Positions 1 through 49,451 of a DNA stretch of 49,451 bases are shown here, piece by piece. The stretch is from Lachnospiraceae bacterium (GTDB lineage Bacteria; Bacillota; Clostridia; Lachnospirales; Lachnospiraceae). The notes below the pieces were generated by a model that saw only the letters and a program-made list of their open reading frames with translations, did no database searches and was not told the origin of the DNA. Each line of letters begins with the position of its first letter. Within the stretch, counting starts at the first letter, position 1. Location of the stretch: positions 1 through 49,451 of the forward strand of contig JAFZQU010000044.1 of NCBI GenBank assembly GCA_017620255.1, written 5' to 3'. A program made the position numbers and the translations under genes.

Positions 1-233
1 ACCTGAGATTTGTCAATGCATCAGATGGCTATGCGAATCTTCGCACAGGTCCCGGCACCGAATATGATGTCATATGCCGTGTTCCAAATGGTCATGATCT
101 GGAAGTATACAGAAAAAAGGGCACTTCAAAGAGCGGTAAGAACTGGCTGAAAGTGACATACTTTACGGAAGCTGATAATGAGGACGGATACATGTGGCTT
201 GACGGATGGATCGCCGAGTCGCAGCTGGATTAA
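1..233 (+). CDS. SH3-domain protein, C-terminal part (cut by window start)
   Basis: An open frame enters from the window edge (codons in phase with position 3) and stops with TAA at 231-233, leaving 76 residues. It reads as a bacterial SH3 repeat: the segment NLRTGPGTEYDVICRVPNG is the usual SH3_3 core, followed by NWLKV and a Trp-rich end (MWLDGWIAESQLD). Such repeats normally bind cell-wall peptidoglycan or sit beside hydrolase domains of exported proteins. The rest of the protein, and so its catalytic role if any, lies outside the window. Confidence 0.8.
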   Translation, partial: LRFVNASDGYANLRTGPGTEYDVICRVPNGHDLEVYRKKGTSKSGKNWLKVTYFTEADNEDGYMWLDGWIAESQLD

Positions 234-392
234 GTGTCTCGTACTATATTTGAAAGCATTGAAATACAGAAAAAGACGGTGATATTCACTGCAAGGTTAT
301 TCCGGAGAAGATAAATCGGATTTGTGTTTTCTTTGGTACACGTTTTAAATTGCAAATATATTGCGTAATTCGTCGTCGTTAGCAGAATCAAA

Positions 393-427
393 TAAATAAG
401 GACCGGTATCACCGATCCTTATTTTCT
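393..427. terminator. Bidirectional intrinsic terminator
   Basis: An inverted repeat (AAATAAGGA-CC-GGT / ACC-GA-TCCTTATTT) closes on a short loop and is flanked by A and T runs on both sides. It can therefore end transcription of the SH3 gene from the left and of the minus-strand PEBP-like gene from the right. The rest of the 234-471 gap shows no convincing gene. A 60-codon minus-strand frame there starts inside this hairpin and is not believed. Confidence 0.8.
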
Positions 428-471
428 CTGATTTAACTGCCACATTTTCTTACAGTATATTGGTTTTATGT

Positions 472-1161
472 TTAATATGAAAACGTTCCTGATACTCTTC
501 CGACAGCGACTATATTTCCGCTGTTTCCTTCTGCATCTGTATCCAGTGCTTTAAAGTTCTCCTCAAATTTCGGATTCGATGCACCGAAGGCTCCCTTTAC
601 TTTTTCAACCGGCGCTTTAAGAGCGACAACATAAACTTCATATGTACGAGTCGCTCCGCTTGGTGGATATGGTCCCACATACTCTGATTTCGGGGCCCAG
701 CCCTCATCAAGACTTGTCTCGGTCACATTGTTAGATTTCCAATGCATAAAGTGCCAGGAATCCGGATCATCCATTATAATGACATAAAGCCCGGCACCAT
801 CAACCGCATTCCACTGAAGCTGAGGCGATTTATTTGAGCCCTTGTCAGTGTTAGATATGATATCATTCCAGACACCATTATTCAAACTGGTTGAAGTCAC
901 GTCAAAAGAGTTGTAGTCATCAATAAATGCATTATACTCTGAAGTAGTTTCTGCTTCGGTAGCTGTTGATACAGTTTCCTCTGTTACGGCTTCTTCTGTC
1001 GCAACTTCCTCTGATGTTTCTTCTTCAGTGACAGCTGTATCGGTACTACTCTCAGCGACAGAGACGCTCTCTGTAGCAGATTCGCTTACATTACCTGACG
1101 AGCCACATCCTGCACATAAAGCTAAAATCATAATACATGATAATATAACCTGTTTCTTCAT
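472..1161 (-). CDS. PEBP/YbhB-family (Raf kinase inhibitor-like) lipoprotein
   Basis: The protein has 229 residues. The start ATG at 1161 is chosen because AAGGAG lies nine bases upstream; an upstream in-frame ATG at 1188 lacks such a site. The N-terminus is a lipoprotein signal ending at Cys19 (LALCAGC). A low-complexity Ser/Thr/Glu linker of about 45 residues follows. The folded domain carries PEBP hallmarks: MDDPD, then HWK, then GPYPPSGATRTYEVYVVALK. Bacterial PEBP homologues bind small phosphorylated or hydrophobic ligands, and their substrates are mostly unknown. It should be anchored on the outer face of the membrane. It is a single gene with a shared terminator downstream. Confidence 0.88.
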   Translation of the reverse strand: MKKQVILSCIMILALCAGCGSSGNVSESATESVSVAESSTDTAVTEEETSEEVATEEAVTEETVSTATEAETTSEYNAFIDDYNSFDVTSTSLNNGVWNDIISNTDKGSNKSPQLQWNAVDGAGLYVIIMDDPDSWHFMHWKSNNVTETSLDEGWAPKSEYVGPYPPSGATRTYEVYVVALKAPVEKVKGAFGASNPKFEENFKALDTDAEGNSGNIVAVGRVSGTFSY

Positions 1162-1357
1162 GATCATTTTCTCCTTGATATTACACAATAATTCTATATT
1201 TTACTCATATTCAATGACGGCCTATCGATACAAACAATATATAGTAGAAAGTCTTATAATTCAAGGGTTGGTGTAAATATATATGTACTTTGTTGAATAC
1301 ATGAACCAAAATGATAGAGAATGGTTAGTACGGGCTTTTTCATTTCCGGATGACGGA

Positions 1358-1380
1358 TGAAACGGTTTTTTGATATGATA
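1358..1380 (+). promoter_or_regulatory. Extended -10 promoter with conserved T-tract (copy 1)
   Basis: The element TGAAACGG-TTTTTT-GATATGATA lies 22 bases before the flavoprotein start. It contains an extended -10 (TG-A-TATGAT). A near-identical copy stands at 12273-12295 and a weaker one at 13558-13580. A poor -35 (ATGACG, 1350-1355) is 18 bases upstream, so the extended -10 probably carries promoter strength. Confidence 0.6.
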
Positions 1381-1401
1381 TAGGTATAGGAGGGATGGAA
1401 A

Positions 1402-2019
1402 ATGAAAGTACTGATCATTAACGGAAGCCCCAGAGTGGATGGGAACACAAGCATTGCAGTTAATGAAATGGTTAAGGTGTTTGAATCCGAAGGCATTGAA
1501 ACGGAAGTCGCGCTGATCGGAAACAAGGATATCCGGGGCTGTATAGCCTGCCGGTCCTGCGCCCAAACGGGAAAGTGTGTTTTCGATGATGCGGTAAATG
1601 AACTTGCACCCAAGTTTGAAGAGGCAGACGGACTGGTTGTTGCATCACCGGTTTATTATGCTTCGGCAAATGCTACGCTGATCGCTTGCCTGGACAGACT
1701 GTTCTTCAGTACACATTTTGATAAGACCATGAAAGTCGGCGCAAGTGTTGTTGTGGCCAGAAGAGGAGGCTGCTCTGCCACATATGATGAGCTTAACAAA
1801 TACTTCACCATCAGCGGAATGCCGGTTGCGTCCAGCCAATATTGGAACAGTATCCACGGAAGAGAAAAGGGGGAGGCCGGGCAGGATCTGGAAGGCCTTC
1901 AGACCATGCGGACACTTGCAAGAAACATGACATTCCTTATGAAGAGTATCGCGCTTGGAAAAGAAAAATACGGGCTTCCCGAGAAGGAAGAACACCAGTG
2001 GACGCATTACATTCGTTAG
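1402..2019 (+). CDS. Iron-sulfur flavoprotein / NADPH-dependent FMN reductase family
   Basis: The protein has 205 residues and begins with a flavodoxin-like FMN-binding strand and P-loop (MKVLIINGSPRVDGNT). Cys47, Cys50, Cys53 and Cys59 form CxxCxxC-x5-C, the spacing seen in archaeal and clostridial iron-sulfur flavoproteins that carry a [4Fe-4S] cluster beside FMN. SPVYYASANA at about 81-90 is the usual second FMN contact. The gene has a good site (AGGAGG) and its own promoter at 1358-1380. It probably works in cytosolic electron transfer or in reducing quinones or oxidants. The paralogue at 15301-15846 shares the same cysteine pattern. Confidence 0.85.
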   Translation: MKVLIINGSPRVDGNTSIAVNEMVKVFESEGIETEVALIGNKDIRGCIACRSCAQTGKCVFDDAVNELAPKFEEADGLVVASPVYYASANATLIACLDRLFFSTHFDKTMKVGASVVVARRGGCSATYDELNKYFTISGMPVASSQYWNSIHGREKGEAGQDLEGLQTMRTLARNMTFLMKSIALGKEKYGLPEKEEHQWTHYIR

Positions 2020-2078
2020 TCGCGGCCAATCTTTATATGGATCAGACAGGAAAGCTAACGCAGAATTGAGGATGTGAA

Positions 2079-2564
2079 ATGATACTTGCGATCGAGAGCG
2101 CGCTTTTATGCGTGCTATTTACACTGTTGGTTTTTGTGATGTCAAGAAAACCGATCAATACGTTGTACAATTATCCGCCGAATATTCAGGAACGGGTGAA
2201 ATCTCTTGAAGAATATCGCGACAGTATTCCGACGCAGAAAAACAAGGTCGCCGCTAAGATCGGAGCATGTGTTCTTTTTGTGGTGATACTCAGCTTGATC
2301 CTGCGATACGTGAACGGATATACCGGGTTTGCCGAAGCGTTTGGATACGGGTTTCTGATGTGGACGATCGTGAATCTATGGGACGTGATCGTGCTTGATA
2401 TCATCTGGTTTTGTCATGATCCGTACTTTGTGTTTAAAGGTACGGAAGATATGGTAAAGGACTACCATGATTACCTGTTTCACATCAAGGGCTTTGCGAT
2501 CGGAGAGCTGTTAGCCCTTGCCGTATGTGCACTTGCCGGTCTGGTTGTACAGTTTGTTCTTTGA
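2079..2564 (+). CDS. Hypothetical membrane protein
   Basis: The protein has 161 residues and about four hydrophobic segments: residues 1-19, about 60-77, about 88-110 and the C-terminal 22 residues. The N-terminal segment is followed by a charged loop (NIQERVKSLEEYRDSIP). The pattern WTIVNLWDVIVLDIIWF and a short HDPYF motif are distinctive, but I do not assign a family. A GAGG site precedes the ATG. It lies 59 bases behind the flavoprotein gene and may be co-transcribed with it, then meets the minus-strand operon end to end after 74 bases. Confidence 0.7.
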   Translation: MILAIESALLCVLFTLLVFVMSRKPINTLYNYPPNIQERVKSLEEYRDSIPTQKNKVAAKIGACVLFVVILSLILRYVNGYTGFAEAFGYGFLMWTIVNLWDVIVLDIIWFCHDPYFVFKGTEDMVKDYHDYLFHIKGFAIGELLALAVCALAGLVVQFVL

Positions 2565-2638
2565 ATCTGATCTGTCCGAGGAATTCTATATGAAAAAACA
2601 TATTTTAAAGTTATCGTGATTTTTCAAGAATCCCCTTA

Positions 2639-3493
2639 TCAGTTTATTCTTATCCCCGGGCCGAAAACAAAGATATCGATCAGAATGAGTATGACACTTA
2701 CGGCAAACAGTCCCCAGTTTGGCTTTGCGGGGAGTTTGTAAAGAAAACGGCTCTTTTTTGGCGGCAAAGTATGCATCGGGCCGGTGAACATGAATCCCCA
2801 GAAGAAAGAGATCCACATCATATTGTAAAGCAGGCCGAGTCCGAAACTGAGTTCGCCGCTACCCATAGCCGGTGAAAGCAGTGTTACGATCATGCCGATG
2901 GAATACCCTATGAGCAATACAAGAAGATGGAGTTTGAAGGCGACGCTAAGGCGCTCTTTTTTGTTATCGGCGTCTTCAATAAAATAATATGACATATAGT
3001 TGAGCAGGAAGAATAATCCTACTATACCAAGTCCTCCGACGACGGAAAGTATGATCCTGAGGGTCACTATAAGACCGGGATGATCGCTAAGATGTGAAAA
3101 TACAAGTCCCCAGTCACCTACGGCAAAAAAACCGCCGATCATAAAGTATCCGATGCCCGTTGTCAGCTGCATTCCCGTGAGTTGCACAAGAAACAGTCTC
3201 ATGAGAGGCCCCATCGAGACTTTTAACACAATAAACATGAGAATAAGACCTATAATAGCATTTAATACGGAAGCACTTCCTCCCGTCACCATGATCCGGT
3301 GAAACGGAGAAAGACTCATGTAATCTATACTTTCCATGGGTTGAACGGCTCCGGCCGAATACCAGGTCACCTTGTCCCCGTATGCGTAATCCGTCAACAA
3401 ATGGATCAGTTCATGTCCGGGAATTGTAATAAAATACGCTAAAAGAGTAGTGGAAATACAGTTTACGATGGAAAGATCCTTTTTATCATTCAT
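2639..3493 (-). CDS. Membrane protein with HExxH motif (M50-like putative protease)
   Basis: The protein has 284 residues and at least seven hydrophobic segments. The first segment carries GHELIH (His27, Glu28, His31), a gluzincin-type zinc motif inside or next to a membrane helix as in M50/site-2 proteases. About 40 residues later GGSASVLNAIIGL resembles the second M50 block, but the canonical LDG block near the C-terminus is not obvious. It has a strong AGGAGG site and lies 40 bases after the Cache kinase gene, last in the signalling operon. It may be an intramembrane protease acting on an operon product or only a structural relative; activity is inferred from the motif alone. Confidence 0.65.
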   Translation of the reverse strand: MNDKKDLSIVNCISTTLLAYFITIPGHELIHLLTDYAYGDKVTWYSAGAVQPMESIDYMSLSPFHRIMVTGGSASVLNAIIGLILMFIVLKVSMGPLMRLFLVQLTGMQLTTGIGYFMIGGFFAVGDWGLVFSHLSDHPGLIVTLRIILSVVGGLGIVGLFFLLNYMSYYFIEDADNKKERLSVAFKLHLLVLLIGYSIGMIVTLLSPAMGSGELSFGLGLLYNMMWISFFWGFMFTGPMHTLPPKKSRFLYKLPAKPNWGLFAVSVILILIDIFVFGPGIRIN

Positions 3494-3533
3494 GAAATGT
3501 CCTCCTATACAACCTTGTGGATGATATGCGGGT

Positions 3534-5930
3534 TTAATCCCTGTGCTTACTTAAATACTTCTCGGCGCTTGCCGTATCTTTTACGAATACACTGCGGCAG
3601 GAATTCGCAAGAAGGGATTTGACCTTCTTGAGCTCTTCCGAAGAATCGCTGATCGCAATAACGAGCGGCTTTTCGCTTTGCGCTTCGTCTGTTTCAGCGG
3701 GCACGGATCCGGTACCGGTTTCTTTTTGGATCAGATCCTCTTTCAGGTATTTCAGAAGGATTGCTTCCAGAGCATCATACATCACAGGCTTGCTCAGATA
3801 ATCCGAGAAACCTTCTTTCAGATAATTGTCCCTGGCACCGACGATCGCATCGGCGGTCAGCGCGATGACGGGTGTATCAGGTGCGAGGTTTTCCTTGTGG
3901 ATCTCCTGCAATGTCTGCGATCCCGACATCCCGGGCATCATCTGATCGAGGAAGATCACGTCAAACGAATGATCCCGGAGAATATTGATACACTCTTTTC
4001 CGGATTCTGCGGTTGTGATCTTTATCTTTGTATCTTCCAGGAGGCTTTCGATGACCTCCAGATTCATGTCGTTATCATCTACAACGAGAACGCGGGCAAG
4101 AGGAGCAACAAGTGCAGGATGATACTCTTCATGGAGTGTCAGTCTGGAAATATTCTGTGCAAAATCACCGACCGGCGTCACATCAACAATGTCCTGCTTC
4201 ATCGTTGCCGAAAATACGGTTCCTTCCCCGTACCTGCTGTTGACACTGATGGTTCCGCCCATCATTTTGACAAGGCGCATCGTAATGTTCAGTCCCAGGC
4301 CTGTTCCTTCGATATTCCGGTTCTTGTCTTCTTCGAGGCGCTGGAAAGAACCGAAGAGTTTGCCCAGATCCTCGTTTTTAATGCCGATCCCCGTATCGGA
4401 GACGGTGACCTTCAGCAGCTGTGTATCCGGTTCGTAGGAAATGTCCGTCGTCACGCTGCCCTCAGGGGTGTATTTGATCGCGTTGTTGATCAGATTGAGC
4501 ATGACCTGCCTTACGCGGATCTCATCACCGTGCAGCACGGAAGGGATGTCTCCGGAAATGTTCATGTTATAGGTAAGCCCCTTGTCCTGCGCTTTTTTCA
4601 TAGTCATGTTCACGATATCGTTCATGACGGAAGCAAAGCCGTAATCCACGGGCACCAGTTCCATCTTCCCGGACTCGATCTTGGAAAAATCAAGGATGTC
4701 ATTGATGATGGAAAGCAGAGTTTTTCCTGCGCTCTGGATATCCAGCGCATATTTCCGGATGGGATCCTTCGGACTCGAGCGGAGGATCATCTCATCCATA
4801 CCGATGATCGCGTTCATGGGTGTACGGATCTCGTGGGACATGTTGGCGAGAAAATCACTCTTGGCTTTGTTGGACGCATTGGCCGCATCCTTTTCAAGCT
4901 CCAACACCTTTCTGTTGTAATCGGCTTTCTGTTCTTCGAGCCGCATTTCTTCCATCTGTTTGGTATATTTCCGTTCGTTCCGGTAACTGATGAAATAGAA
5001 TATGGCGATCATGGCAAAGACGAGCGCATAGATCAGGGCATTGATCGCGATCTGGTTTCTGGTCTGCTGATACAGTTCTCTGTTGCTGACCAGCATGACC
5101 ACGTGCCAGTGATTCGTTACATCGTTGACAAATACCGTGCTCTCTTCACCGTTATAGGAAGCTGTGAAACTGCCTTCGGAAATACGTTTGATCTCGTCAA
5201 GAAGTTCTTTGCCTCCCGGCAGCTGCGTAAGATTCGTCCCTTTCAGGCTTTCGTCCCTGTGGGCGATGATCAGGCCTTCATCATCCACAACAAAACCGTA
5301 CCCTTTGCCGTTTACCGTCAGTTCCTGCATCATCTCCTGGATCCCTTTGAGCTGGACATCCAGGGAAATGATGTTCTGACGGTCAGGCAGCATTCTGCTC
5401 ACGGAAATGATCATATTTCCCGTCTGTGCATCCACATAGGGCGGCACGAACGCAACATCGCCGTCTGCTTCCTTTGCCCGGATATACCAGTCACGGCTTG
5501 CGGGATCGTACCCTTCCGGAGGCTCCCAATTGAGACCGTCCATATACTGAGACATGATGTATCCGTAGATCCCCGTAAAGTTCTCGTTGAACTGTTCCTC
5601 CACGTTGTTCGTCTCTTCCACCAGGAATTCGTGGATCCTGGCAGATGTGGTACCGGATACGAGCATGTGGTATACGCCGTCGGCGGTAACGTGCAAAACG
5701 GTCTGGGCCGTATTCAGGTGATTGTCGATCATCGAGGAAACATTTAAGATCCTGTCCTCGATGACAGCCGTTGAATTCGATTCAGCCGCGTTTTTCATGA
5801 GCAGCGAATTATAGATGGCGACTACGGCAATAAACGCAAATACAAGGATCAGCGGTATGAACATCCCGTTCTTCTTACGTGCATATTTCTTTTTGATCTT
5901 GGTCAGGTTTTCTTTTTCCTGCGCGTCCAT
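3534..5930 (-). CDS. Hybrid sensor histidine kinase with extracellular Cache domain
   Basis: The protein has 798 residues. Layout: membrane helix at about 23-41; extracellular double-Cache sensor at about 45-290 ([16 protein letters not shown] is typical); second helix at about 295-316; coiled coil; HisKA with phospho-acceptor His366 (SHEIRTPMN); ATPase with N-box NNAIKY near 482 and DTGIGI / GTGLGL boxes; receiver domain with Asp662 (LDQMMPG) and a KP lysine. A tail at 752-798 resembles only the first half of a receiver. It should bind a small ligand outside the cell and pass phosphate through its receiver to the HPt protein of the operon. Kinase and receiver parts closely resemble the 7TM kinase at 7263-9773, suggesting duplication. 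The gene starts 22 bases after the DUF3798 gene. Confidence 0.93.
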
Positions 5931-5952
5931 TCTCTATCCCCTTTGCAAGGTT

Positions 5953-7251
5953 TTATTCGATCGTAAAGTATTCTTCGGGTACACGGATCTTTGTTGCACC
6001 CATATAGTGCCCGGGATCACCGAAGATATAGGTGTCCTGATAGATCAGGAAAATGTTGTCCAGCACTTCGCCTGATGCGGCGTTTGTATACTTGGAGCCG
6101 TTCCACTCGGTCTCCGGAGAATAGACAGTGTAAGCAGACAGGATGTCGCTAAGATCCGTCAGGCTGCTTTCTCCCAGGAGAACATTGCGGGCGTGCTCTG
6201 CGAGACCTGCCGAGTTCGTGAATCCGCAGGAAGAAGTCCACGTTCCGAATCTTCCGGCTCCACCGCCGGAAACAATAGCGTCTTCGACCTCCTTTGTGAT
6301 CTTTTCAAAGTCACCGTCGGCACCTGTAAGATCCAGATCCAGCGCACCGGGATAGCCCATGATCGGAGAGGGCAGGTCGGCTTCGATAAAGTATCCGCCG
6401 TATTCCAGCAACCCCTTGATCAGCGGCTCTGTGTGCGCATCATTCGTGCAGAAATATGCCGAATTCTGACCGTATTTTTCCACCCATTCGGGAATATGCT
6501 CCGTGACATATGCCTGGGCTCCGGGAACACCCACATCGGTCGTCGGATCAGGTGCTTCTTCCATCGCAAAAGTCATGCCGAACTCCTCACAGGCTGCTTT
6601 CATGATGTTCACGCGTCTCGAATAGGTTTCGTAGGATAAGTGGCGCGGGAATGATATATGTACAAAGGTATCGCATCCGAGATCATGTGCGCTTTTGATG
6701 ATCAGATATCCGCGGGAGACAAAATCGTTGTTGACCACAAGATCCGTATAGGGCCTGATATCCTCAAAATCTTCAAAGGCTTCCCCGGCGATGCAGAGGA
6801 TATCGGGGCGTTTTTCCTTCACCTTCCGGAATGCATCCGTGGTCCCTTCGATCGCCTGATTGACAATGATCGCCTTGATCTTGGGATCATCGGCAAGGTT
6901 CACGATCGTTTGGATCGTTACATCATATTCTTCGGTAAAGTTATCCGGGTAAATGGCAAGCGTGACCTTGTCGGCACCGTATTTGTCACGGAATGCCTCG
7001 GCGCCTCTCCTGTCGTCTTCAGACTGCGCATAGGATCCCGTTACGATCCCGATGCGAAAATCTTCGGTATCAGTTTCTTCCTGCGCGTTTTCATCCGATG
7101 CGGATGTATCGCCGGTATCTGCTGTTTCTACAGTATCGGCGGTGCTTTCTTGCGAAGCATTTCCGGATAACGATTCCTGCGACCCTGCACAGGCTGCAAG
7201 CATCAGCATGAGTAGAATTGCCGGAAATATGAGAAAGATCTTCTTTTTCAT
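5953..7251 (-). CDS. DUF3798 periplasmic-binding-like lipoprotein
   Basis: The protein has 432 residues. It has a lipoprotein signal with Cys21 (LAACAGS) and an acidic Ser/Thr linker to about residue 62. A substrate-binding-protein-like fold begins at FRIGIVTGSYAQSEDDRRG. Features such as IKAIIVNQAIEGT, YLIIKSAHDLG, FCTNDAHTEPLIKG and GGAGRFGTWTSSCGF match my memory of the DUF3798 family, which is related to BMP-type binding proteins. It lies between the two hybrid kinase genes with gaps of 11 and 22 bases and no transporter genes. It therefore probably presents a ligand to one of the kinases instead of feeding an ABC importer. The ligand is unknown. Confidence 0.85.
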   Translation of the reverse strand: MKKKIFLIFPAILLMLMLAACAGSQESLSGNASQESTADTVETADTGDTSASDENAQEETDTEDFRIGIVTGSYAQSEDDRRGAEAFRDKYGADKVTLAIYPDNFTEEYDVTIQTIVNLADDPKIKAIIVNQAIEGTTDAFRKVKEKRPDILCIAGEAFEDFEDIRPYTDLVVNNDFVSRGYLIIKSAHDLGCDTFVHISFPRHLSYETYSRRVNIMKAACEEFGMTFAMEEAPDPTTDVGVPGAQAYVTEHIPEWVEKYGQNSAYFCTNDAHTEPLIKGLLEYGGYFIEADLPSPIMGYPGALDLDLTGADGDFEKITKEVEDAIVSGGGAGRFGTWTSSCGFTNSAGLAEHARNVLLGESSLTDLSDILSAYTVYSPETEWNGSKYTNAASGEVLDNIFLIYQDTYIFGDPGHYMGATKIRVPEEYFTIE

Positions 7252-7262
7252 ATATGTCCTCC

Positions 7263-9773
7263 TTATGTCCTCTTTTCGGGTTTTACCTGCATGATTGCTG
7301 CGGGCACATGCTTTTCCAGATATTTATCTTTTGCGGCCTGCCCGGTAACACAGACACATCTGTAGATACCGTCAAGCCGTACTTTTTCCTGTTTCAGAGC
7401 GTCCGGATCATCGCCCCAGATCAGCATGATGGGAAGTTCATCGGCTCCGCTCGGGGAAAGCTGTTTCTCTTTCGGGATGTACTCCTTTAAGACAGCTTCC
7501 AGGATCTCGTATTTGACAGGTTTGGAGATATAATCCGTAAAGCCTTTGGTGATATATTCTTCCCTGGCACCGATAATCGCATCCGCGGTGAGTGCGATCA
7601 CAGGCGTATTGTTCAGGATCTCAAGTCTTACCATCTCCGCAAGCGTTTCCTCGCCGCTCATGCCGGGCATCATCTGATCCAGCAGGATACAGTCGTACCG
7701 GTTTGTTTGTACCTTCTCGATGCATTCCGTACCGGAGAGAACATAATCTGCCTTGATCTTCGTATCCCTAAGCAGCCCCTTCATAACATCCAGGTTCATG
7801 TCATTGTCATCCACAACGAGCACGCGGGCCTGCGGAGCATAAAGCCCTACTTCATCAGCTTCGATGTTGTTCAGGTAATTCCTGACTGCATCGGAGAAAT
7901 TCCCGATCGGCGCGGCCCTGACCACCTTCTGCTGCACAGAGATCGTAAACGTACTGCCTTTGCCGTATTCACTCTCAAAAGAGATGGTGCCGTCCATCAT
8001 CTGAAGCAGCCGGTTCGTGATATGAAGCCCGAGGCCTGTCCCTTCGATGCTGTGATTTTTCCGCTCATCGAGACGCTGGAAGCTCTTGAAAAGCTTGTCC
8101 TTGTCCTCCTCTTTGATCCCGATCCCGGTGTCGCTTACTTTCACGATCAGGTCAATGTAGTTTCCCATCATGACAGGTACGGAGGACACATCCACTGTAA
8201 CGCTGCCTTCATTCGTGTATTTGATCGCATTATTGATGATATTTAAAAGGATCTGGCGGATCCGGATCTCATCGCCTTCGAGGACAGAAGGGATGTCCCC
8301 CGATACGTGAAAATCAAACTTCAGCCCTTTCTTCTTCGCGCGGATCCTTGTGATGTTAAATACATCATTCAAAACGGAGGCTGTTCCGTATTCGGCCGGA
8401 ATGATCTCGAAGTTGCCGGACTCGATCTTGCTCAGATCCAGAATGTCATTGATGATGGAAAGAAGCGTATTCCCTGCACTCTTGATCTCAAGCGCGTAGT
8501 CTCTGACGCGGCTTTCTTTTGCATCGCGCAGGATCATTTCATCCATACCGAGGATCCCGTTTAAGGGCGTTCTGATCTCGTGAGACATATTGGCAAGAAA
8601 ATCGTCTTTTGCCTTGTTGATGTGTGCCAGTTCGTTTGCCTCGAGCCGGATGCCGATCAGCTGTTTGATCGTATGGATGATCGAGCAGATCATAAACCCG
8701 AACAGACCCAGAGCCATGAAGAGTCCGGAAAAGACCCCGTTATGAGCGAACTGGTATTCCAGGATCTGGATGATCGCGGCAAGGGCCAGTACGGCAAACC
8801 CGATCGCGACAAAGATGTATTCCCGGATGTAGTGGCGTCTGATATCCAGTGAAATGGAGATGATCATTGCAAGGATCGAAAAGAACGCACTGATGGCGGA
8901 ACATACGAAACTTTTGGCAAGCGGGACTGTTCCCGAAACGAACAGCACCACACAGATGATAAGATTCAAAACGGCTATGATCCCGGCTGCGGCCTCAATT
9001 TTTCTGTACCGGCCCTTTTGCAGGGAATCGATGAACACCAGGAACGGAAGCGGCATGATCATGACCATGAGAAACGGCGTATCCGACATGACGGAGATGT
9101 TACGGGCATATAACTGCCGGAAGATCGAATTGGACAGTACCCAGCAGGCGCCGATGATCACACCCAGAGAAAGATGCTCCATTTCCAGATATTTATTATG
9201 GATGTATTTATAGGCGAGAGCCGCAATGAAGCAGATAAGACCGAGCATCAGCAACGCGAGTCCCACGAACAGTTCCAGGCCGTAAAGGTGGAAGAGGTAA
9301 GAGAGGATCCCGATCCTGGTTCCTATATAAACCTCATAGATCATCCCGGAGTTGTATTCGTAACGGACTTTTAAGGTCGCACCGGCATCCTCGGGGTAGA
9401 TCGATGCCATGACATAGCATTCTGCCGACCGGTCGCCAAGGAACCGGTAGTCCTGCGTCCGGTAGCTCTCCCTGAGCTCGTCATTGATATAGATGTCCAT
9501 ATCCATGCCGCGAAAACACAGAACCGCATAATCTTTGTTGAATTGTTTCGGGAGCGTGGTTTCAAGGACGATCTCTGCATCTGTTTTGCCCGGAACCTGA
9601 AACGGTACGCGCTGTCCGTCCTCTTTGAGCGCGACCCATTTATCTCCGGGCAGAATGTCACAGACGTTTCCGTTGATCGGGACATTTTCCGGCAGAACGA
9701 TCTGACCGATAATGATGTATCCGAATACGATAAGAAGTATGATGGAAAGGATGAATCTGATCTTTTTTGGCAT
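7263..9773 (-). CDS. Hybrid histidine kinase with 7TM (7TMR-DISM-like) sensor
   Basis: The protein has 836 residues. One N-terminal helix (7-27) leads to an extracellular beta-rich domain of about 130 residues. Seven hydrophobic segments follow (about 160-370), an arrangement like 7TMR-DISM receptors. HisKA has His398 (SHEIRTPLN), and the ATPase carries N-box NNAIKY, DTGIGI and GTGLGL. The receiver has Asp699 (LDQMMPG) followed by the usual T/A and KP positions. The last 54 residues resemble an incomplete receiver without an acceptor Asp, as in the partner kinase. It starts five bases after the HPt gene. Its extracellular domain may read the neighbouring DUF3798 lipoprotein; that contact is inferred from gene order only. 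Confidence 0.92.
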   Translation of the reverse strand: MPKKIRFILSIILLIVFGYIIIGQIVLPENVPINGNVCDILPGDKWVALKEDGQRVPFQVPGKTDAEIVLETTLPKQFNKDYAVLCFRGMDMDIYINDELRESYRTQDYRFLGDRSAECYVMASIYPEDAGATLKVRYEYNSGMIYEVYIGTRIGILSYLFHLYGLELFVGLALLMLGLICFIAALAYKYIHNKYLEMEHLSLGVIIGACWVLSNSIFRQLYARNISVMSDTPFLMVMIMPLPFLVFIDSLQKGRYRKIEAAAGIIAVLNLIICVVLFVSGTVPLAKSFVCSAISAFFSILAMIISISLDIRRHYIREYIFVAIGFAVLALAAIIQILEYQFAHNGVFSGLFMALGLFGFMICSIIHTIKQLIGIRLEANELAHINKAKDDFLANMSHEIRTPLNGILGMDEMILRDAKESRVRDYALEIKSAGNTLLSIINDILDLSKIESGNFEIIPAEYGTASVLNDVFNITRIRAKKKGLKFDFHVSGDIPSVLEGDEIRIRQILLNIINNAIKYTNEGSVTVDVSSVPVMMGNYIDLIVKVSDTGIGIKEEDKDKLFKSFQRLDERKNHSIEGTGLGLHITNRLLQMMDGTISFESEYGKGSTFTISVQQKVVRAAPIGNFSDAVRNYLNNIEADEVGLYAPQARVLVVDDNDMNLDVMKGLLRDTKIKADYVLSGTECIEKVQTNRYDCILLDQMMPGMSGEETLAEMVRLEILNNTPVIALTADAIIGAREEYITKGFTDYISKPVKYEILEAVLKEYIPKEKQLSPSGADELPIMLIWGDDPDALKQEKVRLDGIYRCVCVTGQAAKDKYLEKHVPAAIMQVKPEKRT

Positions 9774-9778
9774 ATTTT

Positions 9779-10381
9779 CTACTCTATGGTGGGCAGGATC
9801 TCCCTGATGATCTCAGCAGCTTCGTCATACATAAAATCTTCGATGAACGCGATCGCTTCTTTCAGCCTGCCTGCCTGCGTGATTCGGAACGGATATCCCG
9901 AAAGCTTCACGGCGAGCGCTTTTGCTCCTTCATCGTCAAAATCATCGAGTGCTTCAAGAAGCCGGCCGGCGGTTTCTATGGCAACATCCGCCGAAATCTC
10001 ATCGGCACTGCGGACCTCATCCATCTCGCCGATAGGCTTTAGGGCAGCGATCAGTTTTGCATATTCTTCCATGACAACAGGGTTCACGCCTTCTATAAAA
10101 TCGCCGTCCCCGCTTTTTGCTGCCATCTCCAGTGACTCAAAGTGCTCGGAAAGCTTTTCGGCACCGATCATCTTTGCATTGCTTTTTAAGGCATGGACGG
10201 TGATCATATAGTTCTCATAGTCTTTTGCGGCAAAGGATTCTTCCACCTTCGCCTTGTTTTTTTCGTAGTTTTTAAAGAAACGCTGCACGGCTGACAGATA
10301 TTTCCGGTCGTTTCCCGTATAAGAAATGCCGGTCTGCGTATCCAGCCCCACATCATTTAGCCAGTTAAGATCGATCTCCAT
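9779..10381 (-). CDS. HPt phosphotransfer protein
   Basis: The protein has 200 residues. The ATG at 10381 follows GGAGGAGAAAGAAA; an ATG 21 bases upstream has no site. The first half is a four-helix HPt domain with the phospho-histidine in VHALKSNAKMIGA (His63). The second half (about 110-200) is helical and resembles a degenerate second HPt-like bundle without a clear acceptor His. It overlaps the end of the tandem-receiver gene by 17 bases and is five bases from the 7TM kinase gene. It is the natural shuttle between the receivers of the two hybrid kinases and the free receiver protein. Confidence 0.88.
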   Translation of the reverse strand: MEIDLNWLNDVGLDTQTGISYTGNDRKYLSAVQRFFKNYEKNKAKVEESFAAKDYENYMITVHALKSNAKMIGAEKLSEHFESLEMAAKSGDGDFIEGVNPVVMEEYAKLIAALKPIGEMDEVRSADEISADVAIETAGRLLEALDDFDDEGAKALAVKLSGYPFRITQAGRLKEAIAFIEDFMYDEAAEIIREILPTIE

Positions 10382-11195
10382 TTTCTTTCTCCTCCAATGC
10401 ATCTATGATCTTGGAAACGATCTCCGATTTTTTTGAGGGTTTTACCAGGTATCCCTGCGGACGGAGTTCGGTCAGTGCCTTGATCACCTTCTTTTTTTCC
10501 GAAACGCCTGTTAAGAAGATGATCGGAACGTCGGCCCATTCTTTGGTTTCCCGGATCCTGCGGAGCACTTCGGGACCGTCGATCACCGGCATGATATAGT
10601 CCAAAAGGATCAGGTCGCATTTCTTTTTTGCAAGGAAGCGGAATGCCGCTTCGCCTGTTTTCACACAGGTGACATCATAGAATTCTTCCAGCTGTTCCTT
10701 GATATGGTAGAGCTGTTCGGTATCATCGTCGACGACCAGGATCTGTCTTCTTGCCGGCGTGCCTGCATTTTCATTGACGAATTCCCGAAAAGCAGATCCG
10801 GTCTGTTCTTTTTCTGTTTCCAGTTTTTCTTCGATCTCGTTCAGCTTTTCATACAGGGCAAAGAGCGAAACCGGTCTGGACAGGAAAAGAGCACGCTCCA
10901 GTTCGGTATATTTCATGAAGAGTTTTTCGTCGGTCTCGTCCGTGATAACGATCGTTGTGATATTTCCCCGACGCAGGGCTTCTTTCATTACGTTGTAGAC
11001 CTTGATCGAATCTGCCGTCTCGTCGCCCAGGCAGATGATCACAACTTTCGGAAGCTCGGACAGCATCAGATCAAAAAGGGCGTTTTTGTTTGCGTCGCAT
11101 TTAACGGTCATATACCCTCTGTCTGACTGCAGGTGTTCGCAGATATCCTGCGCGATCTTTCGGTTTTTTCCTGTTACAAGAACTTTTACATTCAT
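10365..11195 (-). CDS. Tandem-receiver response regulator without DNA-binding output
   Basis: The protein has 276 residues. The N-terminal 115 residues (MNVKVLVTGKNRKIAQ...) fold like a receiver but have VVIICLGDE in place of the acceptor aspartate, so this is a pseudo-receiver. After an acidic linker a complete receiver (about 150-265) carries the acidic pair in VVDDD, acceptor Asp199 (LLDYIMP), FLTG and the KP lysine. There is no HTH, GGDEF or other effector. The output is presumably a protein contact, perhaps with the LytTR/DUF3021 pair just upstream. The ATG directly abuts the DUF3021 stop codon, and its ribosome site (GGAG) lies inside that gene. Confidence 0.9.
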   Translation of the reverse strand: MNVKVLVTGKNRKIAQDICEHLQSDRGYMTVKCDANKNALFDLMLSELPKVVIICLGDETADSIKVYNVMKEALRRGNITTIVITDETDEKLFMKYTELERALFLSRPVSLFALYEKLNEIEEKLETEKEQTGSAFREFVNENAGTPARRQILVVDDDTEQLYHIKEQLEEFYDVTCVKTGEAAFRFLAKKKCDLILLDYIMPVIDGPEVLRRIRETKEWADVPIIFLTGVSEKKKVIKALTELRPQGYLVKPSKKSEIVSKIIDALEEKENGDRS

Positions 11196-11645
11196 TTATG
11201 ATTCTCCGTTCGGTTTTGTGTCCTGATCTTTCTCGTGTTCATGCAGCTGTTGAAGTTCTTCGTTCATTTTCCTGACTGTGATCTTCCAGTAAAAATAATT
11301 GACCAGCCAGATGATCGTATAAGCAACGACATAACAGACGAGAGCGATCGCAAGCTCGGCGCCCGGTTTCCACCAGTTCATCGGGATGTCGATGCCAAGG
11401 ATCGAGGCAAGTGTCAGCAATGCATGAACAACGGTCTGTTTGGTCAGGCCCCAGCTTTCGATCTCAAAAACCGTAGCCGCGCCGACAGGGATCAGTCCGT
11501 GCAGCCCCGACATGATCACATGCATCAATAGACTGTGGTCAGGTTCGCTATCTCCGGCCAAAAAGATCCAGATGATGACACCGACGATCATTCCGATCAC
11601 AAAGCCGATCAGTGAATTGATAATGAATTTATCCCGAAGCTTCAT
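11196..11645 (-). CDS. DUF3021 membrane protein (LytTR partner)
   Basis: The protein has 149 residues from the ATG at 11645, which follows GGAGGTGATACG. Its four membrane helices (near 6-28, 36-60, 68-88 and 98-122) precede a charged cytosolic tail. The size, helices and position directly after a LytTR gene fit the DUF3021 family. Such membrane partners restrain LytTR regulators in streptococcal-type LytTR regulatory systems. Its ATG overlaps the LytTR stop as ATGA, so the two are translationally coupled. Restraint of the regulator is inferred from the family. Confidence 0.82.
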   Translation of the reverse strand: MKLRDKFIINSLIGFVIGMIVGVIIWIFLAGDSEPDHSLLMHVIMSGLHGLIPVGAATVFEIESWGLTKQTVVHALLTLASILGIDIPMNWWKPGAELAIALVCYVVAYTIIWLVNYFYWKITVRKMNEELQQLHEHEKDQDTKPNGES

Positions 11646-12127
11646 CGTATCACCTCCGACATTCTGCCCTGCGAAAGCATGGCCTTGATCTGCTTTACAC
11701 GGCTTCTGGAAACCCATGATTTGATCCCGCAGTCAAATTCCACGCCGATCGTTCCGGCCATGTTAAAATCAAAGCATTTCACTTTGTAGAGATTGATGAT
11801 CTCCGATTGCGAGATGCGGAGGAATCTTTCAGAGTCAAGAAAGTCTTCGAGAACGGCCAAAGTCTTTCGCACGGTGTAGGTTTCATCTTCGGTCTCCAAA
11901 ATGACCTTACGCCCCTCCGTATGCACCCTGACAATGTCGCGCTGGGACACAAATACCTGCTTATCATCCCGGATTGCAGCGATCTGCGGATAGTCCGAGT
12001 TGGAAACGTTCTCAATGGCGCGGATGATATTCTCAACCTGCCGCGTATTCGTTCTTGTTTTGATCGTCACATGCGGATCCGCATACTGTTCGTCAAGAAC
12101 GACTTCGATTTCAACCATATCTTTCAT
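11642..12127 (-). CDS. LytTR-domain transcriptional regulator without receiver
   Basis: The protein has 161 residues: an N-terminal segment of about 50 residues, then a LytTR DNA-binding domain (about 55-155). Typical signs are VRVHTEGRKVILETEDETYTVRKTLAVLE, FLRISQSEIINLYKV and the final SRSRVKQIKAML. It lacks a phosphorylatable receiver, as in LytTR-membrane-protein pairs. It is the first gene of the minus-strand operon. A -10 box (12166-12171) and a direct repeat (12206-12234) upstream suggest autoregulation. The ribosome site is weak (GGATGG); an ATG nine bases further in is a possible alternative. Confidence 0.9.
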   Translation of the reverse strand: MKDMVEIEVVLDEQYADPHVTIKTRTNTRQVENIIRAIENVSNSDYPQIAAIRDDKQVFVSQRDIVRVHTEGRKVILETEDETYTVRKTLAVLEDFLDSERFLRISQSEIINLYKVKCFDFNMAGTIGVEFDCGIKSWVSRSRVKQIKAMLSQGRMSEVIR

Positions 12128-12165
12128 CGATTCACCATCCGTTGATAGATAGAATAACTTCCATA

Positions 12166-12171
12166 ATTATA
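12166..12171 (-). promoter_or_regulatory. -10 box of the LytTR/phosphorelay operon
   Basis: TATAAT on the minus strand, about 40 bases before the LytTR start codon. No good -35 is visible at the right distance (near 12189-12194), which fits a promoter that needs an activator. The direct repeat at 12206-12234 is immediately upstream of the -35 position. Confidence 0.6.
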
Positions 12172-12205
12172 ATATATCAGAGTATGCCGATCGTTTCAGC
12201 GCGTC

Positions 12206-12234
12206 TATTCGGTCGATTTTCATGCGTATTCGGT
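12206..12234 (-). repeat. Direct repeat TATTCGGT, 21-base period (probable LytTR operator)
   Basis: TATTCGGT occurs at 12206-12213 and again at 12227-12234, start to start 21 bases, which is two helical turns. LytTR proteins bind two direct half-sites on one face of the helix about two turns apart. Read along the minus strand the half-site is ACCGAATA, and the pair ends about ten bases upstream of the -35 position of the operon promoter. Confidence 0.5.
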
Positions 12235-12272
12235 TATCCGGGAAAAGAATGGCAGAAAGAAGTATGATTTGC

Positions 12273-12295
12273 TGAAACGGTTTTTTGATATTATA
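12273..12295 (+). promoter_or_regulatory. Extended -10 promoter with conserved T-tract (copy 2)
   Basis: This element matches the one at 1358-1380 at 22 of 23 positions. It has an extended -10 of TG-A-TATTAT after a run of six T. It ends 95 bases before the GNAT start at 12391. Confidence 0.55.
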
Positions 12296-12390
12296 GTAAG
12301 AAGGAATTGACAACTAAATCCATAGAAATGAAAGCGATCGTGCTTCATGTGAAAAAAACGTATACGAATGGTTAAAGAACAGGAATGATT

Positions 12391-12801
12391 ATGGAAATAA
12401 CGAATATGATCACGCCGGAAGAATACACACAACTGAGAAAAGCGGTGGGGTTTCATGAAATCCCGGTAGAAGAGGCCGCTGAGGGACTGAAGCATTCCTA
12501 TGTGATATGCGTCCGGGACAATGAAAAGGCTGTAGCTACGGGAAGAATCTTATGGGATCACGGATATGCAGTTCTCCTTACAGATGTGATGGTTGATCCG
12601 GCATACCAAAGACATGGTCTGGGCCGGCTGGTAGTGGAGACATGCATAAACTATGTGAAAGAGCAATTGAAACCGGGATATAAGATCATGATCAGTCTTC
12701 TGGCAGCGAATGGAAAAGAAGGTTTTTATAAGAAATTGGGATTTGTTGAAAGACCAAACGAAAAATGCGGACCGGGAATGCATCAGTGGGTGGAAAAATA
12801 A
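12391..12801 (+). CDS. GNAT-family N-acetyltransferase
   Basis: The protein has 136 residues. The ATG at 12391 has AGGA seven bases upstream; another ATG two codons earlier is too close to it. The GNAT core is clear: a strand with VLLTDVMVDPAYQRHGLGRL (acetyl-CoA pyrophosphate loop Q/R-x-x-G-x-G/L), followed by EKCGPGMHQW near the end and FYKKLGFVE. It would transfer an acetyl group from acetyl-CoA to a small amine or peptide; the substrate is unknown. It is the first gene of a plus-strand run that continues with a methyltransferase 33 bases on. Confidence 0.88.
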   Translation: MEITNMITPEEYTQLRKAVGFHEIPVEEAAEGLKHSYVICVRDNEKAVATGRILWDHGYAVLLTDVMVDPAYQRHGLGRLVVETCINYVKEQLKPGYKIMISLLAANGKEGFYKKLGFVERPNEKCGPGMHQWVEK

Positions 12802-12834
12802 AGCGATATGGATATAAGAGCGAGGAGACACTAT

Positions 12835-13485
12835 ATGCTTGAAAAAATGGGAGATTTTTTTGATTCCCGATTAAGCGGATATGAAGAGCATCAATTGACA
12901 TGTATTGATTTCGCAAAGGAATTCTATCCGTTTACAGCAAGCTGTCTGCCGCAAGTTTATGGTACGCGTCTTCTTGATCTGGGCTGCGGTACAGGTCTGG
13001 AGCTCGGATATTATTTTGAGTTAGTACCTTCGGCAGAGATCACAGGCATTGATCTTGCGCCGGGTATGCTTGACGCGTTACGCAACAAATATCCTGATAA
13101 GAGCATGACACTTATTTTGGGCTCGTATTTTGATGTACCATTCGATGGAGAGCTCTACGATGCAGCGGTGTCTGTGGAATCTCTTCACCATTTTACCAAA
13201 GAAGAGAAAACACGTCTGTATGAAAAGATACGAAAAGCGTTGAAGCCCGGAGGCTACTTTATTCTTACGGATTATTTTGCAATGACCGAGGAAGAAGAAC
13301 ATTTTCACCGCGCGGAGCTGCTTCGCCTGAAAAAAGACCAGAATATAACGGACGAAACGTTTTATCACTACGATACGCCCTTGACTGTCGAACATGAAAA
13401 AGAAGCTTTGATCAAAGCCGGTTTTTCGTCTGTCACAGTTTTGAACAGCTGGGGTGTGACTTCTGTACTGAAAGCGATCAGATAA
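12835..13485 (+). CDS. Class I SAM-dependent methyltransferase
   Basis: The protein has 216 residues. The ATG at 12835 follows GAGGAGACACTAT; an ATG at 12808 has no ribosome site. Motif I LLDLGCGTGLELG, then ITGIDLAPGMLDAL, a post-II acidic strand (YDAAVSVESLHHF) and LKPGGYFILTDY identify a Methyltransf_11/25-type fold. VESLHHF and GGYFILTDYF are typical of small-molecule methyltransferases. The substrate cannot be told. It probably shares a transcript with the upstream acetyltransferase. Confidence 0.9.
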   Translation: MLEKMGDFFDSRLSGYEEHQLTCIDFAKEFYPFTASCLPQVYGTRLLDLGCGTGLELGYYFELVPSAEITGIDLAPGMLDALRNKYPDKSMTLILGSYFDVPFDGELYDAAVSVESLHHFTKEEKTRLYEKIRKALKPGGYFILTDYFAMTEEEEHFHRAELLRLKKDQNITDETFYHYDTPLTVEHEKEALIKAGFSSVTVLNSWGVTSVLKAIR

Positions 13486-13557
13486 ATTCCGGTTTACGGA
13501 GAAGAGAAGGATGCGGAAGAACTGATCGCGGTTCTCCCGCTTAATAAAAATGTAATC

Positions 13558-13580
13558 AGACACGATTTTTTGATATTATG
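13558..13580 (+). promoter_or_regulatory. Extended -10 promoter with conserved T-tract (copy 3)
   Basis: GATTTTTTGATATTATG keeps the T-run and the TG-A-TATTAT extended -10 of the copies at 1358 and 12273, while the upstream TGAAAC part has diverged. It ends 28 bases before the start of the Fe-S membrane protein. Confidence 0.55.
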
Positions 13581-13608
13581 GTTTAAAAGCTATTAATGGA
13601 GATCGGAA

Positions 13609-14427
13609 ATGAAAAAATATATGTTACCGGTAATGATGCTGATCATATTTGAAGCAGTAGCTGTTACACTATGGCTCACAAAGGATAATCTCTTCTATCT
13701 TTTTAATTTCAGTTACATAGGAATATCCATCTCGCTGGGGTTGTTTCTCTTTGTCAGGAAATATCCGTATGCAAGACGTATCGTTCAGCTGCTTGTCGGA
13801 TCCTATATGCTGGTATATCTGGGTCTTATATGCAATGAAAATATGCAGATAGAAGGCTTTTGGTACTACCTGTTTACCGGCGTATTTGAGGCAGCGACCA
13901 TACATTATGCCGTTGCCAAGATATTTGGTCCCTTGATCTTTGGAAGAGGATGGTGCGGATTTGCCTGCTGGACGGCTATGGTGTTGGATTTTCTTCCTTA
14001 CAAGACGCCTAAGGGGCCCAGACAACGCATCGGATGGATAAGATATATTACATTTGCGGGCTCTCTTATCTTTGTGGCAGCCTTATTCCTAAGTCATGCC
14101 GGAAATATTGAGAAAATCATGTTTTGGGCGTTTGTTTTCGGGAACCTGTTATATTACGGTATTGGCATTGCCCTGGCATTTCTGTTTAAGGACAACCGTG
14201 CTTTCTGCAAATATATCTGTCCTGTTACCGTGTTCCTGAAACCCATGAGCTATTTTTCGCTGGTCAGGATAAAGTGTGACAAAAGCAAATGTATTTCCTG
14301 CGGGAAATGTGAACGGGCATGCCCAATGGACGTAAAGATCACGGATAATGCAAGAAAACGTGAAAACGGAACAGAATGTATCCTCTGTATGGAATGCAAA
14401 AGAGCCTGCCCAAAGGATGCGTTATAA
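13609..14427 (+). CDS. NapH/CcoG-like membrane 4Fe-4S ferredoxin protein
   Basis: The protein has 272 residues. The first 200 form about five membrane helices with GRGWCGFACW and, later, FCKYICP, the cysteine signatures of the NapH/MauN/CcoG group. Two ferredoxin motifs follow: Cys228/231/234/238 and Cys257/260/263/267, each CxxCxxCxxxCP. The protein ends directly after the second one. It should move electrons between the membrane and cytosolic ferredoxin or flavoproteins. A ribosome site GGAGATCGG precedes the ATG, and a promoter copy lies at 13558. The neighbours are a monooxygenase-like protein, a CDP-alcohol transferase and an iron-sulfur flavoprotein, so a small redox group is possible. 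Confidence 0.85.
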   Translation: MKKYMLPVMMLIIFEAVAVTLWLTKDNLFYLFNFSYIGISISLGLFLFVRKYPYARRIVQLLVGSYMLVYLGLICNENMQIEGFWYYLFTGVFEAATIHYAVAKIFGPLIFGRGWCGFACWTAMVLDFLPYKTPKGPRQRIGWIRYITFAGSLIFVAALFLSHAGNIEKIMFWAFVFGNLLYYGIGIALAFLFKDNRAFCKYICPVTVFLKPMSYFSLVRIKCDKSKCISCGKCERACPMDVKITDNARKRENGTECILCMECKRACPKDAL

Positions 14428-14448
14428 CATAGATGAGGAGTATGAAAA

Positions 14449-14772
14449 ATGATCACAGTTAATCTGTACTATACCGGAGAAAACGGCAACGCACGTAAGT
14501 TTGCAGAGGAAATGGAAAAGAGCGGAACGGTTGATAAAATACGTTCGGAAAAGGGAAATTTACGGTATGAGTATTTCTTTTCGATGAATGATCCGGAAAC
14601 CGTTCTTCTGATCGATGCGTGGGAAAATCAGGAAGCAATAGATGTTCATCATGCATCGTCCATGATGAAAACAATTACTGATCTTCGAGATAAATATGAT
14701 CTTCACATGAGAGTGGAACGTTTTGTTTCAGAGGATGTATCTTCAACGGATGAAGCGTTTATCAGGAAGTGA
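14449..14772 (+). CDS. ABM-family (antibiotic biosynthesis monooxygenase-like) protein
   Basis: The protein has 107 residues. The ferredoxin-like ABM fold is suggested by an N-terminal strand MITVNLYY, a helix, then YEYFFSMNDPETVLLIDAWENQEAIDVHHAS, where the WENQEAIDVHH segment is the family's usual WxDxxAxxxH block. Members act as cofactor-free quinol oxygenases or heme-degrading enzymes, or only as stress proteins. A GAGGAG site precedes the ATG. It starts 21 bases after the Fe-S protein. Confidence 0.78.
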   Translation: MITVNLYYTGENGNARKFAEEMEKSGTVDKIRSEKGNLRYEYFFSMNDPETVLLIDAWENQEAIDVHHASSMMKTITDLRDKYDLHMRVERFVSEDVSSTDEAFIRK

Positions 14773-14809
14773 TTTAAGAACGGACAAAAACAGTAGAGTT
14801 CGGCGTAAT

Positions 14810-15304
14810 ATGGCAAATACCATCACCCTTATCCGGATCATCAGCAGTATCGGTCTGCTGTTTGTTCCTGTGTTTTCGCCGGTATTCTATGTTTTGTACC
14901 TGATCGCAGGAGTCAGCGATATGGTTGATGGAACGGTTGCGAGAAAAACAGGTACTGTCAGTGATCTTGGATCGAAACTGGATACGGTAGCTGATTTTAT
15001 TCTGGTAACAGTATGCCTGATAAAGCTGATTCCTGTGCTTGATCTTCCTGCATGGCTCATCATCTGGATCGCTCTCATAGCTGTGTTTAAAGTGATCAAT
15101 ATCCTATCCGGATATGTTATGCAAAAAGATCTTGTTGCTGTACATTCCGTGATGAATAAACTGACAGGCATCATGCTGTTTCTTTTGCCATTAACTCTAT
15201 CGTTTATTGATCTGAAGTATAGCAGTATGTTTGTCTGTGTTTTGGCAACCTTTGCTGCGATACAGGAGGGTCATCTGATCCGTATCAGGAGATCTGTAAA
15301 ATGA
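14810..15304 (+). CDS. CDP-alcohol phosphatidyltransferase
   Basis: The protein has 164 residues. The full family signature D-x2-D-G-x2-A-R-x8-G-x3-D-x3-D is present in SDMVDGTVARKTG followed by SDLGSKLDTVAD. The enzyme transfers a phosphatidyl group from CDP-diacylglycerol to an alcohol such as glycerol phosphate or inositol. About five membrane helices are seen. The ATG at 14810 is preferred, as the frame upstream overlaps the ABM gene; no clear ribosome site precedes it. The stop overlaps the next start as ATGA. A lipid head-group enzyme in this accessory run is unusual; it may be a second copy beside a housekeeping pgsA elsewhere. Confidence 0.87.
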   Translation: MANTITLIRIISSIGLLFVPVFSPVFYVLYLIAGVSDMVDGTVARKTGTVSDLGSKLDTVADFILVTVCLIKLIPVLDLPAWLIIWIALIAVFKVINILSGYVMQKDLVAVHSVMNKLTGIMLFLLPLTLSFIDLKYSSMFVCVLATFAAIQEGHLIRIRRSVK

Positions 15305-15846
15305 AAGTATTGATCATGAATTGCAGTCCTGTTCGAACAGGGGCAACAGCTGAAATAGTAAGGATCGTTGCAGAACAATTATCTGTCAGATACAGCGTTA
15401 AAACGATATGCATAGACGATCATGCCTTTGCTTTTTGTAGAGGATGCCGATCCTGCCATCAAACGGCAAAATGTATTATGAGTGATGCTGAGGTTATCCG
15501 GAACATAATGGATGAATATGATGAGGCAGATATTATCGTATCGGTTTCTCCGTCCTATTGGGCTGACATTCCCGGTCAGTTTAAAGCTTTTATAGACAGA
15601 TGCACGCCGTGGTGCAATACACACGAACCGCATGCAACGCTCAGGCCCGGAAAAAGAGGGTACACGATTGCTTTGCGGACCGGGCCAAACATGCCGGAAT
15701 GTGAGAGGATCATCGGCAGCATCGAACATTTCTACGGACATCTGGAAATAGAGTCTGTGGGGCATTTGGGATTGACATCTGTAGAATATAAGGAGAATGT
15801 CGAATCGAGAAAGCAGGAGATCATAGATTTTTGCACAAACATCTGA
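15301..15846 (+). CDS. Iron-sulfur flavoprotein / NADPH-dependent FMN reductase family
   Basis: The protein has 181 residues. The FMN-binding start MKVLIMNCSPVRTGATAE is followed by Cys46, Cys49, Cys52 and Cys58 (CxxCxxC-x5-C), the same spacing as in the paralogue at 1402-2019. SPSYWADIPGQFKAFIDRC is the second FMN contact block. It is coupled by ATGA overlap to the CDP-alcohol transferase. It probably accepts electrons from reduced ferredoxin or NAD(P)H; the partner could be the Fe-S membrane protein two genes upstream. Confidence 0.85.
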   Translation: MKVLIMNCSPVRTGATAEIVRIVAEQLSVRYSVKTICIDDHAFAFCRGCRSCHQTAKCIMSDAEVIRNIMDEYDEADIIVSVSPSYWADIPGQFKAFIDRCTPWCNTHEPHATLRPGKRGYTIALRTGPNMPECERIIGSIEHFYGHLEIESVGHLGLTSVEYKENVESRKQEIIDFCTNI

Positions 15847-15874
15847 AAGGCATATCGATCAGAGAGGGATTAAA

Positions 15875-17062
15875 ATGCCAAATTACAGAAAAACAAAACT
15901 TGCCTGTTACCTTGGTTTTATCACGCAGGCCATAGCGGCAAATTTCGCACCGCTTCTTTTCCTGAAATTTCACAAGGATTATGGGATTTCCCTTGGCAAC
16001 ATAGCCCTGATATCCACAGTATATTTCTTTATGCAGCTTTTGATCGATCTTTTCTGCGCAAAGTTTGTGGACAGGATCGGATATAGGGTTTCTATTGTGG
16101 TTTCGGAAGTCTGCTCGGCAATTGGACTTATAGGTCTTGCTTTTTTACCGGATCTTCTGCCGAATGCATTTGCGGGCATACTGATCAGTGTAACCGTATA
16201 TGCCGTGGGCTGCGGACTGATCGAAGTTCTGGTCAGCCCCATCATTGAGGCGTGCCCGTTTGAAAATAAAGAAGCGACTATGAGCCTGCTGCATTCTTTT
16301 TATTGCTGGGGCGTTGTAGGAACCATAGTGATATCAACCCTGTTTTTTGCATTGTTCGGTATGGACAGCTGGAGATGGCTCGCTGTCTTTTGGGCATTGA
16401 TCCCCGCATACAATATTTATAATTTTGCCACCTGTCCTATTGTACCGATCGTTGAAGACGGTCAGGGAATGGGCATCAGACAACTTGGGAAAAGACCACT
16501 TTTTTGGGTCTCCATATGTCTTATGGTCTGCGCGGGCGCATCAGAGCTTGCCATGGCGCAGTGGGCATCGGCCTATGCGGAAGCGGCTCTGGGACTGTCC
16601 AAAACCATAGGGGATCTGCTGGGACCTTGTATGTTTGCGGTTACAATGGGTATCAGCCGTATCATATTCGGTAACTACGGAGAAAAACTCAATCTGATGA
16701 GATTTATGCTGGGGTCCGGAGCCCTGTGTGTGGTCTGTTATCTTTTGGCATCCCTTTCATCCAATCCCATTATCGGGCTTGCAGGATGTACCTTATGTGG
16801 TTTTTCCGTAGGGATCATGTGGCCCGGGACCATAAGCATTTCCTCTAAAAAATTCCCCACCGGAGGAACCGCAATGTTTGCGCTTCTTGCCATGGCAGGG
16901 GATCTTGGAGGGAGTATAGGACCGGCTGTTGTCGGAAAGGTCACACAGTACGCCGGAGATGATATCCGCGCAGGCATGGGGGTTGGACTTATCTTTCCGA
17001 TCGTGCTGATCGTTATGCTGATCATAATGAGTAAGTGCAGCATAACTGTGACGGAGAAATAA
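15875..17062 (+). CDS. MFS transporter
   Basis: The protein has 395 residues with about twelve hydrophobic helices. The loop between helices 2 and 3 carries DRIGYR, the remnant of MFS motif A. The first helix is LACYLGFITQAIAANFAPLLF. The C-terminal half contains MWPGTISISSKKFPTGGTAMFALLAMAGDLGGSIGP split over two helices, as often seen in sugar or drug/H+ antiporters. The substrate is unknown. The ribosome site GAGAGGG is near the ATG. The MarR gene downstream has its own operator and does not obviously control this gene. Confidence 0.9.
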   Translation: MPNYRKTKLACYLGFITQAIAANFAPLLFLKFHKDYGISLGNIALISTVYFFMQLLIDLFCAKFVDRIGYRVSIVVSEVCSAIGLIGLAFLPDLLPNAFAGILISVTVYAVGCGLIEVLVSPIIEACPFENKEATMSLLHSFYCWGVVGTIVISTLFFALFGMDSWRWLAVFWALIPAYNIYNFATCPIVPIVEDGQGMGIRQLGKRPLFWVSICLMVCAGASELAMAQWASAYAEAALGLSKTIGDLLGPCMFAVTMGISRIIFGNYGEKLNLMRFMLGSGALCVVCYLLASLSSNPIIGLAGCTLCGFSVGIMWPGTISISSKKFPTGGTAMFALLAMAGDLGGSIGPAVVGKVTQYAGDDIRAGMGVGLIFPIVLIVMLIIMSKCSITVTEK

Positions 17063-17071
17063 AAATCCATC

Positions 17072-17131
17072 TTGACACCATAAAGGTAATATGTTACATT
17101 TAATTTCGAAAGTGTAATATATTACCTTTAT
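17072..17131 (+). promoter_or_regulatory. MarR-gene promoter with two palindromic operators
   Basis: A -35 TTGACA (17072-17077) and a -10 TACATT (17095-17100) are 17 bases apart. GTAATATGTTAC (17086-17097) overlaps the -10, and a perfect palindrome GTAATATATTAC (17114-17125) lies just past the start point, centres 28 bases apart. The two sites also form the arms of a larger inverted repeat, 17080-17099 against 17112-17131. This is the layout of an autorepressed MarR gene. Confidence 0.8.
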
Positions 17132-17157
17132 TATTGCGGCAAGATAAGGAGTTACAA

Positions 17158-17637
17158 ATGAATTATGATGAAGAAATGAATATGAACAAGGTGGAGTTTG
17201 GACAGATGCCGCCGCAGCCCTTTTTGCTGGGACTGCTCAGTGCATTTGACAACAGGTACCAGGCTGCTGCAGACAGGTATTTCAAGGAGATCACCTGGAA
17301 ACAGTTTTTTGCGATCATCTGCATAAATCTGTGTAAGGAACCGCCTACACTGAATGATCTTTCGGAAGTAATGGGAAGCTCACATCAAAATGTGAAGCAG
17401 ATCTTATTGAAACTTGAAAGCAAAGGGTTTGTTTCCATGGTCCCGGATGAAAAGGATAAACGAAAGCAGAGATTTCTGGTTACGGATAAGTGCAGGAATT
17501 TTCTGGAAGAGAATGATGATCAGGGCAAGACCAGCATCCGGATCATAGGGCAGATCTTTGAAGGCGTGGATCAGAAAAGCCTGGAAGTAACTATCGGAAC
17601 GATCATGAAAATGGAAAGGAATCTGAAAAAAATATGA
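17158..17637 (+). CDS. MarR-family transcriptional regulator
   Basis: The protein has 159 residues. The ATG at 17158 follows AAGGAGTTACAA, although a TTG in frame lies 24 bases upstream. The winged helix-turn-helix is clear: TLNDLSEVMGSSHQNVKQILLKLESKGFV, with the segment split across helices, then the wing DEKDKRKQRFLVT. It should bind the paired palindromes at 17086-17125 and repress itself and the flavodoxin gene, with which it overlaps as ATGA. The inducer may be a quinone, phenol or oxidant, as is common for MarR proteins next to flavoproteins. Confidence 0.92.
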   Translation: MNYDEEMNMNKVEFGQMPPQPFLLGLLSAFDNRYQAAADRYFKEITWKQFFAIICINLCKEPPTLNDLSEVMGSSHQNVKQILLKLESKGFVSMVPDEKDKRKQRFLVTDKCRNFLEENDDQGKTSIRIIGQIFEGVDQKSLEVTIGTIMKMERNLKKI

Positions 17638-18164
17638 AGACAATAGTGATCTATACCTCGCAGACAGGATTTACCAGGAAATATGCACAGTGGATAGCCG
17701 GGAAACTGGATGCGGATATTTTTGAACTGAAGGATGTTCGGAAAAGAGAGCAGGCATTTTTTGATAACTATGATGCGATCATATATGCCGGATGGTTCAT
17801 GGCCGGAAATGTGGTCAAAGTAAAATGGTTTTTGGACAGGGCCGTTCAATGGAAGGAAAAGCGCCTGGCGGTAGTTTGTGTTGGGGGAAGTCCCAACGAC
17901 AATCCGGACGTGGAAGTGGCGCTAAAGAATATCCTTAACGATGAACAGAGAAAGTACATAAAAGCATTTTACTGCCAGGGCGGATTTGATTACGATAAGA
18001 TGGGCAGAGCCTCAAGATTTGCCATGAAAATGTTTACCGGCGCCTTAAAAAAGAAACAGGATGAAAAGTCAAGGCAGATGGCTGAATTGATCTCCAAATC
18101 CTATGATATTTCAGATATAAAGTATATTGAGCCTGTAGTATCATATATGTTATATTCCGGATGA
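17634..18164 (+). CDS. Flavodoxin-domain protein (HemG-like Flavodoxin_5 type)
   Basis: The protein has 176 residues. The N-terminus MKTIVIYTSQTGFTRKYAQ is the FMN phosphate loop (T/S-x-T-G-x-T). YDAIIYAGWFMAGNV is the second contact, and VCVGGSPNDN is typical of Flavodoxin_5. It is translationally coupled to the MarR regulator, so it is the likely regulated target. Expected role: single- or two-electron reduction of a quinone or protoporphyrinogen-like partner in the cytosol; the partner is unknown. Confidence 0.86.
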   Translation: MKTIVIYTSQTGFTRKYAQWIAGKLDADIFELKDVRKREQAFFDNYDAIIYAGWFMAGNVVKVKWFLDRAVQWKEKRLAVVCVGGSPNDNPDVEVALKNILNDEQRKYIKAFYCQGGFDYDKMGRASRFAMKMFTGALKKKQDEKSRQMAELISKSYDISDIKYIEPVVSYMLYSG

Positions 18165-18210
18165 TGTTGTTGATGAATGACACAGCATATAAAGGAAACA
18201 AGGAAAGCAT

Positions 18211-18831
18211 ATGGAAAGACCGGAATTTGACAGCATTAAAGATTATGAGGAATTCAGCAGGTACTACTGGTATCGTGATGAACTGATAAAGATCTGCAAA
18301 ATCCACGGACTTAAATCGAGTGGTAACAAAACGGAACTGAATAAGATCATAGAGGCCTATTTTTCAGGTGAAAGGATATTGCCGGACAATCCAAACAAGG
18401 AGAAGAGCCGTAAAACTGCAGTTAAAGAACTTACACCGAATACGGGATTGATAGAATGCGGTTTTACTTTTGGAAACAGGTTTAGGGAATTCTTTTCCAA
18501 ACAGACCGGCGAGGCACATTTCAAATTCAATGTTGATATGGTGGCAACCGTCAAAGAGGTAAAGGCCAAAGGAGATGAAAGTTTTACTTTGGGAGACCTG
18601 CTCGAGGTTTATTATGGCCGGAAGGTTTATGCCAGATATGACAGGTCAGCACTTCAGTGGAACCGGTTCGTTAAGGATTTCTGTGAAGACAAAGAAACGA
18701 AGGTCTATAAAGAGCGGTTAAAAACAGCAGCAGCTCTTTGGAAAATTGTACGCGATTCTGACAGGGAAAAAGTATATTCCAGGGAGTTGCTTATCGAGTT
18801 CCGGGACAAAATAATCTGTGAAGGTGAATAG
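18211..18831 (+). CDS. SAP-domain protein with DUF6434-like region
   Basis: The protein has 206 residues. Residues about 18-50 (YWYRDELIKICKIHGLKSSG, then NKTELNKIIEAYFSG) form a SAP helix-extended-helix motif, a nucleic-acid binding module more usual in eukaryotes. The rest, GFTFGNRFREFFSKQTGEAHFKFN and a helical C-terminus with LLEVYYGRK, looks like the DUF6434 region often seen with bacterial SAP domains. No catalytic residues are apparent. It abuts the following acetyltransferase gene with no gap. Confidence 0.72.
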   Translation: MERPEFDSIKDYEEFSRYYWYRDELIKICKIHGLKSSGNKTELNKIIEAYFSGERILPDNPNKEKSRKTAVKELTPNTGLIECGFTFGNRFREFFSKQTGEAHFKFNVDMVATVKEVKAKGDESFTLGDLLEVYYGRKVYARYDRSALQWNRFVKDFCEDKETKVYKERLKTAAALWKIVRDSDREKVYSRELLIEFRDKIICEGE

Positions 18832-19302
18832 ATGGAAGAAGTTATTTTGATCGCTGCGACCAGAGAGGATATGCAGACCATATGGCAAATGCAAACAGAG
18901 GCTTTTTCGGAACTTTTGAAAAAATACGAGGATCACGAAACGAGCCCGGGAGCAGAGAGTTTTGAAAAAGTCATGGCCAGATTTGAACAGCCCTGGACAG
19001 TTTATTATTTTATTTCTGTCGATCATGTGAATGTCGGCGTAATACGGATCGTTGATAAGAAAGACGGCGGCAGAAAAAGGATTTCTCCCATCTGGATCAT
19101 GCCGGAGTACAGAAACAGGGGTTATGCACAGGCTGCGATCAAAGCCGCTGAGGAAAAATACGGTCCGCATTACTGGTGTTTGGATACGATCCTTCAGGAA
19201 ACGGGAAATCTTCATTTATATGAAAAGATGGGGTATCACCGGACGGGTAAGATCGATAAGGTCAATGACAGGATGGATATCGTTTATCTCGAAAAAAATT
19301 AG
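18832..19302 (+). CDS. GNAT-family N-acetyltransferase
   Basis: The protein has 156 residues. ISPIWIMPEYRNRGYAQAAI holds the acetyl-CoA loop R-N-R-G-Y-A, and LHLYEKMGYHRTGKIDKVNDRMDI is the usual final beta-bulge region of RimI-like members. The start ATG directly follows the stop of the SAP gene; the GAAGGTG site lies in that gene. The substrate is unknown. It is followed by a 102-base gap with a TATAAT at 19303-19308. Confidence 0.88.
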   Translation: MEEVILIAATREDMQTIWQMQTEAFSELLKKYEDHETSPGAESFEKVMARFEQPWTVYYFISVDHVNVGVIRIVDKKDGGRKRISPIWIMPEYRNRGYAQAAIKAAEEKYGPHYWCLDTILQETGNLHLYEKMGYHRTGKIDKVNDRMDIVYLEKN

Positions 19303-19404
19303 TATAATCTATACGGAATGAAAAGATAACGAAAAATGAGGACCAAAGGATTATTCATGCCGAAAAGGCTGTTGAGAAGGCGTTGAACTTAAGGAGGGTT
19401 TAGA

Positions 19405-19845
19405 ATGAAAAGAGAACTGGGAATTGCCCGCTGTGGACTGGCATGCTGCCTGTGTTCTGAGAATGTTACCTGTAAGGGATGCAAACGGGATGGATTCAAG
19501 GAACTATCCTGGTGCAAGGATGCGGAATGGTGTGAGGTCCGCAGATGCGGGATCGATAAAAACTTAAACGGATGTTACGAGTGTGAACCTGCCAAATGCC
19601 GCAAGGGCCTGTATGCGGAAAAGATCAAGCCACGCGCATTTGCAGAGTTTGCCAGAAGGTACGGCGTTGAAGAACTGTTGAATTGTCTAGAAAGGAACGA
19701 GCAGGCAGGCATCGTTTATCACCGGGAAGGAATCATGGGTGATTACGATGAATTCGATGATCTGGAGGAATTGATCCGTTATATCAGAGAGGGAAAAATA
19801 CAAGATGATTCGTTTTTTGAAACAGGAATGGACAGATTCTGTTGA
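19405..19845 (+). CDS. DUF3795 cysteine-rich protein
   Basis: The protein has 146 residues, with twelve cysteines in the first 75 (RCGLACCLCSENVTCKGC, WCKDAEWCEVRRC, GCYECEPAKC). The C-terminal half is helical and charged, ending in LEELIRYIREGK. This layout fits DUF3795, a probable metal-binding family common in anaerobes. A strong AAGGAGGG site precedes the ATG. The upstream gap holds a TATAAT and a possible 16-codon basic leader frame (19336-19386) with a weak ribosome site. Confidence 0.83.
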   Translation: MKRELGIARCGLACCLCSENVTCKGCKRDGFKELSWCKDAEWCEVRRCGIDKNLNGCYECEPAKCRKGLYAEKIKPRAFAEFARRYGVEELLNCLERNEQAGIVYHREGIMGDYDEFDDLEELIRYIREGKIQDDSFFETGMDRFC

Positions 19846-19898
19846 GATCACAAAGACGTCCGTGATAGGAGAAGGAACCGGAGTTTAAGAGGTGTAAA

Positions 19899-20282
19899 AT
19901 GCAGATTGAGCACATTGGAATGTATGTAAATGATCCGGAGAGAGCCAGAGATTTTTTTGTAAAATACCTGGGCGGTGTTTCTAATGACGGTTACTATAAT
20001 AAAAATACGGGTTTCCGGTCCTATTTTATTTCTTTTGAGAATGGCGCACGGCTGGAACTGATGAATAAACCGGAATTATGTGATTCAAAAAAAGATCTGA
20101 ACCGGACCGGTTATGCGCATATTGCTTTTTCGGCCGGCACAAAAGAAGCGGTTGATGATCTGACAGATAAAATACGGGAGGCCGGTTATGACGTTGTTTC
20201 AGGACCGAGGACGACGGGCGATGGATATTATGAGTCGTGTATTGTTGTGATAGAAGGAAATCAGATAGAGATCACGGTATGA
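19899..20282 (+). CDS. VOC-family (glyoxalase-like) protein
   Basis: The protein has 127 residues. It begins with IEHIGMYVNDPERARDFFVKYL, the classic VOC first module, with His in the first strand as a metal ligand. The second module is GYAHIAFSAGTKEAVDDLTDKI, and VVIEGNQIEI supplies the final Glu. These residues would bind one divalent metal. Members include glyoxalases, epimerases and fosfomycin or bleomycin resistance proteins. No feature fixes the substrate. It overlaps the next gene as ATGA. Confidence 0.88.
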   Translation: MQIEHIGMYVNDPERARDFFVKYLGGVSNDGYYNKNTGFRSYFISFENGARLELMNKPELCDSKKDLNRTGYAHIAFSAGTKEAVDDLTDKIREAGYDVVSGPRTTGDGYYESCIVVIEGNQIEITV

Positions 20283-20893
20283 AAACTGAGAAAAAGATAC
20301 TGATAGGAATACTTATAACTGTAATTGCCGTAGCAGCTCCGGTTGTACTTGTAGGAATAATGCTTTACGGTTCTTTCAGATCAAAGCCGGAAGTATATGA
20401 TGAAATTGAGAATTATACAGAATACATGTCATTTTCATATGACAATGCGGAGTCCAAGTGGTACAAGTGGGGAATGGATGAGAGGATCTGGCCGCTTACA
20501 ATAAAAGATGTCTCCGATGTTACGGATTACAGGATGGTCTACTACAATCCATGGGATGCGCAGTACCTGGGATATCTGGTAATGGATTACGCAGCCGGGG
20601 ATTATGCTGCCGAAGTGGACCGCTTAAAAAACTATCCTTCGACTGACTATATCGGATATTACGGTGTTAAGGAAGAGAGCACATATGAACTGCTGGCAGT
20701 TTATGCAGATGAGTATAACGGGTTTGTATACGCACTGACAGACGGAAATAGCAGGATAATCTATGCAGAAGAGATATTCTGCAACTATTGTATGGATCTT
20801 GATTACACGGAGTATATTCCGGAAGAATATCTGTTAGACGGGTTTGATGCAACATCGGATAATCCATATAAAACGAAAATGATGAAAGAGTAA
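20279..20893 (+). CDS. Hypothetical membrane-anchored protein
   Basis: The protein has 204 residues. The ATG at 20279 overlaps the VOC stop codon. One N-terminal membrane helix (about 7-28, IGILITVIAVAAPVVLVGIM) is followed by an extracytoplasmic domain rich in Tyr, Asp and Trp (DYRMVYYNPWDAQYLGYLVM). No family is recognised. The helix lacks a lipobox and a clear signal peptidase site, so the protein is probably a single-pass membrane protein with an exposed acidic domain. Confidence 0.7.
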   Translation: MKTEKKILIGILITVIAVAAPVVLVGIMLYGSFRSKPEVYDEIENYTEYMSFSYDNAESKWYKWGMDERIWPLTIKDVSDVTDYRMVYYNPWDAQYLGYLVMDYAAGDYAAEVDRLKNYPSTDYIGYYGVKEESTYELLAVYADEYNGFVYALTDGNSRIIYAEEIFCNYCMDLDYTEYIPEEYLLDGFDATSDNPYKTKMMKE

Positions 20894-20895
20894 AA

Positions 20896-21516
20896 ATGAT
20901 CTTGGGAAACATACGGACAAACTACGAAAAATGGTATGAGGGAGAAACTTATTACTGGGGAACGGAACCGGCGGAATTCTGTGATGAACTGATCAGGATC
21001 CGCCCGTTTCCACAGGCAGGAAAAGTTTTGGACATCGGATGCGGCGAAGGTAAAGATGCCGTTTATATGGCAAAGCAGGGATATTCGGTAACCGCCTTTG
21101 ACCTGACTGAAAACGGGATACGTAAAACAAAAAAACTTGCCGGGAAATACGGCGTGAATATAGACGCATATGTTGATGACATTAATACCTTTCAGGCAGC
21201 AGGGCCGTTTGATATTGTTTATTCTACCGGAACCGTGCAGTATCTGTTTGAGGAAAACAAGGAAGATTTTTTCCGAAAGATAGCCGCGATCACTAATACG
21301 CACGGGATAGTCTATTTCAATGTGTTCGTTGAAAAGCCGTTTTTGGAACTTCCTCCCGATTGGGATATCGAAGAGAAGATGTGGAAGGCCGGGGAATTGT
21401 TCACTTATTTTGCAGATTGGAAAGTACATAGGATTGATGAGATCATTTTTGAAGATCACAGCGGAGGAGTGCCGCATTATCACTGTATGGATACGATCAT
21501 TTGCGAGAAGATGTAA
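20896..21516 (+). CDS. Class I SAM-dependent methyltransferase (TehB-like)
   Basis: The protein has 206 residues. VLDIGCGEGKDAVYMAKQGY is motif I, then VTAFDLTENGI, DDINTFQ and FDIVYSTGTVQYL. The EGKDAVYMA / AFDLT pattern is close to TehB-type enzymes that methylate tellurite or thiols. WYEGETYYWGTEPAEF at the N-terminus is also seen in that group. It starts two bases after the preceding gene. The substrate is uncertain. Confidence 0.87.
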   Translation: MILGNIRTNYEKWYEGETYYWGTEPAEFCDELIRIRPFPQAGKVLDIGCGEGKDAVYMAKQGYSVTAFDLTENGIRKTKKLAGKYGVNIDAYVDDINTFQAAGPFDIVYSTGTVQYLFEENKEDFFRKIAAITNTHGIVYFNVFVEKPFLELPPDWDIEEKMWKAGELFTYFADWKVHRIDEIIFEDHSGGVPHYHCMDTIICEKM

Positions 21517-21559
21517 TACCGGTCAGCAGACAGGGATATATAATTGAGAGGTTAAAACA

Positions 21560-22309
21560 GTGCTTATTCATGATTTTGACAAAGAAACTGAACCGGTGAT
21601 CAAACTGGAGAACTTTTACGGCGAGCCAAAACACCTTGTTAAGAAGTGTCTGGTCATTTTTTCGAGTGAATTGCACAGGACGCTGCTGGAAACCCATGAA
21701 TGTTCTCAGATCGGCCTGATCACTGCGTGTAACGGCAACACACCGATTTACGGCATGAATTATGCGGGTGAGGATATTGCATTCTATTTAACGGGGATCG
21801 GATCTGCCGTTGCTTCCGCGACCTGTTATGAAGTGCACTGGCAGACAGGCGCAACGCAATTTGTGATGTTCGGATCCTGCGGGAGTCTGGACCGGGAGAA
21901 GACAACAGGAGGTTTTATCATTCCGACAGAAGCCTATCGGGGCGAGGGCACATCCTATTACTATGCAGAGCCGGCAGACTATATTACGGTTTCAAACAGC
22001 ACAAAGCTCAAGCAGATCTTTGAAGAACTGAAGGTGCCTTATGTAACGGGAAAAATCTGGACAACGGATTCCATGCTCCGCGAAACCCTCGGACTTGTGA
22101 AGAAGAGAAAGGAAGAAGGGTGTATTGCCGTAGAGATGGAAGTGGCCGGAGTACAGGCATTGTGTGATTTTTACGGATTGGAACTGTTTAACTTTTTGGA
22201 AGCGGGAGATGTGCTTGAAGAGAGCGGCTACGATACAAAGGACCTGTACGGCGCGAATCACAACATGCAAAAACTGCATATAGCACTGGAAGTGCTGAAA
22301 AGAATTTAA
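21560..22309 (+). CDS. Nucleoside phosphorylase-like protein
   Basis: The protein has 249 residues and starts with GTG at 21560 behind GAGAGG. The PNP/UDP fold is indicated by GIGSAVASATCYEVHWQTGA, FGSCGSLD (phosphate loop region) and the C-terminal GCIAVEMEVAGVQALCDFYG, the ribose-binding Met-Glu of this superfamily. It would cleave a nucleoside with phosphate to base and ribose-1-phosphate. The N-terminal 60 residues (KNFYGEPKHLVKKCL-like) are less typical. It has a gap of 43 bases from the methyltransferase and no other purine genes nearby. Confidence 0.88.
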   Translation: MLIHDFDKETEPVIKLENFYGEPKHLVKKCLVIFSSELHRTLLETHECSQIGLITACNGNTPIYGMNYAGEDIAFYLTGIGSAVASATCYEVHWQTGATQFVMFGSCGSLDREKTTGGFIIPTEAYRGEGTSYYYAEPADYITVSNSTKLKQIFEELKVPYVTGKIWTTDSMLRETLGLVKKRKEEGCIAVEMEVAGVQALCDFYGLELFNFLEAGDVLEESGYDTKDLYGANHNMQKLHIALEVLKRI

Positions 22310-22324
22310 ATTTTAAAAAACGTA

Positions 22325-22355
22325 TTGACTCTCACATTATGTCAGGGATTATGGT
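22325..22355 (+). promoter_or_regulatory. MerR-type promoter with 19-base spacer
   Basis: TTGACT (22325-22330) and TATGGT (22350-22355) are separated by 19 bases (CTCACATTATGTCAGGGAT), longer than the normal 17. The spacer resembles the dyads of MerR-activated drug-response promoters. It lies 42 bases before the MerR start, so this is probably an autoregulated operon. Confidence 0.7.
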
Positions 22356-22397
22356 AGTGGTGAGCTCAGGAAACAAACATCCATGGAGGTAGGAATT

Positions 22398-23201
22398 ATG
22401 CTGAAAATAGGAGAATTTTCGAAACTATCCAGAGTAAGCATCAGAATGCTCCGCCACTACGATGATATCGGTTTACTAAAGCCGGCAGAGATCGATGATT
22501 TCACCGGATACCGGTATTACCGGGAGGATCAGTTATTCATCATCGGAAGGATCACGGCGCTTAAGGACATGGGATTTGCCCTGGCAGATATCGCCCGTAT
22601 CCTTGAGATATATGATGAAAAGGATAAACTCGATGCGTACCTCATAGCCAGACAAAAGGAACTGGCTAAACAGGCAAAGGAAACGGAGTATAAGATGATG
22701 CTTCTGGATACAGCCCGAAAGAGGCTGAGAAAGGAGCAAGATATGAGTTTTAATGTTACCGTAAAAACAATACCTGAAAGATATGCAGCAACCGTGCATA
22801 TGGTCGTTCCTCATTATGAGGATGAAGGGATGGCGTGGAATATGATGGGAGAATGCAGGGAGCCGTTAGTTCCCGCTGACCCCTGCTATGCGATCGCGGA
22901 ATTTCTTGATGATGAGTTCAAGGAAGAAAATGTTGAGATCGTTGTTTCGATGGCTGTGAAAGGAAAGTATCAGGATACAGAACATGTGAAGTTCAAAACG
23001 CTTCCGGCGACCAAGGTGGCAAGCTGCATCATCAAAGGCAGTTACGACCAGATGGGAGACGCTTATGCAACCGTTGCTTCGTGGATCAAAGACAACGGAT
23101 ATAAGATGAACGGACCCATGTTCAATATCTATCATGTAAGTCCGGCACAGACACAGAATCCGGATGAGTATGTAACGGAAGTATGTTTTCCGATAGAGTA
23201 A
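22398..23201 (+). CDS. MerR-family regulator with GyrI-like effector domain
   Basis: The protein has 267 residues. The ATG at 22398 follows GGAGGTAGGAATT. The N-terminal winged helix is KIGEFSKLSRVSIRMLRHYD then GLLKPAEIDDFTGYRYY, and a coiled coil runs to about residue 110. The C-terminal 150 residues (FNVTVKTIPERYAATVHMVV ... FPIE) form a GyrI/AraC-E_bind-like ligand domain, as in BmrR and BltR relatives that sense amphipathic drugs. It should twist and activate the 19-base-spacer promoter directly upstream. Likely targets are its own operon, including the C_GCAxxG gene and methyltransferase that follow. Confidence 0.92.
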   Translation: MLKIGEFSKLSRVSIRMLRHYDDIGLLKPAEIDDFTGYRYYREDQLFIIGRITALKDMGFALADIARILEIYDEKDKLDAYLIARQKELAKQAKETEYKMMLLDTARKRLRKEQDMSFNVTVKTIPERYAATVHMVVPHYEDEGMAWNMMGECREPLVPADPCYAIAEFLDDEFKEENVEIVVSMAVKGKYQDTEHVKFKTLPATKVASCIIKGSYDQMGDAYATVASWIKDNGYKMNGPMFNIYHVSPAQTQNPDEYVTEVCFPIE

Positions 23202-23226
23202 TGTTTGACCGGATGGAGATATGGAA

Positions 23227-23670
23227 ATGAGCAGAAGGGACAAAGCTATACAGTTTTTCTCAAAGGAATTGCATTGTTCCCAGGCTGTACTTGCAGCTTT
23301 TGCTGATGAATGCGGAATCTCTGAGGAAATGGCCTTCAGACTTGGATCTTGTTTTGGGAGCGGGATGCGCAAGGGAAATGTCTGCGGAGCATGTACGGGT
23401 GCATTGATGGTTCTTGGTTTAATGTTTGGAGAAGAACAGGCCGGCGATCCGGAAGAGCGTCAAAGGTCCAATAAGATAAATGATATGATGATGGACCGGT
23501 TTAAGCAGACAAATGGAACCTGTATCTGCAATGAATTACTCGGATGTGATATCACTACATCCGAAGGAGTTCAATATGCCAGAGACAACCGGCTTTTTAA
23601 GGATTTCTGTCCCAAAATGGTGGCGAGTGCGGTTGATATCCTGGAAGAGATCATAGAGGAGTTCAGTTGA
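23227..23670 (+). CDS. C_GCAxxG_C_C family redox protein
   Basis: The protein has 147 residues. The ATG at 23227 is eight bases after GGAG; an ATG two codons earlier is too close. The family's name motif appears as HCSQAVLAAF early, then GNVCGACTGALMVLG, and two Cys in NGTCICNELLGCD with a late Cys in FKDFCPKMV. The family is thought to be redox-active and is often near ferredoxin or flavoprotein genes. It follows the MerR gene by 25 bases. Confidence 0.88.
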   Translation: MSRRDKAIQFFSKELHCSQAVLAAFADECGISEEMAFRLGSCFGSGMRKGNVCGACTGALMVLGLMFGEEQAGDPEERQRSNKINDMMMDRFKQTNGTCICNELLGCDITTSEGVQYARDNRLFKDFCPKMVASAVDILEEIIEEFS

Positions 23671-24335
23671 AAGATAATAAATCAGCATACAATTCCGGCG
23701 TATATGATAAAAATATCATCAACGTCTTACCTTACTACAGAGAATATCACGGCCAGATCATAGATCTTGTGAGAAGTATGGGATTTACCGATCCCGACTG
23801 GCTGGATACAGGATGTGGAACGGGCACGCTGGCGCAAAGAGTCATGGAGGACAGAAGTGATGTGAAGTTCACGCTATGTGATCCTTCGGAGAAGATGCTG
23901 GATGAAGCAAAAAGAAAACTGGCAGGCAGGGATGTCCGCTTTTTCAATAAATCGTCGCAGCAGATCACGTTTGAATCCGAATTTGATGTGGTGACTGCGG
24001 TACAGTGTCATCATTATCTCCAGCCTGAGGAAAGAAAGGACGCAATCTTTCAGTGCTATCGTGCCCTAAGGGAGAAAGGCCTGTTTGTCACGTTTGAAAA
24101 TATAAGGATGTCTACGAATGAAAGTGATGCTATAGCACTTACCAGATGGTCACAGTTTCTGGCGAACCACGGAAACAGCGCAGATGATGTCCGGATGCAT
24201 CTTGACCGGAGAGGCATTGAGGTGTTTCCGATCACTATAGAAGAGCATATCGGTCTTTTGCGGGAATGCGGGTTCAGGTCTGTTGACGTACTCTGGACTT
24301 CATATCTGCAGGCAGGATTCTGGGCAGTGAAATAG
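23667..24335 (+). CDS. Class I SAM-dependent methyltransferase
   Basis: The protein has 222 residues and uses a TTG start that overlaps the previous stop (TTGA), preceded by AGAGGAG. Motif I is WLDTGCGTGTLAQ, followed by FTLCDPSEKMLDEAKRKL, FDVVTAVQCHHYL and a Trp-containing C-terminus (VDVLWTSYLQAGFWAV). The VQCHHYL post-motif is typical of Methyltransf_25-type enzymes. The substrate is unknown. It is translationally coupled to the C_GCAxxG gene, so it is probably part of the MerR-controlled transcript. Confidence 0.9.
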   Translation: MKDNKSAYNSGVYDKNIINVLPYYREYHGQIIDLVRSMGFTDPDWLDTGCGTGTLAQRVMEDRSDVKFTLCDPSEKMLDEAKRKLAGRDVRFFNKSSQQITFESEFDVVTAVQCHHYLQPEERKDAIFQCYRALREKGLFVTFENIRMSTNESDAIALTRWSQFLANHGNSADDVRMHLDRRGIEVFPITIEEHIGLLRECGFRSVDVLWTSYLQAGFWAVK

Positions 24336-24375
24336 ACATACAAATATCCCAACGGAGGTATCGGAAAGAAATATA

Positions 24376-24816
24376 ATGGAAAAAGAAATAGTAGAGTTTT
24401 TAATAAAAGCAAAACGGGCAACATATGCAGGCAAAGGAGCAGAAACTACCTCATCCCGTGAAAGATCACATGATCTGATCTATAGAGACGGAAATCTGAT
24501 GTACTATGACACATATTTGGGTACGGGTAAATTTGCCGGCGAAGAAGCACTTTGGATGGATAATAAACCGTTCTGGAGCATGAATTATATCGGCAGGGTA
24601 ACGGGCGATCCTTTTAGTGGTGATTTCCTGAAAGAAGCATTGCTTCTGGTGCCGGAAGATAAGCCGTTCAGGGGACCTGAGAAATACGTAAATGGGGATT
24701 ACACCTATCAATGTGAGATCAATGGGGACTTTGAATGGTTTCAGGGAATAGAGATCATCTGCTATAAGAATTCACAAATATATGAATGCGTATTTCATGG
24801 CGGATCGGTTGAATAA
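24376..24816 (+). CDS. DUF5680-family protein
   Basis: The protein has 146 residues. FLIKAKRATYAGKG, then DLIYRDGNLMYYDTYLG and FAGEEALW are the usual DUF5680 blocks, followed by PFWSMNYIGRV and a C-terminal FEWFQGIEII. The fold is predicted as a small alpha/beta domain, often fused to HTH modules elsewhere. No enzymatic role is known. A GGAGG site is about 20 bases upstream and a weaker GAAAG is nearer, so translation may be modest. Confidence 0.75.
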   Translation: MEKEIVEFLIKAKRATYAGKGAETTSSRERSHDLIYRDGNLMYYDTYLGTGKFAGEEALWMDNKPFWSMNYIGRVTGDPFSGDFLKEALLLVPEDKPFRGPEKYVNGDYTYQCEINGDFEWFQGIEIICYKNSQIYECVFHGGSVE

Positions 24817-24844
24817 GGAAAATTTCAGGCCGGAGGGCGATCTG

Positions 24845-25558
24845 ATGGATAAAAAAACGTTATATGAAGCATTTGAGAAGAAATACGAAGAGTTAAAAAC
24901 AGCCTTAACCGGAGACGATGCAGATCGGATAAAGAAACTGACATTAGAAGTTCATGCGATGGTCCATCCTGCGGAAGTGTCCGGAGCAACTGAAAAAACC
25001 ATATCAGATTATGTGCTGGATCATATGCTGTCCGGAAATCAAAATGTTCTTGTTCCGAGACAGATCTGGGATACGGATCTGCACTATGCCGGAACGGATA
25101 TGGTACCTCTTTGCTGGCAGTTTTGGCATACATACCGTATAGAGGATCTTGTCAGCAATATCTTAATGGCTGACAGGGATCAGATCTTTGATGAGACATG
25201 GCAGAAGAAGATCGGAGCAACCATAACAGATACCGGAAATGCTCTGGAACCGGATGAGGTGAAGGAATTCTGTGAGAAAATAGATGTAAAAGCGTTGCGT
25301 GACTACATGATAACCGTAGGTAAAAATACACGGGCCATCATTGAGAAACTGACATTGGAAGAGATCAACTCCATGGTCCCCGAGGAATGGGTCATGAAGA
25401 TTCTGGAAGTGGGAGGAGTGACCACGGATTTCCGATCGGTGTGGCTGCTGGTATTCTGGGGCAGGCTGACCCGGGGAGGAATGATCCTGACTCCGATGAC
25501 ATATCATCATATGATGCATCTTCCTGCATGCATAGATCATTTGTCGATCATATCCTGA
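24845..25558 (+). CDS. DinB-superfamily protein
   Basis: The protein has 237 residues. The ATG at 24845 follows GGAGGGCGATCTG. An N-terminal helix pair (KKYEELKTAL, KLTLEVHAMVHP) leads to a four-helix bundle. FWHTYRIEDL and YHHMMHLPACIDHLS carry the three-histidine metal site expected of DinB/YfiT-type proteins. Members use bacillithiol or other thiols as transferases, or only bind metal. It is the last gene before the rsgA leader region. Confidence 0.75.
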   Translation: MDKKTLYEAFEKKYEELKTALTGDDADRIKKLTLEVHAMVHPAEVSGATEKTISDYVLDHMLSGNQNVLVPRQIWDTDLHYAGTDMVPLCWQFWHTYRIEDLVSNILMADRDQIFDETWQKKIGATITDTGNALEPDEVKEFCEKIDVKALRDYMITVGKNTRAIIEKLTLEEINSMVPEEWVMKILEVGGVTTDFRSVWLLVFWGRLTRGGMILTPMTYHHMMHLPACIDHLSIIS

Positions 25559-25561
25559 TGA

Positions 25562-25590
25562 TTGACTTTATTGTTGATATCTGCTAAACT
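25562..25590 (+). promoter_or_regulatory. Promoter of the rsgA leader
   Basis: TTGACT (25562-25567) and TAAACT (25585-25590) are separated by 17 bases. Transcription would start near 25597, about 37 bases before a short Met-rich reading frame and 240 bases before rsgA. Confidence 0.65.
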
Positions 25591-25633
25591 CACTCATGAA
25601 ATAAATCAGAAAGAAAGCGAGGTGTCATATATT

Positions 25634-25711
25634 ATGAGTGCAATGAGAAATGTAATGAATAATGTAATGAAAAATGAATCCTGTATGATGACCTCGGTTT
25701 ATGCTTTCTGA
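25634..25711 (+). CDS. Met-rich leader peptide upstream of rsgA
   Basis: A 25-codon frame starts with ATG behind GCGAGGTG and ends with TGA at 25709-25711. Six of its 25 residues are Met, the middle repeats N-V-M-N-N-V-M-K-N, and it ends in CMMTSVYAF. The stop lies inside the first hairpin of the leader, and an intrinsic terminator follows about 33 bases later. This is the layout of a translated attenuator. Expression is not proven. Confidence 0.5.
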   Translation: MSAMRNVMNNVMKNESCMMTSVYAF

Positions 25712-25741
25712 TCCCAAAGATAACGAATCTGTTTTGATCAG
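25708..25741 (+). other. Leader hairpin overlapping the leader-peptide stop
   Basis: CTGATC (25708-25713) pairs with GATCAG (25736-25741), and an inner AAAGAT can pair with the ATCTGTTT side. It begins in the last codon of the leader peptide and ends where the terminator hairpin starts, so a stalled ribosome would disrupt it. Confidence 0.5.
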
Positions 25742-25743
25742 TG

Positions 25744-25772
25744 ACCGTGGCTGTTTTTGTCGCGGTTTTTTT
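25744..25772 (+). terminator. Intrinsic terminator within the rsgA leader
   Basis: ACCGTG (25744-25749) pairs with CGCGGT (25761-25766) and is followed by seven T. It lies between the leader peptide and rsgA on the same strand with no gene ending just before it except that peptide. It is thus likely a conditional terminator. Confidence 0.6.
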
Positions 25773-25836
25773 ACGCCCGCCGATGTCCGGCGTGCTGTAT
25801 ATTCCCGGGGTCTCCATACGCAACAATGTATAAGAA

Positions 25837-26817
25837 ATGGAGAACAGAGAATTGAACAATGAACAGAATATCGGAAGAATTTCCGAAGTAAGAAAGAACA
25901 GGTTTATAATCCGTTTTGCAGGAGAAGATCTGCCTGCAAAACTCAAAGGAAGTTTTTATGGAGAAGATGGCGAAAGGTTTCCGGTTGTCGGGGACTATGT
26001 AGCATTTTTGTATAATCCCGAAGGGGAAAGCATGATCCTTTCGGTTTTGGACAGAACAAGCTTTTTACAAAGACCGGACCAGGCCAAAACCGGGGTTATG
26101 CAGTACATGGTCGCCAATGTTGACTACGCTTTTATAGTGACAGCTCTGAACGAAGACTACAGCTACAACCGGATCGCCAGATATGTAAGCGTTGCATTGC
26201 AGGGCGGCGCGGTCCCGGTCGTGATCCTTACCAAATCGGATCTGTGCGCAAATGCAGGCCGTACTGTCAGGGAAGTGGAATCCGTTTCAGAGAAGGTCAG
26301 GGTCCATGCCATTTCCGCAATATACGGGATCGGGCTTGAGGAACTGCAGGAATATTTTACACCCGGAAAAACGATCTGTCTGTTAGGGTCCTCCGGGGCA
26401 GGAAAATCAACCCTGATCAACGCCCTGACCGGAGAAGAAAGGATGAAGACATCTGCAGTCAGGGAATCGGATTCAACGGGAAGGCATACAACGACGCACA
26501 GGCAGCTTATTGAACTGGAAAACGGCGTAAGTATCATAGATACGCCCGGCATGCGGGAAGTAGGCATGGCCAACATGGATGAGGGGATCGACGATACTTT
26601 TTCCGACATCATCGAGCTGGAAAGCCGATGCAGGTTCAGCAACTGCAGACACGATACCGAGCCGGGATGTGCGATCAAAGCAGCTATTGCATCCGGAGAA
26701 CTGTCTGGGGAGAGATATGAACTCTACAAGAATCTCGGAGCGGAGAACAGGCGTAATTATGCCATGAAAAAACAGATATCCAAATGGAGAAAACAAAGAT
26801 GGACTTTGAAGCGCTAG
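25837..26817 (+). CDS. rsgA: Ribosome small-subunit GTPase RsgA
   Basis: The protein has 326 residues. It has an N-terminal OB-fold, then a circularly permuted GTPase: TKSD (G4) comes before GSSGAGKSTLIN (G1), G2 region DSTGRHTTTH and DTPGMRE (G3). The zinc module is CRFSNCRHDTEPGC. RsgA acts late in 30S assembly and is driven off by GTP hydrolysis on the ribosome. The first ATG has a weak ribosome site; an in-frame TTG at 25852 has GGAG at better spacing. It is preceded by a promoter, a leader peptide and a terminator. It may be an extra copy, as many Firmicutes carry a housekeeping gene near prpC/prkC, which is not seen here. Confidence 0.93.
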   Translation: MENRELNNEQNIGRISEVRKNRFIIRFAGEDLPAKLKGSFYGEDGERFPVVGDYVAFLYNPEGESMILSVLDRTSFLQRPDQAKTGVMQYMVANVDYAFIVTALNEDYSYNRIARYVSVALQGGAVPVVILTKSDLCANAGRTVREVESVSEKVRVHAISAIYGIGLEELQEYFTPGKTICLLGSSGAGKSTLINALTGEERMKTSAVRESDSTGRHTTTHRQLIELENGVSIIDTPGMREVGMANMDEGIDDTFSDIIELESRCRFSNCRHDTEPGCAIKAAIASGELSGERYELYKNLGAENRRNYAMKKQISKWRKQRWTLKR

Positions 26818-27131
26818 AAGAAGATATAACACAGTTGAACAGAATAAAACCCAATGCCAATTATGCCAGCCGCGACCGGTATAAGGATCTTTATCAGTCC
26901 ATTTATGAGAGACTGCTTGAGATGGAAAAAAGCGGCAGGATCGAATTGGAGCCCGGAAAAAAGGGCCTGGCTTACCTGCAGGAACTGCTCATAAATGATG
27001 GCCCGGAGTTTTGCTATACGATCGTTTTTTGGGAAAAGGGTCATGCTGGAAAAAAGTATAAGATCGGCGTTTGCATAAGGGGACTGCCGATCTGCAAACC
27101 GGTGGAAGAGCAGAGCTGTTTCACAAACTGA
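26799..27131 (+). CDS. Hypothetical protein overlapping rsgA
   Basis: The protein has 110 residues. The ATG at 26799 has GGAG nine bases upstream, inside the end of rsgA, and overlaps that gene by 19 bases. A charged helical N-terminus (ITQLNRIKPNANYASRDRYKDL is split by a turn) precedes a strand-rich part with FCYTIVFWEKG and IGVCIRGLPICKP. No family is recognised. Coupling to rsgA suggests a shared transcript. Confidence 0.65.
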   Translation: MDFEALEEDITQLNRIKPNANYASRDRYKDLYQSIYERLLEMEKSGRIELEPGKKGLAYLQELLINDGPEFCYTIVFWEKGHAGKKYKIGVCIRGLPICKPVEEQSCFTN

Positions 27132-27149
27132 TCATGGAGGAAAAAGAAT

Positions 27150-27515
27150 ATGAAAAAATGGTATGATGAAGAATATGAATTCACTGTAGAGGTGACCGGT
27201 TTCCTGCATGGAGATCACACGGAGCGTTATTGTCGTAACGGAGAAGAGGTCGGGGACAAATATACATGTACGTATGGCTGTCCTGTTAATGAACAGGGAT
27301 TCGGCATCTGCTCCAAGACCATGATGATGCTCTATCCGTTGATGGAAGCCGTAAGAAGCGGTGGAGATCTTGTAAATCTGGGCGGAGACGGGAAGTATAC
27401 CAAAACGATCGTCTGTCCTGACGGCTGTGTGATCTTTAAATTAACGGCCACGCCCCTCGGAAATGAGAATTTTCACAAGGGTGGATTTTGGGATTATCCG
27501 GATGAGACCGTTTAA
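27150..27515 (+). CDS. TIGR04076-family protein
   Basis: The protein has 121 residues. YEFTVEVTGFLHGD and then YGCPVNEQGFGICSKTMMML match the family's G-D...P-x-G-x-C core. LYPLMEAVRSGGDLVNLGG and CPDGCVIFKLTAT supply the conserved C-terminal block. The family is small, usually of unknown function, and common in anaerobes. A GGAGG site is well placed. It follows the unknown gene by 18 bases. Confidence 0.8.
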   Translation: MKKWYDEEYEFTVEVTGFLHGDHTERYCRNGEEVGDKYTCTYGCPVNEQGFGICSKTMMMLYPLMEAVRSGGDLVNLGGDGKYTKTIVCPDGCVIFKLTATPLGNENFHKGGFWDYPDETV

Positions 27516-27556
27516 CCGGGAGTAAATAGACGCACATTACAAGACTGGATACAAAA

Positions 27557-29296
27557 ATGAAAAGATTGCCGGAAACAGACAGACTGTTTTTGCGGGAAAT
27601 GAATATGGATGATTTTGACGCATTGTACGCGGTCCTTTCGGACAAGGATATCATGTGCCATTATCCGTACACCTTTGACGAAAAAAGGGTCAGAGACTGG
27701 ATCGAACGCAATATGCAGCGTTATGCGGAAAACGGTTTCGGCCTTTGGGCAGTATGCCTGAAAGAGACCGGAGAAATGATCGGCGACTGCGGCCTGACGC
27801 TCCAGAATATCGACGGTGAAATGCTGCCGGAGATCGGTTATCATATCCGAAAGGACTGCCAACGCAAAGGGTATGCGAAAGAAGCTGCAAGTGCGGTGCG
27901 TGACTGGGCGTTTGAAAACACGGATTATCCTTCCCTGTATTCGTACTGCAAATATACAAACGAACCATCATACAAAACGGCCGAAGCGATCGGTATGCAT
28001 TTCGAAAAAGAGTATACTGATGAAGCAAACGAGATCACGCATGTATCCGTAATACATAGAACGATGTCTGTTACGGGTTTATCCGGAAGGAAAAAGACAG
28101 CGGTCTTTACAATGGGAACGCGGGGAGACATACAGCCGTATATCTTCCTGTCCAAAGAATTGATAAAAAACGGATTTGAGGTGACGCTCGGCTCGCATCC
28201 CTGCTGGAGAGGACTGGTCGAAGAGGCCGGTATAAAGTTTGCACCGGTCGGCCCGGATATAGATATTGAAAAAGAGGCGGCGATCATCCGGGGAAAGGTG
28301 TCTAATCCTGTTCTGAGTCTGCTGAAGACAATGAATTTTATCTTTCGCATCATTCAGGGATCAACAGACGAGATATACGAAATCTGTAAGGGAAAAGACC
28401 TGATCATTGTCAGTCACAGTCAGATGGGGGCAGTTGAAGCCGGTGTGCTTGGGATACCGACAGTGAATGTGACACTCCAGACGGAAATGATCGGAGAGAA
28501 ACTGAGACCGCAGACATGGAAGGATAAACTTGTTGGCGGAATGATCGCAAAGCAGGTGGCCAAACCGTATAACAGGATCAGGAAAGTATACGGTCTTAAA
28601 CCGGTAAGATCCGCGGATGAGATCATGTCGGACAAGCTCAATCTGATCCCCATAAGCAGATACGTTATCGAAAGAAATCCCTATTGGGAAGAAAAAAATG
28701 TACTGACAGGATACTGGTATGACAAGGATCCGGATTACAAACCGGATGAAAAACTGGCTGCGTTTATCGAAAGCGGAGAAAAACCGGTGATCCTGGCGCT
28801 TGGAGCCATGTCGTTTGAGGACAGATCCGAAAAAGAAAAGCTGGATATGTTTGTAAAGGCATTTCAAAAGACAGGATGCCGGGCGATCATCCAGGGATTT
28901 CAAAAAACAATGCAGGATTACGAATTGCCGGAAGGTATGATGGCCTGCGGAAGTGTTCCGCACAGCTGGCTGTTTGGACAGGGCAGGTTTGTGATACATC
29001 ACTGCGGTTTCGGAACAGCTGCAGCCACCATGATCTACGGAATACCCTCCATTCCGGTTCCGCATGTGCTTGACCAGCTGGGGTTTGCCATGCAGCTTCA
29101 TAACATAAACGTTGCAACAAAACCGCTGAAGGCAAAGGATCTGAGCGAGAGTTCGATCATAGCGGCCATAAATGAAATGAATGACTGTTATGAGGAAAAA
29201 AAGAAACAGGCAGAACGGATCTCGGAAAAGATCAGGACAGAGGGCGGTGTGTCGGAAGCGGTCAGGCTGATCGGTCAGGTCCTTCAGGGATCCTGA
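27557..29296 (+). CDS. Fusion of GNAT acetyltransferase and GT1-type glycosyltransferase
   Basis: The protein has 579 residues. Residues 1-168 form a RimJ-like GNAT (LPETDRLFLREM, IGYHIRKDCQRKGYAKEAA, YKTAEAIGMHFEKEY). After a linker of about 8 residues, a UGT/MGT-type glycosyltransferase runs from 179 to 579. It starts with TAVFTMGTRGDIQPY and ends with the nucleotide-sugar loop FVIHHCGFGTAAATMIYGIP. The HHCGFGT block is the donor site of sterol- and macrolide-type GT1 enzymes. Met170 could start a free GT but has no ribosome site, so one polypeptide is likely. The site before the first ATG is also weak. It might acetylate and glycosylate one small molecule such as an antibiotic; this is inference. 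It overlaps the convergent HAD gene by 13 bases. Confidence 0.87.
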   Translation: MKRLPETDRLFLREMNMDDFDALYAVLSDKDIMCHYPYTFDEKRVRDWIERNMQRYAENGFGLWAVCLKETGEMIGDCGLTLQNIDGEMLPEIGYHIRKDCQRKGYAKEAASAVRDWAFENTDYPSLYSYCKYTNEPSYKTAEAIGMHFEKEYTDEANEITHVSVIHRTMSVTGLSGRKKTAVFTMGTRGDIQPYIFLSKELIKNGFEVTLGSHPCWRGLVEEAGIKFAPVGPDIDIEKEAAIIRGKVSNPVLSLLKTMNFIFRIIQGSTDEIYEICKGKDLIIVSHSQMGAVEAGVLGIPTVNVTLQTEMIGEKLRPQTWKDKLVGGMIAKQVAKPYNRIRKVYGLKPVRSADEIMSDKLNLIPISRYVIERNPYWEEKNVLTGYWYDKDPDYKPDEKLAAFIESGEKPVILALGAMSFEDRSEKEKLDMFVKAFQKTGCRAIIQGFQKTMQDYELPEGMMACGSVPHSWLFGQGRFVIHHCGFGTAAATMIYGIPSIPVPHVLDQLGFAMQLHNINVATKPLKAKDLSESSIIAAINEMNDCYEEKKKQAERISEKIRTEGGVSEAVRLIGQVLQGS

Positions 29297-29832
29297 TCCG
29301 GCGCATCGGGAAACGGAGTTTTGGAATCTGAAAACTCACGCCGCCGGATCTCTTCGGCTTTTGCGATGATCTTTTCTTTCCATTCATCATCCTGTGCGTT
29401 CAGCTGATAAGCGTTATAGCCGTATTGTCTTCCGAGTGAGCACACGATCGTTTCATCATCGATATGAAGCGATATCCGGTACATATTGGGGAGTTTCTGG
29501 GGGAGCATTGTTCTGTTTTCCCGTTGGACTTCTTTCAGATGACGATGACCGTTCACGATCCCGTCGAACTTTACACCATAGAAAAAGAACAGCGCTTTGA
29601 TATATGATTCTGAACGGAAAGAAGAGGTATATACCCAGACTTCATAATCCATTTTCTGAAGCGTTCTGATCAGTTCCGGACATCCGAGACGGAGTCTTTC
29701 ACGAAATATGAGGTTGAGGGGGAAGAAGGGTGCAGGTTCCGTCTGATGGGTTTCTTCGGATACAAATAAAACCTCATCCAGATCAAAGGAGACCCGCATT
29801 TTCCATTTTTTCTCTTTATGATCTTTCATCAT
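29284..29832 (-). CDS. HAD-like hydrolase-domain protein
   Basis: The protein has 182 residues. Motif I is VSFDLDEV (Asp17, Asp19), motif II is VYTSS, and ISLHIDDET gives the motif IV acidic pair, so phosphatase chemistry is possible. The segment from residue 13 closely parallels residues 140-285 of the upstream gene, so the two are tandem paralogues. The ATG overlaps the end of that gene by 17 bases; an in-frame ATG at 29799 (MRVSF) is a possible alternative. Transcription is from the same promoter as the ParB-HAD gene. Confidence 0.68.
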   Translation of the reverse strand: MMKDHKEKKWKMRVSFDLDEVLFVSEETHQTEPAPFFPLNLIFRERLRLGCPELIRTLQKMDYEVWVYTSSFRSESYIKALFFFYGVKFDGIVNGHRHLKEVQRENRTMLPQKLPNMYRISLHIDDETIVCSLGRQYGYNAYQLNAQDDEWKEKIIAKAEEIRRREFSDSKTPFPDAPDQDP

Positions 29833-30694
29833 CCCAGCTCTTTATGGTGTCAATCACACGCTTTGACCAGTCTTTGGCCGTGCAGTCAAGATCGTACTGC
29901 TCAAAAACGCCGTTCCTGTTTTCTATCTTTATGATCTCATCATTTGTGATATTGAGAGTGATACTGTATTTATTCATGATCTTTTTCTCGATCTGTTCAT
30001 CAAGCTTGTCTTTTTTCCAACGCTTTCTGGAATAACCGGTTATGACCCCGTTGATCCGGATATGATAAGCCTTGAGAAAATGACGGATCGTATCGTCAGA
30101 GTAATATTTTTGGGTATAGGCCCATATATCATAACCGTGATTCAGAAGAAAATGAGACAGTGCAGGCATCCCCAGGCGGATATGTTCCCTGTTGAGAGAA
30201 CCCGGAAGAAGGAAAGGCTTTTTTTCAAAGATCTCGCCATCGCAAAAGATCACTTCATCCAGGTCAAAGGAGACCCGCTTTTCGTTTGATGTCATACGGA
30301 GAGCTTTATCGATATCGGCATCTGTTGTCACATTTACGATCCGGACGGGTATTCTACGCATCCCCAGTCTCATGGCGGCAGCCCACCTGTGATGTCCGTT
30401 TAAGATCATATATCCGTCCGGATGCATTTTTTCAATATAAAGCGGTTCATCTTCATAACTGCCGTTCCAGTATTTGCCCCGGCTGATCCTGGACGCATAG
30501 TCGGTGATGATCCCGTAATTGGGTCCGATCGAAGGCATGGAAAACTCGTCATCGGGGTTGGGATGCAGTTTTTTGCTGTTCATCTTTCTGACAAAAAGAC
30601 GTTCCGGCAGGCTTGCTTTCAGCGGCATCCGGATCCCCTCGTATTTTTTCACGTCCTCCTGTATATATTTCATCAGGTTTGTATCTGCGCTCAT
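29816..30694 (-). CDS. ParB/Srx-like domain fused to HAD-like domain
   Basis: The protein has 292 residues. Residues about 30-135 form a ParB/sulfiredoxin-type fold with the GHHRWAAAMRLG motif (100-111) and a following strand RIPVRIV. From residue 140 a HAD-like domain begins with VSFDLDEV (Asp144, Asp146). Motif II is AYTQK, but the motif IV pair is changed to Asn-Asp (LNITNDE), so activity may be weakened. ParB/Srx folds include CTPases, nucleases and free-amino-acid kinases such as SerK. TATAAT lies only six bases before the first ATG; Met23 (30628) has a GAGGGG site and would leave the domain intact. Confidence 0.72.
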   Translation of the reverse strand: MSADTNLMKYIQEDVKKYEGIRMPLKASLPERLFVRKMNSKKLHPNPDDEFSMPSIGPNYGIITDYASRISRGKYWNGSYEDEPLYIEKMHPDGYMILNGHHRWAAAMRLGMRRIPVRIVNVTTDADIDKALRMTSNEKRVSFDLDEVIFCDGEIFEKKPFLLPGSLNREHIRLGMPALSHFLLNHGYDIWAYTQKYYSDDTIRHFLKAYHIRINGVITGYSRKRWKKDKLDEQIEKKIMNKYSITLNITNDEIIKIENRNGVFEQYDLDCTAKDWSKRVIDTIKSWDDERS

Positions 30695-30700
30695 ACCTTT

Positions 30701-30730
30701 ATTATAGCGTTACTGCATATCAGTAGTCAA
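30701..30730 (-). promoter_or_regulatory. Promoter of the ParB-HAD / HAD pair
   Basis: On the minus strand TTGACT (30725-30730) and TATAAT (30701-30706) are 18 bases apart. The -10 ends six bases before the annotated ATG, so the message would be leaderless or start inside the frame. The -35 overlaps the region of the plus-strand promoter for the acetyltransferase. Confidence 0.7.
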
Positions 30731-30748
30731 AATCTGTCCGACTGGTGT

Positions 30749-30754
30749 TATAAT
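30749..30754 (+). promoter_or_regulatory. -10 box of the divergent acetyltransferase gene
   Basis: TATAAT at 30749-30754, 46 bases before the GNAT ATG. Its expected -35 (near 30726-30731) falls on the -35 of the divergent minus-strand promoter and has a poor sequence, so the two promoters may interfere with each other. Confidence 0.55.
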
Positions 30755-30799
30755 GGGAAACGTATATGAAATACTTATATAAATGAAAGGGAAAAAGAA

Positions 30800-31261
30800 A
30801 TGAAGATCGAAAGAATAAACGACCCGAAAGAAAAACAGCAGATCAGCCACAGGATCCTTGAGGCACTTACGGAATGGTTTGAAGTTGTAGAGAGCAGGGA
30901 GCAGTATATCAAAGAGAGCGCAGACCGTATCTTCCTTGCAGCGAAGGAAGAGCAGGAATACGTAGGTTTCCTGTGCCTGAAAGAAACAGGCAGGGACACG
31001 GTTGAACTTGCTGTTATGGGCGTATTGAAAAAGTGTCACAGAAAAGGTGTGGGCCGGGCCCTTTTTGAGGAAGCCAAAAAGACCGCTACAGAGGCAGGTT
31101 ACTCTTTTATGCAGGTAAAAACCGTACAGATGGGTATGTACGAGGAATATGATATAACGAACCGGTTCTATATCAGCTGCGGGTTTAAGGAACTGGAAGT
31201 CATTCCGGAATTATGGGGAGAAGAGAACCCCTGTCAGATCTATGTGATGTCTTTACGATAG
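30800..31261 (+). CDS. GNAT-family N-acetyltransferase
   Basis: The protein has 153 residues. VELAVMGVLKKCHRKGVGRA carries the acetyl-CoA loop (R-K-G-V-G-R-A), and NRFYISCGFKELEVIPELWG is the usual C-terminal region of this fold. The ribosome site AAAGGGA is placed well. The substrate is unknown. It is transcribed away from the ParB-HAD pair and ends at a strong terminator at 31288. Confidence 0.87.
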   Translation: MKIERINDPKEKQQISHRILEALTEWFEVVESREQYIKESADRIFLAAKEEQEYVGFLCLKETGRDTVELAVMGVLKKCHRKGVGRALFEEAKKTATEAGYSFMQVKTVQMGMYEEYDITNRFYISCGFKELEVIPELWGEENPCQIYVMSLR

Positions 31262-31287
31262 AAATAAGGTTATAGACCATATATGAA

Positions 31288-31322
31288 AAGAAGCAACGGC
31301 ATTTGCCGTTGCTTCTTTTTTG
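31288..31322 (+). terminator. Strong intrinsic terminator
   Basis: A perfect 12-pair stem (GAAGCAACGGCA / TGCCGTTGCTTC) with a two-base loop, followed by six T. It ends the acetyltransferase transcript and marks the right edge of the accessory block. Confidence 0.93.
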
Positions 31323-31349
31323 ATTGGCAAAACTACGGAGGGACAAAAA

Positions 31350-31520
31350 ATGATACGATTAGAACTACCCGAAGAAAACGTTTTATTTTTCAAGGAGGTG
31401 ATACTTTGCAGGAAAAATACAATCAGTTTTTCAGAAACGCAAGAAGAAAAGGCGACGGAAGTCTCAGCGAAGAAGAAAGAAGACTCTATCTACAGATCCT
31501 GGATGAACTGGTGTTGGTAG
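31350..31520 (+). CDS. Possible small upstream reading frame overlapping the next gene
   Basis: The 56-codon frame starts with ATG at 31350 with GGAGGG seven bases upstream and begins MIRLELPEENVLFFKEVILC. Its last 115 bases overlap the gene that starts at 31406, in another frame. It could be an expressed small peptide or a coupling frame, or the ribosome site could be chance. No family is recognised. Confidence 0.35.
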   Translation: MIRLELPEENVLFFKEVILCRKNTISFSETQEEKATEVSAKKKEDSIYRSWMNWCW

Positions 31521-31846
31521 TCCCGGCATTATCCTGTCGGGAGATCGCGGATATCTTCGGGTATATAGAACGGTCGGTCATCTTTTTTCTTACGGTCTGC
31601 GCAAAGAGAAAAATGCCGGAAAACAGGTATGAAGGATGTATGGAAAATCTGCTCTTTCTTATGGAATACCTGTTGCATTACTTTTCTCACCGGGTGAGAA
31701 AGCGTGATCTTTTGCGCCTATATGAGATCGCGATCCATCCGGAACGGTTCAGGCCTGTCAGTATGACGGAATTGATCCGCTATGAGATCAATACGGGACT
31801 GCCCGAAAAAATCCACTTCAGTATGGAATATTATTTTTCCGGATAG
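31406..31846 (+). CDS. Hypothetical protein
   Basis: The protein has 146 residues and starts with TTG at 31406, set seven bases after AGGAGG (AAGGAGGTGATACT), a near-ideal site. The same frame is open further upstream but runs into the terminator at 31288. The sequence is helical: EERRLYLQILDELVLVVPAL, SCREIADIFGYIERSV and FLMEYLLHYFSHRVRKRDLL. No recognised family and no membrane segment are apparent. Its end overlaps the promoter of the exonuclease. Confidence 0.65.
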   Translation: MQEKYNQFFRNARRKGDGSLSEEERRLYLQILDELVLVVPALSCREIADIFGYIERSVIFFLTVCAKRKMPENRYEGCMENLLFLMEYLLHYFSHRVRKRDLLRLYEIAIHPERFRPVSMTELIRYEINTGLPEKIHFSMEYYFSG

Positions 31847-31852
31847 TATAAT
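31847..31852 (+). promoter_or_regulatory. -10 box directly before the exonuclease
   Basis: TATAAT at 31847-31852 ends seven bases before the exonuclease ATG. A transcript from here would begin at or next to the start codon. No good -35 lies 17 bases upstream (TGGAAT), so this may be weak or a chance match. Confidence 0.4.
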
Positions 31853-31859
31853 ACTTTTT

Positions 31860-32822
31860 ATGAATTATATTGTCTTGGACCTGGAATGGAATCAGTCCGC
31901 AGGAAAAAATGATTATGAGCTCCCCTTCGAGATCGTGGAGATCGGTGCGGTTAAGCTTAACCGGAAATTCGAGATCGTAGACCGTTTTGAACAGATCGTA
32001 AAACCGCAGATCTATCATTCGATCCACTTTATGACCTCGAAGATCGTGCATGTAGACAAAGAAGAACTGGATCGCGGAAGACCGTTTCCGGAGGTCATGC
32101 AGGAGTTTTTAAAGTGGTGCGGCAGAAAGTACATTTTCTGTATCTGGGGAACACTGGATCTGACGGAACTGCAGAAGAACATGTGCTATTACGGCATGGA
32201 TGAACTGTCGGCAGGCCCGTTGAAGTATTATGATATCCAGAAATTCTTTTCTCTGACATATGAAGACGGAAAGAGCAGGCGGGCTTTGGAATATGCAGTG
32301 GACCAGCTGCATATCGAAAAAGATATTCCGTTTCACAGAGCGTACAGCGATGCATATTATACGGCCAAGGTATTCATGGAGATCAACCGGAAGGATCCTT
32401 CGGTTGAAAAATATGTATCCTATGACGTCTTTATGGTCCCGCAGAGTAAACGGGAAGAGATCAGGGTCAATTTTAAGACATATGCCAAATATATATCCAG
32501 GGAATTTACGGATAAAACGATCGCAATGGAGGATAAAGCCGTTTCCTCCACGCGTTGCTATGTGTGTGGCCGGACAACGAAAAAGAAGATCAAGTGGTTT
32601 TCGGTAAACGGCAAACATTATTACAGTCTTTCTTATTGTAAGAGACACGGCTATCTGAAGGGAAAAGTCCGTATGAAAAAAACGGACACCGGAAATGTGT
32701 ATGTCGTAAAAACATTGAAACTGATCTCTCCCGAAGAAGCGGCAGAGATCTGGGAAAAACAGGATAAACTCAGAAAGATGCGCGCGGAAAAACGCAAAGC
32801 GCATAAGAGCAGTAAACGTTAA
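31860..32822 (+). CDS. DEDDh 3'-5' exonuclease with C-terminal zinc-ribbon-like region
   Basis: The protein has 320 residues. It has motif I YIVLDLEWNQ (Asp7, Glu9), Exo II around FCIWGTLDLTELQ, and motif III FHRAYSDAYYTAKVF with His and Asp, so it belongs to the DEDDh (RNase T / KapD-like) group that trims nucleic acid 3' ends. After about residue 225 an extra part carries RCYVCGRTTKK and, 20 residues on, SYCKRHGYL, a possible CxxC...CxxH zinc site, and the tail is very basic. The ATG at 31860 has no ribosome site and lies just after a TATAAT. It overlaps the convergent fusion gene by four bases. Confidence 0.85.
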   Translation: MNYIVLDLEWNQSAGKNDYELPFEIVEIGAVKLNRKFEIVDRFEQIVKPQIYHSIHFMTSKIVHVDKEELDRGRPFPEVMQEFLKWCGRKYIFCIWGTLDLTELQKNMCYYGMDELSAGPLKYYDIQKFFSLTYEDGKSRRALEYAVDQLHIEKDIPFHRAYSDAYYTAKVFMEINRKDPSVEKYVSYDVFMVPQSKREEIRVNFKTYAKYISREFTDKTIAMEDKAVSSTRCYVCGRTTKKKIKWFSVNGKHYYSLSYCKRHGYLKGKVRMKKTDTGNVYVVKTLKLISPEEAAEIWEKQDKLRKMRAEKRKAHKSSKR

Positions 32823-34897
32823 AACAGTTTCTTATTCCATTTACGAAATCTTTTTCTCTTCATGCGGGCACGTCTGCGGTCTGAAGTGATATATCTGCGT
32901 ATTCCGTAAATGATCAGCAACAGAACAAATACACAGAACAGACAGAAGCCGATACGAAGGATCATCCGCGTTGTATCAATGAAGATGATCTTATGGTCCG
33001 GCTGTACTTTTCTGGGAAGGATCTTGTCTGAATCCACAAGAATGTTGGCAAACTCAAAAACCCCGCTGCTGTTATCCGCATAGTCGATCGTTGTTTCTCC
33101 GACAAAATGCGAATCGATCGAATAGGTCAGCGTGATCACATCATTGGAGTTGCGGTCGGAATAAGCGATCGAAACAGAGGCGTCTTCAAAAGAAGACAGT
33201 TTCGGGATCACAATATAGCCGTGCGGATTGATGGACAGGATTGGCAGGGATGAACCGATGATATCCAGATTGGTATGAAAGAACGTGGCGCTGTTTAAGG
33301 TATAATTTTTCTCGTGTTCTGCCACGTTCAGTTTCTGGAACTGGTTAAAACCGTAATCAAACAGTTTTTGCGTGTCAATAAACTGATCAGGCGCTTCTTC
33401 ACGCATGATCACACAGATCAGCCGCATATCTCCGCGTTGTGCAAGTGTGACCAGGGTCTGTCTTGCTTCGGACGTATATCCGGTCTTTCCGCAGATCACA
33501 CCGTCATAAGCATATTTGAATCCGGGAAGCATTAAATGGTGATTGTCCAGCTTCCGTTCCTGATACTGTTTGTTTGTAGGCGGGATCGTATAGCGCGTGG
33601 ATCCTGCAATGGTCGCGAGAGAGTCATTTTGAAAACATTCTTTTGCGATGATCGCCAGATCATAAGCAGATGAATAATGATCAGGCTGCGGCAGCCCGTT
33701 TGCATTGGCAAAATGCGTATCTTCACATCCGAGAGCGGCTGCCCTTTCGTTCATCATTTCCACGAAGTGATCATAGGTTCCGCCGATCTGTTCGGCGATC
33801 GCGTAGGCAACTTCATTGGCAGAACCGAGCAGCAGACCGTACAGGCACTGCTCCATGGTCAGCTTTTCCCCCTCATCGATGCCGATCCGGCTCGAAGAAC
33901 TCTCGATATTGAAGATGGAATCATGGGAAAAAGTCACGATATCTTCCATGGTGGAGTTTTCCAGTGCCAAAAGACCCGTCATCAGTTTGGTCGTGCTTGC
34001 AGGATAGAGCCTTGCATGAATGTTTTTTTCGTAGAGGATCGCACCGGTGTCAGCCTCCATCAGGATCGCGGACTCGGCCCCAAGCAACGGGCCCTCCGGC
34101 CATCCGTTGATCTCGTTACTCTCCACGCGCATCAGCTTCCGGTTTTCGGCAGCCAGTGCCTGTTCTTCCGTGGGAACGGTATTTACGGCGCTGACCGTTT
34201 CGGTCAACAGAAGGGATGCCAGAAGAAAACAAAGCACGAGCTTTGTGGCAACCTGCGAAAGGATACATTTACAGATCTTGTTTCCCATACGGGAAAACCG
34301 TTCTTCATATTCCGTCATAATGTTGCCGGCATTCATTTCGGCTTCGGCATGCAGATCATATGTTACACGGTCCACCTTCCAGGAAGCCTCCGGGGCTTCT
34401 GTGAGTGCAAAATCAAACAGATCCGTATTATCTGTTTTAAACTCAACAGATCCGTCTTTTTTCAGGATCTGCTCATAACGATGCAGGAAGGTTCTTGAAG
34501 GGAGCCGGCGTTTGGCGTGGCGGTCTTTGGGCCAGGGATCCGAAAAATTCAGGTAGATCTTTGATACTTCATCCCGGTCAAACACATCCGCGATATTCTC
34601 CGCGTCCATGCGGATAAAGACCAGATTGGAAAGAGGTGTTTCCAACTGTTCCATTTTCTGGATCGCACGCAGGAGTACGGAAGAATACTTTTCGATACCG
34701 ACAAAGTTGATCCCGGGATGGCGCTTTGCCATTTCCATGATAAAACGGCCTTTTCCCATGCCGATCTCCACATGGATCTCATGATCGTTTTCAAAAACAC
34801 GATCCCGGAAATGTCCTTTATATTGTTCCGGTTCATGGAGAACGAAAGGGCTTTTTGCGATCACGTGTCTCGAACCGCTGATGTTTCTGAGTCTCAT
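32819..34897 (-). CDS. trmB: In-frame fusion of tRNA m7G46 methyltransferase (TrmB) and D-Ala-D-Ala carboxypeptidase
   Basis: The single frame has 692 codons. Residues 1 to about 211 are a complete TrmB: VEIGMGKGRF, FVGIEKYSSVLLRA, NFSDPWPKDRHAKRRLP, EFKTDN and IMTEYEERFSRMG. Without a stop it continues into a hydrophobic segment (LVLCFLLASLLLTETVSA, about 220-237) and an S11-type penicillin-binding domain with Ser301-x-x-Lys304 (ASTTK), SAN (359-361) and KTG (471-473). It ends with a C-terminal helix (about 650-672) and a basic tail. TrmB works on tRNA in the cytosol, while the carboxypeptidase trims cell-wall pentapeptide outside. The joint helix could place each on its own side. An internal ATG (Met204, 34288) would give a plain carboxypeptidase with a signal peptide, but it lacks a clear ribosome site. 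Confidence 0.88.
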   Translation of the reverse strand: MRLRNISGSRHVIAKSPFVLHEPEQYKGHFRDRVFENDHEIHVEIGMGKGRFIMEMAKRHPGINFVGIEKYSSVLLRAIQKMEQLETPLSNLVFIRMDAENIADVFDRDEVSKIYLNFSDPWPKDRHAKRRLPSRTFLHRYEQILKKDGSVEFKTDNTDLFDFALTEAPEASWKVDRVTYDLHAEAEMNAGNIMTEYEERFSRMGNKICKCILSQVATKLVLCFLLASLLLTETVSAVNTVPTEEQALAAENRKLMRVESNEINGWPEGPLLGAESAILMEADTGAILYEKNIHARLYPASTTKLMTGLLALENSTMEDIVTFSHDSIFNIESSSSRIGIDEGEKLTMEQCLYGLLLGSANEVAYAIAEQIGGTYDHFVEMMNERAAALGCEDTHFANANGLPQPDHYSSAYDLAIIAKECFQNDSLATIAGSTRYTIPPTNKQYQERKLDNHHLMLPGFKYAYDGVICGKTGYTSEARQTLVTLAQRGDMRLICVIMREEAPDQFIDTQKLFDYGFNQFQKLNVAEHEKNYTLNSATFFHTNLDIIGSSLPILSINPHGYIVIPKLSSFEDASVSIAYSDRNSNDVITLTYSIDSHFVGETTIDYADNSSGVFEFANILVDSDKILPRKVQPDHKIIFIDTTRMILRIGFCLFCVFVLLLIIYGIRRYITSDRRRARMKRKRFRKWNKKLF

Positions 34898-34900
34898 AAG

Positions 34901-35998
34901 TTAACTGTTTTCCTCTGCTTTATGGCGTGTAAACAAACGGTCAAACGGCGAAGGCCGCCCGATCAGGAATCCGAAAAACCGTTTGATCAGGAAGACCATA
35001 AGGGTCGAATAAAGAACCAGAACCAGTACGACGACCAGATAGGAGATATATCCTCTTGCCCGGGTCACATAGCGGTTGACCAGCATGGCAAGGTTCTGGG
35101 CAAGATACAGGATCGTTTCGTTGTTGTGCACAACCATAACGATCAGGGAGTTACATCCAAAGAAGGTAACGGGCTTAAACGGCGGCAGGTTTTTGCACAA
35201 AAGGATCAGCCCGAACGACCCTGAAAGAGCCGAGAGAAAATAGAGCCCGGGGTTGTTCAGGACAAGTGAGCGGAAATCTACCGCGCCGTTGAACCGGTGT
35301 ACAAATACATTGATACCGATGAGCAGAATGCCAAGCAGACCCTCCGGATGGAAATACCGGTCACGCTCCCGGAAAAATCCGTATACAAAATACCCGATCG
35401 CGATGAAAGCGCATCCGAATACGGGACGCATGAGCGTCAGGCACAGGTCATGCAGCCGTTCGCCGATACCCGGCGTAAAGGCAACCCTGCCAAGAAGCAT
35501 ATTACAGACGGTTACGGCTGCCGTTGCCACGAGGATGATACAGGCCGTGATCTTGCCTGAGGTCTTTTTCCGGATCAGAAGAAACAGCATTTCCGCGCCA
35601 AAGAGTGCAGGCAGAAACCACAAAACGTTCATGCCGTGCAGGGAAAGGGTATACCATAACTGCAAATACAGGGTTTCCGCTTTGATATTGCCCCGGATCA
35701 GTGCATAGACCACAACGGAAAGATACAGGAGACTGAACCAGAGATACGGGATCATCAGGGAACGCAACCTGCGCCGGTATAAAGTCTTCATATCTGCCGC
35801 TTCATCATTTTTATACCGGATCAGCATGCCTGAGATCACAAAAAACAAAGGCATATGAAAAGAAAAAATGAAAGTGCACAACGGCAGGATATAGGGAGAA
35901 AGTGAAAAGAACCAGTCTCCCTGCAGATGCCCGAGGATCACCAGAAAAATGCCGATCCCTTTGGCCGTATCAAAATAAGTCAGTCTTTTTTGCGCCAT
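34901..35998 (-). CDS. Acyltransferase-3 family membrane protein
   Basis: The protein has 365 residues with about ten helices. It begins RLTYFDTAKGIGIFLVILGH, the standard start of acyltransferase-3 enzymes, with the conserved His at the end of helix 1, then FSFHMPLFFVISGML and RLRSLMIPYLWFSLLY. Members O-acetylate or O-succinylate wall or exopolysaccharide sugars using an acyl donor from the cytosol. A paralogue lies directly upstream and overlaps it by 19 bases. It lies three bases before the TrmB-carboxypeptidase frame, so a cell-wall role is suggested. Confidence 0.88.
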   Translation of the reverse strand: MAQKRLTYFDTAKGIGIFLVILGHLQGDWFFSLSPYILPLCTFIFSFHMPLFFVISGMLIRYKNDEAADMKTLYRRRLRSLMIPYLWFSLLYLSVVVYALIRGNIKAETLYLQLWYTLSLHGMNVLWFLPALFGAEMLFLLIRKKTSGKITACIILVATAAVTVCNMLLGRVAFTPGIGERLHDLCLTLMRPVFGCAFIAIGYFVYGFFRERDRYFHPEGLLGILLIGINVFVHRFNGAVDFRSLVLNNPGLYFLSALSGSFGLILLCKNLPPFKPVTFFGCNSLIVMVVHNNETILYLAQNLAMLVNRYVTRARGYISYLVVVLVLVLYSTLMVFLIKRFFGFLIGRPSPFDRLFTRHKAEENS

Positions 35999-37047
35999 AA
36001 GATTGTTCCTTTTCCCAGCATAAACGGGAAAAACCGATGTATGATCACGATGATCAGGGCCTCAAACAGGAATGTAAAGGCCATGATATTAAACAGAAAA
36101 ACATAGTGTTTGGCGCGGGTCACGATCGTATCGATCTGCCACGCGATCAGGATGGCAGCGTAGAGAACGTATGTGTTGACATGCGTTGCCATGACGATCA
36201 GGGAATTCCTTCCGAAAAACAGGAGCGGATCCAGATATTTCATACGGATGTTTTTGCTGATCAGGATCAGGGATGCGGAACCAAGGAACGCGCACAGATA
36301 AAACAAAGGCACATTTCCAAGGACCAGATAATGGAAGTCCACACAGCCGTTGATCTGCGACAGGAACATATTGATCAGGAACATTACAATACCGGTGATC
36401 AGTTCCGCAAGGGAAAACGAACCGGCGCGCAGAAGCAGCGGATAGAGGGTATAGGCAAGGCCTACAAAAGACATTGCGATGAAGCCTCTTAAGAACACGC
36501 GCAGGAAATCGATCAGGGTCGTAATGACCAGAGAACTCTCATGGGCAGTGTAGATGCCTTTTACGGAAAGCTGCACAAGATAGGACAGGATCGCCAGAAT
36601 AAACACAACCGGAAGACATATCCAGTCAGGCAGTTTCTTTTTCAGGAACAGAAAACCGATCTCCGCGATGAAAAGAGCCGGCAGGAACCATAGAACGGAT
36701 ACGCCGTAAAAGGTAGCAGAAGCGATCAGGTCTTTTACAAACGTAAGCTCTGTGATCTTGCCGCGCCAGACATTGAAGATATCGATGAAAAAGTACAGAA
36801 GACTGAACCAGAAATACGGGATCAGGATCCCGCGCGTTTTTTTCTTAAGAAGCGTATCAAAAGAAAGAGAATCCTCCTGTTTGTGTGCGAGCAGGATACC
36901 GGATACGATAAAAAAGACCGGCATATGAAAAGAAGAGAGCCAGGTTCTTAAGGGGTCGGAAATATACTCGATATGCCCGAGAACAACCAGGATGATGCCA
37001 AAGGCCTTTACCAGGTCCAGGTATTGTAAACGTTTTGACTGTTCCAT
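35980..37047 (-). CDS. Acyltransferase-3 family membrane protein
   Basis: The protein has 355 residues from the ATG at 37047, which follows GGGAGAATCATT; the frame is open for 59 codons further up with no site. It shares the layout of its downstream paralogue: RLQYLDLVKAFGIILVVLGH, SSFHMPVFFIVSGILL, FWFSLLYF and a C-terminal FFGRNSLIVMATH. It is likely a duplicate with a different acceptor or position preference. It is first in a minus-strand run of three genes with a TATAAT at 37079-37084. Confidence 0.88.
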   Translation of the reverse strand: MEQSKRLQYLDLVKAFGIILVVLGHIEYISDPLRTWLSSFHMPVFFIVSGILLAHKQEDSLSFDTLLKKKTRGILIPYFWFSLLYFFIDIFNVWRGKITELTFVKDLIASATFYGVSVLWFLPALFIAEIGFLFLKKKLPDWICLPVVFILAILSYLVQLSVKGIYTAHESSLVITTLIDFLRVFLRGFIAMSFVGLAYTLYPLLLRAGSFSLAELITGIVMFLINMFLSQINGCVDFHYLVLGNVPLFYLCAFLGSASLILISKNIRMKYLDPLLFFGRNSLIVMATHVNTYVLYAAILIAWQIDTIVTRAKHYVFLFNIMAFTFLFEALIIVIIHRFFPFMLGKGTILWRKKD

Positions 37048-37174
37048 AATGATTCTCCCATCCCATCCATTGTAAAAAATTATATGGAAAAACACAAGAA
37101 AATTAAACCTTTTATTTCCTATTGAAATGTTGTATGATACAACGGAATATAGACGAAGATCAAGAGGATAAAAA
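37048..37174. promoter_or_regulatory. Divergent promoter region between acyltransferase and Mrp operons
   Basis: On the minus strand TATAAT lies at 37079-37084 with TTTAAT-type -35 about 17 bases upstream. On the plus strand TATGAT lies at 37133-37138 with a weak TTTTAT at 37110-37115. The stretch is much richer in A and T than the Mrp genes. No Na+- or pH-responsive element was recognised. Confidence 0.55.
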
Positions 37175-37639
37175 ATGTTCTTACTGCTGTTTGCCGCCTG
37201 GGTGATCTTTAACGGCGCCTTCACATGGGAAATTGCATTATTTGGCTTGGGAATATCGGGAATCGTCTATTTTTTCGCATGCCATTTCATGGACTTTTCG
37301 ATCCGGAAAGACATAAGGTGCATCAAAAAATCGGGTATTTTCTGCTGGTTTGTTGCTGCGCTGTTTGTGGAGATCGTGAAAGCAAATCTTGTTACGGCCA
37401 AATGGATCCTGACCAACCGGTACGAGATCGAACCGGTTCTCGTGACTTTTCAAATGCATTTTAAGACCAATATCGCCAGAGTGCTGTATGCAAATTCCAT
37501 CACGCTGACGCCGGGGACCATTACGGTCAAACAGGAGGGAAATACATATACGGTACATGCACTGGAACGTTCTTATGCCGAGGATATCAACGGCGGAAAG
37601 ATCGCGGAGATCCTGTACAGACTGGAGGCGGACGAATGA
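37175..37639 (+). CDS. mrpE: Mrp/Mnh antiporter subunit E
   Basis: The protein has 154 residues. Two N-terminal helices are followed by a cytosolic alpha/beta part with ILTNRYEIEPVLVTFQ and ANSITLTPGTITV, the hallmark of MrpE/MnhE. It begins a ten-gene plus-strand operon with the order E-F-G-D'-E'B-C-D and then further large subunits. MrpE is needed for assembly and full activity of the multi-subunit cation/proton antiporter. The ribosome site AAGAGG is well placed. The stop overlaps the next start as ATGA. Confidence 0.93.
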   Translation: MFLLLFAAWVIFNGAFTWEIALFGLGISGIVYFFACHFMDFSIRKDIRCIKKSGIFCWFVAALFVEIVKANLVTAKWILTNRYEIEPVLVTFQMHFKTNIARVLYANSITLTPGTITVKQEGNTYTVHALERSYAEDINGGKIAEILYRLEADE

Positions 37640-37926
37640 ATCAGATCCTGATGATCGCGATCGGTATCTTATCGATATTTTTATTGATCTGCCTGATCCG
37701 GGCCGTCATCGGTCCGTCGATCGCCGACCGGATCGTATCCGTCAACATGATGGGAACGATCGTAATGGTCATTATCGCCATGCTTGCCATTCTGCTTCAT
37801 GAAGGATATCTGGTGGATATCTGTATCATCTATGCCATGATCAGTTTCCTGGCAGTCGCCACATTGACCAAGATCTTTCTCGGGATATACAGAAAAAGAA
37901 AAGAGAGGGGGACGGAAAATGATTAG
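37636..37926 (+). CDS. mrpF: Mrp/Mnh antiporter subunit F
   Basis: The protein has 96 residues and three helices. LLICLIRAVIGPSIADRIVSVNMMGT, seen in two pieces around GPS, is the MrpF signature with the conserved G-P-S-x-x-D-R. It ends with basic residues. It overlaps mrpE by four bases and mrpG by eight. Confidence 0.92.
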   Translation: MNQILMIAIGILSIFLLICLIRAVIGPSIADRIVSVNMMGTIVMVIIAMLAILLHEGYLVDICIIYAMISFLAVATLTKIFLGIYRKRKERGTEND

Positions 37927-38269
37927 AACGATCATTGCTGCGGCATTCATCATTTTCGGTCTGCTTCTGTTTGCCGTGGAGATCTACGGTGTGAACCGCT
38001 TTTCCTTTATCATGAACAGAATGCACGCCGCCGCGATCGGGGACACGCTGGCTATGATGTCCTGTATGGCGGGGCTGATCATATATTCGGGTTTTAATTT
38101 TACCAGTCTGAAACTGTTGCTGGTCGTTGTATTCCTGTGTTTTTCCTCTCCGGTTTCCTCACATCTGATCATGAATCTTGAGGTGGAGACCAACGAAAAA
38201 GCAAACACGCACTACGAGGAAGAAACGCTTACGGACGAAGACGACCGGTTGGATGACGAGGAGGCGTAA
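37919..38269 (+). CDS. mrpG: Mrp/Mnh antiporter subunit G
   Basis: The protein has 116 residues and three helices, with a long acidic C-terminal tail (ETNEKANTHYEEETLTDEDD) unusual for MrpG. RMHAAAIGDTLAMMSCMAG is the family's conserved H-A-A/G-x-x-D block, and FLCFSSPVSSHLI is the second one. The stop codon directly abuts the next start (TAAATG). Confidence 0.9.
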   Translation: MIRTIIAAAFIIFGLLLFAVEIYGVNRFSFIMNRMHAAAIGDTLAMMSCMAGLIIYSGFNFTSLKLLLVVVFLCFSSPVSSHLIMNLEVETNEKANTHYEEETLTDEDDRLDDEEA

Positions 38270-38524
38270 ATGGATATCATCAATTATATTTTACTTGGGA
38301 TCCTGCTGATCTGCGCCATTTCTGTCAGCTTTTCCAAAAACCTGCTGAATTCGATCATTATCTACATGGCGTTCAGCCTGATCATGTCGATCATCTGGAC
38401 GATCCTGGAATCGCCCGATCTTGCGATCACGGAAGCTGCGGTCGGCGCGGGTGTGACCAGTCTGCTGTTTTTTGTGACGCTCAAACGGATCCGTGCCGTG
38501 AAGGGGGATGAGGAAAATGAGTAG
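38270..38524 (+). CDS. MbhD/DUF4040-type subunit (MrpA C-terminal part)
   Basis: The protein has 84 residues and three helices. IIYMAFSLIMSIIWTILESP, then DLAITEAAVGAGVTSLLFFV, is the DUF4040/MbhD core, normally the C-terminal part of MrpA or subunit D of membrane-bound hydrogenase. Here it is a separate gene, as in the Mbh order. It overlaps the start of the next gene by eight bases. Confidence 0.88.
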   Translation: MDIINYILLGILLICAISVSFSKNLLNSIIIYMAFSLIMSIIWTILESPDLAITEAAVGAGVTSLLFFVTLKRIRAVKGDEENE

Positions 38525-39482
38525 ATTAAGACCATCCCATCAGAACAAACGGGAGTTCCGGTTTAAGGAATGGATGGACGGAAGCGTCGATCCGTATCTG
38601 GGCAATCTGGAAATGAAACCGCAGCAGCTGACGGAAGAAACAAAGGAGCAGTTTGATGAACGTATACAGGATTATGTCAGACTGAATGCGGAACTGTATG
38701 ATACGGAAAAGAACAAAGGCGTCCGGATGTTCCGGATCCTCTACAGGATCAGCAGTGTGATCTGGATCGCGCTTCTGATCGGCGTGATGCTTTTAACGGT
38801 ATCGCATCTGCCGCCGAACGGAGACCCTGACAATCCGGTAAACAACGAAGTTTCGAAACGCTATATCGAGCAGGGCCTTCAGGAAACCGGCGCTGTCAAC
38901 ATCGTCACGGGCATGATCTTAGACTACAGGGCGTTTGATACCTTCGGGGAATCCAACGTACTGTTCATCGCGACGGTAACGGTTCTGATCCTGCTGCGTA
39001 AAAATCAGAAGATGCACAATGAAAAGGATATGAAAGAGGATCAGGATGATGAGAAATATGAGCCGCAAAGCGACACGATCCTGAAAACGGTAGCCAAGGT
39101 TCTTGTTCCCGTGATCTTTGTATTCGGTCTGTATGTGATCCTAAACGGACACCTCGGACCCGGGGGAGGATTTTCCGGTGGCGCCATTATGGGCGCAGGG
39201 CTCATTCTCTACTGCATCACATTCGGTTTTGAAAAAACGGAACGCTTTTTTACGGAAAAGACTTATAAATGGATCAGTTTCACCGCGCTTTCGGTTTACT
39301 GCCTTTCCAAGGCGTATTCCTTCTACACGGGCGCAAACGGGCTTCACAGTCATATTCCGCTTGGGACGCCCGGTGCGATCCTGAGCAGTGGTCTGATCTT
39401 TGTGCTGAATATCTGTGTCGGCATGGTCGTAACCATTACCATGTACACGTTTTACGCCATGTTTCGTAAAGGAGATTTTTAA
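38517..39482 (+). CDS. Fused MbhE-like and MnhB/MbhF subunit
   Basis: The protein has 321 residues from the ATG at 38517, preceded by GAGGAAA. After a charged 75-residue N-terminus, the MbhE-like part shows NPVNNEVSKRYIEQGLQETG and DYRAFDTFGESNVLF. After an acidic linker the MnhB part shows LNGHLGPGGGFSGGAIMGAG and PLGTPGAILSSGLIF. In Pyrococcus Mbh these are two subunits, E and F; in Mrp they are the end of MrpA and MrpB. The fusion here is a variant worth noting. Confidence 0.87.
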   Translation: MSRLRPSHQNKREFRFKEWMDGSVDPYLGNLEMKPQQLTEETKEQFDERIQDYVRLNAELYDTEKNKGVRMFRILYRISSVIWIALLIGVMLLTVSHLPPNGDPDNPVNNEVSKRYIEQGLQETGAVNIVTGMILDYRAFDTFGESNVLFIATVTVLILLRKNQKMHNEKDMKEDQDDEKYEPQSDTILKTVAKVLVPVIFVFGLYVILNGHLGPGGGFSGGAIMGAGLILYCITFGFEKTERFFTEKTYKWISFTALSVYCLSKAYSFYTGANGLHSHIPLGTPGAILSSGLIFVLNICVGMVVTITMYTFYAMFRKGDF

Positions 39483-39856
39483 TGGGAAGCAACCTGTTTA
39501 CAAATTACGGAGAGGCAGTAGCCATGATCCTGTTTGCGATCGGGCTCTCCAATCTGATGCTCCAGAAAAACCTGATCAAAAAGATCATCGGGTTGAATAT
39601 CATGGATTCCGCCGTATATCTCTTTCTTGCCGAGAAAGGGTATATCCGCGGGCATGTGGCGCCGATCATTGTTAACAACGTACAGTCAACGGATGCCTAT
39701 ATCAATCCGATCCCGGCGGGACTTGTGCTGACAGGTATCGTTGTTTCGGTTTCCGTTACGGCGCTGATGCTTTCCCTGACGATCCGTCTCTACAGGCGTT
39801 ACCAGACGCTGGACCTTGATGAGATCTCCATGAAGTTGAAGCAGGAGGGACAATGA
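39482..39856 (+). CDS. mrpC: Mrp/Mnh subunit C (NuoK-like)
   Basis: The protein has 124 residues and three helices. GLSNLMLQKNLIKKIIGLNIMDS, in two parts around KNLIKK, and DPLPQAL-like AYINPIPAGLVLTGIVVSVS match MrpC/MbhG, a relative of NuoK. In the usual protein the last block reads DPLPQALVLTAIVI; the change to NPIPAGLVLTGIVV keeps the pattern. Start and stop overlap both neighbours (TAATG, ATGA). Confidence 0.9.
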   Translation: MGSNLFTNYGEAVAMILFAIGLSNLMLQKNLIKKIIGLNIMDSAVYLFLAEKGYIRGHVAPIIVNNVQSTDAYINPIPAGLVLTGIVVSVSVTALMLSLTIRLYRRYQTLDLDEISMKLKQEGQ

Positions 39857-41349
39857 TGGCGTTCTATCAGAACATCCCCTTCTTTTCCATATTTCTGGCC
39901 ATGTTTTCCGGAACAATATCCTCGGTGCTCCCGCGGAAAGCCGCGCGCATCCTGAATGTTGTGGTGGTTTCCCTGATCATGGCAGCATCTGCGGTTCTGA
40001 CCGTGATCCTTTACGGGCAGGGGCGGAGCTATACCTTTATGATGGGACATTTCCCGGCGCCTTTCGGAAATGAGATCAGGGCCGGTGCGCTGGAAGCCGG
40101 TATGGCCTGCTTTTTCTGTCTGATCATGCTGCTTTCCATGCTCGGCGGACGCAAAAAACTGGACGAGGAAGTGGAGGAGACAAAGCACAATCTGTACTAT
40201 GTGCTGGTCAATCTTCTGCTCAGTTCGCTCTTAGCCATGGTCTATACAAATGACCTGTTTACCGCATACGTCTTCGTGGAGATCAATACGATCGCAGCCT
40301 GCGGGCTGATCATGATCCGCCAGATCGGCCGTACCATTGAGGCGGCGGTCCGGTACATGATCTTAAGCCTGCTCGGATCCGGTCTCTTTCTGGTCGGACT
40401 GGTCCTGTTATATGATCTGACAGGACATCTGTTGATGTCCAATATACAGGAATCTGTCGGCATGCTCATAGAGAACGGCGAATATACGATCCCGCTCCTT
40501 GTGACGATATCCCTGATGTCTGCGGGACTTGCCATCAAAAGCGCACTTTTCCCTTTCCATGCGTGGCTGCCGGATGCATATGGTTATTCCACGGTCAGTT
40601 CCGCTGCGCTTTTATCGAGTCTGGTTTCCAAGGGCTATATCTTCCTGCTGATCAAGATCTACTACCGTGTGATCGGGATTGATTTTATCAGACACAACAA
40701 ACTGATAGACGTGCTTTTTATCTTCGGACTTTCGGGAATGATCTTCGGATCGATCAGCGCGATCAGGGAGAACGATATCCGGCGTATGATCGCCTATTCT
40801 TCCGTGGCGCAGATCGGATATATCTATATGGGGATCGGTATGGGAACGCAGGATGCGATGATCGCTTCCGTTTATCATATTCTGATGCACGGCGCGACCA
40901 AATCCCTGCTTTTCATAGCAGCGATCGGACTCACGGACGTATCCGGCTACAGCAGGCAGTTTATACAGATCACGGGAGCCGGATACCGGAATAAGATAGC
41001 CGGCGTCGGCTTTACGGTCGGAGCTTTGTCCATGGTGGGATTCCCCTGCTTTTCGGGCTTTATTTCCAAACTGCTCTTTGCGCAGGCGGCGATCCACAAT
41101 ACCGGGAAAATGCTTCCCACGCTGATCGTCTTAGGGATCAGTACGATCTTAAACGCGATCTATTTTATGAAGACCGTGCTTCGGATCTATACACCGGTTG
41201 CGGATTCGGATTATCCGGTGCTGCATATGAAGGATCAGAAACTGTATTCCGGTGTGATCATTGCTTTTGTGATCACAAACCTGCTCCTCGGACTGACCTC
41301 CGTGTTTATTGAGGAATGGATCCGCAGGGGACTTATCGTATTCGGTTGA
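39853..41349 (+). CDS. mrpD: Mrp/Mnh subunit D-like antiporter subunit
   Basis: The protein has 498 residues and about 14 helices. TAYVFVEINTIAACGLIMI carries the functional Glu of helix 5. PFHAWLPDAYGYSTVSSAALLSSLVSKGYIFLL, split here by G-Y, is the helix 7-8 region with the key lysine. PCFSGFISK near residue 400 is the usual later block. It is the first of four large ND2/4/5-type subunits. The start is set by GGAGGGACA. Confidence 0.93.
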   Translation: MMAFYQNIPFFSIFLAMFSGTISSVLPRKAARILNVVVVSLIMAASAVLTVILYGQGRSYTFMMGHFPAPFGNEIRAGALEAGMACFFCLIMLLSMLGGRKKLDEEVEETKHNLYYVLVNLLLSSLLAMVYTNDLFTAYVFVEINTIAACGLIMIRQIGRTIEAAVRYMILSLLGSGLFLVGLVLLYDLTGHLLMSNIQESVGMLIENGEYTIPLLVTISLMSAGLAIKSALFPFHAWLPDAYGYSTVSSAALLSSLVSKGYIFLLIKIYYRVIGIDFIRHNKLIDVLFIFGLSGMIFGSISAIRENDIRRMIAYSSVAQIGYIYMGIGMGTQDAMIASVYHILMHGATKSLLFIAAIGLTDVSGYSRQFIQITGAGYRNKIAGVGFTVGALSMVGFPCFSGFISKLLFAQAAIHNTGKMLPTLIVLGISTILNAIYFMKTVLRIYTPVADSDYPVLHMKDQKLYSGVIIAFVITNLLLGLTSVFIEEWIRRGLIVFG

Positions 41350-41363
41350 TTTTGGAGGAGCTT

Positions 41364-42683
41364 ATGAGTGAACAGTTTGTACTGTTTTATCTGACAAGGA
41401 AACTTCCGATCATGTTCCGGTTTGACCGGATGGGCATGATCTTTGCGGCGGTCAGCACACTGATCTGGATCCTGTGCGCCGTCTATTCGGTGGCCTATTT
41501 TAAGGGTGATAAAAAGATCAAACGGTATGCGATCTTCTATACGATCACGCTCTTTATCATATTGGGCCTTGATTTTGCAGGCAATCTGATCACATTTTAC
41601 CTGTTCTACGAGCTGATGACTCTGTTGTCGGTTCCGCTTGTGTTCCATAATGAGACGAAAGAAGCGATCATGGCCGCACTCAAGTATCTGTTTTATTCGC
41701 TTTGCGGTGCTTATATGGCCCTGTTCGGCCTGTATTTTATCTACCGTCATTCAGAAACGATCGAATTCACGCCGGGTGGCGTGCTTTCTGCGGCGATCAC
41801 GCCGGAGAACCAGACGATCCTGCTTGTTGCGGTTTTATCCATGATCCTCGGCTTTTCCGTGAAGGCAGGCATGCTGCCGATGCACGCCTGGCTTACCAGT
41901 GCACATCCTGTTGCACCGGCGCCGGCATCGGCCTTCCTTTCGGGCATTATTGTAAAAGCCGGTGTTTTGGGCATTGTCCGTACGATCTTCTATATCGCGG
42001 GACCGGAAGTGATCCGCGGTACCTTTGTACAGTATGTACTGCTGACGCTGTCCATAGCCACGATCTTCTTAGGATCCATGCTGGCCTTCAGGGAGCGGCA
42101 GTTTAAACGGCGGCTCGCTTATTCCACCGTCAGCCAGGTTTCCTATATTCTTTTCGGTCTTTTCCTGCTTGATCCCGTCAGCCTGACAGGTAGCCTTCTG
42201 CACGTGATCTTCCATGCAGTGATCAAAAGCGCCCTGTTCTTATGCGCCGGCATCGTGATCCATGAGACCGGCAGGGAATATGTGGACGAACTGGCCGGGA
42301 TCGGAAAACAGATGCCCGCCGTGCTTGCAAGCTTTGCAGTCGTGAGCATGGGTCTGGTGGGTATCCCGCCGCTTTCCGGTTTTATCAGCAAATGGTATCT
42401 GTGTGTCGGCAGTCTGCAGGAAGCGATCCCTGTTTACTCTTATCTGGGACCCGTCATCCTGCTCGTCAGTGCCCTGTTAACGGCAGGCTATCTGCTGCCG
42501 ATCGTGATCAAAGGATTTATTCCCGGCGATGCGTGTGAGGAAGGATCGCTTACAAAGATCCATGTCAGTGCCTGGATGCTGGTTCCGGTAGTGATCCTTG
42601 CGATCTTAACGATCATATTCGGCGTATGTCCCGGCACGCTCATCCGTCTGTTCATGAGTGTGGCGGAAGGCCTGGTAGGATAA
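41364..42683 (+). CDS. NuoL/M/N-type antiporter subunit (second large subunit)
   Basis: The protein has 439 residues from the ATG at 41364 behind GGAGGAGCTT. FYLFYELMTLLSVPLVFHNE provides the helix 5 Glu, MLPMHAWLTSAHPVAPAPAS and GIIVKAGVLGIVR provide the helix 7-8 region with the Lys, and FKRRLAYSTVSQVSY is another family signature. HPVAPAPAS is nearer NuoL/HyfB-like proteins than the MrpD just upstream. It has about 12-13 helices and no appended domain. Confidence 0.9.
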   Translation: MSEQFVLFYLTRKLPIMFRFDRMGMIFAAVSTLIWILCAVYSVAYFKGDKKIKRYAIFYTITLFIILGLDFAGNLITFYLFYELMTLLSVPLVFHNETKEAIMAALKYLFYSLCGAYMALFGLYFIYRHSETIEFTPGGVLSAAITPENQTILLVAVLSMILGFSVKAGMLPMHAWLTSAHPVAPAPASAFLSGIIVKAGVLGIVRTIFYIAGPEVIRGTFVQYVLLTLSIATIFLGSMLAFRERQFKRRLAYSTVSQVSYILFGLFLLDPVSLTGSLLHVIFHAVIKSALFLCAGIVIHETGREYVDELAGIGKQMPAVLASFAVVSMGLVGIPPLSGFISKWYLCVGSLQEAIPVYSYLGPVILLVSALLTAGYLLPIVIKGFIPGDACEEGSLTKIHVSAWMLVPVVILAILTIIFGVCPGTLIRLFMSVAEGLVG

Positions 42684-42693
42684 AAGGAGTATT

Positions 42694-44169
42694 ATGACGA
42701 AATATTTACCCCTGATCACGATCCTGCTTCCGATCTTCGGAAGCATCCTGATCCCGCTGGTACGCTTCAAAAGCCGCAGGGTCATGTGCATCTATACGGA
42801 AGCACTTGTGATCGTCAATTCCATACTGGTATTTCTGACCATCCTGTTTGACCGGCAGATCGTGTGTGAAGTGATCCACTTTACCGGAGATCTTTCCATT
42901 TCTTTTGTAATGGACGGGCTGTCGGTTGTATTTGCAGGGCTGGTTGCTTTTTTGTGGCCGCTTGCGACGCTGTATTCCTTTGAATACATGAAAAAAGAAG
43001 AGCATGAGAATATCTTCTTCCTGTTCTTCGTGATGACATACGGCGTGACGCTTGGCATAGCCATGGCGGAAGACTATATCACCATGTACTGTTTCTATGA
43101 GTTCCTGACGATCGTAACGGTGCCGCTGGTCATGCATACCCTGACAAGAGAAGCGATCCTGGCGTCAAGAAAATATCTGTATTATTCCCTCGGGGGTGCG
43201 GCGTTTGCTTTTATTTCCCTGATCTTCATCATCAAATACGGAACAACAAACAAGTTTATCTTCGGTGGCACGCTCGATCCGGCCCTGATCGGTGACCGTA
43301 CCAACGTACTGCTTTTGATCTATGTATTTGCGTTTTTCGGATTTGGCGTAAAGGCTGCGCTTTGTCCGTTTAATTCCTGGCTTCCGTCCGCTTCGGTCGC
43401 ACCGACGCCCGTCACGGCACTGCTGCATGCGGTCGCAGTCGTGAAAGCCGGGGCCTTTGCGATCCTCAGGATGACCTACTACAGTTTCGGTGCTGATTTC
43501 CTGCGCGGAACCTGGGCACAGTATGTGGTGATGACCGCAACGATCATAACGATCGTTTACGGCTGTTCGCGGGCGTTAAAGGAAACACACTTCAAACGGC
43601 GTCTGGCTTATTCGACGATCAGTAACCTTTCCTATATCCTGTTTGGCTGTGCGCTCATGACACCGCTCGGTATGACGGGTGCGATCACCCATCTTGTTTT
43701 TCATGCGCTGATGAAGATCACCTCGTTTTTCTGTGCCGGCGCCGTAATGCACCAGACAGACAGGCATTATGTGTATGAACTGGACGGATTGGGACGTAAG
43801 ATGCCCGCGACTTTTACGATCTTTACGGTCTCATCCCTGGCGCTGATGGGCGTTCCGGGATTTGCCGGGTTTATCAGTAAATGGAACCTGGCAGCGGCAG
43901 CAGTCGACAGCGGAAACGGACTGGCGTATACCGGTGTGGCAGCATTGCTTGTCAGCGCGCTTTTGACAGCGATCTATATGTTGAGCGTTGTGATGCGTGC
44001 GTTTTTCCCGGGGAAAGATTTTGATCCCAAACAGGTTGCAAATTGTAAAGATCCCAACTGGATCATGCTGGTCCCGCTTGCGATCTTCGCGATCGTTGTT
44101 TTGCTGTTCGGTGTCTGCTCTGCGCCGCTCACCGATTATTTTGCCGGCGTGGCAGCAGGGACTTTTTAG
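42694..44169 (+). CDS. NuoL/M/N-type antiporter subunit (third large subunit)
   Basis: The protein has 491 residues. MYCFYEFLTIVTVPLVMHTL is the helix 5 Glu region; LCPFNSWLPSASVAPTPVTA and VAVVKAGAFAILR are the channel helices with Lys. FKRRLAYSTISNLSYILFG resembles the second subunit more than the first, so subunits two and three are likely duplicates. The start is behind AAGGAG. The spacing to neighbours is ten bases or less, as in the rest of the operon. Confidence 0.9.
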   Translation: MTKYLPLITILLPIFGSILIPLVRFKSRRVMCIYTEALVIVNSILVFLTILFDRQIVCEVIHFTGDLSISFVMDGLSVVFAGLVAFLWPLATLYSFEYMKKEEHENIFFLFFVMTYGVTLGIAMAEDYITMYCFYEFLTIVTVPLVMHTLTREAILASRKYLYYSLGGAAFAFISLIFIIKYGTTNKFIFGGTLDPALIGDRTNVLLLIYVFAFFGFGVKAALCPFNSWLPSASVAPTPVTALLHAVAVVKAGAFAILRMTYYSFGADFLRGTWAQYVVMTATIITIVYGCSRALKETHFKRRLAYSTISNLSYILFGCALMTPLGMTGAITHLVFHALMKITSFFCAGAVMHQTDRHYVYELDGLGRKMPATFTIFTVSSLALMGVPGFAGFISKWNLAAAAVDSGNGLAYTGVAALLVSALLTAIYMLSVVMRAFFPGKDFDPKQVANCKDPNWIMLVPLAIFAIVVLLFGVCSAPLTDYFAGVAAGTF

Positions 44170-44178
44170 AGGAGATAT

Positions 44179-46137
44179 ATGGGCACTATCACATTTGGCT
44201 TGAACGAAATATGCGGCTTCGGACTGCGGTTCACACTGGACGGATTCCGCGTCCTGTATGTTCTGATCGCGACTTTTATGTGGGCGTCTTCCATGCTGTT
44301 TTCTCTGGAATACATGCATCATTACACCCACAAAGTCCGTTATTACGTTTTTTCCGCAGTGACTTATGTTGCGACGGCAGGCGTCTTTCTGTCGGCGGAT
44401 CTGCTTACGACGTTTGTCTTTTTTGAGATCATGTCACTGACTTCTTATGTATGGGTGGTGCAGGATGAGCGAAAAGAGTCCTTAAGGGCAGGCGACACCT
44501 ATCTGGCAGTCGCCGTGATCGGCGGTCTGGTCATGCTGATGGGCATCTTTATGCTCTATGTGAAAACCGGCACCACGGATCTTACCGCAGTCGGGTTTGA
44601 CGGAAGCAGCGTATCTTTTTTGGCCGGCGTCCTGATGCTGTTTGGCTTCGCCGCAAAAGCCGGTGGTTTTCCGCTGCATATCTGGCTGCCAAAAGCACAT
44701 CCCGTTGCGCCGGCACCCGCATCCGCACTTTTATCCGGTATCCTGACAAAGGCAGGCGTTTTCGGCATTCTGCTGCTTAGCTGCTATATGTTCTACGGAT
44801 CCGAAAAATGGGGGACCCTGATCCTGACTATCGGTGTGATCACGATGTTCCTCGGCGCCCTGCTGGCTCTGTTCTCAATTGACCTGAAGCGGACACTGGC
44901 CTGTTCCTCCGTATCCCAGATCGGTTTTATCCTGACGGGGATCGGTATGTACGATCTGCTCGGAGCAGAGAATACGCTGGCCGCGCGTGGTACGCTGATG
45001 CACATGGTAAACCATTCCATGATCAAGTTGCTGTTGTTCATGGCGGCGGGCGTTGTCTATATGAACCTGCATGAACTGGATCTGAACAAAATACGCGGAT
45101 TCGGAAGAAAGAAACCGTTGCTGAAAGTACTGTTTCTGTCGGGCGCGCTTGGGATCGGCGGTATTCCGCTCTTTAACGGCTATATCAGTAAGACGCTGAT
45201 CCATGAGAGCATCGTGGAATACAGGGAACTGTTGGAAGAAGGACATGCGGTCCCGTTTGTCTACGGTACCGGCATGGTGACCCTGATCGAATGGATCTTT
45301 ATCATCAGCGGCGGGATCACCGTTGCATATATGACGAAACTGTTTGTTTCGCTCTTTATTGAGGAAAACAGGGACGCCGGAAGACAGCGTTCCTTTGATG
45401 AAAATCATACATATATGAACCGGCTGAGTGCGGCCGTTTTAATACTGCCTGCAGTCTTTATGCCGCTTGCGGGCATGCTGCCGCATGTGGTCGCAGATTC
45501 GGTCATGGATCTGGGACAGGGATTTTTACGGATCGAAGAAGCGGAGAGGATCGCTTATTTTTCGGGCACCAATCTGCTCGGCGGTTTCTATTCGATCCTG
45601 ATCGGTGCTTTCCTATACTTCGTGGTCGTGCGGAAATGTCTGATGAAAGACGGTGAGTATGTGAACCGCTGGCCGAAATATCTGGACCTGGAAGAGTCTT
45701 TCTACAGACCGCTTTTGCTGGTGATCCTGCCGGCGATCTGCACGTTCGTGTGCCGCATAGCGGATAAACTGGTCGATCTGTTAGTACCCGTTCTGTTACA
45801 GATCGGTGTATTCTTCTGCAGGATCTTTGACCGTCTGGTCGATCTTGCCGTTGTCGTGCTCAGGAAGACAGTCTTCAAAGAAGAACGGCTGCCGCAGGAG
45901 ATGATCGAAGGCAATCCGTTTTCACATCTGGTTGGCGGGTATATGGACCGCACGATCCATTTCCTGAACGAAACGGTTTGGGAATACCGGCCCAGAAAAG
46001 AAAACGCGGAGCATAAACTTGCCATGCAGACCACATGGATTTCCGAAAACTATTCGATCATCGGCAGGTCTCTGTCCTTTGCGCTTGCGCTTGCAGGCAT
46101 GGGTCTGATCCTGATCCTGCTCTACATGCTGATCTGA
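44179..46137 (+). CDS. NuoL-type antiporter subunit with extended C-terminus (fourth large subunit)
   Basis: The protein has 652 residues. VFFEIMSLTSYVWVVQDERK is the helix 5 Glu region, GFPLHIWLPKAHPVAPAPAS and GILTKAGVFGILL hold the Lys, and LKRTLACSSVSQIGFILTG is the HDCTG-type helix block. After about residue 480 a C-terminal extension of 170 residues contains two similar amphipathic pieces, CRIADKLVDLLVPVLL and CRIFDRLVDLAVVVL, and ends with another helix. In NuoL and MrpA a long lateral helix lies in this place, so the extension may clamp neighbouring subunits. It is the last gene of the operon. Confidence 0.9.
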   Translation: MGTITFGLNEICGFGLRFTLDGFRVLYVLIATFMWASSMLFSLEYMHHYTHKVRYYVFSAVTYVATAGVFLSADLLTTFVFFEIMSLTSYVWVVQDERKESLRAGDTYLAVAVIGGLVMLMGIFMLYVKTGTTDLTAVGFDGSSVSFLAGVLMLFGFAAKAGGFPLHIWLPKAHPVAPAPASALLSGILTKAGVFGILLLSCYMFYGSEKWGTLILTIGVITMFLGALLALFSIDLKRTLACSSVSQIGFILTGIGMYDLLGAENTLAARGTLMHMVNHSMIKLLLFMAAGVVYMNLHELDLNKIRGFGRKKPLLKVLFLSGALGIGGIPLFNGYISKTLIHESIVEYRELLEEGHAVPFVYGTGMVTLIEWIFIISGGITVAYMTKLFVSLFIEENRDAGRQRSFDENHTYMNRLSAAVLILPAVFMPLAGMLPHVVADSVMDLGQGFLRIEEAERIAYFSGTNLLGGFYSILIGAFLYFVVVRKCLMKDGEYVNRWPKYLDLEESFYRPLLLVILPAICTFVCRIADKLVDLLVPVLLQIGVFFCRIFDRLVDLAVVVLRKTVFKEERLPQEMIEGNPFSHLVGGYMDRTIHFLNETVWEYRPRKENAEHKLAMQTTWISENYSIIGRSLSFALALAGMGLILILLYMLI

Positions 46138-46180
46138 GGCCTCCGGGACCTTTGAATACCGTTCATATTAGGGAGAAAGA

Positions 46181-47803
46181 ATGATCACAGCAAAAGGAAA
46201 TACAGTACAGCCGGGGATCGCGATCGGAACGATACGCATGTATCACAAGACCGATCTGCAGATCCTTCCGGATAAGACAAAAGATACATCTGCGGAGTGG
46301 AAAAAATATCTGCAGGGTAAAAAAGAAGCTGCCGCACAACTGAAGAAGATGGAAAAGCTGGCCGTACAGAAAGCCGGCAGGGAAGAATCCATGATCTTTG
46401 GTGCGCATCAGATGATCCTTTCGGATCCTCATTTCGAGGAGATCGTTAAGGAAAAGATCAAAGAAGAACATTTCAATGCTGCTTATGCCGTCTACCTTGC
46501 GGGAGAAGCAATGGCGGGTGATCTTGCAGCAATAGAAGAAGATCCCTATATGAAAGACAGGGCGGTTGATTTTCGGGACGTTTCCATGCGTGTGATCCGC
46601 AGGATCCGGCATGTGAAAGAGGAAATGGAGATCTCCTCCAAACCGGTCATTCTGCTGGCGGACGATCTGACGCCATCCGAGACGATCGGACTTCATACGG
46701 ATAAGATCCTATCGTTTGTGACGGTCGGAGGTTCTACTGATTCCCACACAGCGATCCTTGCCAGATCCTTTGGCATTCCGACGCTTGTGAATACGGAAAT
46801 GGAACTGTCGGATGATCTGAACGGAAAAACGGCGATCGTTGACGCATTAAACGGCACGATCATGATCGATCCGACAGAAGAACAGCTACAGAAAATGACG
46901 GCGCAAAAGGCTTCCTATGAAAAACAGCAGGAAGAGCTGAAGGATTTTGCCGGCAGGGAGACTACCACAAAAAGCGGGCGTACGATCAGGCTTTCTGCCA
47001 ATGTAGGCAGTCTGACAGGCGTCAGGAAAGCTCTTGCAAACGGCGCGGAAGGCATCGGATTGTTCCGCAGTGAGTTTCTGTACCTGAACAGACCGGTCGC
47101 GCCCACCGAGGAGGAACAGTTTACTGTATATAAAACGGCAGTTACGCTGATGAAAGATAAAGATGTGATCATCCGGACGCTTGATATCGGTGCAGATAAA
47201 AAGGTAGACTATCTGCAGACAAGCGAGGAAGAGAACCCGGCCATGGGGCTTCGTGCGATCCGTCTGGGACTTGACAGGCCGGAAGCATTTATGGTGCAAC
47301 TGCGTGCACTCTATCGTGCCAGCGCCTTCGGAAAAATGGGCATCATGTTTCCGATGATCACCTCCACGGAGGAAGTTGACAGGATCTTTCATCTCATGGA
47401 TACGGTTAAGAAGGAACTGGTTGCAGAAGGGCGGGAGATCGGAGAGCCGAAAGTGGGGATCATGATCGAGACGCCCGCTGCGGCGGTCATCAGCGATCAA
47501 TTGGCAAAACAGGTGGATTTCTTCAGTATCGGAACCAATGATCTGACGCAATTTACACTTGCAATGGATAGAAAAAATCCGGAGCTGTCCGGATTTCGAA
47601 ATGAGCATCATACAGCCGTTCTCAGGCTGATCGAAATGACTGTTCAAAGTGCCAAAGAGGCACGGATTCCTGTCGGCATCTGCGGAGAACTTGCTGCAGA
47701 TCCGTCCCTTACAGAATACTTCATCAATCTGGGGATCGATGAACTGTCCGTTTCCACACCGGGGCTTCTTTCGCTTCGCAAACGGATCTGTTCTTTGGAA
47801 TAG
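46181..47803 (+). CDS. ptsI: PTS phosphoenolpyruvate-protein phosphotransferase (enzyme I)
   Basis: The protein has 540 residues, close to the usual 570. The phospho-histidine is His189 in VGGSTDSHTAILARSFGIP. The PEP domain shows GIGLFRSEFLYL, IIRTLDIGADK, GIMIETPAA and SIGTNDLTQ, with catalytic Cys501 in ICGELAAD. It moves phosphate from PEP to HPr at the head of all PTS sugar uptake. It has its own site (AGGGAG) 44 bases after the Mrp operon. No ptsH or sugar-specific enzyme II is in the window. Confidence 0.95.
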   Translation: MITAKGNTVQPGIAIGTIRMYHKTDLQILPDKTKDTSAEWKKYLQGKKEAAAQLKKMEKLAVQKAGREESMIFGAHQMILSDPHFEEIVKEKIKEEHFNAAYAVYLAGEAMAGDLAAIEEDPYMKDRAVDFRDVSMRVIRRIRHVKEEMEISSKPVILLADDLTPSETIGLHTDKILSFVTVGGSTDSHTAILARSFGIPTLVNTEMELSDDLNGKTAIVDALNGTIMIDPTEEQLQKMTAQKASYEKQQEELKDFAGRETTTKSGRTIRLSANVGSLTGVRKALANGAEGIGLFRSEFLYLNRPVAPTEEEQFTVYKTAVTLMKDKDVIIRTLDIGADKKVDYLQTSEEENPAMGLRAIRLGLDRPEAFMVQLRALYRASAFGKMGIMFPMITSTEEVDRIFHLMDTVKKELVAEGREIGEPKVGIMIETPAAAVISDQLAKQVDFFSIGTNDLTQFTLAMDRKNPELSGFRNEHHTAVLRLIEMTVQSAKEARIPVGICGELAADPSLTEYFINLGIDELSVSTPGLLSLRKRICSLE

Positions 47804-47808
47804 TGCGG

Positions 47809-48975
47809 TCAGGCCCGTGCGCCTGTTTTTGTTTCGTATCTTCTTCTGTCGTGTCCCGTTTCCGTATAATAGCGGTTTTTATCATCGTACATTTCCTGTT
47901 CTGCACGATGGATCAGTTCCAGGGCAGGCACATGATCGCCATAGGCGTATCCTACGGAAGCGATCCGGTTATTTTCCCTGATCTTGCGGTTCAGGGATTT
48001 TTTCAGCACGTTCAACTGTTCCGGTGTGATATCATACAGCAGAATCACGAATTCGTCTCCGCTGATCCTGCATATTTTTCCATGGTCCTTGAATACATGC
48101 CGCAGTATGTCGGCAAACTGGCAGATGTAAGCATCTCCTGCCGCATGTCCCAAAGTGTCATTCGTGTATTTCAGTGCGTTCAGATCACAGAAAACGATCC
48201 CCAGACGGTCAAATCCGGAGGCCTGAGCGATCGCTTCGTTAAATCCCCGGCGGTTCAGAAGACCGGTCAGCGTGTCTACGGCAGATACTTTAGCCATGAT
48301 CTGTTCGCGGATATGTGCTTCGATGATCTCTTCCCGCCGGATAAAGGTGAAGATCACGGCACAGGATAAAGCGGCAGCCAGATAGGCCAGTTCCAGATCT
48401 GGATGGAAAAGGGCAATGATCATCGAATTCAACGGGAAAGCAACAAATGTACCAAGTGCCAGCGTATTTCTTTTTCCGAGGTTCTTTATATTCATGAGTA
48501 AAACAACCAGAAGGACGATCACGCTAAGCGCCGGCATAAGTGTTATATAAGTGTCCCAGGGTCCATATACGAGATGCCCGTCTGTTACGGAAAAAAACTT
48601 ACCGTTGATGGCTCCTGCCACGATACATATGATATTCAAAACCGAGAGCGCAATAATGGGATATACGGATCTGTATGAAACATACTTTGTCTGGCGGACG
48701 ATCGAGATCATATAGAAGGAAAACAAAACAATACAGATGTTGATCGTGGAAAACGCCAATATATTGATCAAATACAGAAAAGCCGCGTGCGGGTTCAGCT
48801 CGTCCGAGATATAACTGCAGGCATCAAAAAGAAGGCCAAGCATTGTAGACAATACAAAGGCAAAGAAAAGACTGTGACTTTTTGATCTTTGTTCCGAATT
48901 TGAACAAAGGCTTCCTATAATGATCAGCAAAAAGAAAATACTGAATATCTCTGCTGAAGCGATCATGAGTGACAT
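47809..48975 (-). CDS. Membrane diguanylate cyclase-like GGDEF protein
   Basis: The protein has 388 residues. The N-terminal 215 form about seven to eight helices as a membrane sensor. The GGDEF domain starts at VDTLTGLLNRRGF and carries DLNALKYTNDTLGHAAGD and, at 305-309, SGDEF, where Ser replaces the first Gly. Several SGDEF enzymes are active, so it could make cyclic di-GMP; the window shows no EAL or PilZ partner. The ATG is behind GGAGGAAACCGG. It is convergent with ptsI. Confidence 0.9.
   Translation of the reverse strand: MSLMIASAEIFSIFFLLIIIGSLCSNSEQRSKSHSLFFAFVLSTMLGLLFDACSYISDELNPHAAFLYLINILAFSTINICIVLFSFYMISIVRQTKYVSYRSVYPIIALSVLNIICIVAGAINGKFFSVTDGHLVYGPWDTYITLMPALSVIVLLVVLLMNIKNLGKRNTLALGTFVAFPLNSMIIALFHPDLELAYLAAALSCAVIFTFIRREEIIEAHIREQIMAKVSAVDTLTGLLNRRGFNEAIAQASGFDRLGIVFCDLNALKYTNDTLGHAAGDAYICQFADILRHVFKDHGKICRISGDEFVILLYDITPEQLNVLKKSLNRKIRENNRIASVGYAYGDHVPALELIHRAEQEMYDDKNRYYTETGHDRRRYETKTGARA
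47810..47831 (+). terminator. Intrinsic terminator of ptsI
   Basis: CAGGC (47810-47814) pairs with GCCTG (47821-47825) and is followed by TTTTTG. The hairpin overlaps the 3' end of the convergent GGDEF gene, whose stop codon lies five bases past the ptsI stop. Confidence 0.7.
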
Positions 48976-49020
48976 CCGGTTTCCTCCGTGCAGAAAGAAT
49001 GATGATTGCAGGATGGTAGT

Positions 49021-49026
49021 ATTATA
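49021..49026 (-). promoter_or_regulatory. -10 box of the GGDEF gene
   Basis: TATAAT on the minus strand, about 45 bases before the GGDEF ATG. The -35 position (49044-49049) reads ATGAAT at a spacing of 17 and is weak. The remaining sequence up to 49198 shows no convincing gene or RNA. Confidence 0.5.
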
Positions 49027-49198
49027 CCACGAACATGTTCCAAATTCATATGTCAGCCCATCTATTATTCATTTCTATCATCGGCATAGTTGTCTCCATA
49101 CTGTGTGAAGCTGCATTTGTCTGTTGGGATTATATCACAGGGATCGTCACAGAGATATTTCACCCTATAAAATATATTGCAGAATGCACCAGACAGGA

Positions 49199-49226
49199 AA
49201 AGGATGCCTTTTGGCATCCTTCTTTT
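49199..49226 (-). terminator. Intrinsic terminator downstream of the tRNA remnant
   Basis: A nine-to-ten pair hairpin (AAGGATGCC / GGCATCCTT with a four-base loop) has T-rich flanks on both sides. On the minus strand it lies directly after the tRNA 3' end remnant and is probably the original tRNA terminator. Confidence 0.85.
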
Positions 49227-49229
49227 ATA

Positions 49230-49249
49230 CGCAGACGGAGGGATTCGAA
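49230..49249 (-). other. tRNA 3'-end remnant, probable attachment site
   Basis: On the minus strand the sequence TTCGAATCCCTCCGTCTGCG reads as a T-loop (TTCGAAT), the 3' side of a T-stem (CCCTC), the 3' side of an acceptor stem (CGTCTGC) and a G discriminator base. The matching 5' parts are missing immediately upstream, where A+T-rich sequence begins. This fits an attachment-site core left when an element integrates in a tRNA gene. Confidence 0.65.
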
Positions 49250-49310
49250 TGCAATAAGGTTTTAAAAATGCCGTAAAATCAACGTTTTTAGAGGGTGCTG
49301 TTTCGTCATT

Positions 49311-49330
49311 GTCAAAATTTGTCAAAATTC
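49311..49330. repeat. Tandem repeat GTCAAAATTT/GTCAAAATTC
   Basis: GTCAAAATT occurs at 49311 and again at 49321, exactly one helical turn apart, between the tRNA remnant and the next reading frame. It could be an arm-type binding site for an integrase. Confidence 0.5.
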
Positions 49331-49332
49331 TC

Positions 49333-49451
49333 TCATCTCAGTTCCTTTTTATCCAAGTGCTTCAGATATTGCTTCCTAAGCGTCCGTTCATTTTCAAAGA
49401 ACGTCGTCTCCGAGCGAGACATTTCTTTATGCTCCACTTTTAAACGTACAA
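49333..49451 (-). CDS. C-terminal end of an unidentified protein running off the window (possible integrase)
   Basis: The minus-strand frame enters from the right edge and stops with TGA at 49335-49333, giving 38 residues. The end is charged and helical: HKEMSRSETTFFENERTLRK then QYLKHLDKKELR. Its stop lies about 85 bases from the tRNA remnant, the place where a site-specific integrase gene usually ends. The visible part is too short to confirm a family. Confidence 0.35.
   Translation of the reverse strand, partial: VRLKVEHKEMSRSETTFFENERTLRKQYLKHLDKKELR

Follow-up and report, generated by a model that had tools for sequence, protein, structure and literature searches.

TrmB, the tRNA (guanine46-N7)-methyltransferase, is represented by the structures 7nyb and 2fca, which we take to be the Bacillus subtilis enzyme, and the S11 DD-carboxypeptidases are represented by B. 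subtilis DacB (3mfd) and Escherichia coli PBP5. A natural fusion of TrmB is known in the PrmC-TrmB bifunctional protein (NCBIfam NF002421), in which TrmB forms the C-terminal half and the partner is a cytosolic methyltransferase. According to PMC8387234, trmB shares an operon with the cell-cycle gene ccrZ, an arrangement conserved across Firmicutes, and its deletion in pneumococcus causes no growth defect. A further point of comparison is LtaS of Staphylococcus aureus, a precedent for cleavage by a signal peptidase (SpsB) at an internal site that follows a membrane domain (PMC10865820); what precedes the cut in LtaS is a polytopic membrane domain, not a cytosolic enzyme. A full-text literature search (titles and abstract starts, with most subscription journals outside its coverage) returned no report of a TrmB-carboxypeptidase fusion.

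Here we analyze a gene from a 49,451-nucleotide stretch of DNA (the window) of a member of the Lachnospiraceae, a family of gut bacteria. Its product resembles TrmB over the whole catalytic domain and the signature motifs, but no stop follows, and the chain continues as a membrane segment and a predicted exported enzyme. That second enzyme shares with DacB and PBP5 the SxxK, SxN, and KTG motifs, the S11 fold, and a C-terminal hydrophobic segment; unlike them, it lacks its own start and most of its n-region, and its signal is internal, behind TrmB. The protein scores below the cut-off of the PrmC-TrmB family. It is very likely that this is a genuine, conserved fusion that originated by in-place inversion, with TrmB inside the cell and the carboxypeptidase outside.

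A single frame for TrmB and a predicted exported carboxypeptidase

The fusion gene, its segments, and the two neighboring genes are as follows.

32819..34897 (-): trmB-dac fusion gene, 692 amino acids, with full-length homologs in G010 (locus L034) and G050 (locus L033)
34253..34897 (-): TrmB part, residues about 1-215, complete to its natural C-terminal strand by profiles, conserved columns, and the cropped structure model
34187..34252 (-): old carboxypeptidase signal peptide, start codon absent, residues 216-237, ending in VSA
34205-34240 (-): hydrophobic core of the former signal peptide, LVLCFLLASLLL, helix 219-238 in the cropped model
34181..34198 (-): signal peptidase I-type site TVSA/VN, with residue 237 as the last before the putative cut
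33398..34084 (-): Peptidase_S11 (DD-carboxypeptidase) catalytic domain, by profile, motifs, and fold matches
33986-33997, 33815-33823, and 33479-33487 (-): carboxypeptidase motifs SxxK, SxN, and KTG, in that order
32909..32965 (-): C-terminal transmembrane segment of the carboxypeptidase, residues 645-663, by hydropathy and a model helix at 642-691
32822..32908 (-): strongly basic C-terminal tail, residues 664-692, presumably cytoplasmic; unfused orthologs have similar basic tails
31782..32822 (+): RNase_T-family exonuclease gene, a conserved flank that serves as synteny anchor at the carboxypeptidase end
34901..35998 (-): acyltransferase-3 gene upstream of the fusion, on the same strand, separated from it by a 3-nt gap

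A preliminary description of this DNA had placed TrmB and penicillin-binding motifs in one frame. The frame is uninterrupted from ATG to TAA over 692 codons, and both profiles and the motifs bear that claim out: profiles and fused relatives support a real in-frame fusion of a full-length TrmB to a carboxypeptidase of the penicillin-binding type, predicted to be exported. Those relatives are considered below; with the window genome (G000) they make five fusions, of which three (G000, G010, and G050) belong to the genus of the window (clade A) and two (G344 and G760) to another Lachnospiraceae genus (clade B).

The first half scores 189.2 bits against NF001080, the NCBIfam equivalog for TrmB (cut-off, 132), over residues 17-208, and 167.7 bits against TIGR00091 (cut-off, 112.65). 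Pfam Methyltransf_4 spans residues 40-210, the TrmB signature NFSDPWPK lies at residues 117-124, and the top PDB matches by sequence are the tRNA (guanine-N7)-methyltransferases 7nyb, 2fca, and 1yzh. At 68 columns that are invariant in at least 95% of 44 unfused TrmB sequences, two single-residue departures occur across the five fusions. By profile and conserved residues, this half is a complete TrmB, with a predicted m7G46 methylation activity. It is also the sole strong TrmB match in the window genome, where the other Methyltransf_4 match reaches only 19.9 bits, under the cut-off of 24. G010 has one short Methyltransf_4 match above the cut-off (28.1 bits, profile positions 6-63) and two below it, and the same search found no second TrmB in G050, which is 79% complete. 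G344 and G760 each have a single TrmB match at E<=1e-60, namely the fusion.

Peptidase_S11 spans residues 272-500 of the fusion, with SxxK at residues 301-304, SxN at 359-361, and KTG at 471-473, and the best PDB match of this half by sequence is DacB (3mfd). SxN and KTG are kept in all five fusions, as are the C-terminal hydrophobic segment and the basic tail. Compared with unfused relatives, the five fusions depart at 4 of 54 near-invariant columns (nine departing cells), one of the departures being a Gly-to-Cys change in all three clade A fusions. Motifs, profile, and fold identify the second half as a predicted S11 DD-carboxypeptidase, whose export and activity are likewise predictions. 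The window genome carries at least two additional S11 genes.

Two structure models were compared. In that of the whole protein (22 rows; pLDDT 76; pTM 0.49), the S11 domain is mostly above pLDDT 90; the 50 fold matches listed all fall on the carboxypeptidase half (S11 structures), with no TrmB structure among them. The second, cropped model (9 rows; pLDDT 81) gives a TrmB fold with its final strand at residues 209-215, followed by a helix of 20 residues (219-238), whereas the whole-protein model draws the last strand of TrmB as part of a low-confidence helix of 32 residues (207-238). The preliminary description had proposed a joint helix serving as the C terminus of one enzyme and the signal or anchor of the other. 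Its helix is recovered in the cropped model, as the old signal-peptide core; its role as the C terminus of TrmB is contradicted there by the strand and finds a counterpart in the low-confidence helix of the whole-protein model.

The same fusion in the genus of the window

Among 37 genomes of the window's genus that we searched, the fusion is present in three; 26 have a separate carboxypeptidase match, four have a TrmB match only, and four have none at E<=1e-70. The two further fusions came from a scan of named bacterial genomes, and both belong to the same genus as the window. L033 (JAGCXZ010000121.1; Lachnospiraceae bacterium RGIG10225, a metagenome-assembled genome [MAG] from yak rumen) matches over residues 1-692 at 84% identity, and L034 (CACZBD010000004.1; uncultured Lachnospiraceae bacterium RUG12462, also a MAG) matches over residues 1-692 at 76% identity. 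All three frames are exactly 692 amino acids long, so the two closest relatives of the window carry full-length, two-domain homologs fused at identical length. The other genomes of the genus have the two genes in divergent orientation or on different contigs, and none was found with two same-strand genes separated by a stop at the junction, the arrangement that the preliminary description had named as its refutation. In clade A, dN is 0.05 to 0.29 and dS is at least 0.96 in all sections compared, including the junction.

An assembly or sequencing artefact that conceals a stop or a frameshift is scarcely credible, even though every fusion genome is a draft split over many contigs and the two named ones are MAGs: the fusion occurs in five genomes of two genera, the clade A proteins share one length at 76 to 84% identity, and dN across the join is low. 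We therefore reject such an error as the source of the frame, given that the same 692-residue fusion recurs in two genomes of the same genus with low dN against high dS.

A second fusion in another Lachnospiraceae genus

In clade B, the fusions of G344 (669 amino acids) and G760 (671 amino acids) are 75% identical and represent 2 of the 62 genomes of that genus that were searched. Their dN is 0.11 to 0.29, with dS of 2.1 and 3.0 in two of four sections and saturated in the other two. When both halves were placed in one 49-row tree, the clade A and clade B fusions fell into separate groups amid unfused genomes, each with bootstrap support of 100. Trees holding all five fusions together were rejected by approximately unbiased (AU) tests, run as two-tree tests on quick trees, for the concatenation (49 rows; p = 2.5e-87), for TrmB alone (49 rows; p = 0.005), and for the S11 half alone (54 rows; p = 5.6e-5). 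These tests, on the concatenation and on each half, rule out one fusion event whose product both clades inherited or one of them received from the other. The fused state requires two changes on each of the three trees, and the fusion arose at least twice independently in the Lachnospiraceae.

Wider scans returned no fusion at E<=1e-85 in 398 sampled genomes of the phylum and, beyond G344, no full-length fusion among the matches listed for 392 sampled genomes of the order or for 397 of the family (cut-off, 1e-116). As a rule, two candidate places were scored per genome in these scans; thus, weaker or unsampled fusions could exist.

Gene order and origin of the fusions

Where trmB and dac are linked and unfused, they are mostly divergent neighbors, and adjacency is commoner in the clade B genus than in the window's. 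Matches were found in 56 genomes of the clade B genus. A divergent pair with a gap of under 700 bases is present in 47 of these, one has a divergent pair with a wider gap, two carry both genes on the same strand, four have them on different contigs, and two are fused. The 33 genomes of the window's genus with matches comprise 12 with divergent, close genes, one with divergent genes farther apart, 12 with the genes on different contigs, three with fusions, and five with only one of the two matches. Since the genes lie on different contigs in 12 of these 33 genomes, their linkage is not universal in the window's genus.

Comparison of the flanks shows a reversed orientation of trmB in the fused loci. 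In the clade A loci, the exonuclease gene adjoins the carboxypeptidase side and trmB alone is reversed. On the TrmB side, 8 of the 13 unfused loci of the window's genus that hold both genes have a gene of the acyltransferase cluster (grouped by single linkage, that is, by cluster membership and not orthology), in six of these eight oriented as in the fused loci; the remaining 5 of the 13 have a different gene there. In clade B, a c2 gene flanks the locus at its carboxypeptidase end and a peptidase-like c10 gene at its TrmB end; both flanks are conserved, recurring in many unfused relatives, and trmB is reversed between them. In those unfused relatives, extra genes sometimes lie between the flanks. 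All 13 clade B and outgroup loci scanned have a tRNA-Lys(CTT) gene on the TrmB side, oriented as the carboxypeptidase gene; at the two clade B fusions, the distance from it to the fusion gene downstream is 139 and 155 bases.

The ends of TrmB help to place the joins. In the clade B genus, the unfused protein ends exactly in CKLIASR before the stop in 9 of 16 loci, and both fusions read CKLIASR and pass directly into the hydrophobic core; the join falls at the usual position of the TrmB stop. Unfused TrmB ends vary in the clade A genus (e.g., CKCIIRV before the stop in G013), and the clade A fusions read CKC[IV]LS[QR][VI] running into the core. A comparison by eye of the upstream DNA of the clade B fusions with that of four unfused relatives revealed a TrmB-like leader and the tRNA-Lys gene; it showed no clear trace of the former carboxypeptidase start.

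A flip can occur without fusion, as same-strand, unfused pairs with trmB first exist (G782, G779, L035, L036, L037, and L039); in L036 and L039, the two open frames overlap by 4 bases. On the 49-row tree, there are at least five changes between the divergent and the trmB-first same-strand states, both fusion clades included. We propose that trmB and an S11 carboxypeptidase gene were ancestrally divergent neighbors and that trmB was inverted in place. To give a single reading frame, one join would have fallen at its own stop codon or directly beside it, and the second within the part of the carboxypeptidase gene that encodes the signal-peptide n-region. The inversion may have taken place in one step or as a flip followed by a deletion.

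The internal signal peptide and its candidate cleavage site

The carboxypeptidase's own start codon is absent from all five fusions. The start of the signal peptide and most of its basic part are gone, and the core and the VxA site are kept, now in an internal position. The core is as hydrophobic as in unfused orthologs (12-residue mean hydropathy of 2.79 [2.55 to 3.09] in five fusions versus 2.68 [1.92 to 3.48] in 48 unfused proteins). The uncharged run around it is also of similar mean length, 16.4 in the fusions versus 16.3 in the unfused proteins, a measure that does not by itself distinguish a cut signal from an anchor. Signal peptides of unfused orthologs in the genus end in VYA/VN or similar, and [VAIL]xA follows the core in 45 of 48 unfused orthologs. 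VxA is kept in five of five fusions, from two origins; in clade B, two residues are inserted and the surroundings of the site vary between species, and V(-3) and A(-1) are unchanged. All five fusions match the signal peptidase I substrate pattern (a basic residue, the core, a small residue at -1, and a V/A-like residue at -3), scored as a simple motif pattern on sequence; one of the 54 loci, L036, was excluded because the script misplaced its signal region.

Retention of a signal peptidase-like site implies that the two enzymes may be cut apart, with TrmB keeping the signal helix as a tail. According to our proposal, one polypeptide would be translated from the trmB start. TrmB (residues about 1-215) would fold in the cytosol, and the former signal peptide, now internal, would direct the remainder through Sec. 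The carboxypeptidase would then lie on the wall side of the membrane, fixed there by its C-terminal transmembrane segment. Cleavage by signal peptidase I after VxA (residues 237/238) is probable; it would leave a TrmB bearing a short tail in the membrane, and a mature carboxypeptidase of the normal form. We know of no tested case in which a signal peptidase cuts behind a folded cytosolic enzyme of 215 residues.

Permanent tethering of TrmB to the membrane, which the preliminary description had raised, is possible. It would follow if the product were an uncut bifunctional membrane protein with TrmB at the inner face and the carboxypeptidase at the outer face, a rather unlikely arrangement. A cytosolic N-terminal domain followed by one membrane helix and an outer domain is a common protein layout, and the helix at 219-238 of the cropped model (or at 207-238 of the whole-protein model, with low confidence) could act as the anchor; an anchor, however, needs no VxA, which all five fusions of both origins have kept despite the changes around the site in clade B.

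Candidate internal start codons

It had also been suggested that the carboxypeptidase could be made from an internal start at Met204 (codon 34286-34288). G010 and G050 have Ala at this position, and the window's codon is not preceded by anything resembling a Shine-Dalgarno sequence; the lack of conservation rules this start out. More broadly, an internal start that also yields a separate carboxypeptidase, and thus two proteins from one frame, is very improbable. Codons for it are available in the window, where GTG 221 and TTG 231 accompany Met204 (TTG 231 being common to the three clade A fusions) and TTG 271 has GGAGG at -5. But TTG 231 lacks a Shine-Dalgarno match and sits at the end of the core, and TTG 271, which the other fusions do not share, comes after the signal. 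In clade B, AGGAG precedes a candidate carboxypeptidase start in 8 of 16 unfused loci but has no equivalent at the junction of the two fusions, and in G760, a GGAG at -2 before ATG 228 is too close. Across the fusions, we found no conserved internal start with a Shine-Dalgarno match. This argument carries little weight in clade A, since 10 of 18 unfused relatives have no match at their own start; the fusion's own start has a weak match or none in the three clade A genomes. AAGGA precedes the own start of both clade B fusions.

Possible meaning of the fusions

The origin proposed here, in-place inversion of trmB, is compatible with a real fusion that is nevertheless a tolerated accident of a recurrent gene flip, of no physiological meaning, and this is a likely reading. 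The genes were already neighbors, and the orientation of trmB changed repeatedly (the changes counted above). The fusions are rare, occurring in 3 of 37 and 2 of 62 genomes, and their products would be nearly ancestral if signal peptidase cuts. Such an accident is harder to reconcile with the persistence of two independent fusions to high synonymous divergence with both halves conserved. Because both fusions kept their halves conserved, it is conceivable that selection favored linking tRNA modification to wall trimming. It is nevertheless doubtful that the protein is a polyprotein with an internal signal peptide that evolved twice because the link is useful, fixing the enzymes at 1:1 and placing TrmB at the membrane of export; an accident rendered harmless by signal peptidase would account for the data equally well.

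Two enzymes that are needed on opposite sides of the membrane have been joined, twice, by a nearly identical join. Automatic annotation may label such proteins by one half only. The fusions would provide an example of gene birth through the in-place inversion of a neighbor. They also make it possible to test what happens when a signal peptide sits inside a chain, after a cytosolic enzyme that folds, and how the export machinery deals with it.

Genomic neighborhood of the fusion genes

In the window, two tandem acyltransferase-3 genes accompany the trmB-dac fusion gene, one of them stopping 3 nt short of it. Genes from the same acyltransferase-3 cluster also occupy the TrmB side, the flank beyond trmB, in several unfused relatives. 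A Mrp/Mnh-type cation antiporter-like cluster lies in the window as well, with MNHE, MnhB/MbhE and, in three proteins, Proton_antipo_M domains among the proteins scanned; a gene for a PEP-utilising enzyme comes after it.

34901-37224, minus strand: tandem acyltransferase-3 genes
37175-46137, plus strand: antiporter-like cluster
46181-47803: PEP-utilising enzyme gene

Upstream of the clade B fusions, from another Lachnospiraceae genus, is a tRNA-Lys(CTT) gene; each of the 13 scanned loci carries it on the side of TrmB.

L108:8319-8392: tRNA-Lys(CTT), 139 bases upstream of the fusion
L145:11957-12030: tRNA-Lys(CTT), 155 bases upstream of the fusion

S11 carboxypeptidases in other arrangements

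Three compared genomes (G170:C9, G424:C8 and G712:C12) have S11 carboxypeptidase matches within open frames of about 900 codons, far exceeding the usual length.

At four loci of other Lachnospiraceae (L035, L036, L037 and L039), trmB is followed on the same strand by a carboxypeptidase gene without fusion. The two open frames overlap by 4 bases in L036 and L039, an arrangement that would allow translational coupling.
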